A stretch of 64,000 bases of DNA from Bacteroidota bacterium (GTDB lineage Bacteria > Bacteroidota > Bacteroidia > 2-12-FULL-35-15). The notes under the pieces were generated by a model. The model did no database searches. It had not been told where the DNA came from and saw only the letters and a list, made by a program, of their open reading frames with translations. This document shows positions 1-64,000 of this stretch, piece by piece. Positions within the stretch are counted from its first letter, which is position 1, and the number at the start of each line of letters is the position of its first letter. A program made the position numbers and the translations under genes. The stretch spans positions 1 to 64,000 of the forward strand of contig SXIH01000058.1 in NCBI GenBank assembly GCA_005772895.1, in the 5' to 3' direction.

Positions 1-17
1 AAAAGTATTTAAAAATT

Positions 18-905
18 ATGATTCAATCTACTAATAAAATATTAGTTCCAATAGATTTTTCTGAACAGTCGCTTATTGCTTTAGAACAATCCTTTAATAT
101 TGCCCGTGAATACCATGCAGAAATTACTCTTTTGCATGTAATTGAAGAAATGGGAGTGATATCAAAATTTTTCTCCAAAGAGCAGAATGAAGACATAAAA
201 AAGAATGTTCAGAAAGATTTAGATAAATTAGCTGCCAGTGTTGAAAAGAAAGCCAAAGTTACCGTAAACACGTTAGTTGGAAAAGGTAGTATCTATGAAA
301 AAATTGCAGAAGTTGCTGAATTGATAAATGCTACAATGATTGTAATGGGAACAAATGGAGATGATGGCAAACGCAAACTTTTTATTGGTTCGAATGCTTT
401 GAGAGTTGTTCGTGAATCTGCAGTTCCGGTAATAACCATAAAAGGGAAACATCACAGAAAAGGATGTAAAAATATTGTTTTGCCTCTTGATTTATCTAAA
501 GAAACCCGCGAAAAAGTTACCAAAGCCATCGAATTATCTAAGTTGTTTGGGGGTGCGACAATCAGGGTAGTTTCTGTTTTATTTACTACCGATGAATTTG
601 TTGTAAACCGTTTAACCCGTCAGCTCGGACAAGTAAAAACATTTTTAGAAAAAGAAGATATTGAATGCACTGCTGAAATTATTAAAGGAATTAAAGGAGA
701 AGAAACTTTAGCAGAAAACATTTTAGAGTACGCAACCAAAGTCGAAGGAGATTTGATAATGATAATGACACAACAAGAAGTGGATTTCACAAAATATTTT
801 ATTGGTTCATCAGCACAAGAAATTATTAATCATTCTAAGATTCCGGTTTTGAGTATTCGTCCATTGCCTAAAAAAGACACAACATCTTTCCCTAATCCAT
901 ATTAA
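18..905 (+). CDS. Universal stress protein, tandem two-domain UspA
   Basis: This 295-residue cytoplasmic protein consists of two UspA domains. Domain 1 (about residues 7-145) begins with KILVPIDFSEQS and ends with GTNGDDGKRKLFIGSN. That stretch fits the ATP-binding pattern G-2x-G-9x-G-S, so this half probably binds ATP. Domain 2 (about 150-285) begins KNIVLPLDLSKE and ends YFIGSSAQEIINHSKIPVLSI, where the glycine motif is incomplete. UspA proteins are nucleotide-binding stress and starvation factors without a single fixed reaction. The gene lies 18 bases upstream of a homologous Usp gene in the same direction, so the two are almost certainly co-transcribed. Only 17 bases lie upstream in the window, so the promoter cannot be judged. 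Confidence 0.9.
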   Translation: MIQSTNKILVPIDFSEQSLIALEQSFNIAREYHAEITLLHVIEEMGVISKFFSKEQNEDIKKNVQKDLDKLAASVEKKAKVTVNTLVGKGSIYEKIAEVAELINATMIVMGTNGDDGKRKLFIGSNALRVVRESAVPVITIKGKHHRKGCKNIVLPLDLSKETREKVTKAIELSKLFGGATIRVVSVLFTTDEFVVNRLTRQLGQVKTFLEKEDIECTAEIIKGIKGEETLAENILEYATKVEGDLIMIMTQQEVDFTKYFIGSSAQEIINHSKIPVLSIRPLPKKDTTSFPNPY

Positions 906-923
906 TTTAAAAACAAAATATTT

Positions 924-1805
924 ATGAAAGCTTTTAATATTCAAAAAATTTTAATACCTATTGATTTTTCAGAAACATCTATGCTTGCAATTGAGCATGC
1001 TGGTTTTACTGCGCAACTTTTCAAAGCAGAATTGGTTTTGCTACATGTTATTGAAAAACATTGGGAGCAGTTTAGTGTAGTTGCCCCGGAATTGAGAATT
1101 TCTACACCGACTGAATTAACAGGAGCTATCGAAAAAAAATTATCTGAAGTTGCTGCTGATATTCAGAAAAAATATGGAGTGAAATCATTGCATGTTACAT
1201 CTACCGGAAATATTTTTAGTGAAATACTTTCTGTTTCAAAAGAGCACAATGTTGATTTGGTTGTAATGGGTACTCATGGAACCTCAGGAGTAGTAGAATT
1301 TTTTATTGGAAGTAATACTTATAAAATGGTTACTCAATCAGAGTGTCCTGTAATGTCTGTTCAGGCACATGCAAAAAAATTAGGTTTTACAAATATTTTA
1401 TTGCCAATTGATGATTCGGTTCACTCTCGACAAAAAGTAAATCAGGCAATTGTTTTAGCTAAGCACTTCGCATCTAAAATTCATATTCTTGGTCTAGCTG
1501 ATTCTAATGATGAAAGCGATCGCAAAAAATTTGAAATAAAATTAGATCAAATAGAGGAATATGTTAAGAAATGTGATTTGCCCTTTTCACGTAAAACAGT
1601 AGATGGAAAAAATCAGTCTAAAACAACCTATGATTATGCTAAAGCCGTAAATGCTGATTTAATTGTAATTATGACAGATCAAGATGAAAATCTTACCGGA
1701 AGATTTATGGGAACATTTGCTCAGCAGATCATCAATCATTCAAAAATTCCTGTGTTAACAATACAGCCTAAAGAGGCTAATACGCCTTGGGTTCATCCAT
1801 ACTAA
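924..1805 (+). CDS. Universal stress protein, tandem two-domain UspA
   Basis: This 293-residue protein is a paralogue of the preceding gene, with the same two-domain UspA layout and the same C-terminal pattern (INHSKIPVLTIQP). Domain 1 carries GTHGTSGVVEFFIGSN, a full G-2x-G-9x-G-S nucleotide-binding motif. Domain 2 ends GRFMGTFAQQIINHSKIPVL and has lost the spacing of the motif, as in the sister protein. The two genes are a tandem duplication in one short operon that ends at the hairpin at 1823-1863. The physiological trigger cannot be read from the sequence. Confidence 0.9.
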   Translation: MKAFNIQKILIPIDFSETSMLAIEHAGFTAQLFKAELVLLHVIEKHWEQFSVVAPELRISTPTELTGAIEKKLSEVAADIQKKYGVKSLHVTSTGNIFSEILSVSKEHNVDLVVMGTHGTSGVVEFFIGSNTYKMVTQSECPVMSVQAHAKKLGFTNILLPIDDSVHSRQKVNQAIVLAKHFASKIHILGLADSNDESDRKKFEIKLDQIEEYVKKCDLPFSRKTVDGKNQSKTTYDYAKAVNADLIVIMTDQDENLTGRFMGTFAQQIINHSKIPVLTIQPKEANTPWVHPY

Positions 1806-1822
1806 TAAGTATAAATTGATGT

Positions 1823-1863
1823 AAAAAAAGTCCCTTCCTACAATTCGGAAGGGACTTTTTTTT
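1823..1863 (+). terminator. Rho-independent terminator, possibly bidirectional
   Basis: GTCCCTTCC (1830-1838) pairs perfectly with GGAAGGGAC (1847-1855) around an 8-base loop. An A-tract lies on the left and a T-tract on the right, so the hairpin can end the usp operon on the plus strand. In mirror image it can also stop transcription arriving from the minus-strand gene at 1941. Confidence 0.9.
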
Positions 1864-1877
1864 ATGTGATTTTTTTG

Positions 1878-1936
1878 TCGCCCTGAGCGCGACCAAAGGT
1901 CGGTCATCCCGAGCGAAGTCGAGGGACGAAGGGCGA
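1878..1936. repeat. GC-rich palindromic intergenic element (REP/MITE-like)
   Basis: A 59-base GC-rich island stands out from the AT-rich surroundings. Its ends are inverted (TCGCCCT 1878-1884, AGGGCGA 1930-1936). Inside are a perfect hairpin CGACC-aaa-GGTCG (1890-1902) and an imperfect hairpin spanning 1903-1927 that contains CCCGAGCGAAGTCGAGGG. The whole can fold as a three-way junction. Motifs of the CCCGAGCGAAGTCGAGGG kind are common interspersed elements in Bacteroidota intergenic regions. Its mobility or function is unknown. Confidence 0.6.
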
Positions 1937-1940
1937 GAAA

Positions 1941-4900
1941 TTAGTTTTTAATAAAACGGGTTGTAATTTCTTTTCCTTCGGTGGTTAATCCTTTAACTAC
2001 ATAAATTCCATTTGAAATTGGATTAAACTGGAATTTTGTTTCATTGGAGCTGTTTTCATAAACTAATTCCCCAAGCATATTGTAAATTTTAAGAGATTCA
2101 AAATTATCAGTAATATCAATTGTAACAATATCTTTACTTGGATTTGGATATACTAATACAGTAGCTGAATTTGTATTCTGAATTGAAACAATGCTAGAGT
2201 AGAAATATTCACCATTAAAATCGGTTTGTTTTAAGCGATAATAATTAGTTCCATCAAAAGGGTTTGAATCTAAAAATTTATAATTATTAGTTGAAGATGA
2301 GTTTCCATTACCATCAATAGTAGTTATTCTAATAAATTCAATTCCATCAGAACTTCTTTCTAAATCAAAGTAATCGTTGTTAGTTTCGGTTGCAGTTGAC
2401 CAATCCAATTGATTTCCATTCATTAGAGGAGTGCCTGTAAAAGAAAGTAATTCAACAGGAAGAGGATTAACTCCTAATGCACTGGAAAAAGTAAAATTCA
2501 TAAGTAAACCAGTTGTAAAATCAGGAATTATGCCCGTAAACAAGGTTCCCGAAGCTGTTGTACCTGTTAATGCTCCAGCTCCTTTATCATTCCATTGTCC
2601 TGAATAATACTCAGCAACACGTAAATCTGAGGTTGAAGAAATAGCACTTCCAATACTAGTACCAACTGCACCATCAGCCCAATATAATTTTACATGAGGT
2701 GTACTTGTACCTGCATTTCTAGTTAAATCCCAATATTCTTTATGGCTAACATGGTCTATTCCCGCACCGTTAACTAAGCCTACAACTTGAAAATTATGAG
2801 GATCATTTTCTTTATGGTACTCTGCAGTAAATTCATCAGTAACGGATGTTGGAGCTGCAATTTCTATTCTAGCCCATTTTGCTGCTAAAGTAGGAACAGT
2901 ATTGGTGTAAACATCGCCAACAGGAAAAATAAAAATATCATCACCTATTTTTTTCATTGGACCATCAACAAAAGCAGAAATTGATCCTGAAGAAGAAGAT
3001 ATTCCATCATCATTAATAGTAAATAATGTTGCTAATGAAGTGATAAATCTTCCAGCGGTTAATGTGAATGTACCTGAAGTAGACGTAGCTTGAGTAAGTG
3101 TAACTCCAAGTGTTGTAACTGCAGAAGTATTATTTATTGTTAATATAGATAAAGATGTAAGTGCTGTTGGTAATCCATTTCCAGTAACTTGAGCAGCAGT
3201 CCCATTGTATGTATAACTTGCGCTTGAATTATAAGTTCTTCCTCCTGTAACTCTTATACATCCTGTTGCACCTGAAGCTAAAGTTGTAATTCCTTGGGCG
3301 TGTCTTGTAATAAGTTTGCCCTCTGAATTCAAATTAAAAACACCACCACCAGTTGATGCATCTACAATAGCATATCCAATCAAATCTAAAGTAGCATCTG
3401 CATTTACATTCATTATTCCAGATACATTCAGCACTCCTGTTGCAACTACTTGTAATTCGTTACCAGTAATATTGGTAGGATTGTCATTTACATTAAAGGT
3501 TGTTCCTGAGTTAACTATGAAAGTTGTAGCAGCAGGTATTCTTGTAATTGCAGCAGCTACACCCCCCTGATTAATATTAAAAGTTATTCCTGTACCGCTA
3601 AATCCAGAATTACTTTGAATAGTTTGTAGTGCAGTTAAACCATCAATGTTAATTGTACCAGTTGCAGAAGCACTTGTAGCAGTTCTAGCAAATGACGCTG
3701 CAGAAGTTGTATGAACAAAATTACCTCCAATATTTATCGTACCTTTACCTGTATTAGCTGCAGCAGTTGTAGAGGATGTAATGTTGAAAGTTCCACCAGT
3801 AAAAGAGCAATTTCCTCCAACATCTAAAAGCCCATCTCCGGTTCCTGTACCAGAAGTTGAACAAAGATTGAAAGTTCCTGCAGTCATGCTAAACGCTCCT
3901 GTGACATTTAATGTTCCGCTTCCACCACCTCCAGTTGTTGTGCTATTAGTTAAATTTACCAAAGCAGTTCCTGAAAAAGTACATGTTGTTGATACAGATA
4001 TTGTTCCATTTGATCCAGTTGTTCCTAGCGTTGCTGTACTAGAATTAACAGTAAGAGTTCCCCCAGAAACAGCTAAAGCTCCTGTTACATTAATAAATCC
4101 TGTTCCACCGCCACCAGTAATATTACCAGGAGTTAGATTTAGAATGCCGCTTGTTATTGTTAATCCACCATTTGCTTGAATTGTAGAGTTGCACCCGGTA
4201 ACACCAGTAGTTGTGGCACTGGATCCAGTTATAGTCCCTCCTGATAATGTGATTAATCCAGTAGATGTTAAAGTTCCACTTCCACCACCAAGAGTTCTAG
4301 TACTTGAACATAGATTTAATGTTCCTCCTGAAATAGTCAAAGTGCTAGAAGTATTTAAAGAGCCAGTTCCACCAAGACCGGAACCTGTACTTGTTGACAA
4401 ATTAATAGTACCTCCGGAAACAGTCATAGCTCCTGTAGATGTAAAAGTTCCATTTCCTTGAGAGCTGGTTGTACTAGGGCTATTACTTAATGTCAAAGTT
4501 CCATTTGTTATGTTCGTTGTTGTTCCAATTGTCATTGAAGCAGAACCATTTGTAGACACAGAAGTTCCGGAATTTTCTGATAGAATAAAAGTTCCACCTG
4601 ATTGAGAATAAGACCCTGTTACAGTAACGAAAAGATTAGAGTTTGCAACTCCAACAGCTCCATTTGTTAAAACCATTGAGCCACCTGTTATGGAAAAGTT
4701 ACCACCAATTGCTGTTCCTCCCGCATTAGTTCCTTTTAGAACTAATCTTCCTGCCCCCGTACTTTTTAAAGTAAAATTTCCACCTACTTGGGTACCAATA
4801 AATGCTCCAGCTAAGTTAATATCGCCAGCTGCTTGTCCAGTATTGTCCCAAATAAAATGTCCAAAACTTTGGCCAATTCCACTTGGGCCAGCACCAGGTC

Positions 4901-5528
4901 CTAAGCATGCTAATACTTCACACGTTGAGCTTGCATTCCAAGTAGCGGCAGGAATTGTTCCAACTGATGATAAAAAATTATGTTCGTATTCGCTGCCTGC
5001 CAAAAATCTGAAATTTGCAGAAGAAGTTGATGTAATAGTTCCAGAATTTGTGATTATTCCATTATTGTTAACTATTGCTGTTCCTACAGTTTGAGATAAA
5101 GTACCATTATTAATTATATTAGCACTCGCATTAATAGTTAAAGTAGCTGAGCCAGTCAAGCAATTTAAGGCACCCCCTGCATCAATTTGAACATCAGTTC
5201 CAGCACCATTGTTAATTGTTAAAACTCTAGTTGTAAGAATGGAAAGAATTCCAGTGTTATTAATAACTAGCTGATCTACTGTTGTGTTTGCGCCTAATGT
5301 TATCGTATGTCCAGCTCGTATAGTAATTACACCATCTGCACTAGTTGGAGCAGCTACTGCAGCAACAAAAGTTGTCCCATTGTGTCTTTCCCACACAGTG
5401 GCAAAAGCGGACCAAACACCAGAAGCTTTAGTTCTATAATCACCAGCAACTTGACCAAAAGCATTGAAAATAAACAATACAAAAAAGCAAATTCCGAGTA
5501 GAAACTTTTTTGATTTTGATAGACTCAT
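1941..5528 (-). CDS. T9SS-secreted repetitive surface protein, type A sorting domain
   Basis: This 1195-residue secreted protein has a signal peptide (FLLGICFFVLFIFNAFGQ, cleavage about residue 26). A long Gly/Thr/Ser/Asn-rich beta-strand region follows. Residues about 353-600 hold at least eight degenerate 29-31 residue repeats of the type G-S-G-T-L-x3-G-x-L-T-V-S-G-G-T-L-x-L, suggesting a beta-solenoid. A second globular region (about 880-1080) precedes the C-terminal T9SS type A domain, which starts at VLVYPNPSKDIVTIDI and ends ITTRFIKN. T9SS type A domains direct export through the outer membrane and attachment to the surface. The most likely role is an adhesin or surface-layer component; no enzymatic motif was recognised. 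A -7 promoter element lies 35 bases upstream of the start. Confidence 0.85.
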   Translation of the reverse strand: MSLSKSKKFLLGICFFVLFIFNAFGQVAGDYRTKASGVWSAFATVWERHNGTTFVAAVAAPTSADGVITIRAGHTITLGANTTVDQLVINNTGILSILTTRVLTINNGAGTDVQIDAGGALNCLTGSATLTINASANIINNGTLSQTVGTAIVNNNGIITNSGTITSTSSANFRFLAGSEYEHNFLSSVGTIPAATWNASSTCEVLACLGPGAGPSGIGQSFGHFIWDNTGQAAGDINLAGAFIGTQVGGNFTLKSTGAGRLVLKGTNAGGTAIGGNFSITGGSMVLTNGAVGVANSNLFVTVTGSYSQSGGTFILSENSGTSVSTNGSASMTIGTTTNITNGTLTLSNSPSTTSSQGNGTFTSTGAMTVSGGTINLSTSTGSGLGGTGSLNTSSTLTISGGTLNLCSSTRTLGGGSGTLTSTGLITLSGGTITGSSATTTGVTGCNSTIQANGGLTITSGILNLTPGNITGGGGTGFINVTGALAVSGGTLTVNSSTATLGTTGSNGTISVSTTCTFSGTALVNLTNSTTTGGGGSGTLNVTGAFSMTAGTFNLCSTSGTGTGDGLLDVGGNCSFTGGTFNITSSTTAAANTGKGTINIGGNFVHTTSAASFARTATSASATGTINIDGLTALQTIQSNSGFSGTGITFNINQGGVAAAITRIPAATTFIVNSGTTFNVNDNPTNITGNELQVVATGVLNVSGIMNVNADATLDLIGYAIVDASTGGGVFNLNSEGKLITRHAQGITTLASGATGCIRVTGGRTYNSSASYTYNGTAAQVTGNGLPTALTSLSILTINNTSAVTTLGVTLTQATSTSGTFTLTAGRFITSLATLFTINDDGISSSSGSISAFVDGPMKKIGDDIFIFPVGDVYTNTVPTLAAKWARIEIAAPTSVTDEFTAEYHKENDPHNFQVVGLVNGAGIDHVSHKEYWDLTRNAGTSTPHVKLYWADGAVGTSIGSAISSTSDLRVAEYYSGQWNDKGAGALTGTTASGTLFTGIIPDFTTGLLMNFTFSSALGVNPLPVELLSFTGTPLMNGNQLDWSTATETNNDYFDLERSSDGIEFIRITTIDGNGNSSSTNNYKFLDSNPFDGTNYYRLKQTDFNGEYFYSSIVSIQNTNSATVLVYPNPSKDIVTIDITDNFESLKIYNMLGELVYENSSNETKFQFNPISNGIYVVKGLTTEGKEITTRFIKN
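3725..4470 (-). repeat. Degenerate tandem repeats inside the T9SS surface protein gene
   Basis: The DNA encodes about eight 29-31 residue beta-strand repeats (consensus core SGGTLNL) of the gene at 1941-5528. Copies have diverged at the nucleotide level, so this is a protein-level repeat rather than a perfect DNA repeat. The opposite strand contains proline-rich open frames that are only its shadow. Confidence 0.7.
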
Positions 5529-5562
5529 TTTTAACTTATTTTGTCTTAAAAATTGATAGCGA

Positions 5563-5570
5563 CAAAAATA
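5563..5570 (-). promoter_or_regulatory. Putative -7 element TATTTTTG for the surface protein gene
   Basis: The minus strand reads TATTTTTG, a perfect match to the Bacteroidota -7 consensus TAnnTTTG, 35 bases upstream of the ATG at 5528. No clear TTG -33 element is present at the expected distance. Confidence 0.45.
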
Positions 5571-5643
5571 AGCTATTTATCGATTAAAAAAGCATTTTTT
5601 TTGAAAAAATACAGGAAAATACCGACTTAAACATATCTGATTT

Positions 5644-6384
5644 TTACTGAGTTATGCTACCAAAAACACGTTTTAGTATGTCAGTTACTCTGGCAACAGG
5701 ATCTTTACGGATTTTAAGCTCTTCTTCGCTTATTAATTTGAATAAGCCTTCCATTGCTTTATCAGTTACATAAGCCGTCAAATCAGGATTTTGTTTCTCT
5801 ACAAATGGTACTTTATTGTAATTATTGATAATCGGACTCCAATATTTGGTTAATTCAACCTTGTTGATGGCATTTTGAACAACGGGAGTAAATTTTTGTC
5901 TCAATTCAACAGTAGTTTTATCCCTTAGATATTGAGTTGCAGCATTATCCCCACCTTTTAAAATAGCAAAACCATCACCAATGCTCATACCTTTTATTGC
6001 ATTTACAAAAACTGGAGCAGCATCTTTTGCTGCTTCTTCAGCCGAACGATTCAAAGTTTCTACAAATTTGTCAAGTTGAGCTTCCATTTTCAGTTTAATA
6101 GCCCAATCCTTAACCTTTTGAGCTTCAGGTGGAAAAGGAATGAATAATTTAGGGTTTTTATAAAATCCATCAACTTTTGAGGCAAATGAACTGGAGTTAT
6201 TAGTCCCAACTGTTAATGCATCTCTTAATCCGCTTATTACCTCATCATTTGTTAATGGGTTTGAAGCTGGTTTGGTTCCTGTGTTTACAGCATCTTTAGC
6301 AAGATTTGCTGTTTCTTGCAATTGTTGTGTTGTACAAGCAACAAGAGCTAATATTACAAGAGTAGGGAAGAAGAATTTTTTCAT
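5644..6384 (-). CDS. DUF4197 family lipoprotein
   Basis: This 246-residue predicted lipoprotein has a short signal with lipobox L14-V15-A16-C17. The rest matches the DUF4197 family in layout: a helical body with LTNDEVISGLRDALTVGTNN near the start, LTKYWSPIINNYN in the middle, and the conserved C-terminus DLTAYVTDKAMEGLFKLISEEELKIRKDPVARVTDILKRVFG (given here in family terms; positions about 200-243). DUF4197 proteins are widespread in Proteobacteria and Bacteroidota and have no established function. The protein is expected to sit on a membrane facing the periplasm. It is followed on the same strand by the T9SS protein gene at 1941-5528, 115 bases away, with its own promoter between them. Confidence 0.85.
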   Translation of the reverse strand: MKKFFFPTLVILALVACTTQQLQETANLAKDAVNTGTKPASNPLTNDEVISGLRDALTVGTNNSSSFASKVDGFYKNPKLFIPFPPEAQKVKDWAIKLKMEAQLDKFVETLNRSAEEAAKDAAPVFVNAIKGMSIGDGFAILKGGDNAATQYLRDKTTVELRQKFTPVVQNAINKVELTKYWSPIINNYNKVPFVEKQNPDLTAYVTDKAMEGLFKLISEEELKIRKDPVARVTDILKRVFGSITQ

Positions 6385-6443
6385 TGTTTTTATTTTTAAT
6401 TTATCAATGTAATTTTTTTGTTTGCTAAATTGTAAGAGTGGAC

Positions 6444-7055
6444 TTATTTAATTTCAAATGCTAATAAGTTTTCGTTTTCAATATATGCTTCTAGTTTATC
6501 GCCAATTTTGACCGGACCAACTCCTTTGGGTGTTCCTGTATAAATTAAATCTCCGGTTTTTAATGTAAAAAAATTAGATACATATGAAATTACCTCATCA
6601 AACGTAAAAAGTAAATCCTTTGTGCTTCCTTCTTGAACTATATTTCCGTTTACTGATAAACTAAAATTAATATTATTTATATCCTCAATTTTTTTCTTAT
6701 CAATAAATCTCCCAATAGGTGCAGAGCCATCAAAGGCTTTTGCTTTCTCCCAAGGCAATCCTTTTTCTTTGCATTTTGCTTGTAAATCTCTTGCTGTAAA
6801 GTCAATTCCTATGCCAATCTCATCGTAATATTTTTTGGCAAATTTTTTATCTATATTTTTTCCCGGTTTATTTATTTTAATGACCAACTCTACTTCATGA
6901 TGAATGTCTTTTGAAAAATCAGGATAATAAAAAGGTTGATTGTCTTTAATAATTGCTGTATCAGGTTTAAGAAAAAATACAGGCTCTGTTGGAACAGGAG
7001 CATTCATTTCCTTAGCATGTTCTGAATAATTACGACCAATACAAATGATTTTCAT
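6444..7055 (-). CDS. Fumarylacetoacetate hydrolase family protein
   Basis: This 203-residue cytoplasmic enzyme has the compact single-domain FAH fold of the YcgM/FAHD1 branch. Visible signatures are IICIGRNYSEHAKEMN at the N-terminus and HHEVELVIKI (metal-binding Glu pair). GIDFTARDLQ supplies the metal Asp, and KAFDGSAPIG and YTGTPKGVGPV complete the active site. Members cleave C-C bonds of acylpyruvates or decarboxylate oxaloacetate with Mg2+ or Mn2+. The substrate cannot be told from the sequence, and no aromatic-degradation genes are nearby, so a housekeeping acylpyruvase or oxaloacetate decarboxylase role is more likely than tyrosine catabolism. Confidence 0.88.
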   Translation of the reverse strand: MKIICIGRNYSEHAKEMNAPVPTEPVFFLKPDTAIIKDNQPFYYPDFSKDIHHEVELVIKINKPGKNIDKKFAKKYYDEIGIGIDFTARDLQAKCKEKGLPWEKAKAFDGSAPIGRFIDKKKIEDINNINFSLSVNGNIVQEGSTKDLLFTFDEVISYVSNFFTLKTGDLIYTGTPKGVGPVKIGDKLEAYIENENLLAFEIK

Positions 7056-7184
7056 TTCTCAAATTAGTGATTTAGTGAATTGTGATTTGAAGAATTGTTT
7101 TATAATTGAGGATATTAAATTATTATATTTTAAAATTATTTATTCTCAACTCTCTAATTCAATAATTCTCCATTTCTCTATTTT

Positions 7185-7997
7185 TTATCTGTTAAATGCC
7201 ATTCTTAATTTTATTTCCGTTAACACTTTCTTTGTATAAAGTGGAAAATCTCCATTCAACATCCATGAGTAATAAGAGGGCTCCTCACGAAAAACTTGCT
7301 CAACTGCTTTACCCATATGTTTTCCAAAGTTGAATACTTCAATCCCCTTTTCATTAAAAATTATTCTTCCTGCTAAATCTGCATTTTTATTGATGTTTGT
7401 GAAATCATGCAAAGCTTTGATATCATTTTTAACGGGTATAGATTTTACTCCTTTTCTGTCTTCATATTCAACACCATCGTATTTTTCTAATTGAGCTAAA
7501 AAAACTTCAAACGTTGCTTCAATGTCTGCCTGAGCACTATGTGCATTTATTATTTCTTTACCACAATAAAATTTGTAAGCAGCTTTCAATGTTCGCTGTT
7601 CCATTTGATGAAAAATATTTTGCACATCAACAAATCGTCTTCCTTTAAGATCAAAATCAATTTCAGCACGTAAAAATTCTTCCACCAAAATTGGAATGTC
7701 AAATTTATTTGAATTGTATCCAGCTAAATCCGAATCTTTTAAAAAGTCGGCTAAACTTTTTGCGATCCCTTTAAAGGTTGGTTCATTTGCAACATCTTTA
7801 TCATAAATCCCATGAATTTCGGAGGAGGTAAGTGGAATAGGAATGGTTGGATTAATTCTTTTTGTTTTTATTTCCTTTGTTCCGTCAGGAGAAATTTTTA
7901 GTATAGCAATTTCCACAATTCTATCTGATGCAACATTTACTCCGGTTGTTTCCAGGTCAAAAAAGGCAATAGGTCGAGTTAAATTAAGTTGTATCAT
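7185..7997 (-). CDS. DnaQ-type 3'-5' exonuclease with C-terminal DUF3820-like segment
   Basis: This 270-residue protein belongs to the DEDDh exonuclease superfamily. Exo I is FFDLETTG (D14, E16), Exo II is AGYNSNKFDIPIL, and Exo III is HSAQADIEAT (H-x4-D), so the DEDDh catalytic set appears complete. The family removes nucleotides from DNA or RNA 3' ends, either as the proofreading epsilon subunit or as a stand-alone nuclease. The C-terminal segment FGKHMGKAVEQVFREEPSYYSWML resembles the FGKY/KG-type motif of DUF3820-like tails seen on stand-alone exonucleases. That argues for a repair or RNA-turnover nuclease rather than the replicative epsilon subunit. It lies 129 bases upstream of the FAH gene on the same strand. 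Confidence 0.87.
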   Translation of the reverse strand: MIQLNLTRPIAFFDLETTGVNVASDRIVEIAILKISPDGTKEIKTKRINPTIPIPLTSSEIHGIYDKDVANEPTFKGIAKSLADFLKDSDLAGYNSNKFDIPILVEEFLRAEIDFDLKGRRFVDVQNIFHQMEQRTLKAAYKFYCGKEIINAHSAQADIEATFEVFLAQLEKYDGVEYEDRKGVKSIPVKNDIKALHDFTNINKNADLAGRIIFNEKGIEVFNFGKHMGKAVEQVFREEPSYYSWMLNGDFPLYTKKVLTEIKLRMAFNR

Positions 7998-8034
7998 TTA
8001 TGTTGGTGGGAAATAAATTAAGAATTTTAAGTTG

Positions 8035-9612
8035 CTATTTCTGAAGAGTAAAAACCTTTTTACTTTCATTTTGCCCTATTCCAATATCGAAAATAAAAAA
8101 TGAATCTGTAAAAGGTTTATATCCATCGGCTTCAATTGTGATTTGATATTTGCTGGGTGTTAAAGCCATAATAAATTTCCCTGTTTTAGAATTAGGTTCG
8201 TAGGTAGACTCTTGAGCATCTTTGTTTTTTAGATCTTTTACAGTAACAAAAGCTGAAATGTTTTTTACACTATCAGAGGTAGTAATATATCCTTGCAAAA
8301 CAGTAGTTCTGTCCTCAGCATCTTCAAATTTTATACGATATAAATCCAAATCACCATATCCGCCATCTCTGACAGCCGAAATATAAGCAACCCGATTATT
8401 TTCTGTAAATGAAATACAACGATCGTCACCAACGGAATTGATTGGATAGCCTAAATTTTTTGGAGTAGTCCAGGTGTTTTCCTCTTCGTTCCATGTAGAT
8501 TGAAATAAATCGTAATCGCCCATTCCTGCATGACCCTGAGATGAAAAATAAAGTGTTTTTCCATCAGGTGCTATTTGCGGGAAATCTTCTTTGTATTTTG
8601 TATTTATAGTTGGACCAAGGTTTTGTGCTTTTGCCCATTGTCCGTTTGGTAATTTACGAGCCATGTATACATCTGTTTCTCCTAAGCCGCCTTCACGTTT
8701 ACTAGCAAAAAATATAATGTTTCCATCTGGAGTAATAGAGCCGGCAGTTTCAAAGTCTGAATTTACATTGCTGTTTAATTTTTTCATTCTTTGGAAAACA
8801 CCCGCTTTATTCATGGAAGAATAAATATTTCCTAAACTATCAATATGATCTATGTACATCAACATTGTTTGTCCATCAGGAGTTAATCCAACTGATTGTT
8901 CATCATATCTGGTATTAACTGTTCCGCCCATATTTTTTGGTTTTGTCCAAACATCGTTAACCGGAACCGATTGATAAATATCAGATGAATAATATCCATC
9001 AACTTCAACTTGACCACCAATATTATCTTTTCTTCTGGAAGTAAATACTATGAACGATTCATTTGCCGGAACAAAAGGGTAGTAGTCGGGAAATTCTGAA
9101 TTAATTTCTTTACCTAAATTTTGAAAAGAAACATTAACCGGATGTTTAACATATTCTTTCCCATTCTCACAAGTTTCTATTTGATGTTCTACTTGTTCTA
9201 ATTCTGGACCCTTTAATGTTGTTTTATAAGTATTATATGTTTTTATTGCATCATCAAATCTACTTGCATATTGGTAGGCTAATCCTAAATGATATAAAAC
9301 TTGTTTTTCAGGCTTTGGTGTTTTACTTGCAGTTTCAAGATAAGAAATAGCTAAAGTTTTGTTGATATTAGTATATAAATAACATATACCTAGTTTGTAA
9401 TTATAATCGGGATTATTAGGTTCTTGTTTTAGAAGTTGTTTGTAAGCTGGAATGGCATATAAAAAATTGCCATGTGAGAAGTGTTCTTTTGCATCTGCTG
9501 GATCAACTACTTTTGATGTTTTTGGTTGGGCATTAATGCTATTAATAAGCAAAAATGCAAATGCAAAAAACAGTATTTTTTTAAATAAAATAGAATGACA
9601 CTTATTCACCAC
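8035..9612 (-). CDS. TPR and PD40 (WD40-like) envelope protein, no OmpA domain
   Basis: This 525-residue exported protein has a signal peptide ending near NSINAQ. TPR units follow (about 35-150; HFSHGNFLYAIPAYKQLLKQEPNNPDYNYKLGICYLY). A PD40 beta-propeller follows (about 170-430) with repeated SPDGxxxxFxSxRxGGxGxxDxY blades. A carboxypeptidase-regulatory-like beta-sandwich (about 435-525) forms the C-terminus. It resembles the three proteins encoded just upstream but stops before the peptidoglycan-binding part. The first codon is GTG, immediately followed by a second GTG; which is used is uncertain. Proteins of this build include the T9SS accessory protein PorE, but the missing OmpA domain makes a different envelope role likely. 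Confidence 0.82.
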   Translation of the reverse strand: MVNKCHSILFKKILFFAFAFLLINSINAQPKTSKVVDPADAKEHFSHGNFLYAIPAYKQLLKQEPNNPDYNYKLGICYLYTNINKTLAISYLETASKTPKPEKQVLYHLGLAYQYASRFDDAIKTYNTYKTTLKGPELEQVEHQIETCENGKEYVKHPVNVSFQNLGKEINSEFPDYYPFVPANESFIVFTSRRKDNIGGQVEVDGYYSSDIYQSVPVNDVWTKPKNMGGTVNTRYDEQSVGLTPDGQTMLMYIDHIDSLGNIYSSMNKAGVFQRMKKLNSNVNSDFETAGSITPDGNIIFFASKREGGLGETDVYMARKLPNGQWAKAQNLGPTINTKYKEDFPQIAPDGKTLYFSSQGHAGMGDYDLFQSTWNEEENTWTTPKNLGYPINSVGDDRCISFTENNRVAYISAVRDGGYGDLDLYRIKFEDAEDRTTVLQGYITTSDSVKNISAFVTVKDLKNKDAQESTYEPNSKTGKFIMALTPSKYQITIEADGYKPFTDSFFIFDIGIGQNESKKVFTLQK

Positions 9613-9703
9613 TTCTCTCTTTAATTATGCTTTAATCCAAGTTTGGTACCAAAGTACAAAAAATGTTTTTTTTATGAAAGAATTGTAGCGTATTTAATAG
9701 AAA

Positions 9704-9733
9704 AAACCTCTGAAAATGCTTTTTCAGAGGTTT
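9704..9733 (-). terminator. Rho-independent terminator after the 9751-12201 gene
   Basis: AAACCTCTGAAAA (9704-9716) pairs with TTTTCAGAGGTTT (9721-9733) around a 4-base loop. On the minus strand the stem is followed by a run of T, just downstream of the stop codon at 9751. The gene at 8035-9612 is therefore probably transcribed separately. Confidence 0.85.
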
Positions 9734-9750
9734 CTTTAAAGATTGAATAG

Positions 9751-12201
9751 TTAATATGCTGCTATTTTAATAAATTGATACTTTTCATACAAAGCCTTGT
9801 TGATTAAGTAATCAATATTATACTGTGGTCCCGAAACGTATGCTTTTGTTTTAACAAAATTCACTTTGGATGCGTCAATTCCTTTTTCACTTAAAGCTTG
9901 TAAAATTTGTTCTTTTGCTTTTTCAGCTCTGGCAGTAGCTAACTCTTTATTGTTTTTATAAGCTCTAGTTGGAACCTGAGATGCACAAGCTGTTAAATTA
10001 ACATTGATAGTACCACCATTCTTAGAAGCTAAAGCAACTAGATTTTCAATATATTGTTTGAATGGACCATCATTTACATCAATTTGAGTGACATTGTATT
10101 TGAAGTTCATTTGGAAATTCAACTTGTCTACACTCGCTAACTGTTCGTGATGGTTGGTGTTTTGATTGTTTGATGCAACTGTAGTAGTTGTTTTTGGTTT
10201 AGTTTTAAACTTCACTGAAGTTTTTGTGTTCCCAAGAACAAATTTGCCATTAACTTTTTTTGTTTTAAGCAATTTACCATTGTTATCTTTAAACTCTGCA
10301 AATGATGATTTTCCAATTATTTTTGTGTCATCTTCATCAAGTGCAACTAAGTATTCATCGTTTGGAGGCAAATTGGTGAAAATAAACCAGCCTAATTCAT
10401 CTGTAGTTGTTGACTTAATTATTTCACCTTTTGAATTTAATAAGTTCACTTTTAAATTTGTAAAAGGTGATTCCTTCTCATCAGCAATTTTTCCATCTAC
10501 AGAAATAAATGCAACATCGGTTGTAGTATTGTTTGTAGTATTGTTTGTTGTGTTGTTTGTTGTTGTATCTGTTGGAGTGTCTGGGCCGCCAAGGTTAACA
10601 CCATTTAAACGAACTTCTCTGTTAATTTCTTGATAAGCTGCACTCATAGGAACATCCATTGTTTCTGAGAAAAATTCCTGACCATCGTTTGTATAAGAAA
10701 GTGTATAGTTGCTACCCGGAGGAATAATAATTGTAAAACTACCATCTCTCATTAATGGTTTGTAAACTCCTGTTACTACACCTGTTTCGTTATTTGTAAC
10801 AGCAATTTCTAGAAATGGAGGCAACTCTTGTCCTTTAGCCGGAATAATAAGCCCTTTGATTAAAACCAATGGAACTTCTTTTCTTTCAGGAAGGGAAACC
10901 ATATAAATATCTTTTTCTCCATAACCTTCTGGACGGGAAGAGGATGAATAATATCCTCGTTTTCCGTCAGGAGATGTTACATAAAAAACATCATCGTCAG
11001 TAGTGTTTATTGGATAGCCAATATTAAGTGGTTCTTCCCAAGCATTTGTTTCCTCGTTTTTTGATGAAAAGAAAATATCAAAACCTCCAATTGTTTTATG
11101 TCCTGTTGAACTAAAGAATAAAACATTTCCACCCGGATGAATAAAAGGAGATTCTTCATCATAAATTGTATTTACAGGCGCACCTAAGTTCATTGACATA
11201 CTCCATTTCCCATTCGGTAATTTAACGCATTTCCAAATGTCTCGTCCACCAATCCCCCCGGCACGATTACTTACATAATACAAAGTGTTTCCATCCGGGC
11301 TTAAACAAGCACTTGTTTCCCAATTAGCTGTATTAATATCTGAGCCCATAGGCTGAGGTGATGTCCAGTTATTTCCTTCCAAGGTGCTGAAATAAATATC
11401 ACCACCATTGTAATCCTTATAAATCAATAGTGTTTGAGCATCTGCTGTAAGACCTACTGTAGCTTCGTGACTAACAGAGTTAATGTTTTCACTTACTGAT
11501 TTTGGAGTTGTCCAGGTACTGTCTTCTTTTTTATAAGAGATATAAATGTCTTCATAAAACTGACCGTCATCTGTTTTATCCATTCCAGTTCCAGTAGATC
11601 TTCTCGAAGTATACATAATTGTTTTTTCATCAGCAGAAAGCACAGGACTGTATTCAGGAGAAGATGAATTGATACTATCTCCTAAATTTTTAAGAATGAT
11701 ATTCATAGGAGCTGTAACAAGTAATTTTGCATTATTACTTATTTCAATTTGTCTGTCAACATCTTTAATCAAATCAACATTTTTGCTTCTTAAAAACGAT
11801 TTGAATTTTTCATAGTTAGCAAGCGCTTCATCAAATTTATAATTGAAGTGAAGTGCTTGTCCATAATAGTAAAAAGCGTTTACAGGTGCTGATTTCTCAG
11901 TTGGTTCTAAATCGTTATAATTTTTTGCGGTATTTAGTACAGCTTTTTCAAGATAGTAAAGTGCTCTGCTTTTTTCTGTTTCGGATTTCATATAACATAA
12001 ACCTACTTTAAAGTTTATGTTAGCATTTGTAGAATCAATTGCATACGCCTCTTTAAAATTTTGCAATGCAAGTGTGTAATTACCTTCTAAAATAAGGTAA
12101 TTGCCTTCTGTGAATTTTTGGCGATAATCTGCCTTGCCTTGTGCAATTAACGAGACATTGAAAATGGTTAAAGAAAAAAATAAAGCTATAATTTTTTGCA
12201 T
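9751..12201 (-). CDS. PorE-like TPR/PD40 protein with divergent OmpA-like C-terminus
   Basis: This 816-residue secreted protein has a signal peptide (cleavage near VSLIAQ). TPR units (about 24-150) start with ADYRQKFTEGNYLILEGNY, and a PD40 propeller occupies about 170-445. A carboxypeptidase-regulatory-like domain (about 450-545) is followed by a short Thr/Asn linker (about 552-568) and a second beta-sandwich (about 572-660). The C-terminal domain (about 700-816) looks like an OmpA fold: start MNFKYNVTQIDVND, middle RAEKAKEQILQALSEKGID. However, the GHTD segment that binds diaminopimelate is replaced by TACASQVPTRAY. The overall layout matches PorE-type T9SS accessory proteins, yet peptidoglycan binding by the usual residues is unlikely. 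The gene sits between a promoter-like element upstream and a terminator downstream. Confidence 0.8.
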   Translation of the reverse strand: MQKIIALFFSLTIFNVSLIAQGKADYRQKFTEGNYLILEGNYTLALQNFKEAYAIDSTNANINFKVGLCYMKSETEKSRALYYLEKAVLNTAKNYNDLEPTEKSAPVNAFYYYGQALHFNYKFDEALANYEKFKSFLRSKNVDLIKDVDRQIEISNNAKLLVTAPMNIILKNLGDSINSSSPEYSPVLSADEKTIMYTSRRSTGTGMDKTDDGQFYEDIYISYKKEDSTWTTPKSVSENINSVSHEATVGLTADAQTLLIYKDYNGGDIYFSTLEGNNWTSPQPMGSDINTANWETSACLSPDGNTLYYVSNRAGGIGGRDIWKCVKLPNGKWSMSMNLGAPVNTIYDEESPFIHPGGNVLFFSSTGHKTIGGFDIFFSSKNEETNAWEEPLNIGYPINTTDDDVFYVTSPDGKRGYYSSSSRPEGYGEKDIYMVSLPERKEVPLVLIKGLIIPAKGQELPPFLEIAVTNNETGVVTGVYKPLMRDGSFTIIIPPGSNYTLSYTNDGQEFFSETMDVPMSAAYQEINREVRLNGVNLGGPDTPTDTTTNNTTNNTTNNTTTDVAFISVDGKIADEKESPFTNLKVNLLNSKGEIIKSTTTDELGWFIFTNLPPNDEYLVALDEDDTKIIGKSSFAEFKDNNGKLLKTKKVNGKFVLGNTKTSVKFKTKPKTTTTVASNNQNTNHHEQLASVDKLNFQMNFKYNVTQIDVNDGPFKQYIENLVALASKNGGTINVNLTACASQVPTRAYKNNKELATARAEKAKEQILQALSEKGIDASKVNFVKTKAYVSGPQYNIDYLINKALYEKYQFIKIAAY

Positions 12202-12268
12202 ACTTTACGCGTCTAATAAATAGTAGTTATCCCAACCCTAAAAAGGAAGGGAATATATTAAATTCAAG

Positions 12269-12276
12269 CAAAAATA
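12269..12276 (-). promoter_or_regulatory. Putative -7 element TATTTTTG upstream of 9751-12201
   Basis: The minus strand reads TATTTTTG, matching TAnnTTTG, 68 bases upstream of the start codon at 12201. The -33 region has no obvious TTG. The 144-base gap holds no other gene. Confidence 0.4.
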
Positions 12277-12345
12277 TTAAAATTAAAAGTAGAAAGCGTA
12301 AAGGTAATAAAAAGAAATTAACAATGTTAAAATGTTGAAATTGAA

Positions 12346-14622
12346 TTATTTAGACTCAATTATCTTCATTTCTACCCTTCGGTTCAGTTGCATACCTTTT
12401 AAGTCGGGTTTGCCATTTGGTAAGAGGTTGGGAGCGACTGGTGCTGTTTCGCCATATCCTTTGGCTACTAAATACTGAGCTTTTATACCCTTTTTAACAA
12501 GAGCATTTACTACAGCTTGAGAACGCATTTGAGATAGTTTTAAGTTAGCAGCATCATTTCCTTTACTATCTGTATGACCTGCAACTTCAACAGTTAATTC
12601 AGGATAATCTTTCATTAATTGTAATAATTTTTCCAATTCTAAATTTGATTCTTTTCTCAGAGTGGCTTTATTTGAATCAAAGAAAATATTATTTAAAACA
12701 ATTTTAGAGCCTATCTGTACTTTATCAAGTACAATGTTTTTTGTTAATACAGAATATTCTGGCTGCTTAGGAACATTTACGTTTTCAGACTGAAACAAAT
12801 AACCTTTTGCCTCATAAGAAAGGTTGTAATTCTGTCCGCGATTCAAAATAAAATAATAAGATCCTGAATCAGAAGTTGTAAAATAAGTGTCAATCAATTT
12901 GCCAGTCAAATTATCTTTCACAACTATTTGAGCACCAGAAACTGCTTTACCATCAATACTTTTAACAGTTCCTGTAATACTAATTGTACCTAAAGTTTTA
13001 CTTTCAAGATTTATTCCTTCCATCACAAGTTCTTTTTCAATTTCTTGATAAGAAGAGTTTGGTGGAACAGTAATTTGAACATTTATTGGTTGGTAGCCTT
13101 CAGCTTCGTAACTGATATTGTAAGTTCTGCCTTCATTTCCGGGTGTTAAAATCATTAAATATTTTCCTGTTGTTTCATTTGGTTTAACATTTTGAACAAC
13201 TAGTCCGCTCTCCATATCTGTTGCCATTATTTCAACCATTGCCAATCCTTTTGTAGAACCATCAAATGTTACATAGCCTTTTAAAAGTGTTAAAGGCTCA
13301 ACAATTGCTCTGTCAAAATTGATCATGTAAAGATCTTTTTCTCCGTTTCCACCTGCTCTGATTGAAGAAAAATAACCGCGTTTACCATCAGCCGACTGCA
13401 CATAAAAAATATCATCATCCGGAGTGTTTATAGGTGATTTTAAGTTCTCTGGTGTACTCCATTTTCCATTGTCATCTTTTACAGATTTAAAAATGTCAAA
13501 TCCGCCCATGTTTTTATGTCCTTTGGAACTAAAAAATAAAGTAACTCCGTCTGGGTGTAAAAATGGAGCGTCTTCATCATCTGCAGTATTGATTTCAGGT
13601 CCCAGATTTGTTGGCATACTCCATTGCCCGTTTGGTAATTTCACACAACGCCAAATATCTCTTCCTCCAAAACTTCCTTCTTTTCTATTACTCACAAAGT
13701 AAAGTGTATTTCCATCTGTACTCTGACAAGCATGAGTTTCCCAATCGGGAGAATTAATATTTGAACTCAATGGATATAATTCGCTCCAAACATCTCCAAT
13801 TAAATTACTGTAATAAATATCCCCACCGTTTATGTCTCTGTATATAAGCAATTGCTGACCATCAGCTGAAACGTTTAAGTTTGCTTCGTTACTATTGGTA
13901 TTAATATTAGCCCCAATCGACTTTGGGCTTGTCCAAGTACCATCACTTTTCTTTGTACAAAAATAAATGTCTTCGTAAAATTGATCGTTCTCTGTTTTTT
14001 CACCCCCGGTACTGTTTGCACGTCTCGATGTGAAAATAAGAGTAGATTCATCCGCAGATATAACAGGACTATATTCAGGAAAAATAGTATTAATACTATC
14101 ACCTAAAGTATTGATACTAACATTAGCAGAATCTTTAATAAATTCAACAGCGTTAAAATTTGTTTCAACTTGTTTTTCCAAATCCTTTGCTAACTCTTTA
14201 TTTCTATTGCCAACGATATCTTTAAACTTATTGAAATAATTGTTTGATTCAGAAAAACGATAAGCTAAACGATAAGCAACGCCTAAAGAATAATAAGCTA
14301 ATTCAGGTGCTTTTTTCTCGCGTGGATCTTCCGGATTGTAATTGTGAGCTACATTTTGTACTGCTTTCTCAAGGTAGTACAATGCTTTGCTTTTTTCTGT
14401 AGCTGATTCTAAATAGCAAACGCCAATTTTATAATTAATGTTTGCGTTGCTTGAATCAATCCAATAAGCATCTTTGAAATATTTTAATGCTAGAGAATAG
14501 TTTTGCTCTAAAATTAAGTAGTTTCCTTGAGTGAATAATTCACGATAGTCGCCCTTTCCACCTTGAGAGAATACAGAAGAAGATATTAGTAAAAGAAAAA
14601 ATAACGTAATTTTTTTTATCAT
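12346..14622 (-). CDS. PorE-like TPR/PD40/carboxypeptidase-regulatory/OmpA protein
   Basis: This 758-residue exported protein has a signal peptide (residues 1-19, ISSSVFSQ) and TPR units (about 25-150). A PD40 propeller spans about 170-440, and two carboxypeptidase-regulatory-like domains span about 445-545 and 550-640. A full OmpA domain (about 645-758) completes it. That domain shows LNNIFFDSNKATLR, EVAGHTDSKGNDAANLKLSQMRSQAVVNAL and NRRVEMKI, including the Asp and Arg that grip peptidoglycan peptide. The same domain order is found in PorE, a periplasmic lipoprotein linking the T9SS motor to peptidoglycan. No lipobox is visible here, so it may instead be a soluble or outer-membrane-associated paralogue. 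It is the only one of the four tandem family members with a canonical OmpA domain. Confidence 0.85.
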   Translation of the reverse strand: MIKKITLFFLLLISSSVFSQGGKGDYRELFTQGNYLILEQNYSLALKYFKDAYWIDSSNANINYKIGVCYLESATEKSKALYYLEKAVQNVAHNYNPEDPREKKAPELAYYSLGVAYRLAYRFSESNNYFNKFKDIVGNRNKELAKDLEKQVETNFNAVEFIKDSANVSINTLGDSINTIFPEYSPVISADESTLIFTSRRANSTGGEKTENDQFYEDIYFCTKKSDGTWTSPKSIGANINTNSNEANLNVSADGQQLLIYRDINGGDIYYSNLIGDVWSELYPLSSNINSPDWETHACQSTDGNTLYFVSNRKEGSFGGRDIWRCVKLPNGQWSMPTNLGPEINTADDEDAPFLHPDGVTLFFSSKGHKNMGGFDIFKSVKDDNGKWSTPENLKSPINTPDDDIFYVQSADGKRGYFSSIRAGGNGEKDLYMINFDRAIVEPLTLLKGYVTFDGSTKGLAMVEIMATDMESGLVVQNVKPNETTGKYLMILTPGNEGRTYNISYEAEGYQPINVQITVPPNSSYQEIEKELVMEGINLESKTLGTISITGTVKSIDGKAVSGAQIVVKDNLTGKLIDTYFTTSDSGSYYFILNRGQNYNLSYEAKGYLFQSENVNVPKQPEYSVLTKNIVLDKVQIGSKIVLNNIFFDSNKATLRKESNLELEKLLQLMKDYPELTVEVAGHTDSKGNDAANLKLSQMRSQAVVNALVKKGIKAQYLVAKGYGETAPVAPNLLPNGKPDLKGMQLNRRVEMKIIESK

Positions 14623-14653
14623 AATCGGGTATTAAACACTTTTCAAAGGAACG

Positions 14654-14661
14654 CAAATATA
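14654..14661 (-). promoter_or_regulatory. Putative -7 element TATATTTG for the 12346-14622 gene
   Basis: The minus strand reads TATATTTG, a perfect TAnnTTTG match, 32 bases upstream of the ATG at 14622, within the 70-base gap to the next gene. No good -33 TTG was found. Confidence 0.5.
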
Positions 14662-14692
14662 GTATTAATAAGGACTTTAGGAAATAAAATCG

Positions 14693-16771
14693 TTATTTTT
14701 TAGCTATAGCTTTGATTTTTATATATTGGTATTGTTCGTAAGTTGCCATATTCTCTTGTGCATCTTTTTTGTATTTTGGGCCTTGCACCAATGCTTTTAT
14801 TTCTGCGAACTTTATTTGCGACTCTTTAACTCCATTTTTAATCAAAGCTTTTTGGACTTTTTCTTTTGCATTTTTCGCTCTCAAATTTGATAAATTTTCA
14901 TTGCTCCTAAAAGTACTTGTAGGTACTGTAGAGGCGCTTGATTCAATAGCTATTTCAAAACTAGTATTGCTTGTCAAACAATTAGTTAACTCATCAATAA
15001 AGCTTTTAAATTCAGCCGCTTCGTTATCCACATCTTTTTTGTTGTATTTGAAAAATAATTGATAAGATGATTTTTCTAGAATACAAGGACCATTTTTACC
15101 ATTCAGTAAATTAGTATTATTTACTACTGAATTATCTAGTACAAGTTGCGTAGAGTCACCATAATAAGGCACTTCCTTACGGATTACTTTATATCCTTGC
15201 TTTTTTGGAGCATCAATAATTTCGCTTAAAATCGTTTTGTTATTTACTACATATATTGTTTTATAGGTATTCCCAATAGGAAGATTTGTTCCAAATTTCC
15301 CACTTGAACTATTCGCATTTAACTCTTGAATTGTATCATTTGTAACATTATTGATAATGTATATGGTGTTGTTACTTATGTCTTCCTTTGTGTGATTAAT
15401 GAATTTTCCTAATAAGATAGTTATATCTCTCGGCTCATACTCTGGAAATTTAATCATATAAATATCCTTCTCTCCATATCCGCCTTCTTTGTCAGAAGAA
15501 AAGAAAGCACGTTTTCCATCAGCTGTTGTGATTAAAAAAACATCGTCATCTGTAGTGTTCACAGGATATCCGTAATTTACCGGTGGCGACCAGTTACCAT
15601 TTTCATCGTTAATAACTGATGTAAAAATGTCGAATCCACCCATTGAGTTGTGTCCTTTTGATGAAAAGAAAATTTGCTTTCCATCAGGATGAATAAAGAT
15701 TCCATCTTCATCATATTTTGTATTAATTACATCGCCTAAATTTTGTGCAGGTCCCCATTCGCCATTTGGAAGTTTAAGACATTTGTATATGTCCCGGCCA
15801 CCAATTCCGCCACCTCTGTTGCTAATGAAATATAAAACACGATTATCTGAGCTAAAACAAGCATGTGATTCCCACGCAGAAGAATTGATAGGAGCAGACA
15901 CATATTCTGCAGCGCCCCATTCTTTTCCTTTTAATTCGCTAACATAAATATTTCCGTTTCCGCCATCATCTTTATAAACCAATAATTTTAATCCGTCTGC
16001 TGATAAGTTGATTGTAGCTTCGTGTCCTGCACCATTAATATTTTTTCCAATAGGAGTTGCTTTTCCCCATTTATTATCTGTTTCAGAATAAGTAGAAACA
16101 AAAATGTCCTCAAAATGTTCACCATTAGGAAGCTTCTTTTCAGTTGCTCCGCCTGTTCTTCTTGTTGTAAAAATAATTGTTTGTTCATCCAAAGAAACAA
16201 CCGGTGAATAGTCGGGATACTTTGAATTTACTCCTGGTCCCAGGTTTTCTACTTCAACTTTTTTAGGAGTTTTTACTAATTCTTTTCCGTAATTGCAGGT
16301 TTCAATATCGTGCTTGATTTCTTCTACTTCTTCAGCAAGTTTTGCGTCTGTTCCTAATGCATCAATATACTTTTGATACATTTCTATTGCTTTATCAAAT
16401 TCGTAGTTGATGTGGTAAGCTTTGGCAAGGTAGTAGTATGTAGAAAGGGGAGCCTCTTTTTCTTTTATTTCTCCTTGTTCATAATATTTTGCAATGTTCT
16501 TAATAGCAAATTCCAAATATGGAATTGATTTTGTTTTGTAAGTAGCTGCTTTTAAATAGCAAAAGCCTATTTTGAAATTCATGTTGTGATTTCCTTTGTC
16601 CATTGAATCGAGTTTCATGTACAATGGCAATGCTGCAGTGTAATTTTCGTTAGCAAAAAGTTCTTCTGCCTGGTTGAAGATGCTTTTAAAATTTCCATCA
16701 ATACTATTTGCAGAAACAAAATTTGAAAATGATAAAACAAAAAAAGAAATCAGAAGAATAATTTTTTTCAT
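14693..16771 (-). CDS. PorE-like TPR/PD40 protein with divergent OmpA-like C-terminus
   Basis: The frame opens further upstream, inside the E2 gene, but the ATG at 16771 begins a proper signal peptide (MKKIILLISFFVLSFSNFVSA). It gives 692 residues, so that start is chosen. TPR units (about 25-160) precede a PD40 propeller (about 180-455) with blades such as SPDYSPVVSLDEQTIIFTTRR and DGKQIFFSSKGHNSMGGFDIF. A short beta-sandwich (about 460-560) follows, then a C-terminal OmpA-like domain (about 575-692). As in the protein at 9751-12201, the GHTD loop is replaced, here by ESSASTVPTSTFRSNENL, while the RAKNAKEKVQKAL helix is kept. The gene starts 28 bases after the E2 stop codon and may be read through from its promoter. 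It is probably an envelope protein related to the T9SS or gliding apparatus. Confidence 0.8.
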   Translation of the reverse strand: MKKIILLISFFVLSFSNFVSANSIDGNFKSIFNQAEELFANENYTAALPLYMKLDSMDKGNHNMNFKIGFCYLKAATYKTKSIPYLEFAIKNIAKYYEQGEIKEKEAPLSTYYYLAKAYHINYEFDKAIEMYQKYIDALGTDAKLAEEVEEIKHDIETCNYGKELVKTPKKVEVENLGPGVNSKYPDYSPVVSLDEQTIIFTTRRTGGATEKKLPNGEHFEDIFVSTYSETDNKWGKATPIGKNINGAGHEATINLSADGLKLLVYKDDGGNGNIYVSELKGKEWGAAEYVSAPINSSAWESHACFSSDNRVLYFISNRGGGIGGRDIYKCLKLPNGEWGPAQNLGDVINTKYDEDGIFIHPDGKQIFFSSKGHNSMGGFDIFTSVINDENGNWSPPVNYGYPVNTTDDDVFLITTADGKRAFFSSDKEGGYGEKDIYMIKFPEYEPRDITILLGKFINHTKEDISNNTIYIINNVTNDTIQELNANSSSGKFGTNLPIGNTYKTIYVVNNKTILSEIIDAPKKQGYKVIRKEVPYYGDSTQLVLDNSVVNNTNLLNGKNGPCILEKSSYQLFFKYNKKDVDNEAAEFKSFIDELTNCLTSNTSFEIAIESSASTVPTSTFRSNENLSNLRAKNAKEKVQKALIKNGVKESQIKFAEIKALVQGPKYKKDAQENMATYEQYQYIKIKAIAKK

Positions 16772-16799
16772 AATTAATTTTGATAAATAGTTTTTAATT

Positions 16800-18101
16800 T
16801 TAGAATTCCCGGTTAACATCCCATTGTTCAAGGTAATCGGCAACACGTCTAACAAATTGTCCGCCCAACGATCCGTCAACAACTCTGTGGTCGTAAGAAT
16901 GTGATAAAAACATAAAATGACGAATTCCAATTAAATCACCTTCAGATGTTTCAATAACTGCAGGTTTCTTTTTGATAGCACCTACAGCCATAATTGCAAC
17001 TTGAGGTTGATTGATGATAGGGGTACCCATTAAATTTCCGAAAGAGCCAACATTTGAAATTGTATAAGTTCCACCTTGAATATCATCCGGACTTAATTTT
17101 CCTGTCCGGGCACGGTTAGCCAAATCATTCACTTGTTTTGTAATGCCAACTAAATTCAACATATCTGCATTTTTAATCACAGGAACAATAAGATTTCCTG
17201 TTGGTAATGCAGCAGCCATTCCAATGTTAATGTTTTTGCGTTTGATTATTTTTGTTCCGTCCAGTGAAACATTTATCATTGGAAAATCTTTAATAGCTTT
17301 TACAAGAGCTTCAATGAAAATAGGAGTAAAGGTTAATTTTTCACCTTCCCTTTTTTCAAAATTGCTTTTCACTTTTTCTCTCCATCTCACAATGTTGGTT
17401 ACATCTGCCTCAACGAAAGAGGTAACATGTGGAGATGTGTGTACGCTCATTACCATATGATCGGCAATAAGTTTACGCATACGATCCATTTCAATGATTT
17501 CGTCACCAGCATTTACTGAAATTGCAGGTTTTGCATGCGTTGCACCATTTGAGGAAACTTCCTGAACAACTTTTGTTTGTTCTTTTGTAGATTGTTTTCC
17601 TTTGTTAGGAATATAAGCTAAAATATCATTTTTAGTAACCCGTCCATTTGCTCCTGTTCCTGAAATGCTCTCCAGTTCAGCCATTGCAATGCCCTCTTGT
17701 TTAGCAATATTGCGGACTAAAGGCGAGAAAAATTTTCCGGAGCTGCTTTTTTCCAGAGTAACAACTTCTTTTACGGCTGAAACTGCCAATTCTTTTTGAA
17801 CTGTTGTAGTTTGTGAGGATACAGGAGTTTTAACTTCAGGGGTTTCTAATGCAACTGATGCATCTGTTGAAATGATAGCAATTGCTTTCCCTACTTGTAC
17901 AACATCACCTTCGTTAAATAATCTTTTTATTAAAGTTCCTTCAGTTGTTGAAGGTATTTCGGAATCTACTTTATCTGTGGCTATTTCCAATACGGTTTCA
18001 TCGGCCGCAATTTTATCGCCTTCTTTTTTTAACCACTTAATAATTGTTGCCTCAGCAACACTCTCACCCATTTTGGGCATTATCAACTCAACTTGTGCCA
18101 T
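16800..18101 (-). CDS. 2-oxoacid dehydrogenase complex E2, dihydrolipoamide acyltransferase
   Basis: This 433-residue E2 core enzyme transfers the acyl group from lipoamide to coenzyme A. An N-terminal lipoyl domain (1-78) carries the lipoylated lysine in EIATDKVDSE (K44). A flexible linker precedes a peripheral E3-binding domain (about 124-166, FFSPLVRNIAKQEGIAMAELESISGTGANGRVTKNDILAYI). The C-terminal catalytic domain (about 205-430) ends with SHSYDHRVVDGSLGGQFV, the conserved H-x3-D-G active site. The N-terminus MGESVAEATIIKWLKKEGD fits branched-chain or 2-oxoglutarate type E2. The specific oxoacid cannot be decided, since no E1 genes are adjacent. A strong promoter lies upstream. Confidence 0.9.
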   Translation of the reverse strand: MAQVELIMPKMGESVAEATIIKWLKKEGDKIAADETVLEIATDKVDSEIPSTTEGTLIKRLFNEGDVVQVGKAIAIISTDASVALETPEVKTPVSSQTTTVQKELAVSAVKEVVTLEKSSSGKFFSPLVRNIAKQEGIAMAELESISGTGANGRVTKNDILAYIPNKGKQSTKEQTKVVQEVSSNGATHAKPAISVNAGDEIIEMDRMRKLIADHMVMSVHTSPHVTSFVEADVTNIVRWREKVKSNFEKREGEKLTFTPIFIEALVKAIKDFPMINVSLDGTKIIKRKNINIGMAAALPTGNLIVPVIKNADMLNLVGITKQVNDLANRARTGKLSPDDIQGGTYTISNVGSFGNLMGTPIINQPQVAIMAVGAIKKKPAVIETSEGDLIGIRHFMFLSHSYDHRVVDGSLGGQFVRRVADYLEQWDVNREF

Positions 18102-18144
18102 AATCTTGTAATCTACTTAATTTTAACCCTTATTTTAAGAGCTA

Positions 18145-18174
18145 CAAAAATAAACTAATATTTTAGATGTGCAA
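18145..18174 (-). promoter_or_regulatory. Bacteroidota-type promoter (TTG - 19 - TATTTTTG) for the E2 gene
   Basis: On the minus strand TTG (18174-18172) is followed after exactly 19 bases by TATTTTTG (18152-18145). This is the best match in the window to the -33/-7 consensus of the Bacteroidota housekeeping sigma factor. The element is 44 bases upstream of the E2 start codon. Confidence 0.65.
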
Positions 18175-18220
18175 TGTAAGAATTAAGCAAAATATAGGCT
18201 GTTTTTATGGTATTTCGACA

Positions 18221-18263
18221 AAAAAAGAGCCCCACCCAAATAAATCAGGCGGGACTCTTTTTT
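18221..18263 (-). terminator. Rho-independent terminator after glyA
   Basis: GAGCCCCACC (18227-18236) pairs with GGCGGGACTC (18248-18257) with two mismatches. The hairpin has A-tract and T-tract flanks and lies 13 bases beyond the glyA stop codon. Confidence 0.85.
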
Positions 18264-18275
18264 AAAGATTATTTA

Positions 18276-19547
18276 TTAAGCAAAAAGTGGAAAATCTTTC
18301 ATCAATTTATTTACTTCTTTCTTTACTTCCGAAATTACTTTTTCGTTATCATGATTCATCAATACTTTATCGATTAAATTAACAATTTTAGGAATGTGTT
18401 TTTCTTTGATTCCCCGTGTAGTAATGGCAGAAGAGCCTACACGGATTCCGGATGTTACAAACGGTGATTTATCATCAAATGGAACCATGTTTTTGTTTAC
18501 AGTAATGTCAGCTTTAACAAGAGTAGTTTCTGCTAATTTTCCTGTTAGGTTTTTTGAACGTAGATCAATCAGCATACAATGATTATCAGTTCCTCCCGAA
18601 ATTACTTTGTATCCTTTATCAACAAAGCATTGCGCCATTAATTTAGCGTTTTTCATAACCTGAATACAATATTTCATATAACTGTCATCCAACGCTTCGC
18701 CAAATGCAACTGCTTTTGCAGCAATCACATGTTCAAGCGGTCCGCCTTGTGTTCCGGGGAATACAGCAGCATCCAATAATTGCGACATCATTTTTATTTC
18801 ACCTTTGGGTGTTTTATCACCCCAAGGGTTTGGGAAATCTTTTCCCATCATTATCATTCCACCCCGCGGTCCGCGCAAGGTTTTATGTGTTGTTGTTGTA
18901 ACAATATGGCAATGTGGTAAAGGGTCATTCATTAAACCTCTTGCAATTAATCCGGAAGGGTGAGAAATATCAGCCATTAACAAGGCTCCAACTTTGTCAG
19001 CAACTGCTCGCAGCTTTTTGTAATCCCAATCGCGTGAATAGGATGAGGCACCGCAGATAATTAGTTTTGGTTGTTCTTTTATAGCAATTGCTTCAATTTT
19101 GTTAAAGTCAACACGACCTGTTTTTTCTTCAACTCCATAAAAACTTGGGATATACAATTTTCCGGAAAAGTTTACAGGAGAGCCATGTGTAAGGTGGCCA
19201 CCATGTGAAAGATCAAAACCCAATATTTTGTCGCCAGGTTTCAAAATAGCTAGCATTACAGCCGCATTTGCTTGTGCTCCTGAATGAGGCTGAACGTTTA
19301 CCCATTCGGCATTAAATAGTTTTTTTGCTCGGTCAATAGCTAATTGCTCTACTTTGTCAACCACTTCACATCCGCCATAGTAACGTTTCCCGGGTAAACC
19401 TTCAGCATATTTATTTGTTAGTACTGAACCCATTGCTTTCATTACACTTTCGCTAACATAATTTTCTGAAGCTATTAGTTCCAGTCCTATGGTTTGGCGT
19501 TTTTTTTCTTCTGCAATAAGATTGAAAATGGCGGTGTCTTTTTTCAT
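18276..19547 (-). CDS. glyA: Serine hydroxymethyltransferase
   Basis: This 423-residue pyridoxal-phosphate enzyme interconverts serine and glycine while transferring a one-carbon unit to tetrahydrofolate. Conserved segments include [37 protein letters not shown] and [15 protein letters not shown]. The PLP-lysine motif [14 protein letters not shown] places the Schiff-base lysine at K222. Length and motifs fit the cytoplasmic bacterial family throughout. It has its own -7 promoter element upstream and a terminator downstream, so it is likely a single-gene transcript. Confidence 0.96.
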
Positions 19548-19577
19548 ATAGTTGTAATAAAAGATTTAGAATGAATG

Positions 19578-19585
19578 CAAAAGTA
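19578..19585 (-). promoter_or_regulatory. Putative -7 element TACTTTTG for glyA
   Basis: The minus strand reads TACTTTTG, a perfect TAnnTTTG match, 31 bases upstream of the glyA start codon. No TTG lies at the ideal -33 distance. Confidence 0.5.
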
Positions 19586-19604
19586 AAATTAAGTTGCTTA
19601 TATC

Positions 19605-20099
19605 TTATACAGTTTTGTTTTTTTCTTTTTCTAAAAGTTTGAACGCAGGAATTAAAATCATTAAAATGATAGGAGATTGTGCCATTCCCATCAAATACCT
19701 CGCAAATTCATACATTTTCTGTGCAATAGAGTTAAAACACAAGCCAATTAAAATGAAAACCCCTGAAATAACTATAATTCCGAGATAAGTGAAAATGGCT
19801 ATTTTGATATATTTTGAGCTTTTTAGAAAAAGTTTGATCGAAAATATTGTCAGAATCAAATAAAGTAAACTAAAAATTAAAGTCAATAACCACTTTAAAT
19901 TTTCAAGTGTTTCGTATTGATAGTTTTCTAAAAAGGAAAGGAAAGGAGGAAGAAAATAATCTTGATCTAAATCCCAGGCTCTGAGCAAAGCATTTATTGT
20001 TTTGAAAACTGTATCCCTTAAGTAACCTGATAGAATTAGCAGAGCTATAATACAGCTAACGTAGAAGCCAAATTTGATTTTGTTTGGTTTAGTTTTCAC
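19605..20099 (-). CDS. Small membrane protein resembling exosortase-associated proteins
   Basis: This 164-residue protein has about four membrane segments (about 12-25, 67-92, 98-119, 138-155). The first helix is followed by SGYLRDTVFKTINALL, and the last by the motif RYLMGMAQSPIILMILIPAFKL. Small four-helix proteins of this size with a (Y/F)xR(D/E)xxF segment after helix 1 and a C-terminal helix ending IPAF are known partners of Bacteroidota exosortases (XrtF- and XrtX-associated membrane proteins). I recognise the resemblance from memory rather than from an alignment. An exosortase gene lies 4.2 kb away, which supports the reading. The start codon is GTG (20099), and a -7 element TATTTTTG is at 20145-20152. 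An unrelated small membrane protein is the alternative. Confidence 0.55.
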   Translation of the reverse strand: MKTKPNKIKFGFYVSCIIALLILSGYLRDTVFKTINALLRAWDLDQDYFLPPFLSFLENYQYETLENLKWLLTLIFSLLYLILTIFSIKLFLKSSKYIKIAIFTYLGIIVISGVFILIGLCFNSIAQKMYEFARYLMGMAQSPIILMILIPAFKLLEKEKNKTV

Positions 20100-20405
20100 T
20101 TAGCAAAATTACAATTTTAAATGATTTTCAGTTTTTCATATCTCCAAAAATACGTTTAAAGTCCTATTTATCATCAGTTGAATTCCTGATTGATTTTGAA
20201 TAAATTGATAATAATTTTGCCCTCAGAATGATATCCATTTGTGTTTCTGATTGTGGAATTTTGCCCTGAACGAATGCTAATATTAAACTCAAAATCATCG
20301 CATAAAATGTGGATTTGGTCTAAAATATTTGGTTTGGCATTGCAATTAACATAAATTTAGGAATTATTTCATGTGTAAGGAAATATAATAAATTGTAAAT
20401 AAATT
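20100..20405. other. Divergent intergenic region with candidate promoters
   Basis: This 306-base stretch separates divergent genes. On the minus strand TATTTTTG (20145-20152) is a good -7 element for the small membrane protein. On the plus strand TAATTTTG (20212-20219) is a possible -7 element for the surface protein at 20406, although it would leave a leader of about 180 bases. I see no credible small gene, RNA gene or strong hairpin in it. Confidence 0.5.
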
Positions 20406-23400
20406 ATGAATATGAAATTCTACTCCATTTCTTTATCTCTTTTGTTTTTACTTTTTTCCCTTTTCGGGAATTCAGCTACTTATTATTCAAGAATAAATGG
20501 TAATTGGAATACAGCTTCTACATGGTCTTTAGTGTCTTGTGCAGGTGCAGTATCAGCGACAATTCCTACTTCAGCAGACAATGTTATTATTTGCACTGGG
20601 AGAACTGTTACAATGAACGGAGCACCTGGTGCTTGTTTATCTTTAACCATTAATGGAACTGCTAATTGGACTAGTGCATCTACTACTAATGTTGGGTTAG
20701 GTGGACTAACACTAAATAATGGAGCTATTATTTCTGGTAGCACAACTGGATCATTGATTGTATCTGGGCCTATGAATGTGAGTGCAGGAGCATCAGTTAT
20801 TGTAGGAAGCGTAATTCTAAATGTTTCGGGTTTAACATCCATAAATGGAAGTTTTAATGATAATAATACTGGTGGAACAAATACATTTACAAATGTTGAT
20901 TTGAATTCTACTGGTAGTTTTAATAATACTTCTGCAGAAACCTATACTATTACAGGTAATTTGAATACTTATGGAGGAGATTTTCTTGCTTCAGGCGCAA
21001 CCCCAATTTTTAATATTACAGGTGACTTTAATGTTGTTTCAGGTACATGTGATTTAAGTAGAATTAGAATTACTGTAGGTGGAAATACTAATATTTCTGG
21101 TACTCTTGCTATAAACAATGTTCGGGGATTAAAGACTTTTAATAATTTAACTGTAAATGCTGGAGGTTTTTTTAATTCTACTGTATCTGAGTCGTTCAGA
21201 ATAAATGGAAATATAATTGTTAATGGATCCTTTAATGCTAATCTGGGTGTTTTTACCTTGTCAGGAGCTTCTAAAACAATTTCAGGTTCAACTGCATTGA
21301 TTTTTGATGATATCAGATGTAATGGTTCCTATACAAATAATACTTCGGTTAGATTAACAACTAGTTTAACAGGATCTGGTGCATGGACGCAAGGAGCAAC
21401 AGGAACCTTAGATTTGGCAATAAATAATGCCAATTTTACTGTTACTAATTTTAACACTTCTCTATTTGGAAATACCGTAATTTATAGCAGAACAGGAAAT
21501 CAAAATATTAGAATTCCTTCTGATGGAAGTTATTCAAGTTTAACTCTTTCCAGCGGAAGTACTAAAACAATGTTGGGCGCTACAACCTTATCAGGAGGTC
21601 TTACAATTTCTGCTTCTACTACATTAGCCACTTCAAATAATAACTTAATTATTGGTGGCAGTTTCACTAATAATGGAACATTTACTGCGGGAACAGCAAC
21701 AGTAACGCTAAATGGAACCTTGTCACAGACAATTGGTGGAACAACGGCAAGTTCTTTTAACAATTTAACAATTTCGAATGCAAGCGCAATTGTAACTGGG
21801 GCAACTAATTTTAGTGTTTCAAATACCTTGAATGTTGGATCAGGAGCAATACTTTCTCCTAATGCATTAGTTGTTGTTAGTGGAGGAGGAACACTTACAG
21901 GAAATGGAACAGCACGCGTAACAAGGATTGCCGTAACACCTGATTTTATTTCTCAATACACAATTACCGGAAAAACTTTGTCAGGATTGAACATCGATTA
22001 TATAGGAGCAGGAAATCAAATAGTGAATATTTTGAATTATGGTTCATTGACAATTAGTTCAAACGGTGCCCGAACAGTTACTTTTCCAGCAGCAGTTGTT
22101 GGAGTGTCAAATGTTTTTTCACCTTCATCTGTTACTACCACATATCTAGTAACAGGAAATACTATCAACTTTAATGGAGCAGTTGCTCAAACAGTTCCTG
22201 CTTTTAATTATCATCATTTAACATCCTCCTCAACAGGAACAAGAACTCTTGCACCTGCAGGAACAATTGGTGTTGCTGGTATTTTTACTCCTTCTGTGAA
22301 TGTCTACACAATAACAGGAAGCACGGTTAATTTTAATGGAACAATTGCTCAGGGAATCCCCGCATTTAATTATTATAATTTGAGTTCTTCTTCAACAGGC
22401 TCAAGAACTTTGGCTGCAGCGGGTATAATAGGAATAGCAGCGGCATTTGTCCCGGGTACAAATGTTTATACCGTTACAAATAGTACAATTAATATTAATG
22501 GAACAATAGCACAGGCAATTCCGGCCTTTACTTACCATAACTTAATTAGTGCAGGTAGTGCAGCAAAATCTCTTAGTGGAAATATTGTTGTAAATAACGA
22601 TTTAACAATTACAAGCAATTTAGATGTTTCTGCTTCCAACTATTCTATTACAGTTAAAAGAAATTGGATTAATAATGGAACATTTACTGCTCAAAACGGA
22701 GCTGTTGTATTTAACGGAAGTGTAGCTCAAACATTAGCAGGTAGTGGTACAACAACTTTCAATAGGCTAGATATGAATAATACTGCCGGTGGAGTTAGCT
22801 TGATTAGCGGAACTTATATTTTAAATTCAGTAATTAATCCATTAAATGGAAATTTTAATACGAATGGACAAAGTTTTACAATGGTTTCAGATGCGTCCAG
22901 AACAGCAAGGATTGGGCAAGTTGCTGCTACAGCTTCATTAAGTGGAAACTTTATCGTTCAAAGATATATTACTGCAAGAGATACTTCATTTGCAGATTTG
23001 TGTTCACCTGTTCAAAGTTCAACTCTCTTGGATTGGGACAATGAATTACCTGCACTTAGCTATGTTCATACTCCCCCAAGTGCCTTGGCCTCAGCATTTA
23101 CATATAATGAAACTGCTGATGTTTATGTTCCTGTATTATCATCTGCTACTACTTTAACACCCGGACAAGGCTTCGAAGTGTTTTTAGCAGGAGATTATGC
23201 TTATGCTCCATTTGCAAGTACAACGATGAATGTTATTGGAGTTCCTAATCAGGGAGACAAAAACTTAAGTAGTTTAATTTCAAATAATGTTCAGGGCTGG
23301 AATTTGGTTGGAAATCCATTTGCTTCTAATGTTTCCTGGGCAAGTATTTATACAGCATCGGGAGGTGCAACAAGTGGCTTGTACGATTTTATTGAAATGT

Positions 23401-24281
23401 ATGATTATACTATTGGTGATTGGAATGGGTATACTTCAGCAGATGGAATAGAAATAGGATCAGCTCAAGGGTTTTGGGTGTATGGATTGCCTGCTGCTAG
23501 TCCATTGACTTTGATCATCCCTGAATCATCAAAAACTGCTACATCTAATAGTACAATTAAAGCCCCAACTAAAACACACCCTTATTTTACTTTAAAAATA
23601 GGAAGCAATGCAAATAGTTTTTCTCATACTTTTAAAATAGATGCAAAAATTGGAGCTTCTGATAATCTAGATGCTCAGGATTTGCCTTATCGTCCTAGTC
23701 CAAATAAAGTTACACCTACTTTGTATTCAAATATTGATGGATCAAAGGTTAATTTAAATACATTTAATTTAGAGAATGACATTTACTCCTTGCCATTAGT
23801 TGTAAAGGTGAATACTTCTGGTAATTATAAAATTGATGCAGCTGGTTTTGAATTTTTGAACGAATACAAATGCATTCAATTGGAAGATAGATTAAAAAAT
23901 ACATTTATTAATTTGACTTCTCAGAGTACTTATGAGTTTGAAATGTTTAGGTTGGAAGACGAAAAAAGATTTGTTTTGCATTTTAATAAAGATGCAAATT
24001 GTAAGCAATCAATAGCATTAGAGAATATAGCCTATTTTGATAATTCTGTTGAGGTGTTGCCTACTCAACAAGGGAATATTATTAATTTTAATTACTCGGA
24101 AGCTACTCAAACAGCAATATCAGTTTATAATATGTTAGGACAGGATATTGTAGAAGAAAGAAACCTATATGTTAGCAGCCAGTCAGAAACAATACAATTA
24201 CCATCAGATTTCGAGGGCATATACTTTATAAAAATTTCTTCCGACAAAGAAACAGTTGTAAAGAAATTGTTTAAGAAGTAA
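20406..24281 (+). CDS. Large T9SS-secreted surface protein with beta-repeat body
   Basis: This 1291-residue protein has a signal peptide (SLSLLFLLFSLFGNSA) and a long Ser/Thr/Asn/Gly-rich body of short beta repeats (about 30-830). Three repeats of about 50 residues (about 555-715) share FNGxxAQxxPAFNYxxLxSSxTGxRTLAxAGxIG. The C-terminal half (about 840-1215) holds a module shared with the protein at 25123-27534: VQRYITARDTSF, LTPGQGFEVFL, VQGWNLVGNPFASN and GFWVYGLP. A T9SS type A sorting domain (about 1215-1291, ISVYNMLGQDIVEERNL to VVKKLFKK) ends it. It is probably a cell-surface adhesin or structural protein. Its stop codon directly abuts that of the convergent exosortase gene. Confidence 0.85.
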   Translation: MNMKFYSISLSLLFLLFSLFGNSATYYSRINGNWNTASTWSLVSCAGAVSATIPTSADNVIICTGRTVTMNGAPGACLSLTINGTANWTSASTTNVGLGGLTLNNGAIISGSTTGSLIVSGPMNVSAGASVIVGSVILNVSGLTSINGSFNDNNTGGTNTFTNVDLNSTGSFNNTSAETYTITGNLNTYGGDFLASGATPIFNITGDFNVVSGTCDLSRIRITVGGNTNISGTLAINNVRGLKTFNNLTVNAGGFFNSTVSESFRINGNIIVNGSFNANLGVFTLSGASKTISGSTALIFDDIRCNGSYTNNTSVRLTTSLTGSGAWTQGATGTLDLAINNANFTVTNFNTSLFGNTVIYSRTGNQNIRIPSDGSYSSLTLSSGSTKTMLGATTLSGGLTISASTTLATSNNNLIIGGSFTNNGTFTAGTATVTLNGTLSQTIGGTTASSFNNLTISNASAIVTGATNFSVSNTLNVGSGAILSPNALVVVSGGGTLTGNGTARVTRIAVTPDFISQYTITGKTLSGLNIDYIGAGNQIVNILNYGSLTISSNGARTVTFPAAVVGVSNVFSPSSVTTTYLVTGNTINFNGAVAQTVPAFNYHHLTSSSTGTRTLAPAGTIGVAGIFTPSVNVYTITGSTVNFNGTIAQGIPAFNYYNLSSSSTGSRTLAAAGIIGIAAAFVPGTNVYTVTNSTININGTIAQAIPAFTYHNLISAGSAAKSLSGNIVVNNDLTITSNLDVSASNYSITVKRNWINNGTFTAQNGAVVFNGSVAQTLAGSGTTTFNRLDMNNTAGGVSLISGTYILNSVINPLNGNFNTNGQSFTMVSDASRTARIGQVAATASLSGNFIVQRYITARDTSFADLCSPVQSSTLLDWDNELPALSYVHTPPSALASAFTYNETADVYVPVLSSATTLTPGQGFEVFLAGDYAYAPFASTTMNVIGVPNQGDKNLSSLISNNVQGWNLVGNPFASNVSWASIYTASGGATSGLYDFIEMYDYTIGDWNGYTSADGIEIGSAQGFWVYGLPAASPLTLIIPESSKTATSNSTIKAPTKTHPYFTLKIGSNANSFSHTFKIDAKIGASDNLDAQDLPYRPSPNKVTPTLYSNIDGSKVNLNTFNLENDIYSLPLVVKVNTSGNYKIDAAGFEFLNEYKCIQLEDRLKNTFINLTSQSTYEFEMFRLEDEKRFVLHFNKDANCKQSIALENIAYFDNSVEVLPTQQGNIINFNYSEATQTAISVYNMLGQDIVEERNLYVSSQSETIQLPSDFEGIYFIKISSDKETVVKKLFKK

Positions 24282-24794
24282 TTATTTCTTTTCAGCAAAT
24301 CGATTCACCCAAATCATCCAGAGTAGGAAAATATATCCATATATAATTATGGTGAAAGTGTAGGTATGATTAAACTCTGTCCAGGATCTGGAATATGTAT
24401 CTATTATAGCCAAAATAACAACTCTTATAATATTTAGTAGTTGAATAGACAGAATACCTAAAGGAATATAGATTAATTTATATTTTATTTTCCCTTTATA
24501 GGCTATAACAAACCAGGCAAATAAACTAAAAAGTGTTATTCCATTACAATTATCACCAATCCACAAGCCTGATGCACCATCTATTCCAATTAATCTGTCA
24601 GCTCCAGTATAAACAGTATATCCAAATAACTCTAAAATATTTTTGCTAATTGAAACGGTGATGTCGATAACAAATAAGTCTAGTTTTTCATCAGGATGAA
24701 GCCAAAGGTTGTATACCAGGTACCATAAGATGTATAAGAAAAAGACAAGAAATAAAAAACGGACTACAGGATTTTTTAGAAAAGAAAAATTCAT
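24282..24794 (-). CDS. Exosortase/archaeosortase family protein (XrtX/XrtF-like)
   Basis: This 170-residue integral membrane protein has about five or six helices. All three invariant exosortase residues are visible. Cys83 lies in GDNCNGITLF, Arg124 in LLNIIRVVILAI, and His143 in EFNHTYTFTIIIYG. Exosortases are membrane cysteine transpeptidases that cleave a short C-terminal sorting signal from exported proteins and transfer the rest to a surface acceptor, often in organisms or loci making exopolysaccharide. The small size fits the single-domain Bacteroidota types. The likely substrate, a PID-CTERM type protein, is encoded immediately upstream on the same strand. A polysaccharide export locus starts 3 kb away. 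Its start codon follows a strong hairpin, so expression may depend on partial read-through. Confidence 0.87.
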   Translation of the reverse strand: MNFSFLKNPVVRFLFLVFFLYILWYLVYNLWLHPDEKLDLFVIDITVSISKNILELFGYTVYTGADRLIGIDGASGLWIGDNCNGITLFSLFAWFVIAYKGKIKYKLIYIPLGILSIQLLNIIRVVILAIIDTYSRSWTEFNHTYTFTIIIYGYIFLLWMIWVNRFAEKK

Positions 24795-24811
24795 GAATTG
24801 GAAGGGGTAAT

Positions 24812-24846
24812 AAAAAAAGAATCCCTATAAAACGGGATTCTTTTTT
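24812..24846 (-). terminator. Hairpin terminator or attenuator between substrate and exosortase genes
   Basis: GAATCCC (24819-24825) pairs with GGGATTC (24834-24840) around an 8-base loop that includes most of the substrate stop codon. Seven A lie on the plus-strand left side, which is a T-tract on the minus strand. The hairpin therefore terminates minus-strand transcription between the substrate gene and the exosortase gene. This would allow abundant substrate mRNA with less exosortase mRNA. Confidence 0.75.
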
Positions 24847-25070
24847 AAACTATTGTATATTTTAATTCCTCCATAAGTAGCACCTGCTAAAAGGAGAAAT
24901 AAGACTCCACTGTCTAATGGAACAGGACAAGGGGGAAAAGGACCTCCACAAGGGGGTGATATTCCCATACCCATTCCCATACCCATTCCAACAGCAAATG
25001 TGTTGGTAATGAATGCAGGTGTTATAAGGAATAATGCTATAAATGCCGTTTTAAAAATATTCTTTTTCAT
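24825..25070 (-). CDS. Small PID-CTERM type exosortase substrate
   Basis: This 81-residue precursor has a signal peptide (1-26, ending NTFA). A Gly-Met repeat (residues 28-36) and a Pro/Gly/Cys segment with two cysteines (ISPPCGGPFPPCP) follow. The C-terminal sorting signal comprises PLDSG (51-55), a hydrophobic helix (about 56-68) and a basic tail KIYNSLKK. The tripartite P-(I/L)-D-x-G / helix / basic layout matches the Bacteroidota PID-CTERM sorting class, which pairs with exosortases. After removal of both ends only about 25 residues would remain on the surface. The gene sits 30 bases upstream of the exosortase start. I know no function for the mature peptide. Confidence 0.75.
   Translation of the reverse strand: MKKNIFKTAFIALFLITPAFITNTFAVGMGMGMGMGISPPCGGPFPPCPVPLDSGVLFLLLAGATYGGIKIYNSLKKNPVL
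24961..24989 (-). repeat. In-frame GGNATG tandem repeat in the substrate gene
   Basis: The minus strand alternates GGAATG and GGTATG units (12-base period) encoding alternating Gly and Met. Gain or loss of units by slippage would keep the frame and change the length of the mature peptide. Confidence 0.7.
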
Positions 25071-25122
25071 AATACTATAATTATTAATGCAGTAAATTTA
25101 TACTAATATTAATTACTCCCAA

Positions 25123-27534
25123 TTATTTTTTTACAAACTTTTTTGTAATTGAACCTTTTGATGATTCAATTTTGATAAAATACAAACCAGTAAATCCTTC
25201 TGGCAAAGTAATACCTATTGATTGATTTGAAGCATCCAAAGTGATTGTTTCAACAATTGTTTGACCTAAAACATTTATCACAGAAATGTTTGTAGAAGTT
25301 ATTTCACTTAAATTGAAGTTTACAGTATTTCCTTGCAAAGAAGGTAGGATCTCAATTTGATTACTAAAATCTAAACTTGTAGAAGTTGCAATTTCAGCTG
25401 ATTTGCAAGCCCCATCTTTGCTAAATAATAATGTAAACCTATCTGGATTATCAGTAGAATTCATGCTAAAACAGTATGGATTAGTAGTTAAATCAATAAC
25501 TTTACCTGATAAATTATCTTGTAGTTTAATACAAGTATAATCAACAAAGTCAAACCCAGAAGCCTCTATTTTATAGTTTCCTGAAATAGTAACTTTAGTT
25601 TTTAATGGAATAGAATAGCTATCATTTGAAGAGTTGAAATTGTTAATATTGATTTTTTTACCATCAATTTCACAATACATTTGAGGTGTAGCTTTGTTTG
25701 GGCTAGGTCTAAAAGCGATATCTTTTGAATCTAATCCGTTTGAAGCAATATCAGATGTTGCAACTTTGAATTTATGTGCAAAATTTGAGCTTGTATTTGA
25801 TAGTTTTAAAATAAAATAAGGTTGAATCTTATTGCTAGCTTTAATATCACTTACAGAAGTTGTTGTTTTTGATGTTTCCGGGATGTTTAAAGTTACAGCA
25901 CCATTTCCAGGTAATCCGTATACCCAAAATCCTTGAGTAGGAGCAATTTCAATTGCATCAGCTGAAGTGTATCCGTTCCAGTCTTGAATAGTATAATCAT
26001 ACATTTCAATGTAATCTTCAAGCCCGCTGGTACCAGGATCACTATAAATAGTTGACCAAGCAATATTTGAAGCGAAAGGGTTGCCAACCAAATTCCAACC
26101 TTGAACAGCATTCGAAATACTACTTGTTAAGTCATGATCACCTTGATTTGGAACCCCTACAGTAGTTAAAGTGGTTGAAGGGAAATTAGCATAAAATCCA
26201 CCACCTGAAAGATAAGTTTCAAAACCTTGTCCTGGTGCTAAGAATGTACCTGAACTTGTAACAGCTACATAGGAATCAGCTGCTTCATCGTAAGTATAAC
26301 CAGAAGCAATTGAAGTAGGAGGAGCATCAGTATAATTAACATAAATCAACTCAGATTCCCAGTCAGCAAAAGTTGAACTTTGAACAGGAGATGATAAATC
26401 GCAATAAGTAGTATCTCTAGTAGATATAAATCGTTGAACTGTAAAGTTTCCTGCTATGGCACCAGAACCAGAAATAGGAGCAATTCTGGCAGTTTGTGCT
26501 GCAGTTGAAGTCATTGTAAAAGGTCTACCTCCAGTGTTAAATGTTCCATCAGTAACAGTTAAGACCTCATTAAGCAAATAGGTTCCCGTTGTTAAAGTAA
26601 CTCCTGCAGTATTGTCTATAGTTAATCCCTTAAAGGTTGTTGTACCTGAAGTATTCGAAATAGTTTGTGCTGCTGTTCCATCAAAAGTTATCGTTTCTCC
26701 CGCAGTAGCTAAAAGCGTTCCTGCACTTGACCAATTACCGCCTACAGATAAATTGAAGTTATTAGTATTTAATGTATTTGTAGCATTAATAGTTAAATTA
26801 TTTAACACAATAGTATTCCCTAGTAAACTTTTTGTGCCAGTGGCAGTTCCAGCCAAATGCAAGTTATAATAACCTGCAGTAGTAATAGGGATATTCCCGG
26901 TGTTATATAGAGTTCTTACCAAGTTATTAGATGCACTAGCATCGAAAGTACGACCAGTAAAAAAGCCATTAAACCGTAAAATTAACGTGGAATTTGCACC
27001 ATTTACAAAAGTTGATCCCGCATAGGTGACGGTAGCTCCAATCGTAAAAGTACCAAGGTTAGTAACTGTTTTACCTGCAGCAACTGTTGTATTTGAAGAA
27101 GTTTTGCTAAGAGTTGAGCCAGCCAATATAGTTCTACTAGTATTAAAATTATATGCTACCGAGTTACCAGTAGTTCCTGTTACAGATAAAGTAGTTCCTG
27201 GAGTATTAAATTGAAGTTTACCAGTTCCTAATTCATTACCTGTAAGCACATAATTTCCTTTAGTAATTACACCAACATTTGCTGTCCATTGAATTGTACC
27301 ATCAACAGTTAAATTATTGCAGTATTGTAATGAAGGTATAGTAATAGTATGACCAGCAGAAATAGTAACATCATCATTTGTTCCTGGTATTCCATTAGGT
27401 GTCCATGATGTAGCCACATTCCATGCAGCAGGACCAGCACCAGCTGATACATAACTTGTTTGTGAAAAAGTGTTTAAACTCAAGAATAAAATAAAAACAC
27501 AAATTACTGCTGATTTTTTAGTAAATATTTTCAT
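25123..27534 (-). CDS. T9SS-secreted surface protein, shorter paralogue of 20406-24281
   Basis: This 803-residue protein has a signal peptide (VICVFILFLSLNTFSQ). A beta-rich N-terminal region (about 27-330) begins WNVATSWTPNGIPGTNDDVTISAGHTI, and the C-terminal module (about 350-730) is shared with the 1291-residue protein. Matching segments include NFTVQRFISTRDTTYCDLSSPVQSS, LAPGQGFETYL, VQGWNLVGNPFASN and WNGYTSADAIEIAPTQGFWVYGLP. The T9SS type A domain (about 728-803) ends ITKKFVKK. It is most likely a cell-surface protein. It lies upstream of the exosortase substrate on the same strand, 52 bases away. The two paralogues flank the exosortase pair in converging orientation. Confidence 0.85.
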   Translation of the reverse strand: MKIFTKKSAVICVFILFLSLNTFSQTSYVSAGAGPAAWNVATSWTPNGIPGTNDDVTISAGHTITIPSLQYCNNLTVDGTIQWTANVGVITKGNYVLTGNELGTGKLQFNTPGTTLSVTGTTGNSVAYNFNTSRTILAGSTLSKTSSNTTVAAGKTVTNLGTFTIGATVTYAGSTFVNGANSTLILRFNGFFTGRTFDASASNNLVRTLYNTGNIPITTAGYYNLHLAGTATGTKSLLGNTIVLNNLTINATNTLNTNNFNLSVGGNWSSAGTLLATAGETITFDGTAAQTISNTSGTTTFKGLTIDNTAGVTLTTGTYLLNEVLTVTDGTFNTGGRPFTMTSTAAQTARIAPISGSGAIAGNFTVQRFISTRDTTYCDLSSPVQSSTFADWESELIYVNYTDAPPTSIASGYTYDEAADSYVAVTSSGTFLAPGQGFETYLSGGGFYANFPSTTLTTVGVPNQGDHDLTSSISNAVQGWNLVGNPFASNIAWSTIYSDPGTSGLEDYIEMYDYTIQDWNGYTSADAIEIAPTQGFWVYGLPGNGAVTLNIPETSKTTTSVSDIKASNKIQPYFILKLSNTSSNFAHKFKVATSDIASNGLDSKDIAFRPSPNKATPQMYCEIDGKKININNFNSSNDSYSIPLKTKVTISGNYKIEASGFDFVDYTCIKLQDNLSGKVIDLTTNPYCFSMNSTDNPDRFTLLFSKDGACKSAEIATSTSLDFSNQIEILPSLQGNTVNFNLSEITSTNISVINVLGQTIVETITLDASNQSIGITLPEGFTGLYFIKIESSKGSITKKFVKK

Positions 27535-27828
27535 GACTATGATTTTTTAAGTATGTAAAGATAATTTTTTTATTTATAACAGGAGAAAAAAAATAGTAGT
27601 TTTTTTGCCGATGTAAGAAAGAGTGATATTTTGTTAGTATTTATTTTGTTTCACCTCTAAAATTAAGCATTTTACCGCTACAGAACTTTAGTGTTTTTTG
27701 TATATTTTGTAAACGAATATTCAAATAAAAAGTTTCATGTTTTTTTATTTGTTGAAGTCTATATTTACTTGAGAAACAAAAAATAGATACTTATTTATTT
27801 CTATATTTGCAAAACACTATTTATTCCT
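27535..27828. other. Divergent intergenic region at the start of the polysaccharide locus
   Basis: This 294-base AT-rich gap lies between the minus-strand T9SS protein and the Wzc-like gene. The only strong signal is the plus-strand -7 element at 27802-27809. A weaker minus-strand TATCTTTA lies about 20 bases before the T9SS protein start. No gene or strong hairpin was seen. Confidence 0.5.
27802..27809 (+). promoter_or_regulatory. Putative -7 element TATATTTG of the polysaccharide locus
   Basis: TATATTTG is a perfect TAnnTTTG match 19 bases upstream of the Wzc-like ATG at 27829. No TTG stands at the ideal -33 spacing. It would start the long plus-strand transcript. Confidence 0.5.
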
Positions 27829-30216
27829 ATGTCAGACAAAAAAAAGTCGAATATAATTGAGCTTGACGATTTAAGATCGTTCATAAAAATATTTGCTAAA
27901 AATTGGCATATTATTTTTGGTTTAATTTTAATTTCAGGCGCTCTAAGTTACTTTTATACTTATAAACTTCCGAATGTTTATTCAGCTAAATCTCAGATAT
28001 TATTAAAATCTGACGAAACATACGATTATCAGAACCAATTATATAAAGGGTTGGGCTTTTATCAAGCATATCAAGACAATGATAATCAGAGAAGGGTGAT
28101 TACTTCAAACGATTTAATAAAAAGGGCCTTATTAAAACTCAAATTAAATGTGTCCTATTTTATTGTTGGAAGACTTAAAACTACTGAAGTTTATGAATCT
28201 ATGCCATTCGAAGTTATTGTCAAACATCTTAACATTCAGTTTTATGAGCAACGTATGAAGTTTAAAATTATTAATGAAAACCAATTTAGGCTTACATATA
28301 AGGATGGAGAAAAAGAAGTTGAAAAGATTTTGCAGTTTAATAAAGAGATTGTGGATTCTGATTTTGTTTTAGAAGTAAAGAAAAATGAAAACATTAATGA
28401 TAAAAGTATCTTAAGTTTAAATAAGACAGATTATCTTATACAAATTCATTCAATAGATAATCTTGTAAGTAGTTTTAAAAACAATTTAACTGTTGAAAGC
28501 ATTGAGAATACTACAATTCTTGAACTAGGGATTGAGGACGAAATACCTTCTCGTGCGATAACATTTTTAGATACTTTATCAAAGGTATATATTGATAATA
28601 CAGCGGAGTCTGAATATATTATCAATAAAAACACCCTTGATAATATTGATAAACAGTTAGCGGGAGTTACTGAAATATTAAATTCAATTGAGAATGATTT
28701 AGAAAATTTTAAAGCAAATAAACAAGTTTTAAATTTAAAAAAACAAGAGGATGATTATTTTGATAAGCTTGTAGATTATGACGCTAAAAGAAGAGAAGTG
28801 CAATTGTGGATTCAATCCTTAGATGCTTTAGAAAAATATATTTTAGCAATCGGAGAATCAAAAGAAGATAAATTGTTGCCCCCATCATTCTATATACAAA
28901 CAGGTGATGATTATTTGAGAACTGCTATTAATGAATTGTATGCGATGCAAATGAGCCGCAATCAAAAATTATATGGAACAACAGATGCTAATCATAATAT
29001 TGCCGAATTAGATAAAACTACTTCCTTAATTAAAAAAAATATTTTAACCTATATAACTAATTCAAGAATTGGGTTGAAAGTCAAAATTCAAGATTTAACT
29101 AAGCAGATTGATGACTACACTGGAATTATTAAAGGTATTCCACAAACAGAACGTGGTTTATTAACTATTCAACGGCAAGTAGATGTAAATGTAAAAATGT
29201 ATGAATATCTATTAGAAAAAAGAGCTAGTACTGTAATAGCACGGTCCGGAATATTGCCGCAAACTAGTATTATTGAAACTGCACATTCGATGGGAATAAT
29301 TAAGCCCAATAAGCGTAAAATTACTTATTATTTTATTGGAGTTGCTCTTGTACTGGGATTGGTAATATCTTTCATTAGAACAATTTTGTTTTCAACAATT
29401 GAAAATATGGCAGAATTGAAGCGATTAACAAATTTACCAGTTCTTGGAGAAATAATACTATCACAAGAAGCACAAGATAATTATATTATTGTAGATAAAG
29501 ACCCTAAAGCTGCTATTACAGAAAGTTTTAGAGCTATCAGAACAAATTTGCAGTATATGGCTAGTGATGCATCTTCAAAAGTTATTTTAATTACTTCATA
29601 TAATCCTGGTGAAGGAAAAACTTTTTGTTCAGCTAATATTGCTACGATAATTGCAAAAGCAGGAAAAAAGGTGTTGTTGGTTGAATTGGATTTGCACAAA
29701 CCCAAAGTTCAAAAAGCACTTGGGATGAGTTCTGATGTTGGTGTTAGTACAATATTAATTGGTAAAACTTCTGTTGCTGAATGTGTTTTACCAACTGAGA
29801 TTGAAAATATGTCAGTTATTTTATCTGGACCAACGCCTCCAAATGCATCTGAAATTATTTTAAGTAAGCATCTTAAAGAAATATTTGATTACGGTAGAGA
29901 ACATTTTGATTTTGTTGTTGTAGATACAGCACCTGTAGGATTAATAACAGATGCTTTAGTAATTATGAAAAATGTGGACATTTCATTGTTTGTTTTAAAT
30001 ACCAAATATGCTAAAAAGCAAGTTGTATCTATTGCACAAGAAATTGTTGAAACAAATAAACTTAAAAATTTCGGATTTATTTTAAATGGTGTTAAGAGAA
30101 GTAGAGCCAGATATTATTATAATTATGGCTATGGTTACGGCTATGGTTACGGTTACGGAAATAGTTATGGATATGGAAATAGCTATGGTTATGGAAATAA
30201 TAAAAAACAAAAATAA
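27829..30216 (+). CDS. Wzc-like polysaccharide co-polymerase / tyrosine autokinase
   Basis: This 795-residue inner-membrane protein couples polysaccharide chain-length control with a bacterial tyrosine kinase. The N-terminal Wzz domain starts near residue 12, with a transmembrane helix at about 31-50 (WHIIFGLILISGALSYFY). A long periplasmic coiled-coil region (about 230-470) and a second helix (about 502-524) follow. The cytoplasmic kinase has Walker A NPGEGKT (about 590-597) and Walker A' LLVELDLHKP (about 617). Walker B is VVVDTAPVG (about 694). In Walker A' the first Asp is Glu and the usual Arg is His, so ATP-site details differ from Wzc of enterics. The C-terminus (about 759-795) is a Tyr/Gly-rich tail, the expected autophosphorylation cluster. 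It is the first gene of the plus-strand export operon. Confidence 0.9.
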   Translation: MSDKKKSNIIELDDLRSFIKIFAKNWHIIFGLILISGALSYFYTYKLPNVYSAKSQILLKSDETYDYQNQLYKGLGFYQAYQDNDNQRRVITSNDLIKRALLKLKLNVSYFIVGRLKTTEVYESMPFEVIVKHLNIQFYEQRMKFKIINENQFRLTYKDGEKEVEKILQFNKEIVDSDFVLEVKKNENINDKSILSLNKTDYLIQIHSIDNLVSSFKNNLTVESIENTTILELGIEDEIPSRAITFLDTLSKVYIDNTAESEYIINKNTLDNIDKQLAGVTEILNSIENDLENFKANKQVLNLKKQEDDYFDKLVDYDAKRREVQLWIQSLDALEKYILAIGESKEDKLLPPSFYIQTGDDYLRTAINELYAMQMSRNQKLYGTTDANHNIAELDKTTSLIKKNILTYITNSRIGLKVKIQDLTKQIDDYTGIIKGIPQTERGLLTIQRQVDVNVKMYEYLLEKRASTVIARSGILPQTSIIETAHSMGIIKPNKRKITYYFIGVALVLGLVISFIRTILFSTIENMAELKRLTNLPVLGEIILSQEAQDNYIIVDKDPKAAITESFRAIRTNLQYMASDASSKVILITSYNPGEGKTFCSANIATIIAKAGKKVLLVELDLHKPKVQKALGMSSDVGVSTILIGKTSVAECVLPTEIENMSVILSGPTPPNASEIILSKHLKEIFDYGREHFDFVVVDTAPVGLITDALVIMKNVDISLFVLNTKYAKKQVVSIAQEIVETNKLKNFGFILNGVKRSRARYYYNYGYGYGYGYGYGNSYGYGNSYGYGNNKKQK

Positions 30217-30246
30217 TTGTCCATTTTAGTTTATTGAAAGTACGAA

Positions 30247-31098
30247 ATGAAAAAAGATGAGGAAGAGTGGACATTAGTTGTTAAACCATCTACAAAATGG
30301 TTTGATTTACATTTAAAAGACTTATGGCATTATCGAGATTTAATAATGCTTTTTGTTAAACGTGATTTTGTTTCTGTATACAAGCAAACCATATTAGGAC
30401 CAATGTGGTATATTATTCAACCAATTTTAACAGCAATAACTTATTCTGTTATTTTTGGTGGTATAGCTAAAATTCCAACTGATGGCTTACCTAAGTTGGT
30501 TTTTTATCTTTCAGGAATAACAATGTGGAATTATTTTTCTGAGTGTTTAAATAAAACATCTACCACCTTTACCACCAATGCTCATATTTTTGGTAAAGTT
30601 TATTTCCCTCGATTAACTGTTCCTGTATCAATTGTCATTAGTAATTTAATTACTTTTTTTATTCAATTTTTACTTTTCTTAGCAGTACTTCTTTATTATT
30701 ATCCTAGTAGTACGGTTATTCATCCAAACAGTTATATGTTTTTGTTACCCTTGTTAGTAATAATAATGGCTGGAACAGGATTAGGAATGGGGATAATTAT
30801 TTCAGCTCTTACAACAAAGTACAGAGATTTAAGATTTTTAGTTGGATTTGGTGTTCAGTTGTTGATGTTTGCTACACCAGTTATTTTTCCTTTAACAACT
30901 TTAACGGGAAATTTTAAATTGTTAATTATGTCAAATCCTCTCTCATCTGTTATTGAAACTTTTAGATTAGCGTTTACAGGAGTTGGAGAATTTCATCCTG
31001 GAAATTTAATTTATAGTACTGTGTTTATGATAGTTGTTTTATTAATAGGAATTTTGTTATTCAATAAGGTTGAAAAATCTTTTATGGATACAGTATAA
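30247..31098 (+). CDS. ABC-2 type polysaccharide export permease (Wzm-like)
   Basis: This 283-residue membrane protein has about six helices. The signature N-terminus LIMLFVKRDFVSVYKQTILGPMWYIIQPILTAITYSVIFGGIAKIP (about 32-80) is that of polysaccharide/teichoic-type ABC-2 permeases. The C-terminal part MSNPLSSVIETFRLAFTG is the usual conserved loop. It would form the transmembrane channel of the transporter whose ATPase is encoded next, 17 bases downstream. Together they export a lipid-linked glycan across the inner membrane. Confidence 0.92.
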   Translation: MKKDEEEWTLVVKPSTKWFDLHLKDLWHYRDLIMLFVKRDFVSVYKQTILGPMWYIIQPILTAITYSVIFGGIAKIPTDGLPKLVFYLSGITMWNYFSECLNKTSTTFTTNAHIFGKVYFPRLTVPVSIVISNLITFFIQFLLFLAVLLYYYPSSTVIHPNSYMFLLPLLVIIMAGTGLGMGIIISALTTKYRDLRFLVGFGVQLLMFATPVIFPLTTLTGNFKLLIMSNPLSSVIETFRLAFTGVGEFHPGNLIYSTVFMIVVLLIGILLFNKVEKSFMDTV

Positions 31099-31115
31099 AA
31101 TAATTATTAGAGAAA

Positions 31116-32384
31116 TTGAAAACTGTAATTAAAGTAGAAAATCTTAGTAAGGAATACCGCTTGGGTGAAGTAGGTACAGGAACTATTTCTCGCGACTTAA
31201 ATGCTTGGTGGGCGAATGTGAGGGGGAAGGAAAATCCCAATTTAAAATTGGATATTATTGAAAAGGCTGAGGGGAAAGTGATCCATCAAGCCCTCAAGGA
31301 TATTTCATTTACAGTAAACGAAGGAGATGTGTTAGGAATTATTGGAAAAAATGGAGCAGGAAAATCTACTTTGTTAAAAATATTATCGCGCGTTACAACT
31401 CCTTCTGTAGGAACCTTTAAAGTAAAAGGAAGAATTGCAAGTTTATTAGAAGTAGGAACAGGTTTTCATCCCGAATTAACTGGTCGAGAAAATATTTTTT
31501 TGAATGGAGCAATTTTGGGAATGAATAAGCAGGAGATAAAAAGTAAATTTGATGAAATAGTTGATTTTTCTGGAGTAGAAAAATTTATTGATACTCCTGT
31601 TAAAAGATATTCTTCGGGAATGTATGTGAGATTGGCCTTTGCAGTTGCCGCACACCTGGAGCCAGAGATATTAGTTGTAGATGAAGTGTTAGCTGTAGGT
31701 GATCTTTCTTTCCAAAATAAATGTTTGGGTAAAATGAGTGAAGTAAGTAAGCAGGGTAGAACCATTTTATTTGTAAGTCACAATATGCAAGCTATGAGTC
31801 AATTGTGCACAAGGGGAATTCTTCTTCAAGATGGGACTAAAGTATTTGATGGAAATATACAAGATGCGGTTAAACAATATTTGAGCAATTCTATTGATTC
31901 TTCTGGCCCATCCTATAATTTGCTTGACAATAAAGATAGAAAAGGAACGGGTGCATTGAAATTTTCAAAATTAGAAATCTATAATAATAATCAGCTATCT
32001 AATAATTTTGTTATTGGTGAAGATATGGAATTGAAGTTGTCTATTAAAGCCTTTAAGCCTACAAAAAATATTAGTATTGCTATTCATTTATATCGATACG
32101 ATGAAATTGTTTTAGCAAACATTGAAAATATTGATTCCAATTTTTTTATTGACTATATTGAAGACGAAGCACAATTTTCTATCCGCTTCAATAATCTAAA
32201 TTTATATCCTGAGACATATAAATTAGGTTTTTGGATAGCTAGTTCAAATAGCCAGGAAACCTACGACCATTTGTTGTTTTGTGCTGAATTTAATGTATTG
32301 GAAGGATCTCCATTGGTTAGAAGAAAACTACTTAAATCAGGAGGTTCTATCTATTTAACCCCTGATTGGAAAAAAATAAAATAA
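31116..32384 (+). CDS. ABC transporter ATPase with C-terminal sugar-binding domain (Wzt-like)
   Basis: This 422-residue protein starts at a TTG codon. The first residues (TVIKVENLSKEYRLGE) already belong to the conserved fold and no ATG is suitably placed, so TTG is chosen. Walker A is GKNGAGKST (77-85), the signature YSSGMYVRL lies at about 164-172, and Walker B is ILVVDEVLAVGD near 187. Residues about 250-415 form an extra beta-sandwich like the Wzt C-terminal domain. In known systems that domain recognises the finished O-polysaccharide terminus before export. A partner permease lies immediately upstream. This argues for ABC-dependent export of an O-antigen-like glycan. Confidence 0.92.
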   Translation: MKTVIKVENLSKEYRLGEVGTGTISRDLNAWWANVRGKENPNLKLDIIEKAEGKVIHQALKDISFTVNEGDVLGIIGKNGAGKSTLLKILSRVTTPSVGTFKVKGRIASLLEVGTGFHPELTGRENIFLNGAILGMNKQEIKSKFDEIVDFSGVEKFIDTPVKRYSSGMYVRLAFAVAAHLEPEILVVDEVLAVGDLSFQNKCLGKMSEVSKQGRTILFVSHNMQAMSQLCTRGILLQDGTKVFDGNIQDAVKQYLSNSIDSSGPSYNLLDNKDRKGTGALKFSKLEIYNNNQLSNNFVIGEDMELKLSIKAFKPTKNISIAIHLYRYDEIVLANIENIDSNFFIDYIEDEAQFSIRFNNLNLYPETYKLGFWIASSNSQETYDHLLFCAEFNVLEGSPLVRRKLLKSGGSIYLTPDWKKIK

Positions 32385-32410
32385 TTTCATCTCAAACCCA
32401 GTTCAAATTT

Positions 32411-33445
32411 ATGAGTCAGAATTTAAACAAGGAAAATAAAAAGCCCGCTGTTACGGTTTTGATGCCTGTTTATAATTCTGAAAAATATTTGAAAGAAGCG
32501 ATTGATAGTATTCTCAATCAAACTTTTTCTGATTTTATTTTATTGCTCATCAATGATTGCTCAACAGATAAAAGTGAAGAAATAATACTTTCATACAAAG
32601 ACCCTAGAATAAAATACTTGAAAAATGAAAAGAATTTAGGGTTAGTGGGAGCATTAAATAGAGGTCTAGAAGTTATAGATACTGAATACATTGTTCGGAT
32701 GGATTCAGATGATATTTCTGTTTTAAATCGATTTGAAATACAAAAAACATTTATGGATGCTCATCCTGATGTTGGTGTGTCAAGCTGTGCTTTGGAGCGA
32801 TTTGGAGATGATAAAGGAATTTGGACCGTGCCACTTTCTAATGATGAAATAAAATCGAGTTTAGTTTTTGCAAGCAGCATTACTCATGCTCCTTGTATTA
32901 TCAGGACAAAAGTATTATTAGAAAATAATATTCGTTACCGTGATACACATATTCATATGGAAGATTATGATTTGTGGTTTAGATTAAAAGATTTTACTCA
33001 ATATCAAAATATTGCCGATGTATTATATAAGTATAGAGTAGAAAATCACAATGTAACTGTGTTAAACGCAAATACTGCAATTGAAAGAAAAAAAAGTATT
33101 TACAAATGGATATTAAGTTATTTGAAAATAGAACCTTCTGACGATGAACTTCTTTTGCATATTGGTTTTGGTAAAGGCCGTTTGTCTCCAACAGTCGTAA
33201 ATATTGTTAAGTATAGAAAGTGGCTGGATAAACTGATAGAAAAAAATAATGAATTGAATTATTTTGAAAAAATATCTTTTGTAAAAGTTGCAGAAAATCG
33301 CTGGACAAATTTATTTTTTATTCTACCAGAATATAGTTATAAAAGCGTTTGGACTTATATCAAACTATCAAAAGGATTAAGTGGTAAACAATTCTCCTAT
33401 TTATTGAAATACACTATCAATAAATATATACTAATGAGACCTTAA
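32411..33445 (+). CDS. GT2 family glycosyltransferase
   Basis: This 344-residue GT-A fold transferase begins at the ATG 32411, giving MSQNLNKENKKPAVTVLMPVYN. A longer TTG-started frame would overlap the ATPase gene and adds nothing conserved. Motifs are VTVLMPVYNSEKYLKEAIDSILNQTFSDFILLLINDCSTD (nucleotide-binding start), IVRMDSDDIS (DxD-type metal site near residue 96) and HMEDYDLWFRL (the ED acid region). It probably adds one sugar to the glycan made by this locus. Donor and acceptor are unknown. Confidence 0.9.
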   Translation: MSQNLNKENKKPAVTVLMPVYNSEKYLKEAIDSILNQTFSDFILLLINDCSTDKSEEIILSYKDPRIKYLKNEKNLGLVGALNRGLEVIDTEYIVRMDSDDISVLNRFEIQKTFMDAHPDVGVSSCALERFGDDKGIWTVPLSNDEIKSSLVFASSITHAPCIIRTKVLLENNIRYRDTHIHMEDYDLWFRLKDFTQYQNIADVLYKYRVENHNVTVLNANTAIERKKSIYKWILSYLKIEPSDDELLLHIGFGKGRLSPTVVNIVKYRKWLDKLIEKNNELNYFEKISFVKVAENRWTNLFFILPEYSYKSVWTYIKLSKGLSGKQFSYLLKYTINKYILMRP

Positions 33446-33460
33446 TATTTGCTGTCTGGT

Positions 33461-33490
33461 TTTACCTCACTGTTTTATATCTTTACCTCA
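33461..33490 (+). repeat. Direct repeat TTTACCTCA, 21-base spacing
   Basis: TTTACCTCA occurs at 33461-33469 and 33482-33490, two helical turns apart, in the gap before the small T9SS gene. A related TTTACCTTA is at 33555-33563. The spacing suits an operator, but the motif is short and could be chance. Confidence 0.3.
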
Positions 33491-33583
33491 GAAACATGCT
33501 ATTAACTAATAAATTGAACCTTTTGAAAAGGCAAGAATGCTTTTTTTACTTATATTTACCTTACATATTTTTCACCATAATCA

Positions 33584-34084
33584 ATGCAAAAGGTTGTCTT
33601 AACAATTGTCCTGTTTTTTGTCAGTAGTTTTTTGCTTTCTCAAACAATTCAACGTTCGAGTATGCAAAGTAGTGCCGGTAGTTATGGTAGTTTTGGAACT
33701 TTAGAAGTCCAATCAAATATTGGGGAGTTAATGTTTGAGACTTATTCTGATTCTCAAAATATGCTTACTCAGGGATTTGTTCAGCCAGAACCTTTTCTTA
33801 CTACTACAATTATAGAAAGCTCCTCATTTCAAGCAAAAATATTTCCCAATCCTGTGTCCGACTATTTATTTGTTGAGTTTGACAAGTTTTATGGCGAGGA
33901 GTTAATTATTGAGATTTATGATATTCTTGGAAAAAAATTGTTGATTAATCAAACTAATAGGTCAACTCCCAGCGCTAGCAAACTTGAATTAAATTTTCAG
34001 AATTTGAGTTCCGGATTTTATTTTTTAAGAATGACTTCCTCTAAAAATAAAATAGTAAACACTTTTAAGATCAGCAAAATTTAA
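33584..34084 (+). CDS. Small secreted protein with T9SS type A sorting domain
   Basis: This 166-residue precursor has a signal peptide (VVLTIVLFFVSSFLLSQ). A short mature part (about 20-72) reads SSAGSYGSFGTLEVQSNIGELMFETYSDSQNMLTQGFVQPE. The T9SS domain (about 85-166) starts AKIFPNPVSDYLFVEF and ends IVNTFKISKI. The SAGGS-type, IGE and LTQGF segments are typical of small T9SS cargo found next to fibre proteins in Bacteroidota. It lies two bases upstream of the first fibre gene, so the three genes form one operon. A surface or fibre-anchoring role is an inference. Confidence 0.82.
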   Translation: MQKVVLTIVLFFVSSFLLSQTIQRSSMQSSAGSYGSFGTLEVQSNIGELMFETYSDSQNMLTQGFVQPEPFLTTTIIESSSFQAKIFPNPVSDYLFVEFDKFYGEELIIEIYDILGKKLLINQTNRSTPSASKLELNFQNLSSGFYFLRMTSSKNKIVNTFKISKI

Positions 34085-34086
34085 AA

Positions 34087-36096
34087 ATGAAAACAGTTTT
34101 TTTTAAATGTATGCTGTTGATTCAATTCATTTTTATAATGAATGTGTTTTCATTTGCTCAAACTGCGCCTCAAGGATATAGATATCAAACTACAGTAAGA
34201 GATGCATTCGGATTAAAACTTGGTAACCAAACAATTCAATTACGATTTTCATTTTATTCTGGTAGTGCATCCGGAACGCTGCAATGGCAAGAAACACAAA
34301 TGATAACTACCGATTCAAACGGACATATTTCAGTTGTAATTGGAAATGGAATCACTACAGGTGCTGGTGCAACAAGTTCTTTTAGCTTGATCAATTGGTC
34401 CACTAATGCGTATTATTTGAAAGTAGCGATTGATGATACTGGAGGAAGTAGTTTTACAGATATTGGTTCTACTCAATTGTTTTCTGTTCCTTATGCTTTT
34501 TATTCATTAAAAACGAACATAACAAACAATGATAGTTTGAGTAAATTTAACGATGTTAACTTAACTGGTTTATCATTAAATAAATTGTTGGAATGGAATG
34601 GTTCTTTTTGGGTTCCAGCTATCGACAATGATTCAGATACAGTTTTATTTTCTTATACATCAGGTCATTCAATTTATAGCGATACAGCAAGTAACGTTTT
34701 TACTAGTTCTCCAGTTGACTCGGTACTGTTTGCTTATTCTACTGATTCCGTTTTAGCTAGTGGAAATTCTTTGAATTCTACAACTACAAATTCATCTGTG
34801 CACTCGGATACGGCATTGTACGCATTCTTTAGTGCTTTTTCTGCTTGGGAAAGAAATGGAAATGCAATTGTTTCAACGGCAAAATATATTGGAACGAATG
34901 ATTCTAACGATTTAATTGTTAAAACAAACAATGCAGAAAGAATAAGAGTAAAGGCAAATGGAAATGTTTTACTAGGAGCAACTTCAAATTTAGCAAGTCT
35001 GAGTTTATCTGGAAATGATGGCTTGTTTTCTAGCGGAACATTTGGAACAAGTGCATTTTCTACTTCTGGTGCGGGAACAAAATTAATTTGGCTGCCATCT
35101 AAGGCGGCATTTAGAGCTGGGTACATCAATTCAAATCAGTGGGACACAGCAAATGTGGGAGCACATTCTTTTGCCGTGGGAAGAAATACTTCAACTGGAA
35201 AAGGGTCTTTTTCATCGGGTGATGAATCTGTTACAGGAGATTATTGTATCGCAATGGGAAGAAAATCTAAAGCCACTGCATTGGGTGCTTATCCTGGTGG
35301 TAATGGAGTTGCTATTGGTGATAGTTGTAGTAGTTTAACTGGCAGGTCGGTTGCAATTGGAAAAGGAAATCATATTGATATTTCTGTTTCAACTGTTTCA
35401 ATTGGATTTGAAAATAAATCGGTTGGTGCACAATCTTTGGCACTTGGTTCTTATTTGGTAGCAAGCGGACATTGGTCTACTGTAATTGGATATCATGGTT
35501 CTTCTAATGCAAAAAGTGGTTCTTTTGTTTATTCAGATGCTTCATCCAGTACAACCTTTAATGCTGCTGTTGCACAAGAATTTTCTGTCAGAGCATCAGG
35601 TGGAACAATATTTTATTCCGACTCAGCAAATACAATGGGAGTTACACTTTCTGCTGGTGGTGGCAGCTGGGCAAGTGTTTCGGATAAAAATAAAAAAGAA
35701 AATTTTCTCGATTTAAATGCTGAAGAAGTTTTAGTTAAAATAGAAGCATTAAAAATTAAAAGCTGGAATTATAAATCACAAAATAAAGCTATCCGACATA
35801 TTGGTCCAATGTCGCAAGATTTTTATAATGCATTTGGCTTAGGAGAAAACAATGTTAGTATTTCTGGTATTGATATCGATGGAGTTATTTTAAAAGGAAT
35901 TCAAGCATTGAACTATAGAGTTGAAAATCTGTCTGTGTTAAATGCTGTTGATGAGTTAAAAAATAAAGTAAACGAACTAGACGATTCAGTAGAATTAAAT
36001 AACAGACTCGACATTATAGAAGAAGAACTTAACAAGAAAAAAATATTATCTACTTCCCATAGTCCAAGCGGGAAGGGTAAAAATCATTTCAAATAA
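34087..36096 (+). CDS. Secreted fibre protein: YadA-like head and S74 chaperone domain
   Basis: This 669-residue exported protein has a signal peptide (residues 1-25, MNVFSFAQ). An N-terminal beta domain (about 27-145) starts APQGYRYQTTVRDAFG, and a stalk follows. A YadA/Hia-like head region (about 355-500) repeats xxAIGxxSxAxGxxSxAxG patterns such as SVAIGKGNHI and SLALGSYLVASG. The C-terminal S74 intramolecular chaperone (about 525-625) contains SVSDKNKKENF with the Ser532/Lys537 pair at the spacing used for self-cleavage. In phage tailspikes this domain drives trimerisation and then cuts itself off. A trimeric surface fibre is the likely product. Confidence 0.85.
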   Translation: MKTVFFKCMLLIQFIFIMNVFSFAQTAPQGYRYQTTVRDAFGLKLGNQTIQLRFSFYSGSASGTLQWQETQMITTDSNGHISVVIGNGITTGAGATSSFSLINWSTNAYYLKVAIDDTGGSSFTDIGSTQLFSVPYAFYSLKTNITNNDSLSKFNDVNLTGLSLNKLLEWNGSFWVPAIDNDSDTVLFSYTSGHSIYSDTASNVFTSSPVDSVLFAYSTDSVLASGNSLNSTTTNSSVHSDTALYAFFSAFSAWERNGNAIVSTAKYIGTNDSNDLIVKTNNAERIRVKANGNVLLGATSNLASLSLSGNDGLFSSGTFGTSAFSTSGAGTKLIWLPSKAAFRAGYINSNQWDTANVGAHSFAVGRNTSTGKGSFSSGDESVTGDYCIAMGRKSKATALGAYPGGNGVAIGDSCSSLTGRSVAIGKGNHIDISVSTVSIGFENKSVGAQSLALGSYLVASGHWSTVIGYHGSSNAKSGSFVYSDASSSTTFNAAVAQEFSVRASGGTIFYSDSANTMGVTLSAGGGSWASVSDKNKKENFLDLNAEEVLVKIEALKIKSWNYKSQNKAIRHIGPMSQDFYNAFGLGENNVSISGIDIDGVILKGIQALNYRVENLSVLNAVDELKNKVNELDDSVELNNRLDIIEEELNKKKILSTSHSPSGKGKNHFK

Positions 36097-36111
36097 TTGA
36101 AAAGAAACAAA

Positions 36112-38100
36112 ATGAAAACAAAAATCAAAATCACATTACTGCTACTGTTTTTGAATGTAGTTTTTTGTAAAACTGCAATTTCTCAAACAGTACCTCAAGG
36201 TATTTCCTATCAAGGTATAGCTCGTAATTCTGGAGGTACATTAATAATTAGCCAACCTGTAAGTGTTAAGCTTGGGATTTATAGTCCGACTGTTAGTGGA
36301 ACTTTGCATTGGGAAGAAACACACAATGTAACAACCAATCAATTAGGTTTATTTTATTTTATTATCGGACAAGGAACTACAACAGGAGCAGGAGCGGAAA
36401 CTTCTTTTTCAGGAATTAATTGGGGAGCAGCAACACATTTCATTAAAATTGCGATGGATGAAACAGGTGGAACTACTTATGTTGATATAGATACCATTCA
36501 ATTTTGGTCGGTTCCCTATGCAATGTATTCTTCAACTTCAAGTAATTTGTCACAACCATTAAGATTGCATCCTTTGGCGGATGTTGATACTATTGGAGTT
36601 GCATCAGGATATGTTTTGAAGTGGAATGGTTCGGTATGGTTACCAGCTCCTGACAATGATTCTGATACAGCTATGTTTGCTTACAATTCAACAAATTCAA
36701 TTACTTCGGATACCGCTAATTATGCTTTTAATGTTTTGTCGGTTGTTGATACCATCAATTTTGCTTACAATGCCGATTCAGCTGCTTTTTCAACAAATTC
36801 AACCACATCGGTAAATTCAACCAATTCAAATTATTGTGATACGGCAACTTATGCTTTAAATTCGGGTAGTTCATTTACTTATTGGAATTTAACGGGAAAT
36901 TCTGGAACAAGTGCTGCAACAAATTTTGTTGGGACAACTGATAATGTGGATTTAGTTGTTAAAACTAATAACACCGAAAAAATGCGAATAACTACAGTAG
37001 GAAAAATTGGAATAGGAACAACTGCTCCAACGGCATCATTGCACGTTGTTGGGAATGATGGAATTCTTGCAGAGGGAACTTTTGGTTCAGGCGTTACACC
37101 ACCTTCTGGTGCCGGAACGCGAATGGTTTGGTACCCTCAAAAAGCAGCATTCAGAGCTGGTGGAATCACAGGTACTCATTGGGATAATTCTAATATCGGA
37201 ATTTATTCTTTTGCAGCTTGTAACAATACAATTGCATCAGGTTCTTACTCAACTGCCTTCGGATTAAATTCAACAGCTAGCGGAATTTATTCAATTGTTG
37301 CTGGACAAGGTTCGATTGCATCAGGTAATTCTTCTATTGCTATGGGAAGTACATGCACGGCAAGTGGAGTTTATTCAATTGCAATGTGTAGAGGAACCGT
37401 TGCTTCTGATTCAGCTTCTGTTTCTATTGGATATCATAGCACTTCTACTGGTAAATATGCTTTGTCTTTTGGTTATGAAACGGACGCTTCTGGTAATTAT
37501 TCAACAGCATTGGGGTATTATTCAAATACAAACGGAAGAAAAGGAAGTTTTGTTTATGCTGATCAATCCTCTATAACACCAACAAATAGTACTGCCGATA
37601 ATCAATTTATGGTTAGAGCTTCTGGTGGTGTTGTTTTTTATTCCAATACTGCATTAACTGCCGGTGTTACTTTAGCAGCAGGAGGTGGTAGTTGGGCTAG
37701 TGTTTCTGATAAACATAAAAAGGAACATTTTAAAACGGAAGATGCAAATGCTGTTTTGAACAAATTGGCTAAACTGGAAATTACTTCTTGGAATTACAAA
37801 TCACAATCTCCTGCTATACGGCACATTGGCCCCATGGCACAAGATTTTTATCAAGCTTTTCAGTTTGGAGAAAGCGATACTACAATTACAACAATTGACG
37901 TTGATGGTATAAGTTTACTTGCAATTCAAGCACTCGCTAAAAAAACAGAGGAATTAAAACAAAAGGCAGATGAAGTAGAAAAATTGAATAAAAAAGTAGA
38001 TGTATTATTGAAAGAAAAAGCTTTGTTGGAAAAACGTATCTCTACTATTGAAAAAGTATTGATAGAAAATAATTCAACTGCAACAGTATCTAAAAACTAG
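36112..38100 (+). CDS. Secreted fibre protein: YadA-like head and S74 chaperone domain, paralogue
   Basis: This 662-residue paralogue of the preceding gene starts at the ATG 36112 rather than at the TTG 15 bases earlier, which directly abuts the previous stop codon. The signal peptide (FLNVVFCKTAISQ) leads to VPQGISYQGIARNSGG, the same N-terminal beta domain. The head (about 345-490) repeats STAFGLNSTASGIYSIVAGQGSIASG-like units. The S74 domain again has SVSDKHKKEHF with Ser532 and Lys537. A short coiled coil (about 625-655) ends the protein. Tandem duplication with diverged heads suggests surface variation or hetero-oligomers. Confidence 0.85.
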   Translation: MKTKIKITLLLLFLNVVFCKTAISQTVPQGISYQGIARNSGGTLIISQPVSVKLGIYSPTVSGTLHWEETHNVTTNQLGLFYFIIGQGTTTGAGAETSFSGINWGAATHFIKIAMDETGGTTYVDIDTIQFWSVPYAMYSSTSSNLSQPLRLHPLADVDTIGVASGYVLKWNGSVWLPAPDNDSDTAMFAYNSTNSITSDTANYAFNVLSVVDTINFAYNADSAAFSTNSTTSVNSTNSNYCDTATYALNSGSSFTYWNLTGNSGTSAATNFVGTTDNVDLVVKTNNTEKMRITTVGKIGIGTTAPTASLHVVGNDGILAEGTFGSGVTPPSGAGTRMVWYPQKAAFRAGGITGTHWDNSNIGIYSFAACNNTIASGSYSTAFGLNSTASGIYSIVAGQGSIASGNSSIAMGSTCTASGVYSIAMCRGTVASDSASVSIGYHSTSTGKYALSFGYETDASGNYSTALGYYSNTNGRKGSFVYADQSSITPTNSTADNQFMVRASGGVVFYSNTALTAGVTLAAGGGSWASVSDKHKKEHFKTEDANAVLNKLAKLEITSWNYKSQSPAIRHIGPMAQDFYQAFQFGESDTTITTIDVDGISLLAIQALAKKTEELKQKADEVEKLNKKVDVLLKEKALLEKRISTIEKVLIENNSTATVSKN

Positions 38101-38118
38101 TCTCAGTAAAAAGTTTTT

Positions 38119-39348
38119 ATGAAAAAAAATGGTAAAGTATTATATTTATTTACTAACAAGTATCCCTATGCTAGTGGAGAATCGTTTTTAGAAAATGAAA
38201 TTATTTTCACTGCATCAAAATTTGAGAAAGTTTATATTTTCCCCAGAATTACTACCGATACTTATATTAGAGAGATTCCAGACAATGCCATTTTGGTAAA
38301 CCTTTTTGATAAATCGTTTAGCTATAATTCAAAAGCAATATTTTTCAGTCAGTTTTTTAGGATTATCAAAATTCTGTTTAATGAATTTTATCATACTCCA
38401 CAAAAAATATTTTTTCTGAAAAAAATCAGAAGATGGATTAGTATTTTGTCACAGAATATTAATATTTCTAATCAGCTTAAAGTTTATATCGAAAAAAATA
38501 AAGAAGAATCATTGGAGCCTGTCTTTTATTCTTATTGGATGAACGATTGGGCGCTTTCTTGTGCATTGCTTAAGCAGAAAGATGACATTAATAAATTTGT
38601 TTTCAGAATATTGGGTTATGATATATATGATGAACGTTGGGAAGGAAATTATATGCCATTCAGATATTTTATTTATTCTCAAACCGATAAAGTGATTGCT
38701 TTATCAAAGAGTGCTGAAAAATATGCAAAAAATAAAAATATGTTTCCGGAAAAAGTAACACATAGTTATTTTGGAACGAATGATTACGGACTTTCAATTT
38801 TTAATCCAGATAACGAATTTACAATATACTCCTGCTCAAACATTATTGCATTAAAACGATTGAATTTAATTATTGATGTATTGAAAAATATTAAATTTAA
38901 AGTGAAGTGGATTCACAGAGGTTCAGGGGAATTAGAAGAAAAATTATTGAATGATGTTAAGACTTTGCCTTCTAATGTCTCTTTTGAATTGTTAGGAAGA
39001 GTAAATAGTTATGAAGAATCCTTAATCAAGACGAAAAATACTTCCATAAATTTGTTTATGAATGTAAGTGAAACAGAAGGTTTGCCTGTAACCATAATGG
39101 AAGTTGCCAGCATGGGAATTCCTATTTTTGCAACAGATGTTGGTGGGACAGCAGAAATAATGAATGATAAAACTGGCTATTTACTGGAAAAAGATTTTGA
39201 TACAGTAAAAATTGCTCAGCTAATAACAGAGTTTAAGGACAGCAGTAAAAACACAATTGAATATAGGAATGGCGTGAGAGCTTATTGGAATGAACACTTT
39301 AAAGCATCAAAAAATTACGAGAAATTTTGTGAACTATTGCTCTCTTAA
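38119..39348 (+). CDS. GT4 family glycosyltransferase
   Basis: This 409-residue GT-B enzyme starts at the ATG 38119. The C-terminal half holds the nucleotide-sugar site with NVSETEGLPVTIMEVASMGIPIFATDVGGTAEIM, including the E-x7-E motif of retaining GT4 transferases. The N-terminal half (FTNKYPYASGESFLENEI) is the acceptor domain. It begins the group that continues with the amino-sugar cassette, 47 bases before the next gene. The sugar and linkage are unknown. Confidence 0.9.
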   Translation: MKKNGKVLYLFTNKYPYASGESFLENEIIFTASKFEKVYIFPRITTDTYIREIPDNAILVNLFDKSFSYNSKAIFFSQFFRIIKILFNEFYHTPQKIFFLKKIRRWISILSQNINISNQLKVYIEKNKEESLEPVFYSYWMNDWALSCALLKQKDDINKFVFRILGYDIYDERWEGNYMPFRYFIYSQTDKVIALSKSAEKYAKNKNMFPEKVTHSYFGTNDYGLSIFNPDNEFTIYSCSNIIALKRLNLIIDVLKNIKFKVKWIHRGSGELEEKLLNDVKTLPSNVSFELLGRVNSYEESLIKTKNTSINLFMNVSETEGLPVTIMEVASMGIPIFATDVGGTAEIMNDKTGYLLEKDFDTVKIAQLITEFKDSSKNTIEYRNGVRAYWNEHFKASKNYEKFCELLLS

Positions 39349-39395
39349 GCAATCGTATTGGTATTTTTATTAATTTAACAACAAATTATTGAATA

Positions 39396-40388
39396 ATGGA
39401 ATTAAAGAATAAAACCGTTTTGGTAACAGGGGCTGATGGATTTATAGGTTCTCATTTAGTGGAAGCTTTGGTAGCTGAAGGAGCAAATGTGAAAGCCTTG
39501 AGTTATTATAACTCGTTTAACAATTGGGGATGGCTGGAAGATATTTCTTGTTTGAATAAAATTGAAGTGATTAGTGGTGATGTAAGAGACCCGCATTTTT
39601 GTAAGCATATAACAAAAAATGTAGATGTCATCTTTCATTTGGCTGCATTAATCGCAATTCCCTATTCCTATGTTGCTCCTGATAGTTATGTGGATGTAAA
39701 CGTAAAAGGAACTTTAAATATTTGTCAGGCAGCATTAGAAAACGGTTGTAAGAAAGTAATTAATACATCTACCAGCGAAGTTTATGGAACAGCAAGATAT
39801 GTTCCCATTGATGAAAAACATCCACTGCAACCACAATCACCCTATAGTGCAAGTAAAATAGGAGCAGATGCTATGGCCATGAGTTTTTACAATGCATTTA
39901 ATTTGCCTTTAACAACTGCAAGGCCGTTTAATACTTATGGACCCCGACAATCAGCCAGAGCAGTTATACCAACTATTATTTCACAAATTGCTGTAGGAGC
40001 AAAAGAAATTAAAGTAGGAGACATGACACCAACAAGAGATTTTAATTATGTAGCTGATACCTGTGCCGGATTTATTGCTGTTGCAAAATGCGATGATTTG
40101 GCTGGGCAAGAAGTAAATATCGGTTCAAACGGAGAAATAAGTGTTGCTGATACTTTTGAGTTGATTAAAAAAATTATGAAAAGTGATGTAAAGTTTGTTG
40201 TTGATCCTGCTCGAATTCGTCCTGAAAAATCTGAAGTGCAACGTTTGTGGTGTGATAACACAAAATTGATTAAGCATACAGGATTTAAGCATAGCTATAC
40301 TTTTGAAAAAGGATTGACTAAAACAATTGAATGGTTCTTGAATAGTGAAAATTTAAAAAAATACAAAACAACAATTTACAATGTCTAA
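39396..40388 (+). CDS. legB: LegB-like NAD-dependent sugar-nucleotide 4,6-dehydratase
   Basis: This 330-residue extended SDR enzyme has the NAD site TGADGFIGSH (11-20) and the segment YNSFNNWGWLED (38-49) characteristic of LegB. It also has TSTSEVYGTA and the catalytic Y-x3-K in SPYSASK (about residues 150-154). LegB removes water from a nucleotide-linked N-acetylglucosamine to give the 4-keto-6-deoxy sugar that starts legionaminic acid and related diamino sugars. The substrate nucleotide is not decided here. It overlaps the next gene by 8 bases, and a nucleotidyltransferase, a deacetylase and an acyltransferase follow. No sialic-acid synthase homologue is present, so the end product is probably a 6-deoxy amino sugar rather than legionaminic acid. 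Confidence 0.82.
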   Translation: MELKNKTVLVTGADGFIGSHLVEALVAEGANVKALSYYNSFNNWGWLEDISCLNKIEVISGDVRDPHFCKHITKNVDVIFHLAALIAIPYSYVAPDSYVDVNVKGTLNICQAALENGCKKVINTSTSEVYGTARYVPIDEKHPLQPQSPYSASKIGADAMAMSFYNAFNLPLTTARPFNTYGPRQSARAVIPTIISQIAVGAKEIKVGDMTPTRDFNYVADTCAGFIAVAKCDDLAGQEVNIGSNGEISVADTFELIKKIMKSDVKFVVDPARIRPEKSEVQRLWCDNTKLIKHTGFKHSYTFEKGLTKTIEWFLNSENLKKYKTTIYNV

Positions 40389-41097
40389 AAGAGCAATCAT
40401 ATTGGCGGGAGGAAAAGGAACTCGTTTAAAACCATATACTGTTGTATTACCAAAACCTTTAATGCCAATTGGTGATTTTCCAATTTTGGAAGTTATTATA
40501 CGTCAATTGGCTTTTTATGGATTTGATCATGTGACTTTAACTGTGAGTCACCAAGCTGATATTATAAAAGCATATTTTGGTGATGGATCAAAATGGAATA
40601 TTAAAATTGATTATTCGTTGGAAGAAAAACCATTGAGTACAATGGGTCCTTTGAGTTTAATAAAAGATTTACCGGAAAATTTTTTGGTAATGAATGGAGA
40701 TATTTTAACGGATTTAAACTTTTCTGAATTGTATGATTATCATGTATCTAATAAAAACACATTTACAGTTTCCTCTTATGTTCGCGAGACAGTCAATTTA
40801 TATGGCGTTTTGGATGTAGATGCGAGTGGTAAACTTTTTGGATTCAGAGAAAAGCCAATCACAACTTTTGAAGTGAGTATGGGAATTTATATGCTGAGTA
40901 AAAATGTAATGAGCTATATAAAATACAATGAAACCTATGGATTTGATACATTAATGTTGGATATGATTAAATCAGGAAAACCTGCCAACGTTAAAAAGTT
41001 TAACGGATACTGGTTAGATATTGGTCGCCCTGATGATTACATGCAAGCTATTGATGAGTTTGAGCAAAAGCAATATATTTTTCTACCTAAAAAATAA
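40381..41097 (+). CDS. Sugar-1-phosphate nucleotidyltransferase
   Basis: This 238-residue enzyme has GGKGTRLKP (10-18), the nucleotide-binding loop, KPLMPIGD (25-32) and the metal-binding VMNGDILTDLNF. NGYWLDIGRPDDYMQA near the end is the usual closing motif. It activates a sugar phosphate by making an NDP-sugar. The ATG lies within the last codons of the LegB-like gene, so translation is probably coupled and the two act in one pathway. The GTP- or CTP-type LegF/PtmE group is one possibility, and a UTP or dTTP enzyme is another. Confidence 0.87.
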   Translation: MSKRAIILAGGKGTRLKPYTVVLPKPLMPIGDFPILEVIIRQLAFYGFDHVTLTVSHQADIIKAYFGDGSKWNIKIDYSLEEKPLSTMGPLSLIKDLPENFLVMNGDILTDLNFSELYDYHVSNKNTFTVSSYVRETVNLYGVLDVDASGKLFGFREKPITTFEVSMGIYMLSKNVMSYIKYNETYGFDTLMLDMIKSGKPANVKKFNGYWLDIGRPDDYMQAIDEFEQKQYIFLPKK

Positions 41098-41104
41098 ATA
41101 AGAA

Positions 41105-41746
41105 ATGAATTTTCCTAAAAATACAAAAGTACTTGTTTTAGCGCCTCATACCGATGATGGTGAGTTTGGTTGTGGTGGAACAATAGCTAAACTTGTTTCA
41201 GAAGGTTGCAGAGTTTATATGGCAGCTTTTTCTGCTTGTGAACAATCTGTTCTTAAAAAATATCCAGCTGATGTACTTATCTCAGAAATTAAAAAAGCAA
41301 CAAGTGTTTTGGGAATTGCTCCAGAGGATTTGTTCTTGTATGATTTTCAAGTAAGAATTTTTACAGATAAAAGACAAGAGATTTTGCAAAAACTGATTGA
41401 TTTAAGAGAAAGCATTAAGCCGGATATAGTATTTATGCCTTCTTTAAATGACATTCATCAAGATCATTATGTGATTGCCAATGAAGGATTGAGAGCATTT
41501 AAATTTTCGAGTATCTTGGCTTATGAAATGCCTTGGAACAATATTACGTTCAATACCAGTTCTTTTGTAATTTTAGAAGAAGCACATATCAATAAAAAAA
41601 TTGACGCATTAAAAGAATATATGTCACAGTCGCACCGACCTTATTGCAACGAGGAATTCATCCGTTCATTAGCTCGAACAAGAGGCGTTCAAATAAATTC
41701 AAAATATGCTGAGACATTTGACATTGTTAGATGGATCATTAAATAA
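41105..41746 (+). CDS. PIG-L family deacetylase
   Basis: This 213-residue zinc-dependent deacetylase of the LmbE/PIG-L fold has APHTDDGEFGCGG (H15, D17, D18, E20) as the first metal and catalytic motif. NDIHQDHYV near residue 117 is the second metal ligand. The family removes N-acetyl groups from GlcNAc-type sugars. It sits 7 bases after the nucleotidyltransferase and 18 bases before an acyltransferase. The pair could replace an N-acetyl group by another acyl group on the amino sugar of this cassette. Confidence 0.88.
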   Translation: MNFPKNTKVLVLAPHTDDGEFGCGGTIAKLVSEGCRVYMAAFSACEQSVLKKYPADVLISEIKKATSVLGIAPEDLFLYDFQVRIFTDKRQEILQKLIDLRESIKPDIVFMPSLNDIHQDHYVIANEGLRAFKFSSILAYEMPWNNITFNTSSFVILEEAHINKKIDALKEYMSQSHRPYCNEEFIRSLARTRGVQINSKYAETFDIVRWIIK

Positions 41747-41764
41747 TAAAAAGAAAATAAAAAC

Positions 41765-42304
41765 ATGGAAGGCACAAATATTATAGCAAGCGATTTTAAA
41801 AGTGGTAGTAATTTCAAAATAGGACATTTTTGTATTATTCATGAAGATGTTGTTATTGGGGACAATGTAACAGTTGGCAATTATACCATCTTACACAAAG
41901 GCGTTCGTATTGGCGCTGGAACAAAAGTTGGCAGCTACTGTGAAGTAGAAGAAGGAACTAAAATTGGTGAAAAAGTAATTGTTCAAGGAAGAATCAGAAC
42001 AGGTGAACATTGTATTATTGAAGATGGTGTAACAATAAAATACGGAACCATTTTAACATCCAATGCAACATTGAAAAAGAATTGTTTCTTAGGTCCGAAT
42101 GTAATTACATTGGGCTCAACTCATAAACGTGTTACAGTTCACGGAACGGTGATAGGCGAAAACACTTATATTGGAGCAGGTTCCAAAATTGCCGGTGGAA
42201 TTCAAGTTGGAAATGATATTGCAGTTGGAGCATTGAGTTTTGTAAATAAAGATATTTTAGAAGCAGGTGTTTATGCAGGAATTCCTGCTAAAAAAATTAA
42301 ATAA
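41765..42304 (+). CDS. Left-handed beta-helix (hexapeptide) acyltransferase
   Basis: This 179-residue protein is built almost wholly of hexapeptide repeats (I/V-G-x4), such as VIGDNVTVGNYTILHKGVRIGAGTKVG. It ends with VYAGIPAKKIK, typical of WbbJ/WlbB-like sugar O- or N-acyltransferases. These trimeric enzymes use acetyl- or acyl-CoA. It closes the run of four closely packed genes. Coupled to the preceding deacetylase it probably re-acylates an amino group on a nucleotide sugar, though O-acetylation is also possible. Confidence 0.85.
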   Translation: MEGTNIIASDFKSGSNFKIGHFCIIHEDVVIGDNVTVGNYTILHKGVRIGAGTKVGSYCEVEEGTKIGEKVIVQGRIRTGEHCIIEDGVTIKYGTILTSNATLKKNCFLGPNVITLGSTHKRVTVHGTVIGENTYIGAGSKIAGGIQVGNDIAVGALSFVNKDILEAGVYAGIPAKKIK

Positions 42305-42394
42305 GATAGTGCAATACTCCTTGTAATTTCTATAAAAATAATCTTGCTATTGGTATTTATTTAACTTAAATTGCATAGTATTAAACGTCTATGC

Positions 42395-43363
42395 ATGAAA
42401 TATTTATACAAAATCTTTCTTTCTTTTTTTGTTTTTAGTTCTACACTGGAAGGTGTTTTGGCACAAACAAATTTAGTTCCTAATCCGAGCTTTGAAATAT
42501 ATTCTTCATGCCCTAGTGGGGCAGGAGAAGTATATAAATCAACTGGATGGGATTCATATTGTGAATCCCCCGATTATTTAAATTCTTGTGCGTCTGTTTC
42601 ATTTCCACAAATGTCTGTTCCAAGTAATATGTTAGGATTTCAATATGCTTTATCAGGAAATGCTTATTGTGGTTTATACACTTATGCGACAACTGGTTTC
42701 TATAGGGAAATTATTGGTGCGCAGTTAATAACACCGCTAATAATTGGTCAAAAATATTTTGTTTCTTTTGAAATTGTTTTAACTGAAATTTATGGCGGAT
42801 GTGCAACAGATAAAATTGGGACAAAATTTTCCACAGTTCCATTTTCTTTTTCAAATCCTGTTCCAATAAATAATTCAGCACAAGTATATTCATCATCAAT
42901 AATTACAGATACGACTAATTGGACAAAAATCACAGGATCTTTTACATCAGATTCATCCTATAATTATATTATGCTAGGAAATTTTTTTGATGACTCCAAT
43001 ACAGATACCGCTCAGGTTGAAGGAATGTTAAATTGTTTTTCTTATTATTTTATAGAAAATGTTTGCGTTTCAACAGATTCTATTTATGCTGCAAATTGGA
43101 CATCGAATAATGAAATTCAAGTTGATAATAGTCTTTCCGTGTTTCCAAATCCTACAACGAATGGCATCTGTTACATAAAGTCACAGGAGAAAATAGAGTC
43201 AATTGAAATTTATGATTTGCTTGGCAAAAAAATAAATGCTATTATTTTAAATAATATTGATTTATATGAGGTCGATTTTGTTGACAATACTTCTGGAATT
43301 TTTTTTTTTAAAATTACGATTAATCAAGTTCAATATACACAAAAGGTATTAATAACCAAATAA
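42395..43363 (+). CDS. T9SS-secreted protein
   Basis: This 322-residue protein begins at the ATG 42395, which directly precedes the signal peptide KYLYKIFLSFFVFSSTLEGVLAQ. An upstream TTG start would add eight residues with no signal character. The mature part (about 24-235) starts TNLVPNPSFEIYSSCPSG and has GWDSYCESPDYLNSCA, a Cys-containing beta-sandwich like those of carbohydrate-binding-like T9SS cargo. The type A sorting domain (about 248-322) starts LSVFPNPTTNGICYIKS. No catalytic motif was recognised. Confidence 0.82.
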   Translation: MKYLYKIFLSFFVFSSTLEGVLAQTNLVPNPSFEIYSSCPSGAGEVYKSTGWDSYCESPDYLNSCASVSFPQMSVPSNMLGFQYALSGNAYCGLYTYATTGFYREIIGAQLITPLIIGQKYFVSFEIVLTEIYGGCATDKIGTKFSTVPFSFSNPVPINNSAQVYSSSIITDTTNWTKITGSFTSDSSYNYIMLGNFFDDSNTDTAQVEGMLNCFSYYFIENVCVSTDSIYAANWTSNNEIQVDNSLSVFPNPTTNGICYIKSQEKIESIEIYDLLGKKINAIILNNIDLYEVDFVDNTSGIFFFKITINQVQYTQKVLITK

Positions 43364-43374
43364 AAAAATAAAAC

Positions 43375-44271
43375 ATGAAAATAAAAATAAAAATATCTCT
43401 TTGCGCTGCAATAGTGCTTCTTACCTTAAGAGTGTATGCTCAACCTTGGAGTACTTTAGGAAATGTAATAACAGGAGCGGAATTACTTGGAGCTAACCCA
43501 GGAAGTAGTGGTTCTCTTAGAATAGGAACAATTCCAGCTCTACCAATAACTTTTATAACAAGCAACACTCCGCGTGCACAAATTACAGCAGCGGGCTTAT
43601 TGGGTATAAATACTGGCACACCTAATCAATTGCTTACTGTTAATTCTGGGAATGTAAATGTTCAGGATTTTATTGTTCCGCTTATTCAAAACAATGGTTA
43701 TATGATTGGCAATCAAATGACCATGTGGAGAGGTTCAGCAGGTGATATTCGAAATATTTTTGTTGGAGCATTTGCAGGTGCTGCTAATACAACAGGAAAT
43801 CGTAATACTTTTCTAGGTTGGCAAGCCGGTACAGCAAATACTACAGCAACTCGAAATACATTTTTAGGATTTTCAGCTGGGCAAACTAATACAATTGCTG
43901 AGAATAATACATTTGTTGGTTTTCAAGCAGGATTAAACAATCTTGGGGTCGGGACAGCAACAGCTGATCGCAATACTTTTGTTGGAAGCAATAGTGGATT
44001 TAATAATACAACTGGTCGCGAAAATACTTTTATTGGAAACCTAGCAGGTGCAGGAAATCAAGCTGGAATTTTTAACACTTATTTAGGTTGTTTTACAGCT
44101 ATTAATCTTGCTTTATCTATAAATGCTGATGAAAATACTTTTATTGGGCATGATGCTGGACATGATATTTTAACAGGCGATAGAAATTCAATTTTAGGAG
44201 CCCAAGCAGGTGAGTTTCTTACTACTGGTGAAAATAATTTTATAGGTGGTTATACCGCTGGTCCCCAGTAA
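43375..44271 (+). CDS. Secreted beta-repeat protein, possibly truncated by the RAYT element
   Basis: This 298-residue exported protein has a signal peptide (CAAIVLLTLRVYAQ). From about residue 120 to the end it is made of 15-20 residue repeats of the type GxxAGxxNTTGxxNTFLG. Such repeats in Bacteroidota fibre proteins are normally followed by an S74 chaperone domain or a T9SS sorting domain. Here the frame stops in mid-repeat (GGYTAGPQ), only 51 bases before the left repeat of the RAYT element. The missing C-terminus suggests that the original gene was cut by the insertion, but a naturally short form cannot be excluded. Confidence 0.75.
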   Translation: MKIKIKISLCAAIVLLTLRVYAQPWSTLGNVITGAELLGANPGSSGSLRIGTIPALPITFITSNTPRAQITAAGLLGINTGTPNQLLTVNSGNVNVQDFIVPLIQNNGYMIGNQMTMWRGSAGDIRNIFVGAFAGAANTTGNRNTFLGWQAGTANTTATRNTFLGFSAGQTNTIAENNTFVGFQAGLNNLGVGTATADRNTFVGSNSGFNNTTGRENTFIGNLAGAGNQAGIFNTYLGCFTAINLALSINADENTFIGHDAGHDILTGDRNSILGAQAGEFLTTGENNFIGGYTAGPQ

Positions 44272-44305
44272 GCGCTAAGGTCAATTATACCAACTAAAAA
44301 ATGAA

Positions 44306-44329
44306 GTTACTCGTAGGGTTACTCGTAGG
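44306..44329. repeat. 12-base tandem duplication GTTACTCGTAGG
   Basis: Two perfect adjacent copies (44306-44317 and 44318-44329) lie at the left edge of the RAYT element and overlap its terminal inverted repeat. They may be a footprint of the insertion. Confidence 0.6.
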
Positions 44330-44351
44330 CGCTAGGCTCCGCCTAGTGACA
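44322..44351. repeat. Left 30-base inverted repeat of the RAYT element
   Basis: It is identical to the reverse complement of 44971-45000 and contains the hairpin CTAGGC-tcc-GCCTAG (44332-44346). Confidence 0.9.
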
Positions 44352-44385
44352 AATATTGTTCGTAAGCTCTGCTTACGTATACGGC

Positions 44386-44919
44386 TCACACTCTTTCATC
44401 CAACTTTATCGGTCCATCTTCATTAGCACTACTCATTCTCCATTCAATAGGTTGATTAACAAATCCTGCGTCTACAGGATTGAAATGTATATAATCCACT
44501 TTTTGTTGAATCATTTTTTCACTGTATAAAAAGAAAGGGTGATTATCGTGTTTCCAAAATTGAAAATCTTGTTTTTGTGGGCTAATTTTCCCATAATATT
44601 TGAATTGATGAAGCATCCATTCTTTTCTACTTTCTTGCGGGTTTTCAGATATTGCTTTCAATAATTGTTTTGCAGTGAAGGATTTCATGTCTCTTAATGT
44701 TCCTGAAAGTTCATTGTTTTCTGAATAAGTAATGAAATGAACATGACTTGGCATAATGCAATAACAATAAAGTTTTAAGTTTTTGTTTTTTTGACAATAT
44801 TGAAGACTATCAATTAAAATCTCTTGATATTCTCTTCTGATAAAAACATCAATCCAACCAATCACACTAAATGTGACAAAGTAAAGTCCATTACTATCTG
44901 TTTTGTATTTTTCTGACAT
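44386..44919 (-). CDS. REP-associated tyrosine transposase (RAYT, IS200-like fold)
   Basis: The frame is open from 45012, but the first part would be encoded by the terminal repeat. The ATG at 44919 (MSEKYKTDSNGLYFVTFSVIGW) matches the normal family N-terminus, giving 177 residues. The metal-binding motif MPSHVHFI carries the two His of the HUH site. The catalytic tyrosine is in DYIHFNPVDAGFV, the conserved YIHxNPVxAG motif of RAYTs. RAYTs nick and join single-stranded DNA at REP hairpins and are thought to spread REP sequences. The reading frame is intact, so it may be active. Confidence 0.9.
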   Translation of the reverse strand: MSEKYKTDSNGLYFVTFSVIGWIDVFIRREYQEILIDSLQYCQKNKNLKLYCYCIMPSHVHFITYSENNELSGTLRDMKSFTAKQLLKAISENPQESRKEWMLHQFKYYGKISPQKQDFQFWKHDNHPFFLYSEKMIQQKVDYIHFNPVDAGFVNQPIEWRMSSANEDGPIKLDERV

Positions 44920-44970
44920 AGTCGGTAAAAATAGTAAAATAGGAATTAAGCAGAGCTTAATTTCAAGAAA

Positions 44971-45000
44971 TGTCACTAGGCGGAGCCTAGCGCCTACGAG
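44971..45000. repeat. Right 30-base inverted repeat of the RAYT element
   Basis: It is identical to the reverse complement of 44322-44351 and contains the hairpin CTAGGC-gga-GCCTAG (44976-44990). Confidence 0.9.
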
Positions 45001-45056
45001 ATTACAGCTCAAAAAAACTTACTAGCTATATGAGAATAAAATTGCTATAAATTCAT

Positions 45057-45064
45057 TAGCTTTG
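45057..45064 (+). promoter_or_regulatory. Putative -7 element TAGCTTTG after the RAYT element
   Basis: TAGCTTTG matches TAnnTTTG and lies 38 bases before the ATG at 45103. The -33 region has no TTG at the ideal spacing. It could re-start transcription downstream of the insertion. Confidence 0.4.
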
Positions 45065-45102
45065 TATTAACTTTTAATCATTATAATTTGAAATTAAATA
45101 AG

Positions 45103-46041
45103 ATGAACAAAGGAATCAACGTAAGTACAATAGTTTCAGAATTTAATTTAACGGTTATTGGTAGTACTGATAATCCAATTCTTTATCCAGGCTCTTTAAA
45201 ACAGCATGATAAAAATTCTATTCTATGGACAAAAAGTGTTGAGAATTTAAATCAGATCACTGCCGGATATATTGTTGTTAATTATGAAATTGCTCCTACA
45301 TCCTTGCGTTTAGGCGTTACTTATTTAATTACAGAAGAGAAGCCTCGTTTGGTTTATGCAAAAATTATGAGTAAGTATTTTAATTCGGATGAAGATGAAG
45401 CTTTTCATAATTATGTGGAAGAACATAGAAGAAATCCAAACATAAGAATAAGCGATAATGTATTTATTGGAAAAGATGTGGTGATAGGTGATGGAACATT
45501 GATTCATCCAAACGTAGTTATTCATTCAAGAACAGTACTTGGAAAAAATTGTGTTATAAAAGCACACGTTTCATTGGGAACTGAAGGATTAGGGCTGGAG
45601 TTGGATAAACAAACTGACGAATTTGTAAAATTTCCTCAATTGGGTGGAGTAATATTTGAGGACAATGTAGAAATTGGACCTTGTTCAACCGTTAGACGAT
45701 CGGCATTGGATGATACAATTATCATGTCGGGAACAAAGATTGGTTCCATGGTAAATGTTGGACATAATTGTGTGATTGGTAAAAATTGCATTCTTACTTG
45801 CATGATTGTTACTGCGGGTTCATCTATTATTGGCAACAATGTATTTATGGGTGTAAATTCCATTGTTAAAAACGGAGTAAATATTGGCAATGATGTAACT
45901 ATCGGACAAGGTGCTGTAGTTACTAAAAATGTTCCTGATAATGTTACTTTTGTTGGAAATCCTGCTGAAGATATTAATGATTACAAGCTTTGGTCTTCAA
46001 TCAAAAAGAAATTAATAAACATGTATAAAGGTGAACTCTAA
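45103..46041 (+). CDS. LpxD-like left-handed beta-helix acyltransferase
   Basis: This 312-residue protein starts at the ATG 45103; a TTG 15 bases earlier is the less likely start. The N-terminal part (about 1-95) resembles the uridine-binding domain of LpxD. Hexapeptide repeats then run from about 105 to 290, with FPQLGGVIFEDNVEIG and NVGHNCVIGKNCIL, where the His fits the LpxD catalytic base. LpxD adds a hydroxyacyl chain to the free amino group of a UDP-glucosamine derivative. Its place inside a glycosyltransferase cluster, away from lpxA and lpxC, suggests that it acylates an amino sugar of the surface glycan rather than lipid A. Its last 11 bases overlap the next gene. Confidence 0.8.
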   Translation: MNKGINVSTIVSEFNLTVIGSTDNPILYPGSLKQHDKNSILWTKSVENLNQITAGYIVVNYEIAPTSLRLGVTYLITEEKPRLVYAKIMSKYFNSDEDEAFHNYVEEHRRNPNIRISDNVFIGKDVVIGDGTLIHPNVVIHSRTVLGKNCVIKAHVSLGTEGLGLELDKQTDEFVKFPQLGGVIFEDNVEIGPCSTVRRSALDDTIIMSGTKIGSMVNVGHNCVIGKNCILTCMIVTAGSSIIGNNVFMGVNSIVKNGVNIGNDVTIGQGAVVTKNVPDNVTFVGNPAEDINDYKLWSSIKKKLINMYKGEL

Positions 46042-47320
46042 AAAAGTAGTTCTATTAAATTATTATTTTCCTCCAAACACTGGAGTTGGCGGTAGAAGGT
46101 GGCTAAAGTTGTGTAAATATCTTTCCCAAAAAAATGTAGAAGTAACTGTTTTTACTCCTGAAAAGTTCATTCTAAAAAATCAACCTTCATGGCAGAATGA
46201 AGTTAATCATATCAAAAATTTAAAAGTAATAGAAGTCAAGGACTCTTATCCCAAAATTTTACTTGGTGTTCCTGCAAATTTTATTGAAAAATTAAAGTAT
46301 AAGCTCTCTGATATTTTTGTTGATATTTTTGCAAAAGGAAATAAGTACGATGCTTCAACTTTTTGGAATCCAATTGTCCAAAATCAAGTAAAAAAATATT
46401 TAATTGAGAATAAAATTGATAATCTCATTGTTTCAGGCACTCCTTTTAATTATTTTTATTTTGCTGCACAATTAAAGCAAGAATTGCCAAATCTTAATCT
46501 GGTATTGGATTTTCGGGATTTGTGGATTGACTCAATGGGTAGTTTTGGAGAAAATGTCAGGAAGTTTCAATCAAAAAAACGATATGAATTAGAATGTGAG
46601 TACGAACAATTTTCAATTGAACATTCCAATCATATTTTATGTGCATCAACCGATATTCATGATATTCTTTCTAGTAAATACAAAACTTTTAAAGATAAAT
46701 TTCATGTGATTAATAATGGATTTGATCCACAGGATGTTTTTATTTCGAATGATAGTAATTCTTCTATCTATCAATCTAATAAGAAAAGTGTAATTTTAAA
46801 TATTGGATCCATCAATTGTTCTCGATATTTCTATACTTATTTTATAAATGCTTTGTCTGAAATTAAATCTATTAACTCGGAGCTATATCATTCAATTGAA
46901 TTTAATTTTTATGGAAATACAAATCTTCAGTTTGAGAACGATGTAAAAGCTGCGAATATTGATGCTATTCGTTTTTATGGAAAAGTAGGGACAGATGAAG
47001 TTAAAAATATACTAAAAGCAGCCGATATGGTGCTTTACATTAAAAGAGAAGAGGAGCTAGTGAACAGTTTTGGAAGTAAATTTTTTGAATATTTATGTGC
47101 GCGAAAATATATTTTGATATTAAGTCCAAAAGGAAAAGTAACGGAATATATCTCCAATAATTCAATAGGTTTTGTTATGCAAAAGGAAACTGTATGGAAC
47201 GATTTGGTAAAAGCACTAAATGATTTCAGAAACGGAGTTATTAAGTTTAATCATACTCTAGATATTTCTGAGTTTTCTTGTGATACAATTTCTAAAAGAG
47301 TAAATTCACTGTTGAAATAG
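46031..47320 (+). CDS. GT4-like glycosyltransferase
   Basis: This 429-residue GT-B type protein starts at a GTG inside the end of the acyltransferase gene, so translation is probably coupled. The N-terminus KVVLLNYYFPPNTGVGGRRWLKLCKYLSQKN is typical of GT4-like enzymes handling amino sugars. GYTFGSKF-type C-terminal motifs are replaced by LVNSFGSKFFEYLCARKYILILSPKG, and a classical E-x7-E is not clear. It probably transfers a sugar during glycan assembly. The transcript ends at the hairpin at 47375-47426. Confidence 0.83.
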   Translation: MNSKKVVLLNYYFPPNTGVGGRRWLKLCKYLSQKNVEVTVFTPEKFILKNQPSWQNEVNHIKNLKVIEVKDSYPKILLGVPANFIEKLKYKLSDIFVDIFAKGNKYDASTFWNPIVQNQVKKYLIENKIDNLIVSGTPFNYFYFAAQLKQELPNLNLVLDFRDLWIDSMGSFGENVRKFQSKKRYELECEYEQFSIEHSNHILCASTDIHDILSSKYKTFKDKFHVINNGFDPQDVFISNDSNSSIYQSNKKSVILNIGSINCSRYFYTYFINALSEIKSINSELYHSIEFNFYGNTNLQFENDVKAANIDAIRFYGKVGTDEVKNILKAADMVLYIKREEELVNSFGSKFFEYLCARKYILILSPKGKVTEYISNNSIGFVMQKETVWNDLVKALNDFRNGVIKFNHTLDISEFSCDTISKRVNSLLK

Positions 47321-47341
47321 TGTTCGTAGCTTAATAAATTC

Positions 47342-47445
47342 AGCCGCAGATTTGCAGATTTTTCTGTGTGCTTAAATTTTGGCTGATTCTTTATGAATCA
47401 AAGTAATCAGCCAAAATTATTTTTTTAATCTGATAATCTGCGGCT
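47342..47445 (+). terminator. Nested hairpin with terminator core
   Basis: The inner stem AATTTTGGCTGATT (47375-47388) pairs perfectly with AATCAGCCAAAATT (47405-47418) and is followed by a run of seven T, a good rho-independent terminator for the plus strand. An outer stem surrounds it: AGCCGCAGATT (47342-47352) pairs with AATCTGCGGCT (47435-47445), and CAGATT pairs with AATCTG further in. The outer arms, with repeated GCAGATT words, resemble short interspersed elements, so a small repeat may have supplied the terminator. Confidence 0.7.
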
Positions 47446-47516
47446 AAAAAACCACTGCGATTTGTTTTCTTTATTAAGTCCTATTTTAGTAATTTAGCCT
47501 CAAATTAGCTTCTTTA

Positions 47517-48719
47517 ATGAAATCCAATTCTACCCCTTCAATACTAATCACTGTTAATGCACCTGGATTTAATATTGAAAATCCAACTTCTGCTGTTGCT
47601 AATTATGTGAAAATATTCATTGAATGCATCAAGAAAGAAGGAATGACAGTTGACTTTTCTCCAACTTCTAATGATTCTTTTGTTACTACAAATAACAATA
47701 CCGGTCAGAGCAGTCTTTCTAAAAAATTAAAACAAATTTTCAAAAAACAATTTCCATTTCTTTATCATTCATTGGTATTGAATCGTTTATTTTCGTTTCA
47801 AAACCGACAAGTTGAGTTGTTGAAAAATAAAAAGTACGACTTAGTAATTGAATTTTATTCTTTGGGCTCTGAGATTGGTCCGAAATTGAAACAATTCAGC
47901 GGGTCAAAGTATCTGATGATCTATGATTGTCCGGTTTTATTGCAATTCAAAGAAATGTATCATACATCCACTGTTTACGATAATAAAATTGCCAAAGCAC
48001 AATTGAATTCAGTTGAAGCAGCTGATTATGTTTTATGCTATTCCGATTCTGTTAAAAAACACATTGAACAAAATTCTCCTTCGCAAAAAAACTTTTTTAT
48101 TCTCCCATCTATTGTTTGGAAAGATGTTGTTGTAAAAGAAAAAGTTCAATCCGATGAAATAGTTATTGGATTTGTAGGTTCTTTTTTAATCTGGCATAAA
48201 ATTCCTTTATTGCTTAAGGCTTTTGAACAAATTGCAAGTGAATATTCAAATGCTAAATTGCTGTTGGTTGGTTATGGAGAAGAGTGGAATTATGTTCATG
48301 AACTTAGAGAAAAAAGTATTTATAAAGAGCGAATAAAACTTACTGGTTTTGTTTCAGAGCAAGAGTTGGAGGAATATAAAAACACTTTTTCAATTGGTAT
48401 TATGCCTGGCTCTAACTGGTATGGTAGTCCTTTAAAACTTTTCGAATACGCACAAAGCATGATTCCAATTATTGCTCCTTCTAGTCCTGTTGTTAAAGAT
48501 TTATTTAGAGATAAAGATGCTGTTCTGTTTATTGATGAGAATAACGAATTGAATTCAATTGTTAAGAATATTAAATTATTAATTGAAGATAAAGTTTTAG
48601 CAAAAAAAATAGCACAAAATGCATTCAATTTATTGAATGGAGAATATTCAAAAGAGCAGCACATGAATAAATTTAGCGCTTTGGTTAAAAAGATATTATC
48701 AGATGGAAATAAAGGATAA
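47517..48719 (+). CDS. GT4 family glycosyltransferase
   Basis: This 400-residue GT-B enzyme has a C-terminal donor domain with IVIGFVGSFLIWHKIPLLLKAFEQI, LLLVGYGEEWNYV and GIMPGSNWYGSPLKLFEYAQSMIPIIAPSSP. In the last of these, Glu of LFEYAQ sits where the second Glu of E-x7-E stands. It starts a new transcription unit after the nested hairpin. Its final 17 bases overlap the next gene, so the two are co-translated. The sugar specificity is unknown. Confidence 0.86.
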   Translation: MKSNSTPSILITVNAPGFNIENPTSAVANYVKIFIECIKKEGMTVDFSPTSNDSFVTTNNNTGQSSLSKKLKQIFKKQFPFLYHSLVLNRLFSFQNRQVELLKNKKYDLVIEFYSLGSEIGPKLKQFSGSKYLMIYDCPVLLQFKEMYHTSTVYDNKIAKAQLNSVEAADYVLCYSDSVKKHIEQNSPSQKNFFILPSIVWKDVVVKEKVQSDEIVIGFVGSFLIWHKIPLLLKAFEQIASEYSNAKLLLVGYGEEWNYVHELREKSIYKERIKLTGFVSEQELEEYKNTFSIGIMPGSNWYGSPLKLFEYAQSMIPIIAPSSPVVKDLFRDKDAVLFIDENNELNSIVKNIKLLIEDKVLAKKIAQNAFNLLNGEYSKEQHMNKFSALVKKILSDGNKG

Positions 48720-49707
48720 TTCATTGGTTCAGAAGCACGTCCCGATTTTAGATGCTCTAAGAGCTATTGCTGCTTTATCTGTTTGTTTTTTTCATTTTAT
48801 TTGTACTGTAACAGGATTCATTAGTTCAAAACCTATTTTGGATATTTTTTCTCATGGACATTATGGAGTGCAAATGTTTTTTGTCATTTCTGGTTTTGTT
48901 ATTCCTTGGTCATTATATCATTCTTCTTATAAGCTTAAAAATTATTTCACATTTGCTGTTAAGCGTATTATTCGATTAGAACCACTCTATATTGTTTCCT
49001 TAGCATTGGCAATTACTCATACTTATTTACGGGCAATGAGTCCACATTACAATGGATTAGATATTACACCTTCCATTAAACAAATTTTATTGCACATCGG
49101 ATATTTAATTCCATTTTTTAGTGATCAAACTTGGATACGACCGGTTTACTGGACATTAGCAATTGAGTTTCAATATTATTTAGCCATAGGATTAATGTTT
49201 CCTTTGATTGCCAACAAGAAAATTGCTTTGCGAATAACTAGTTATGTGGTATTGTTATCAGGTGCTTTTTTTACCAGTAAATTTCTTCCTTATTTCTTAC
49301 CTTCTTTTATATTTGGTATTGCACTTTGTTTGTACAAAACAAAAATGATTGGTTGGATAGAGTTGTCTCTTTTAACTCTTGCTGCAGCAATTGAAATGCT
49401 TGTTTTCCACACTTTTGGAACATTTGCATTTTCATCTTTTGCTTTTTTAGCCATTTTGTTTTTTACAAATTATAAAAATAAAATCTTGACCTTTTTTGGA
49501 AATATTTCTTATTCAATTTACTTATTTCATAGTTTAACAGGTTTGGTGTTTTTAAATTACATTTCTCATAGTGTAGTCAATCCTTTTTATAAATTTATTA
49601 TGATTATAGTTGCATTAGGAATAACTACATTGTGCTCATATTTGGCTTACCGATTTGTGGAATTGCCTTCTAAACTGCTTTCATCAAAAATAAAATTCAA
49701 AAAATGA
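48703..49707 (+). CDS. Acyltransferase 3 family membrane protein (OafA/NodX-like)
   Basis: This 334-residue membrane protein has about ten helices. The motif LDALRAIAALSVCFFHF near residue 12 contains the conserved Arg and His, and YGVQMFFVISGFVI follows. Acyltransferase-3 proteins O-acylate carbohydrates at the membrane, typically adding acetyl groups to O-antigen or exopolysaccharide. No extra SGNH domain is attached, so this is the stand-alone type. It overlaps the GT4 genes on both sides (17 and 4 bases). Confidence 0.9.
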   Translation: MEIKDNSLVQKHVPILDALRAIAALSVCFFHFICTVTGFISSKPILDIFSHGHYGVQMFFVISGFVIPWSLYHSSYKLKNYFTFAVKRIIRLEPLYIVSLALAITHTYLRAMSPHYNGLDITPSIKQILLHIGYLIPFFSDQTWIRPVYWTLAIEFQYYLAIGLMFPLIANKKIALRITSYVVLLSGAFFTSKFLPYFLPSFIFGIALCLYKTKMIGWIELSLLTLAAAIEMLVFHTFGTFAFSSFAFLAILFFTNYKNKILTFFGNISYSIYLFHSLTGLVFLNYISHSVVNPFYKFIMIIVALGITTLCSYLAYRFVELPSKLLSSKIKFKK

Positions 49708-50831
49708 GAATTGCTTTATTAACAGATGGTATTTACCCTTATGTTATTGGTGGGATGCAAAAACATTCGTTTTACCTTGCCAAGTATTTTGCAATTCATA
49801 AAATAGAAGTAGACCTTTATCACACAGCTAAAAATTCAGAAGAAGCTCATTCATTGAATTGTTTTACCGAAGAAGAAAAAAAGTATATCAACTCTTTTGT
49901 TATTCCTTTTCCTAAATTAGATAAACTTCCCGGACATTATATTCGTGAATCTTATGCTTATTCTTCTGCAATTTATGATGAACTAAAAAGAAATAAACCA
50001 GTTGATTTTATTTATGTGCAAGGATTTTGTGGAATGAAATTGTTGGAGAATAAAAGAGAATTAAACATTCCTGTTAGCGTTAATTTTCACGGACTGGAAA
50101 TGTTTCAAAAGGCAGCAAATTTCAAATCGAAATTAGAGCAATACCTTTTTAAGCGACCGGTTTTAAGATCATTGAGAAGTGCAGATATTGTTTTTTCTTT
50201 GGGTGGAAAATTAACAGACATATTAATTGATGTAAGAATTCCGAAAAACAAAATTATTCAAATTCCTATTGGTATTGATGAAAGCTGGATTAAGAAAGAG
50301 GAAATAAAGCCTTATTCAAAAATTAAGTTTTTGTTTATTGGCAGATACGAAAGAAGAAAAGGAATTGAAGAATTAACAAAAGTTTTAAAAGCTTTGGAAG
50401 GGAATACCAATTTTGATTTTGAGTTTATTGGTGCTATTCCCAAAGACAAACAACTATCTGCTTCTAACATTCATTACCATGGAAGTATTTCAGATGTCAA
50501 TAAAATAAAAGAGATAGTCTCCAAAGCGGATGTATTGGTTTGTCCAAGTTACAGCGAAGGAATGCCAACCGTAATTTTGGAAGCAATGGCTTCAGGCTTA
50601 GCTATTATAGCAAGTGATGTGGGAGCAGTGAATGAAGAAGTTGATTCGAAAAATGGGATATTGATAGAGGCGGGAGATATAAACGGACTGAGGAAAAGTA
50701 TAGAAGAATTCATCAAAATGCCTCAGGAAAAGCTTTTGGAAATGAAGCAGCATTCTATCCAGAAAATAAAGAAGGGATTTCTTTGGGAGGATGTGATTTT
50801 GAGGACGATTGAAGAAATAAACAAGGAATAA
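49704..50831 (+). CDS. GT4 family glycosyltransferase
   Basis: This 375-residue retaining GT-B transferase has an N-terminal LLTDGIYPYVIGGMQKHSFYLAKYF with the acceptor-side GG motif. The C-terminal SYSEGMPTVILEAMASGLAIIASDVGAVNEEV holds the E-x7-E signature. KFLFIGRYERRKGIEEL marks the start of the donor domain. It begins at an ATGA overlap with the acyltransferase gene. It is the last gene before a promoter-like element that opens the DUF4956/VTC/CotH group. Confidence 0.92.
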   Translation: MRIALLTDGIYPYVIGGMQKHSFYLAKYFAIHKIEVDLYHTAKNSEEAHSLNCFTEEEKKYINSFVIPFPKLDKLPGHYIRESYAYSSAIYDELKRNKPVDFIYVQGFCGMKLLENKRELNIPVSVNFHGLEMFQKAANFKSKLEQYLFKRPVLRSLRSADIVFSLGGKLTDILIDVRIPKNKIIQIPIGIDESWIKKEEIKPYSKIKFLFIGRYERRKGIEELTKVLKALEGNTNFDFEFIGAIPKDKQLSASNIHYHGSISDVNKIKEIVSKADVLVCPSYSEGMPTVILEAMASGLAIIASDVGAVNEEVDSKNGILIEAGDINGLRKSIEEFIKMPQEKLLEMKQHSIQKIKKGFLWEDVILRTIEEINKE

Positions 50832-50883
50832 GAACTGGTCTGAAACAATTGATTATTACCAAGTAAAATTCCCATATTTTCAT

Positions 50884-50891
50884 TAGATTTG
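50884..50891 (+). promoter_or_regulatory. Putative -7 element TAGATTTG for the DUF4956/VTC/CotH group
   Basis: TAGATTTG matches TAnnTTTG and lies 24 bases before the ATG at 50916, in the 84-base gap. The -33 region has no TTG at a suitable distance. Confidence 0.45.
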
Positions 50892-50915
50892 TATAGGTTT
50901 TAAACATTAATCTAT

Positions 50916-51599
50916 ATGAACGAAATAAAAGCATTTTTAATAGATAATTTGTCGGGTTTTTCCCCAAAAGCCATTCCGGGCTTTATTTTTAGCTTTATTG
51001 TTTGTGCTGTATTAGCCTTTATACTAGGAAAAATCTATGTTCGGTTTGGTAATTCCTTGTCTAATCGTAAGTCTTTTGCCCGCAATTTCATTGTTTTGGC
51101 AATTACTACCATGTTTATCATTTCTGTTGTAAAGTCTTCTTTAGCCTTATCATTAGGTTTGGTTGGAGCTCTTTCCATAGTTCGTTTCAGAGCGGCTATA
51201 AAGGAACCAGAAGAACTAACCTATTTATTTCTGACAATAGCTATAGGTTTGGGCTGTGGGGCAGGATTAACAGTGCTAACAGTAGTAGCTTTCATAGGAT
51301 TTGTAATTGTCATCTTTTTTACAAATCGTTATCAAAAGAGTGTTGAATCACAGAATTTGTATTTAACTATATCTAGTAATCAACCTCAGGTAATCGATTT
51401 GAAAAACATTGTTGAAACGCTTAAAAAATACTGCTCCGGAATTAAGCTCAAACGAACAGATGAAAGTCCGGCTGCCATAGAAGCCTCTTTTTTTGTAGAA
51501 TTTGACGATTTTGAAAAACTAGAGCAAGCAAAAGCCGATTTAAAAAACATTCACTCATCTATAAACATTACGTTTATGGATAATACCCGCGATTTTTAA
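50916..51599 (+). CDS. DUF4956 family membrane protein
   Basis: This 227-residue protein has about four membrane helices between residues 20 and 140. The conserved stretch is SLALSLGLVGALSIVRFRAAIKEPEELTYLFLTIAIGLGCGAG. The cytoplasmic C-terminal part (about 145-227) is a small ferredoxin-like domain. DUF4956 proteins are regularly encoded beside VTC-domain polymerases and CotH-type kinases, as here. Their biochemical role is unknown; a membrane partner of the VTC protein is a reasonable guess. Confidence 0.9.
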   Translation: MNEIKAFLIDNLSGFSPKAIPGFIFSFIVCAVLAFILGKIYVRFGNSLSNRKSFARNFIVLAITTMFIISVVKSSLALSLGLVGALSIVRFRAAIKEPEELTYLFLTIAIGLGCGAGLTVLTVVAFIGFVIVIFFTNRYQKSVESQNLYLTISSNQPQVIDLKNIVETLKKYCSGIKLKRTDESPAAIEASFFVEFDDFEKLEQAKADLKNIHSSINITFMDNTRDF

Positions 51600-51617
51600 T
51601 TTAAAAATTACTTTCAG

Positions 51618-52313
51618 ATGCAATCGTTAAAAGAGCAATCGGAAACCTTACGTTACGAGCGTAAGTTCCTAATTACCGATTATTCTCATTTGGATGTGGA
51701 GCAAATCATAAAGTTTCATCCCGCCTGTTTTTCTGAAATATTTAAAGAACGAACAGTCAACAATATTTATTTTGATACACCCGGCTTGATGCATTATTTT
51801 GATAATATTGATGGTTCTCAAAATCGTTTAAAAGTTCGTATCCGTTGGTATGGTGAGTTATTTGGACAAATTCAAAAGCCTGTATTGGAGTATAAAATCA
51901 AAAAGGGTTTAATGGGTAAAAAAGAATCACACCTTCTCGATTCTTTTACACTCGATGAAAAATTTGATAAATCACAAATAGAAACAGCAGTACTCAATTC
52001 TTCTATTCCTATAGAAATCAAAAATGAATTATTGTCGTTAAAACCATATTTACTCAACAATTATAAACGTAAGTATTTTTTATCAGCTAATAAAAAGTTT
52101 AGAATAACAATCGATCATCATTTAACTTATTATGCAATTGGGTATAATGGAAATAATTTTATGAATAAATCAATTGATTACAATGCAGTTGTTCTTGAGT
52201 TAAAATATAATGCTTCGGACGAAGCTGAAGCAAAAGAGCTTGGAAGTCAACTTCCATTCAAAATGACAAAAAATTCAAAATATTTACAAGGGTTGGAGCG
52301 GGTATTTATATAA
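51618..52313 (+). CDS. VTC-domain (CYTH-like tunnel) polyphosphate polymerase family protein
   Basis: This 231-residue protein of the triphosphate tunnel fold has LRYERKFLITDY as its first strand and NNIYFDTPGLMHYFDN. RLKVRIRWYGE supplies basic tunnel residues, VLEYKIKKG the acidic Glu and Lys, and KMTKNSKYLQGLERV the final motif. In yeast Vtc4 this domain makes polyphosphate from ATP. In bacteria the role next to CotH and DUF4956 is not settled. It is 3 bases upstream of the CotH gene, and the context points to phosphate-based modification at the cell surface. Confidence 0.9.
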   Translation: MQSLKEQSETLRYERKFLITDYSHLDVEQIIKFHPACFSEIFKERTVNNIYFDTPGLMHYFDNIDGSQNRLKVRIRWYGELFGQIQKPVLEYKIKKGLMGKKESHLLDSFTLDEKFDKSQIETAVLNSSIPIEIKNELLSLKPYLLNNYKRKYFLSANKKFRITIDHHLTYYAIGYNGNNFMNKSIDYNAVVLELKYNASDEAEAKELGSQLPFKMTKNSKYLQGLERVFI

Positions 52314-52316
52314 GAA

Positions 52317-54050
52317 ATGAAAGCAATTAAAGAAACTAAGCGTAAAACACCTCTGTCAATAAAATTGATAGTTGTTTTAGTTTTTATTGTTGCTGTTGTA
52401 TCATTTGAATTAAGTTTAAAATATGCCGGTGAAAACAAAATTGAATATCCTGAATTGAAATTGGATGTCCGTTTGCATACTCCGGAATGTTTAATAAAAG
52501 GTGGTTTTTATGAGGATGCTGTTTCTGTTTCTTTAAATGTGTCATCATCTGAAAAAATATATTATACATTGGATGGTTCTGAGCCATCACTTAGTTCAGC
52601 GGTTTATTCAAAACCAATTGTTATTCAAAGCAAAACAAATTCTGCAAATGTATTTTCAGTTATACCTTCTTCTACACGTTGGAAACCACCAGTTGGAGAA
52701 GTGTTTAAAGGAACTACATTAAGAGCAATTTCAGTGGATGCTGATAATAATAAAAGCACAGAATTAATACGCACTTTTTTTGTGGATGAAAAGGGCAAAA
52801 AAAGATATAGTTTACCTGTTATTGCTATTACGGTGAATCAAGCGGATTTTTTTGGTTATGAGGATGGAATTTATGTGATGGGAAAACAATATGAAGACAA
52901 AGACTATTATTTAAAAAAAAATATCCGACTGGATGCACCTTGGTGGGAGTATCCATCAAATTATTTAATGCGTGGGAGTAATTCGGAAAGACCTATTCAT
53001 ATTGAATTTTATGACGAAAATGGAAACTTGGGCTTCGAGCAAAATGCTGGAGCGAGAATAAGTGGAAATGCAACAAGAGGATTTAGTCAGAAATCGTTGC
53101 GTGTTTGTTTTGATAAAAAATATGGGATTGAACAATTGAGCTACAAAATATTCCCGAATAATGAAGTGACATCTTTTAATTCGTTGATTTTACGAAATGC
53201 TGGTAATGATTGGACTAAAACCATGTTTCGCGATGCTTTTATGCAATCCTTAATGAGTAATTCAAATTTGGAGACGCAAGATTATCGCCCTGCAATTGTT
53301 TTTATAAATGGTGAATATTGGGGAGTTCACAATATTCGTGAGAGAGTGGATGAAAATTATCTTGCAAATAAGTATAAGATGAGCACAGATAGTATTGTTA
53401 TTCTTCAATTAACTGGTACTTTGTTCTACGGAAAAAAAAATGATCAGGATGCTTTTAGTTCCTTATTGGATTTTATTAAATCCAATGATCTATCGCAAGA
53501 CAAAAATTATGAATTTGTTGAGCAGCAAATTGACATTACAAATTTTATGGATTTTATTATTTCTAATGTATACTTCTGCAACAGCGATTGGCCGAATAAC
53601 AATGTCAAATTCTGGAGATGTAGGTCGGGTATATCAACTCATGATTCAGTAGGAGTTAGAGATGGCCGTTGGCGCTGGATACTTTATGATACTGATTGGG
53701 GTTTTGGCTATACTGGTAAAGAAGATTACCAAATGAATTTATTGGAAAAAGCGAAAAAAGTGAGCAGTATAGGTGTTATCTTTGGTGGATTATTGAAAAA
53801 TAAGGCATTTTCAGAAAAATTTATCAGTCGTTTTGATTTTCATATTACAAAAACATTTGATGAAACTACAGTTATTAGTAGGATTAATGAGTTTGAGCAT
53901 AAGTTAAAGCCAGAAATGCAAGAACATATTAATAGATGGCGAGTTATTGGCTCAAATTCAAATTGGGAAAGCAATGTGGAAGAGTTAAGAGATTTTGCCA
54001 AAAAACGACCAGCAATTCAAAAAGAACACCTTAAAAGTTTAAAAAATTAG
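52317..54050 (+). CDS. CotH kinase family protein with chitobiase-like beta domain
   Basis: This 577-residue protein has an N-terminal membrane anchor (about 14-34). A beta-sandwich of the chitobiase/hexosaminidase C-terminal type (about 60-145) shows KIYYTLDGSEPSLSSAVYSKPI. A CotH kinase domain (about 160-560) includes LPVIAITVNQADFFG and YWGVHNIRERVDENYLANKY. It also has NSDWPNNNVKFWR (D424, N429) and LYDTDWGFG (D458, D460). CotH proteins are atypical kinases that phosphorylate proteins such as spore coat CotB. The active-site Asp and Asn are kept here. It forms a unit with the DUF4956 and VTC genes just upstream. Confidence 0.88.
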   Translation: MKAIKETKRKTPLSIKLIVVLVFIVAVVSFELSLKYAGENKIEYPELKLDVRLHTPECLIKGGFYEDAVSVSLNVSSSEKIYYTLDGSEPSLSSAVYSKPIVIQSKTNSANVFSVIPSSTRWKPPVGEVFKGTTLRAISVDADNNKSTELIRTFFVDEKGKKRYSLPVIAITVNQADFFGYEDGIYVMGKQYEDKDYYLKKNIRLDAPWWEYPSNYLMRGSNSERPIHIEFYDENGNLGFEQNAGARISGNATRGFSQKSLRVCFDKKYGIEQLSYKIFPNNEVTSFNSLILRNAGNDWTKTMFRDAFMQSLMSNSNLETQDYRPAIVFINGEYWGVHNIRERVDENYLANKYKMSTDSIVILQLTGTLFYGKKNDQDAFSSLLDFIKSNDLSQDKNYEFVEQQIDITNFMDFIISNVYFCNSDWPNNNVKFWRCRSGISTHDSVGVRDGRWRWILYDTDWGFGYTGKEDYQMNLLEKAKKVSSIGVIFGGLLKNKAFSEKFISRFDFHITKTFDETTVISRINEFEHKLKPEMQEHINRWRVIGSNSNWESNVEELRDFAKKRPAIQKEHLKSLKN

Positions 54051-54053
54051 GAA

Positions 54054-55379
54054 GTGCTTCAATACTATAAAGAAAATATTCAGTTATATGCTATTTTAAT
54101 ATCATGGATATTAGTTGGGGCTGTTTATGCCCCAGCCACTTATGCTTTTATTCCTATTACAATGTATTTGATGTACAAAAAAGGTATGATTGAAGAGTTG
54201 TTAATCGGATATCTTTTTGTTTTAATCCTATCTGATAGTCTTGAAAGCTCATTTTATTTTGCTAAAGATGTAAAGAATATTTACATAAGTATTTTGGCCC
54301 TCTTTTTTTTCTTTGACTCCAATAACTTTCAACCTTTAAATAATCTTTATAAAATATTTATTCCATTTTTTATCTTTTCCATTTTTACGTTGACATTTAG
54401 TTTTAATGATGCGTTTATTTTTACAAGCATTCAAAAAACACTTTCTTATGCATTAACATTTATGGTTATCCCTAATTATGTTATTAAATTATATAGAGAA
54501 GAGGGAGAAGAGTTTTTTAGAAGATTAATTCTTTTTGCTTTTACCATACTTTTGTTAGGTTTTGTTTTGAAATTTATAGCACCAGAAATTGCACATATTG
54601 AAAATGGAAGATTTAGAGGATTTATGGGAAATCCAAATGGGTTGGGCTTATTTTCGTTTTTGCTTTTTGTGCTTTTCTATATTGTTAATGATTTAAATAA
54701 TAAGCTTTTTGTTTTATATGAAAAATTGCTTGTTTATTCTATTATTTTAATATCTATTTATTTGACAGATTCAAGAAATGCAGTTCTTACAATTTTAATT
54801 TTCTATTTATTTCAAAGATTTTTTAGCGTTTCGCCATTTCTTGGTTTTATTGTATTTATTGTAACTGTTTTTTTAGTAGAGATTGTAAGTAATAACCTGA
54901 CTACAATATTATTATCATTAGGGTTAGGTGAGTTCTTTAGAATTGATACATTAGGCGAAGGAAGCGGAAGGTATATTGCTTGGGATTTTGCTTGGAAGCA
55001 AATTCAAGAGAATTTCTTTATTGGAAAAGGATTTGGATATAATGAATTTTTTATGAGACAACACTATAAAATTTTAACAAGGCTTGGTCACGAAGGAGGA
55101 ATTCACAATTCGTTTTTAACCTTTTGGATGGATCAGGGATTAATTGGTTTGGTTATATTTTTGAGGTCATATATTTTGATGTTTATTAAAGCTGCACAAA
55201 AAACAAAATTTGCAATTCCTATTTTATTTGCAATTTCGTTTTCTGCTCTTTTTGAATCATGGCTAGTTGGTTCCTTGAGCGCTTATGCATTTATGGCTAT
55301 GGTAATTTATACTTTTATAACTTCTGAAGAAATTGTAAAAAAAGACGAAATTGAAACTCAAGCAATTGTTATTACTTAA
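54054..55379 (+). CDS. O-antigen ligase / polymerase family (Wzy_C) membrane protein
   Basis: This 441-residue protein with about 11 helices starts at a GTG four bases after the CotH stop codon. The Wzy_C-type core shows FRGFMGNPNGLGLFSFLLFV, DSRNAVLTILIFYL, SGRYIAWDFAWKQIQENFFIGKGFGYNEF and GIHNSFLTFWMDQGLIGLVIF. Such proteins either ligate O-antigen to lipid A core or polymerise repeat units. Because export in this locus looks ABC-dependent, ligation is as plausible as polymerisation. Its place between two CotH genes is unusual. Confidence 0.87.
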   Translation: MLQYYKENIQLYAILISWILVGAVYAPATYAFIPITMYLMYKKGMIEELLIGYLFVLILSDSLESSFYFAKDVKNIYISILALFFFFDSNNFQPLNNLYKIFIPFFIFSIFTLTFSFNDAFIFTSIQKTLSYALTFMVIPNYVIKLYREEGEEFFRRLILFAFTILLLGFVLKFIAPEIAHIENGRFRGFMGNPNGLGLFSFLLFVLFYIVNDLNNKLFVLYEKLLVYSIILISIYLTDSRNAVLTILIFYLFQRFFSVSPFLGFIVFIVTVFLVEIVSNNLTTILLSLGLGEFFRIDTLGEGSGRYIAWDFAWKQIQENFFIGKGFGYNEFFMRQHYKILTRLGHEGGIHNSFLTFWMDQGLIGLVIFLRSYILMFIKAAQKTKFAIPILFAISFSALFESWLVGSLSAYAFMAMVIYTFITSEEIVKKDEIETQAIVIT

Positions 55380-55384
55380 ATCAA

Positions 55385-57967
55385 ATGATAATAAGAGATT
55401 TAAATACTAATGCAGGTAATAATTTTTCTAAGAGAAAAAGATTTATAAAAAAATCTATTCTCTTGGTTCTTATAATAGGATTTAGTTTCTCAGCTTTTAT
55501 AGCTTCTAAGAAATTACAGTCGGTAGGATATGCTGGAATTTGGGATTTTGTTAAAACTGTTTCGTCAAATTATTTTTCTGGTAGAAAATCCAATCCCGAA
55601 ACTATTTCTATTGAAATAAAAGATAAAGAGTATAAAATACTAGAAAAGAACAGAAAAGCTGCCATAGAACGCGGTGTTATTATCAACGATTTAGATGGAG
55701 ATTATGTGCCAGCAACAATTACTTACAATGGAAATAAGATAAAAGTAAATCTTAGGTTAAAAGGGCACATGACCGATCATTTACAGGAAAACAAGTGGTC
55801 GTTTCGTGTAAAAATAAAAGATAAAGATTCTTTTATGGGAATGAAGCGCTTTTCAATTCAACATCCAGGAACCCGTGGATATATTTATGAATGGATATTT
55901 CATGAATTAATGAAAAGAGAAGATGTTGTTGCCTTAAGGTATAAGTTTATTAACGTTTCTGTAAATGGAAATGATTGGGGTATATATGCTGTTGAGGAAA
56001 ATTTTGAAAATGAGCTGATTGAAAATAACAATAGAAAACGTGGTCCGATTATTCGCTTTAATCCAGATTTGTATTGGGTGAATAGATATAACATGATGAT
56101 AGAAGAATCATCAGATGACGAATACGCATCTTATTATTCAGCTAACCCCGAAGCTTATCGTGAAAGCAAAGTCTTGAATGATAGTGTTCAAAAAGAGTAT
56201 TATAAAAAAGCAATTGGACTTGTTGAAGGACTGAGAAATAGAAAAATTAATATTTCACAAGCATTTGATGTCCCCCGATTAGCTAAATTTCATGCTATAA
56301 TAGATTTAGTTGGAGGTATTCATAGTATTGATTGGAGTGATATTAAGTATTATTATAATCCTATTACTGCTAAGCTAGAGCCTGTAGCGTATGAAAGTTT
56401 TACAAATCTTAGTTCTCGAAGTATTTCCGGACAATATAAATATGTTGATATAGATTCTGTTTCAAATTATCTTGATTGGCACGAAATGATTTTTAGTGAC
56501 AAAGTTTTTTTCTCTCAATATGTTAAAGAGTTGGAGCGCATTTCAAATCCGAAATATCTAGACAATTTTTTCAGTGATTCTAACACAGAACTCCAAACTA
56601 ATTTATCAATTATTCATAAAGAATATCCGTATAAAAAGTTTGATAAAAATTTGTATTATAAAAGACAAGCAATGATTTTAAAGGTTATTTCCCCACCTAA
56701 AGCTATACATGCTTATCTTAAAGCTGGGAAAGATAACAAGATTGATATTCAAGTAGCAGCTATTGACGCTTTGCCCGTGCAGATAAACTCAATTCTTGTC
56801 AATAATGTAAAATCTTCAATTTATGAGATAGTTTTACCGGCAAAACAAAAAAATGAATATGTAAACTATAGCGATATTCAATTTGTTATGCCAGCTGATT
56901 TTAAATGGAATGATAAATTGGTTGATTCTATAATAATAGAATATTCAATTCTGGGGTCTTTAAAAAAAATGGAGACTAAAGTGTTTTCGTTTCCACATAC
57001 TGATAATGAATTTATTTCAACTGAATTAGCTAACAACCAAAGTAATATTTCTGATTTCCCATTCTTAAGAGTAGACGAAAATGAAAAAATAATTCTAATT
57101 CTCCCAGGAAATCAGATTATGGATAAAGACTTGATAATTCCTGAAGGCTACCGTTTGGTTGGAAATTCATCTTCATCTATTGATATGACAAAAGGCGCTA
57201 AAATTATTTCATATTCTGCTCTTTCTATTTCTGGATCTGATGAAAAGCCTTTTATTTTTAAATCAAGTGACTCTACAGCAGGCGGAATTGTAATTATTCA
57301 ATCTGAAAAATCAGTATTGAAATATGTTAATTTTTTAAATATTCCAAAAGTGATAGATAATCAATGGGCAAGAAGCGGTGGTTTAACATTTTACGAATCA
57401 AGTGTAGACTTTGAAAATTGTTGTTTTTATAATTGTAAATCGGAAGACGCAGTTAATATTATCCGTTCGGATTTTTCTTTTATGAATTGTCTGTTCCAAA
57501 ACATGCAGGATGATGCATTAGATATTGACTTTTCTAAAGGAGAAATTAGTAAATGTGTTTTTGAAAATTGCAGTGAAAATGCAGTTGATATTAATATGGG
57601 AAAAGTTTCTTTTAAATCAATTTTCATCAAAAATTCGGGGAATAAAGGAATAAACATTAAAGGTGGAAGCCAAGTAAACGGGAATGATATTCGCATTAAA
57701 AATTCCAATATGGCTGTTTCTGCAGAAGATAATTCAGAAGTATTTATTCAAAAATTAGAAATGAATGACTGTAAAATTGGTTTAGTAGGTTACAATAATA
57801 AATCTGGTGCTGGTTATCCAACAATTAAAGTTAATGCTGCTACTTTTGTGAATGTTAAACAAAAATATTTGAAAGAAAAGAAAACTGTTTTAGTTATTGA
57901 TGGAATTAAAGAGGAGGAGGAAGTTAAAAATTTAGAAACCATTCTTAAAAGTGAGAAAAAGAAGTAA
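55385..57967 (+). CDS. CotH-like protein fused to a right-handed beta-helix
   Basis: This 860-residue protein has an N-terminal membrane anchor (about 23-42). A CotH-like domain (about 65-440) shows VNLRLKGHMTDHLQENKWSFRVKIK, RFSIQHPGTRGYIYEWIFHELM and NGNDWGIYAVEENFENELI. A linker precedes a right-handed parallel beta-helix (about 590-830) with N-C/CxF-type coils such as FENCCFYNCKSEDAVNII and KCVFENCSENAVDINMG. The CotH active-site region reads SIDWSDIKYYY (D316), but the usual Asn at +5 is Lys321. The later Asp is replaced by Glu337 in VAYES, so catalysis may differ or be lost. The last 17 bases overlap the next gene. Confidence 0.8.
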   Translation: MIIRDLNTNAGNNFSKRKRFIKKSILLVLIIGFSFSAFIASKKLQSVGYAGIWDFVKTVSSNYFSGRKSNPETISIEIKDKEYKILEKNRKAAIERGVIINDLDGDYVPATITYNGNKIKVNLRLKGHMTDHLQENKWSFRVKIKDKDSFMGMKRFSIQHPGTRGYIYEWIFHELMKREDVVALRYKFINVSVNGNDWGIYAVEENFENELIENNNRKRGPIIRFNPDLYWVNRYNMMIEESSDDEYASYYSANPEAYRESKVLNDSVQKEYYKKAIGLVEGLRNRKINISQAFDVPRLAKFHAIIDLVGGIHSIDWSDIKYYYNPITAKLEPVAYESFTNLSSRSISGQYKYVDIDSVSNYLDWHEMIFSDKVFFSQYVKELERISNPKYLDNFFSDSNTELQTNLSIIHKEYPYKKFDKNLYYKRQAMILKVISPPKAIHAYLKAGKDNKIDIQVAAIDALPVQINSILVNNVKSSIYEIVLPAKQKNEYVNYSDIQFVMPADFKWNDKLVDSIIIEYSILGSLKKMETKVFSFPHTDNEFISTELANNQSNISDFPFLRVDENEKIILILPGNQIMDKDLIIPEGYRLVGNSSSSIDMTKGAKIISYSALSISGSDEKPFIFKSSDSTAGGIVIIQSEKSVLKYVNFLNIPKVIDNQWARSGGLTFYESSVDFENCCFYNCKSEDAVNIIRSDFSFMNCLFQNMQDDALDIDFSKGEISKCVFENCSENAVDINMGKVSFKSIFIKNSGNKGINIKGGSQVNGNDIRIKNSNMAVSAEDNSEVFIQKLEMNDCKIGLVGYNNKSGAGYPTIKVNAATFVNVKQKYLKEKKTVLVIDGIKEEEEVKNLETILKSEKKK

Positions 57968-59015
57968 AATAAAAGTAATTATTACATTTTTTTGTTTTCT
58001 GATGGTAGTTCAATTGCTATCAGCACAAATAATATCTCCTTTTAATAAACTTTCAATAATTGATACAAATACTAGTTATACATTTCTTGTAAGCGGACAT
58101 TTTCATGGTGCTTCATATAATAAATCTACACTTCCTGCCGCAACACTATTAGCGGGGATAGACACAATTAATTCTTTTAGATCTAGCTTTTTCATTAGCC
58201 TTGGCGATTTATTTTTAGATGCTAGTGAAACATACATCAATAATTACCAAAAAAAATTATTTAACAAGCTCGACATGCCATTGTTCAATGCAGTAGGAAA
58301 TCATGATGTTTCAAATGATAATTTCTACGAAAAAAATTATGGTAAGACTTTTTATTCATTTACTTGTAATTCAGAATTTTTTATTGTTCTTAATACAGAG
58401 TTGAATGACGGAAGTATTAAAGATGAGCAATTAACTTTTTTAGAAACTGCATTAAAGGAAGCTAATTCTGCGAAAATAAAAAATATTTTCATTTTTTCTC
58501 ATCGACCAATATGGTCAGAAAACAATCCTGTTTACTCAGAACTTTTTGCCGGTAATACTCGAACTTCTTTTGGTGAAAATAATTATGAAGATGAAGTCAA
58601 GCCATTGCTTTTAGATATTTCTAAATCAAAATCAATTTATTGGATGTCGGGCTCGATGGCAGATGCCCCAGCATCCTTTTTTTATCATAAAGAATTGGAA
58701 AGTAATATTACTTATATGCAAACGGCCATTCGTGATTTGGCTCGTGATGCAGTACTAAAAGTAAATGTTTTAGATGGCAATGTCTCATTTAATGGAATTT
58801 CATTAACAGGGCAATCTCTTTCTTCAATTGAAACCTACAATTTAGATTTTTGGAACAAAAATAGTGTTGTAGACGAGCCTTTTAATTATCGACTTCTCCC
58901 ATATTTGACTAAAAAAATGTTATCAGGTTATGACTTTTGGATTGGTTTTGTTTCTTCTTTATTACTTCTTTTAATTTTAAGATTTATAGTCATTAAATGG
59001 AAAAGAAGAGGATAA
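57951..59015 (+). CDS. Metallophosphoesterase-like membrane protein, divergent active site
   Basis: This 354-residue protein begins at a GTG inside the preceding gene. A signal peptide or anchor (about 8-25) and a C-terminal helix (about 325-348) place the domain outside the cytoplasm. Calcineurin-like motifs are SLGDLFLD (D86), AVGNHD (N117, H118) and FSHRPIW. The first motif is SGHFHGA instead of D-x-H, and the last is SGSMAD instead of GHxH. Two metal-ligand motifs are therefore changed. It may be a divergent phosphoesterase or a non-catalytic relative, acting with the CotH proteins beside it. Confidence 0.78.
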   Translation: MRKRSKIKVIITFFCFLMVVQLLSAQIISPFNKLSIIDTNTSYTFLVSGHFHGASYNKSTLPAATLLAGIDTINSFRSSFFISLGDLFLDASETYINNYQKKLFNKLDMPLFNAVGNHDVSNDNFYEKNYGKTFYSFTCNSEFFIVLNTELNDGSIKDEQLTFLETALKEANSAKIKNIFIFSHRPIWSENNPVYSELFAGNTRTSFGENNYEDEVKPLLLDISKSKSIYWMSGSMADAPASFFYHKELESNITYMQTAIRDLARDAVLKVNVLDGNVSFNGISLTGQSLSSIETYNLDFWNKNSVVDEPFNYRLLPYLTKKMLSGYDFWIGFVSSLLLLLILRFIVIKWKRRG

Positions 59016-60046
59016 TATTTTTATATACTGAGATAGCTGAATACTTTTTAGCCTGCTGTAAAGCTCTGTTGAATGAAGATGTAGAGATTCATATAGTTCG
59101 TTTTCCAGTAAATAAAGAAGCTCCTTTCAAATTTGTTTTTTCTGAAGGCATTACTGTTTATGAGCGAAACAATTATAATGATAGTCAATTGTTAGAACTA
59201 GTAATAAAAATTAGGCCTTCTGAAATTATTTGCAGTGGATGGATTGATAAGGGCTATTTAAAAATATGCAAGCACTTTAAAGGTTTAATTCCAACAATAT
59301 TAACATTAGACAATCATTGGAGGGGTGATTTAAAGCAGCAGATAGCAAAAATTATTAGTCCTTTTTATTTGCATAAAAGATTTTCCAATTGTTGGGTTCC
59401 TGGTAGTTTGCAAAAGGAGTATGCAATTAAATTAGGATTTAAAGAAGTACAGATTTTATCCGGATTTTATAGTTGTGATTTTGAGTATTTTCATAAACAA
59501 TATCTTGAGAATAAAGATAAGAAAGTGAAATTATTTCCTAAACGTTTTATTTATGTTGGTAGGTATTATGAATTCAAAGGAATACGTAATTTATGGAAAG
59601 CATTTGATGAGTTGCAGAATGAATCACCTAATGAATGGGAATTATGGTGTTTAGGTACAGGAGAAATTGAACCAATTGTTCATCCTAAAATTAAACATTT
59701 TGGATTTGTTCAGCCAACAGAGCTAAGTAGCTATCTTGAAAATACCGGTGTGTTTGTTTTGCCAAGTTTTTTTGAGCCTTGGGGGGTTGTAGTTCATGAA
59801 TTTGCATCTGCTGGGTTTCCTATCATTTGCTCAGATAAAGTAGGCGCTAGAACAGCTTTTGTTGAAAATAATTATAATGGTTATATTTACAATTCAGATT
59901 CAGTTGCTGAACTAAAAGTAGCAATGAAGAAGATCGTTATGACTGATTCTTTTGGTCTGAATAGTATGGCAGAACGGAGCGTTGATAAGTCAAAAGGAAT
60001 TACTCCTGATATTTGGGCACAACAATTAATGAAGCTTATAAAATGA
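58997..60046 (+). CDS. GT4-like glycosyltransferase
   Basis: This 349-residue GT-B protein starts 19 bases inside the phosphoesterase gene and ends in an ATGA overlap with the SDR gene. The donor domain has FIYVGRYYEFKGIRNLWKAF and LPSFFEPWGVVVHEFASAGFPIICSDKVGART, where EPWGVVVHE gives the E-x7-E signature of retaining GT4 enzymes. The N-terminal half is short. It probably adds one of the sugars made by the neighbouring genes. Confidence 0.87.
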   Translation: MEKKRIIFLYTEIAEYFLACCKALLNEDVEIHIVRFPVNKEAPFKFVFSEGITVYERNNYNDSQLLELVIKIRPSEIICSGWIDKGYLKICKHFKGLIPTILTLDNHWRGDLKQQIAKIISPFYLHKRFSNCWVPGSLQKEYAIKLGFKEVQILSGFYSCDFEYFHKQYLENKDKKVKLFPKRFIYVGRYYEFKGIRNLWKAFDELQNESPNEWELWCLGTGEIEPIVHPKIKHFGFVQPTELSSYLENTGVFVLPSFFEPWGVVVHEFASAGFPIICSDKVGARTAFVENNYNGYIYNSDSVAELKVAMKKIVMTDSFGLNSMAERSVDKSKGITPDIWAQQLMKLIK

Positions 60047-60990
60047 GAAAAATATTAGTTACTGGTGGTGCTGGAAATGTTGGAAGTGCATTAGTTGAAA
60101 AGCTTCTGCAGTCTCCAGATAATATGGTCATCATCGTTGATAATCTTTCTACCGGATTTCTTTCAAAACTTCCAAGAGAAAAAAGCAATAGTTGGGATTT
60201 TATAAAAGCAGACGTAAATAATTTGAAAGCCATTTCAACTATTATGTCATCTTATAATTTTGATTATGTTTTCCATTTTGCAGCAGTAGTTGGTGTTTTA
60301 AGAACTCAGGAAAACCCTTTGAGTGTGCTGGATGATATAAAGGGTATTAGAAATGTGTTGGATTGTTCCAGAAATACTTCTGTAAAACGTGTGTTCTTTT
60401 CTTCTTCTTCGGAAGTTTATGGTGAGCCCGTTTCTTTGCCGCAGCATGAACATAACACACCATTAAACTCCCGATTACCCTACGCGGTAGTTAAAAACGT
60501 TGGTGAATCCTATTGCAGAAGTTATTATCAGGAACATAAATTGAATTATACAATTTTCCGGTTTTTTAATACATATGGTCCAAATCAAAGTACAGATTTT
60601 GTTGTTGCTCGTTTTTTGGCTGCAGCATTAAAAAATCAGGATATTACAATTTATGGTGATGGTAGTCAAACCCGTACCTTTACTTATGTGGACGATACCA
60701 TTGATACCTGTTTAAAATGTTTGTACAATGATCTGCATGTGAATGATGTAATTAACATTGGAAACGATAAGCTCTGTAAAGTAATGGATTTAGCATCGCT
60801 GATTATTAATATGACAGATTCAAAGTCAAAAATAATTCACTTACCTCCTTTAGCAGAAGGTGATATGACTAGAAGGCAACCCGATAATTCTAAAATGCTG
60901 AAGGTGCTTAATCGTCCATTGATAACATTGGATGATGGTTTGAAGCACATGATTCAATCAAAATATTTTTTATCCTCAATTGGTTTGTAA
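60043..60990 (+). CDS. NAD-dependent epimerase/dehydratase (extended SDR)
   Basis: This 315-residue enzyme starts at the ATG 60043, directly giving MRKILVTGGAGNVGS. An upstream TTG would add ten residues of no SDR character. Motifs are the NAD site GGAGNVGS (8-15), SSSSEVYGEP, Y-x3-K in LPYAVVKN, and FRFFNTYGPNQSTDFV. It belongs to the GalE / dTDP-glucose dehydratase / UDP-glucuronate decarboxylase-like group, and the exact reaction cannot be read. It directly precedes a WecE-type aminotransferase, so it may supply its keto-sugar or modify the same nucleotide sugar. Confidence 0.87.
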   Translation: MRKILVTGGAGNVGSALVEKLLQSPDNMVIIVDNLSTGFLSKLPREKSNSWDFIKADVNNLKAISTIMSSYNFDYVFHFAAVVGVLRTQENPLSVLDDIKGIRNVLDCSRNTSVKRVFFSSSSEVYGEPVSLPQHEHNTPLNSRLPYAVVKNVGESYCRSYYQEHKLNYTIFRFFNTYGPNQSTDFVVARFLAAALKNQDITIYGDGSQTRTFTYVDDTIDTCLKCLYNDLHVNDVINIGNDKLCKVMDLASLIINMTDSKSKIIHLPPLAEGDMTRRQPDNSKMLKVLNRPLITLDDGLKHMIQSKYFLSSIGL

Positions 60991-62118
60991 ATGATTCCAT
61001 TTAATAAACCATATTACTCCGGAAAAGAAAAAAGTTATATCGCAAAGGCGATGGAAACGAAAATTTTGACCGGGGACATGAAAATGATTCGTGATTGTGA
61101 ATCTTTTCTTGAAAGTAAGTATCACTTTAAAAAAGTATTTCTTACGAATTCCTGCACAATGGCACTTGAGATATCTGCTTTAGTGGTAGATATCCAGCCA
61201 GGAGATGAAGTGATTTTGCCTTCGTATACATATGTTTCTACTGCAAATGCATTTGCTTTGAGAGGAGCAAAACTTATTTTTACTGATAGTAAATCAAATC
61301 ATCCTAATATGGATGAAAAATTAATCGAAAGTTTAATAACTGATAAAACGAAAGCAATTGTGCTTGTACATTATGCAGGTGTTTCATGTGATTTTTCAAT
61401 GATTCAAAATCTGGCAAAAAAACACAATCTGTTTATTATTGAGGATGCTGCACAATGTATTGATTCGTACTATTTGGATAGTCCGATAGGTACGTTAGGT
61501 GACATTGCCTGTTTTTCTTTTCATGAAACCAAAAATATTCATTGTGGTGAAGGTGGTTTCATTGCAATAAATAATCCTACTTTATTGGAAAAAACTGAAA
61601 TTATTAGAAACAAAGGAACAAACAGAACGGCTTTTGCAAGAGGAGAAGTAGCAAAGTACGAATGGATTGATCTGGGGTTTTCTTCTATGCCTAGTGCTAT
61701 TTCCGCAGCTTTTCTTTTTTCTCAGTTAGAAAAAATTGAAAAGGTTCAAAAAAAAAGATTGAGACTTTGGAAGAATTATTTTAAAATATTAAAGCCATTA
61801 CAAAAATCAAAACAAATTCAATTGCCTTTTATTCCAAAATATGCTTCCAACAACGCACACATTTTTTATTTTATATGTTCGTCTGAAATAGAAAGAAATG
61901 ATTTGATTTCATTCTTAGATTCGAATGGAATTCAAGCTGTTTTTCATTATCAGTCGTTGCATGCGAGTCCATACTACAAATCAAAACACGACAATAGAAC
62001 TTTAGCGAACGCAGATAAGTATAGCCAATGCTTGGTTCGTATGCCTTTGTTTTACGATCTTAAAACAGATGAACAAGAATTTATTTGTTCAAAAGTAATT
62101 GAATTTTATTCCAAATAG
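60991..62118 (+). CDS. wecE: WecE/RffA-type sugar aminotransferase
   Basis: This 375-residue PLP enzyme of the DegT/DnrJ/EryC1 family follows E. coli WecE closely along its whole length. Shared segments include IPFNKPYYSGKE, FLTNSCTMALEISALVVDIQPGDEV, YTYVSTANAFALRGAK, VHYAGVSCDF and EDAAQCID. SFHETKNIHCGEGGFI places the PLP lysine at K181, the same number as in E. coli. WecE transfers an amino group from glutamate to C4 of dTDP-4-keto-6-deoxyglucose. No rmlA or rmlB is seen here, so the keto-sugar may instead come from the LegB-like or SDR enzymes. It abuts asnB by one base. Confidence 0.88.
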   Translation: MIPFNKPYYSGKEKSYIAKAMETKILTGDMKMIRDCESFLESKYHFKKVFLTNSCTMALEISALVVDIQPGDEVILPSYTYVSTANAFALRGAKLIFTDSKSNHPNMDEKLIESLITDKTKAIVLVHYAGVSCDFSMIQNLAKKHNLFIIEDAAQCIDSYYLDSPIGTLGDIACFSFHETKNIHCGEGGFIAINNPTLLEKTEIIRNKGTNRTAFARGEVAKYEWIDLGFSSMPSAISAAFLFSQLEKIEKVQKKRLRLWKNYFKILKPLQKSKQIQLPFIPKYASNNAHIFYFICSSEIERNDLISFLDSNGIQAVFHYQSLHASPYYKSKHDNRTLANADKYSQCLVRMPLFYDLKTDEQEFICSKVIEFYSK

Positions 62119-62119
62119 T

Positions 62120-64000
62120 ATGTGTGGAATCAATGGAATTTTAGGGTTAAAAGATTTAAAGCTTGCAAAAGAAAAAGTGCAGGCAATGAATATTAAAATG
62201 AAACATCGAGGACCCGATGATAAAGGTGTTTTTGTAAATGACGATATTGTTTTAGGTCACAGAAGACTCTCTATTATTGATCTTTCTGCCGCAGGACATC
62301 AACCTATGTCTTCCTATGATGGGAGATATCATATAGTTTATAATGGTGAATTATATAATTTCAAAGAGCTCAAATTTGAATTAACCAGGGTTATAAGCGG
62401 TTCCAATCAGCAAGCTTACTTTTTTCAAACCAATACCGATACAGAAGTTATTATTGCAGCATATGCACGTTGGGGTGATGAATGTGTGAATCATTTTAAT
62501 GGAATGTTTGCTTTTGCGATTTGGGATAATTTAAAGAAAGAACTTTTTATTGCACGTGATAGACTGGGTATTAAACCTTTGTATTATATCTATACAAATA
62601 ATACACTTGCATTTTCTTCTGAAATACGTTCACTTTTAGCGAGCGAATTAATTCCAAGACAATTAGATGAAAATAGTTTGGTTGATTATCTCCGTTATCA
62701 AACCGTTCATGCTCCCGATACTATAGTAAAAGGTGTTAAAATGCTTATGCCCGGACACTATTTAAAAAGTAACAATGGCAAAATTACAATTCATTGTTAT
62801 TGGAATCTTAAAAAAAATATAAATCATGCTTCAGATGGAAAATCATATTCAGAAGTTTGTGAAGATGTAAATACCTTACTTACAAAAGCAGTTGAAAGAA
62901 GGTTAATTGCAGATGTCCCTTTCGGAGCATTTCTTTCAGGTGGAATTGATTCGAGTGCTATTGTAGGGTTGATGTCCAAAGTGTCTACTGAAAAAGTAAA
63001 AACATTTTCAGTAACATTTGATGAAAGTGAATTTTCTGAATCAAAATACGCACAACTAATTGCAAAAAAATTCAATACCGACCATCACGAAATAAAACTA
63101 AATCCTTCAGATTTTCTAAAAGAATTACCGAATGCATTAAAGGCAATGGATCATCCAAGCGGTGATGGTCCTAATACTTATATAGTTTCAAAGGCTACAA
63201 AAGAAGCCGGAATAACAATGGCATTATCAGGTTTGGGTGGAGACGAGTTGTTTGCCGGATATGATGTTTTTAAACGTTCTCTGGAATTAAATAAGAAAGC
63301 CTGGTTGAATGTTGTTCCAAAATTTATGCGTGGAGCTGGGGGAAATGTGTTGACAAAAGTGAAACCAGGAGTAGCTGCTGAAAAAATTTCTGAATTTTTA
63401 AAACAAGATTCTATAAATTTTGAATCGTTTTATCCTTTATCCCGACAAGTGCTGATGGATAAGGAAATTGCTAGCATACTTAAAAAGAAAGAATTAACAG
63501 CAAATAAGGTTTCTGCAATTATAGATGATTCTCTTGGTATCAACTCTCAAATTTCTCAAGTTTCCATTGCAGAAATTTCAACCTATATGCAAAATGTATT
63601 GTTGGGTGATGCTGATCAAATGAGTATGGCGCATGCTTTAGAAGTTCGTGTTCCTTTTATTGATTACACTTTAGTTGAATACGTATTAGGTGTTCCCGAT
63701 AAATATAAAAGCACTAAATCGCCCAAAAAATTACTTGTTGATGCATTAGGAGATTTGTTGCCTTCTGAAATTGTTAACAGACCTAAAATGGGCTTTACTT
63801 TTCCTTGGAAGGATTGGATGCAAAATGAAATGAAAGGATTTTGTGAGCAAAAGATTATTTCACTCTCTAAACGTAAACTGTTCAACGAAAAAGAAGTTGT
63901 GGAGCTTTGGAATAAGTTTTTAAAGAATGATCCTAAAATAACATGGTCAAGAATATGGATATTGGTTGTTTTGGAAAGCTGGCTTATTGAAAATCAGATT
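62120..64000 (+). CDS. asnB: Asparagine synthase (glutamine-hydrolysing), cut by the window edge
   Basis: The frame opens at the ATG 62120 and stays open for 627 codons to the end of the window, so the C-terminus is missing. Cys2 (MCGINGILG) is the glutaminase nucleophile. HRGPDDKG, GHRRLSIIDLSAAGHQPMS and YNGELYNF complete the N-terminal amidotransferase domain. The synthase domain has LSGGIDSSAIVGLM (pyrophosphate loop) and ALSGLGGDELFAGYDVF. AsnB-type proteins in glycan loci often amidate sugars rather than making free asparagine. Its direct junction with the aminotransferase gene favours that reading but does not prove it. Confidence 0.92.
   Translation, partial: MCGINGILGLKDLKLAKEKVQAMNIKMKHRGPDDKGVFVNDDIVLGHRRLSIIDLSAAGHQPMSSYDGRYHIVYNGELYNFKELKFELTRVISGSNQQAYFFQTNTDTEVIIAAYARWGDECVNHFNGMFAFAIWDNLKKELFIARDRLGIKPLYYIYTNNTLAFSSEIRSLLASELIPRQLDENSLVDYLRYQTVHAPDTIVKGVKMLMPGHYLKSNNGKITIHCYWNLKKNINHASDGKSYSEVCEDVNTLLTKAVERRLIADVPFGAFLSGGIDSSAIVGLMSKVSTEKVKTFSVTFDESEFSESKYAQLIAKKFNTDHHEIKLNPSDFLKELPNALKAMDHPSGDGPNTYIVSKATKEAGITMALSGLGGDELFAGYDVFKRSLELNKKAWLNVVPKFMRGAGGNVLTKVKPGVAAEKISEFLKQDSINFESFYPLSRQVLMDKEIASILKKKELTANKVSAIIDDSLGINSQISQVSIAEISTYMQNVLLGDADQMSMAHALEVRVPFIDYTLVEYVLGVPDKYKSTKSPKKLLVDALGDLLPSEIVNRPKMGFTFPWKDWMQNEMKGFCEQKIISLSKRKLFNEKEVVELWNKFLKNDPKITWSRIWILVVLESWLIENQI

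Follow-up and report, generated by a model that had tools for sequence, protein, structure and literature searches.

Archaeosortase A of Haloferax volcanii attaches a lipid to the C-terminus of its substrates, which include the S-layer glycoprotein and other proteins with a PGF motif, and a cysteine mechanism has been proposed for it (PMC7157517, in part). PEP-CTERM proteins are described as highly divergent between their ends (PMC12188702, in part). Among Bacteroidota, Flavobacterium johnsoniae requires XrtF and its partner for biofilm: deletion of Fjoh_1448 or Fjoh_1449 abolished or weakened biofilm formation and colonisation (PMC10936215, in part), and the targets of XrtF are reported as unknown (PMC12188702, in part). 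Exosortase X (XrtX), PID-CTERM and the XrtX-associated membrane protein make up a system that is already named in NCBIfam (NF046081, NF046080, and NF046082). With models of its own and frequent occurrence in the class, the system is not as obscure as the original prediction, which called it little described, had suggested; no papers on XrtX or PID-CTERM were found among the listed matches in open-licence PMC papers (CC0, CC BY, CC BY-SA), and the two listed papers that matched XrtX dealt with other topics.

The window, i.e., the whole stretch of 64,000 nucleotides that was analysed, was found to contain genes for an exosortase, a small precursor and a membrane partner (here called XaMP), all on the (-) strand (Table 1). 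All three proteins had been named from the sequence as an exosortase, a PID-CTERM type substrate and an associated protein, and these identities were shown to be correct by profile search. Each feature described in that prediction lay at the position given for it. The trio exceeds chance, since the profile E-values are low and the same arrangement was found again when gene neighbourhoods in related genomes were surveyed. The gene order corresponds to the widespread order glyA-partner-XrtX-PID-Wzc, with two T9SS genes inserted. One of these shares the strand of the PID gene and immediately precedes it, and the other sits between XaMP and XrtX on the opposite strand, so that tailed T9SS proteins occur on both sides as predicted; the two were 51% identical over the matched part.

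Table 1. Features of the XrtX locus, with positions in the window.
Feature	Position	Strand	Basis
Homologue of XrtX-associated membrane protein (XaMP), 164 aa	19605..20099	-	NF046082, E 7.9e-18
Second, related T9SS cargo, 1291 aa	20406..24281	+	TIGR04183, 44.4 bits
Exosortase X (XrtX), 170 aa	24282..24794	-	NF046081, 186.1 bits (cut-off 170), E 4.5e-55
Terminator-like hairpin over PID stop codon, followed by T's	24812..24844	-	Script
PID-CTERM precursor, 81 aa, presumed dedicated substrate	24825..25070	-	NF046080, 29.2 bits (cut-off 26), E 5.9e-7
C-terminal hydrophobic helix, about residues 56-73	24852..24905	-	Sequence
Predicted exported peptide, residues 27-53 (VGMG...CPVPLD), core PCGGPFPPCPVPLD	24912..24992	-	By eye
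T9SS cargo of 803 aa with type A tail	25123..27534	-	TIGR04183, 45.2 bits
Start of polysaccharide locus: Wzc-type, ABC permease, Wzt/TagH-type ATPase	27829..32384	+	Profiles

The polysaccharide export locus had been placed 3 kb away, and its Wzc-type gene does start 3.0 kb from the XrtX start. The Wzc-type chain-length protein/tyrosine kinase at 27829 scored 179.8 bits with TIGR01007 (cut-off 108); the ABC permease at 30247 (NF050109, E 1.7e-16) and the Wzt/TagH-type ATPase at 31116 (NF010065, E 6e-64) scored below the cut-offs. The predicted link between exosortase and exopolysaccharide genes recurred outside the genus of the window, where Wzc-type, ABC permease and Wzt-type genes were present near XrtX in 22, 15, and 20 of 56 loci, respectively, and glyA genes also recurred beside XrtX.

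The product of 24282-24794 matched exosortase profiles, including Pfam Exosortase_EpsH (33.5 bits, cut-off 25.7), and its structure was predicted with a pLDDT of 93.1. Cys83, Arg124 and His143, which had been pointed out from the sequence, did not vary in any of the 41 relatives that were aligned (41 of 41) and are presumed to be catalytic. By curated profile and conserved Cys, Arg and His the protein belongs to exosortase X, and it is probably a membrane enzyme with a predicted activity of cutting and attaching proteins.

The PID precursor gene lies directly upstream of XrtX. Judged by eye, the precursor starts like a signal peptide, contains VPLDSG followed by a hydrophobic stretch, and ends in a tail with lysine; together with the NF046080 score this places it in PID-CTERM and agrees with its earlier description as an 81-residue protein with signal peptide, PLDSG, helix and basic tail. 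The profile match spans residues 50-72 and takes in the hydrophobic helix, whereas the borders of the exported peptide, i.e., the end of the signal peptide and the cut site, were set by eye and not computed. The exported peptide usually contains two cysteines beside the presumed cut site. PID-tailed proteins occur in other genomes with this exosortase type, and the size of the substrate, presented earlier as something special, is the rule among PID-CTERM proteins. Proteins that are anchored do not usually have so short a payload.

All 24 clear loci of the genus contained a single PID precursor of 74-82 aa directly upstream of XrtX, with an exported part of about 20-30 residues. For these 24 genes, pN/pS of the exported core (PCGGPFPPCPVPLD in the window) was 0.050 compared to 0.344 for the helix; silent sites of the core were highly diverged and the core itself was nearly frozen. 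Chance resemblance of the 81-aa ORF was ruled out by the profile score over cut-off, the 24 of 24 loci and the core pN/pS of 0.05. The script detected the hairpin over the PID stop codon, the 5' arm of which encodes part of the KKNP tail, in 23 of the 24 loci (0.2% for letter shuffles), and it was absent from the list of the consensus scanner. One confident PID protein was found in the genome of the window; the only other match (E 0.82, C37) was shown to be a different small membrane ORF, in a search that reached E 10 in an assembly that is 93% complete, so that an unseen copy is possible.

The protein at 19605, an all-helical protein, had been proposed as the membrane partner. Its homology to the XrtX-associated protein was upheld, but with 64.6 bits it fell below the NCBI cut-off of 75 and is hence called a homologue; that cut-off was reached in 7 of the 85 class genomes with a match. 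Despite this score, its identity is backed by gene order and co-occurrence: of 56 loci from outside the genus, 34 had a homologue immediately downstream of XrtX, and within the genus homologues were present in 22 of 24 genomes with XrtX versus 0 of the 12 others.

Among 295 genomes sampled from the class, 79 contained XrtX over cut-off. With kinship ignored, XrtX and PID occurred together in 71 genomes, XrtX alone in eight, PID alone in 61 and neither in 155. The 61 PID genomes without XrtX over cut-off indicate that PID tails go with other exosortases too; some exosortase match was found in 127 of the 132 PID genomes and none in five. One locus (L212) is an example of a PID tail paired with another exosortase. 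Counted in the same way, an exosortase scoring at least 143 bits occurred with XaMP in 84 genomes and alone in 12, XaMP occurred alone in one, and neither was present in 198. Of the 56 loci outside the genus, 25 had a PID gene immediately preceding XrtX. No such ORF was found in that position in the other 31, some of which had little upstream sequence and some a large gene there.

The gene identities, conservation, adjacency and co-occurrence observed here are consistent with an XrtX system with a dedicated tiny PID substrate, which would be cut near PLD/SG and transferred to an envelope or polysaccharide acceptor, and we consider this reading probable. The precursor would be exported via Sec and lose its signal peptide, with the C-terminal helix holding it in the inner membrane. 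XrtX would then cut near PLD/SG, with Cys83 as nucleophile and Arg124 and His143 assisting. If it works like archaeosortase A, a peptide of some 27 residues would next be transferred through its newly formed C-terminus to an acceptor, most likely an envelope lipid or the lipid-linked or exported polysaccharide of the adjoining Wzc/ABC locus. XaMP is predicted to act as a membrane partner in this reaction, and anchoring and surface location of the product are likewise predicted. The conserved product would not be a large surface protein but the peptide, with which an envelope molecule would be tagged or capped; the sequence conservation suggests that the payload, beyond the sorting signal alone, is what is conserved. 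Against the dedicated-substrate reading count the shortness of the payload, the overlap of the conserved core with the sorting motif (PVPLD), the 31 loci outside the genus in which no PID ORF was found directly before XrtX, the 61 PID genomes without XrtX over cut-off and the five PID genomes with no exosortase match. A more specific version, in which XrtX anchors no surface proteins and makes a peptide-capped glycan or lipid by joining a fixed 20-30-residue peptide C-terminally to an acceptor of the Wzc/ABC pathway, is considered unlikely. If true, the envelope of Bacteroidota would carry a conserved peptide conjugate that has escaped notice owing to the very small size of the PID gene.

The peptide-sized exported part, with its two cysteines near the cut site, and the pairing of one enzyme with one adjoining precursor would also fit a plain protease that releases a small signal or antimicrobial peptide, comparable to AgrB/AgrD-type peptide maturation, with only a regulatory link to polysaccharide. 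However, signal peptides often diversify, whereas this core barely varies across the genus, and no receptor or two-component genes were identified among the recurrent neighbours, so that we regard such a protease as quite improbable. PID might instead stay whole and serve XrtX or polysaccharide export as a regulator or a small subunit in the membrane. Its small size, close adjacency and strong constraint outside the sorting tail point in that direction, but the three-part sorting tail is matched by a curated model and PID proteins are also found away from XrtX in some genomes (e.g., five in G092 and four in G218), which makes a subunit very unlikely.

The T9SS cargo at 25123-27534 could also belong to the system in the genus, e.g., by accepting or carrying the PID peptide. 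In the genus, 21 of 24 loci had a T9SS gene immediately before PID, and a match to this cargo was found in all 24 XrtX genomes versus 0 of the 12 others. When 26 of these 36 genomes were placed on an rpoB tree, this pattern shrank to two independent presence/absence events, which weakens the cargo as a system part. That co-occurrence in the genus goes back to two events counts against the dedicated-substrate reading as well. G000 (the window's own genome), G002, G005, G006, G010, G014, G021, and G033 had no rpoB match and G008 and G028 had rpoB fragments, and these were left out of the tree. T9SS-type genes were close upstream of PID outside the genus too, but just in L110 and L157 among 56 loci (home-made profile and BLAST), and T9SS proteins are handled by a separate sortase, PorU. 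Membership of the cargo in the system was given the lowest probability of all and is considered highly improbable; it is possibly a lineage-specific associate.

This analysis adds the one upstream precursor in all 24 genus loci, its near-frozen core, the PID-stop hairpin and the T9SS insertion in the gene order. As XrtX is accompanied by just one candidate substrate, tiny and conserved, work with a single peptide could address where the enzyme cuts, what the acceptor is and what the partner does.

Compared to archaeosortase A, XrtX falls within the same broad superfamily (TIGR04178, 51.4 bits), and the match to the ArtA profile was weak (16.5 bits); archaeosortase A serves here as the model of how cleavage is coupled to transfer onto a lipid. 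XrtX and XaMP resembled the XrtF system of F. johnsoniae (Fjoh_1448/1449), with 85.1 bits for TIGR04128 and an E-value of 5.8e-5 for TIGR04127, but both scored below the cut-offs (90 and 35 bits), and a search of 1.5 kb around nine XrtF genes with high scores found no PID-type ORF. With PEP-CTERM/EpsH (XrtA) the locus shares an exosortase, polysaccharide genes and a sorting tail in which a motif is followed by a helix and a basic end; the motif is PLD and not PEP, and in place of the many substrates of the PEP-CTERM/XrtA system a search of the genome for the PID type gave one small protein, the payload of which is nearly constant. This conserved payload differs from the divergence between the ends of PEP-CTERM proteins (PMC12188702, in part). 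The NCBIfam XrtX system is matched by an enzyme and a tail over the cut-offs, a homologous partner and an exopolysaccharide neighbourhood, except that here the partner scores below its cut-off and is split from XrtX by a T9SS gene, and T9SS genes are present on both sides.

The exosortase, PID-type substrate and membrane partner put forward in the original prediction were shown to be a genuine trio, with profile matches over the cut-off for the enzyme and the substrate and below it for the partner, and the locus is a genuine member of the named XrtX/PID-CTERM system. In a local copy of Pfam, XrtX matched Exosortase_EpsH and the 81-aa PID protein had no match; the newer accession PF28310 is assigned in the protein database to this protein and most of its listed relatives. 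The window's genome (93% complete) contained one XrtX-type match and one confident PID-CTERM protein. Literature searches of open PMC papers did not find a paper on the XrtX/PID-CTERM system.

Features of the XrtX/PID-CTERM region and the neighboring polysaccharide locus
Feature	Coordinates	Strand	Match	E-value	Bits (cut-off)
Exosortase X (XrtX)	24282-24794	-	NF046081	4.5e-55	186.1 (170)
PID-CTERM domain at C-terminal end of 81-aa protein	24825-25070	-	NF046080		29.2 (26)
XrtX-associated membrane protein match (XaMP)	19605-20099	-	NF046082	7.9e-18	64.6 (75; below)
Terminator-like hairpin, ending ~20 nt before XrtX start	24812-24844
T9SS cargo beside PID	25123-27534	-
T9SS cargo beside XrtX	20406-24281	+
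166-aa protein	33584-34084		T9SS type A tail
669-aa protein	34087-36096		mosaic adhesive trimer fibre N-terminal domain, weak match		31.1 (60)
667-aa protein	36097-38100		mosaic adhesive trimer fibre N-terminal domain, weak match		41.5 (60)

Although identity to the window's XrtX dropped to 29%, Cys83, Asn121, Arg124 and His143 were invariant among 41 aligned sequences (seven from the genus, including the window, and 34 from outside it). The AlphaFold2 model of XrtX had a mean pLDDT of 93.1; a search by sequence found no related solved structure, and fold searches gave nothing exceeding the helical-bundle background.

The order was sampled by 36 genomes, all in one genus. An exosortase match was found in 25, one of them divergent (G028, 97 bits), and in all the other 24 a PID ORF was located directly upstream of XrtX. 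Twenty of these ORFs exceeded the PID cut-off, and the remaining four, below it, were recognized from their location and their resemblance to the window's PID protein; all other PID matches at E ≤1 in the 36 genomes had ≤17.1 bits. The segment from signal peptide to motif is short, rich in glycine, methionine and proline, and ends with PCGG(P/A)(F/Y)PPC(P/S)(V/I)P(L/I)D, in which PCGG and the second PC were identical in all 24 genes. Across these genes, the measured core showed pN 0.039 and pS 0.782 (ratio 0.050) vs. ratios of 0.344 in the helix and 0.480 in the tail, so the predicted exported peptide is under tighter selection than the remainder of the sorting tail, although the core includes PVPLD, the motif itself. 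A small recurrent membrane ORF (MNKTFRILEL...), found in the window's genome (G000:C37:9867, locus L053) and at locus L080, gave weak PID-profile matches; it is also present in G032, a genome without XrtX, and does not look like a PID substrate.

At 23 of the 24 genus loci (L027-L049), the PID stop codon lies within a perfect, terminator-like hairpin with a run of T's behind it. The 5′ arm also encodes some of the conserved KKNP tail; shuffling the letters gave 0.2%. The stems at L043, L049 and L039 are altered yet still pair. Silent-site divergence of the tail in the 24 genus genes (pS 0.449) was lower than that of core or helix, as an additional constraint on the RNA would predict. We infer that the hairpin may be an attenuator, making the PID transcript more abundant than the enzyme transcript. 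Outside the genus, 1 of 25 loci contained it.

XaMP was found in 22/24 XrtX genomes of the genus and the T9SS cargo beside PID was matched in 24/24, each vs. 0/12 of the others. This cargo, one of two related T9SS genes on either side of XrtX-PID, adjoins PID at 21 of 24 loci; L046 ends at a contig edge, and the sequence available for L031 and L033 contains no such gene. An rpoB tree covering 26 genomes shows just two changes in XrtX status, which agree for all four genes; two independent events cannot give statistical support for co-occurrence in the genus. One change is G032, nested among XrtX carriers, where none of the four genes was seen, an uncertain absence as this genome is 91% complete. 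Its relative G034 retains XaMP ~54 kb from XrtX.

A scan of named genomes gave the best 79 of 111 relatives, 23 of them matching the genus genomes and 56 from outside. Among these 56 loci, a PID-type ORF was directly upstream of XrtX in 25, with two cysteines immediately before the motif in 19 (typical form CWPPPCVPIDGG), and an XaMP homologue directly downstream in 34. Several of the other 31 had scant upstream sequence and several a large unrelated gene. At six (L113, L118, L121, L123, L127 and L133), where no PID ORF was found, the upstream position is taken by a large gene (~1,400-1,500 aa where complete) with a similar tail of the KKxKQLTGQK type at its end. Recurrent neighbors were Wzc-type genes (22 loci), glyA (22), Wzt-type ATPases (20) and ABC permeases (15), several loci being too short to show neighbors. 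The window shares these, in the order glyA - XaMP - [T9SS] - XrtX - PID - [T9SS] - Wzc; thus, it matches the widespread arrangement except for the two interposed T9SS genes. The polysaccharide locus also contains a small protein with a T9SS tail and two adjoining larger proteins with weak fibre-domain matches.

Among 295 genomes sampled from the class, XrtX exceeded its cut-off in 79. Of the 295 (PID at E ≤1e-3, counts uncorrected for relatedness), 71 had both XrtX and PID, 8 XrtX only, 61 PID only and 155 neither. Some exosortase match was present in 127 of 132 PID genomes. When exosortases of at least 143 bits (96 genomes) were compared with XaMP, 84 genomes had both, 12 had the exosortase alone, 1 had XaMP alone and 198 had neither. 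Small size is not peculiar to this window but proved to be the rule among PID-CTERM proteins: 150 listed stop-to-stop frames had a median of 82 aa, 141 were ≤130 aa and one was 995 aa. In genomes with a listed PID, XrtX over the cut-off adjoined it in 47 of 56 genomes, whereas of 41 weaker exosortase genes listed, 13 adjoined one. A 59-aa PID ORF (L212, genome G175) adjoins an exosortase below the XrtX and above the XrtF cut-off. Thus, PID tails are not limited to XrtX.

For archaeosortase A, attachment of a lipid at the C-terminus and a mechanism using an active-site cysteine are described (PMC7157517); by analogy, XrtX would cut near PLD/SG and hand the peptide to an acceptor, for which a glycan or lipid-linked glycan is a reasonable candidate in view of the recurrent polysaccharide neighborhood. 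What deserves renewed attention is the presumed product of the system, one tiny peptide whose core is almost frozen. None of nine high-scoring XrtF loci had a PID-type neighbor within 1.5 kb, so these results do not explain the XrtF target. Flavobacterium johnsoniae without XrtF or its partner showed less colonization and much less biofilm (PMC10936215), which suggests what kind of phenotype might be expected for XrtX.
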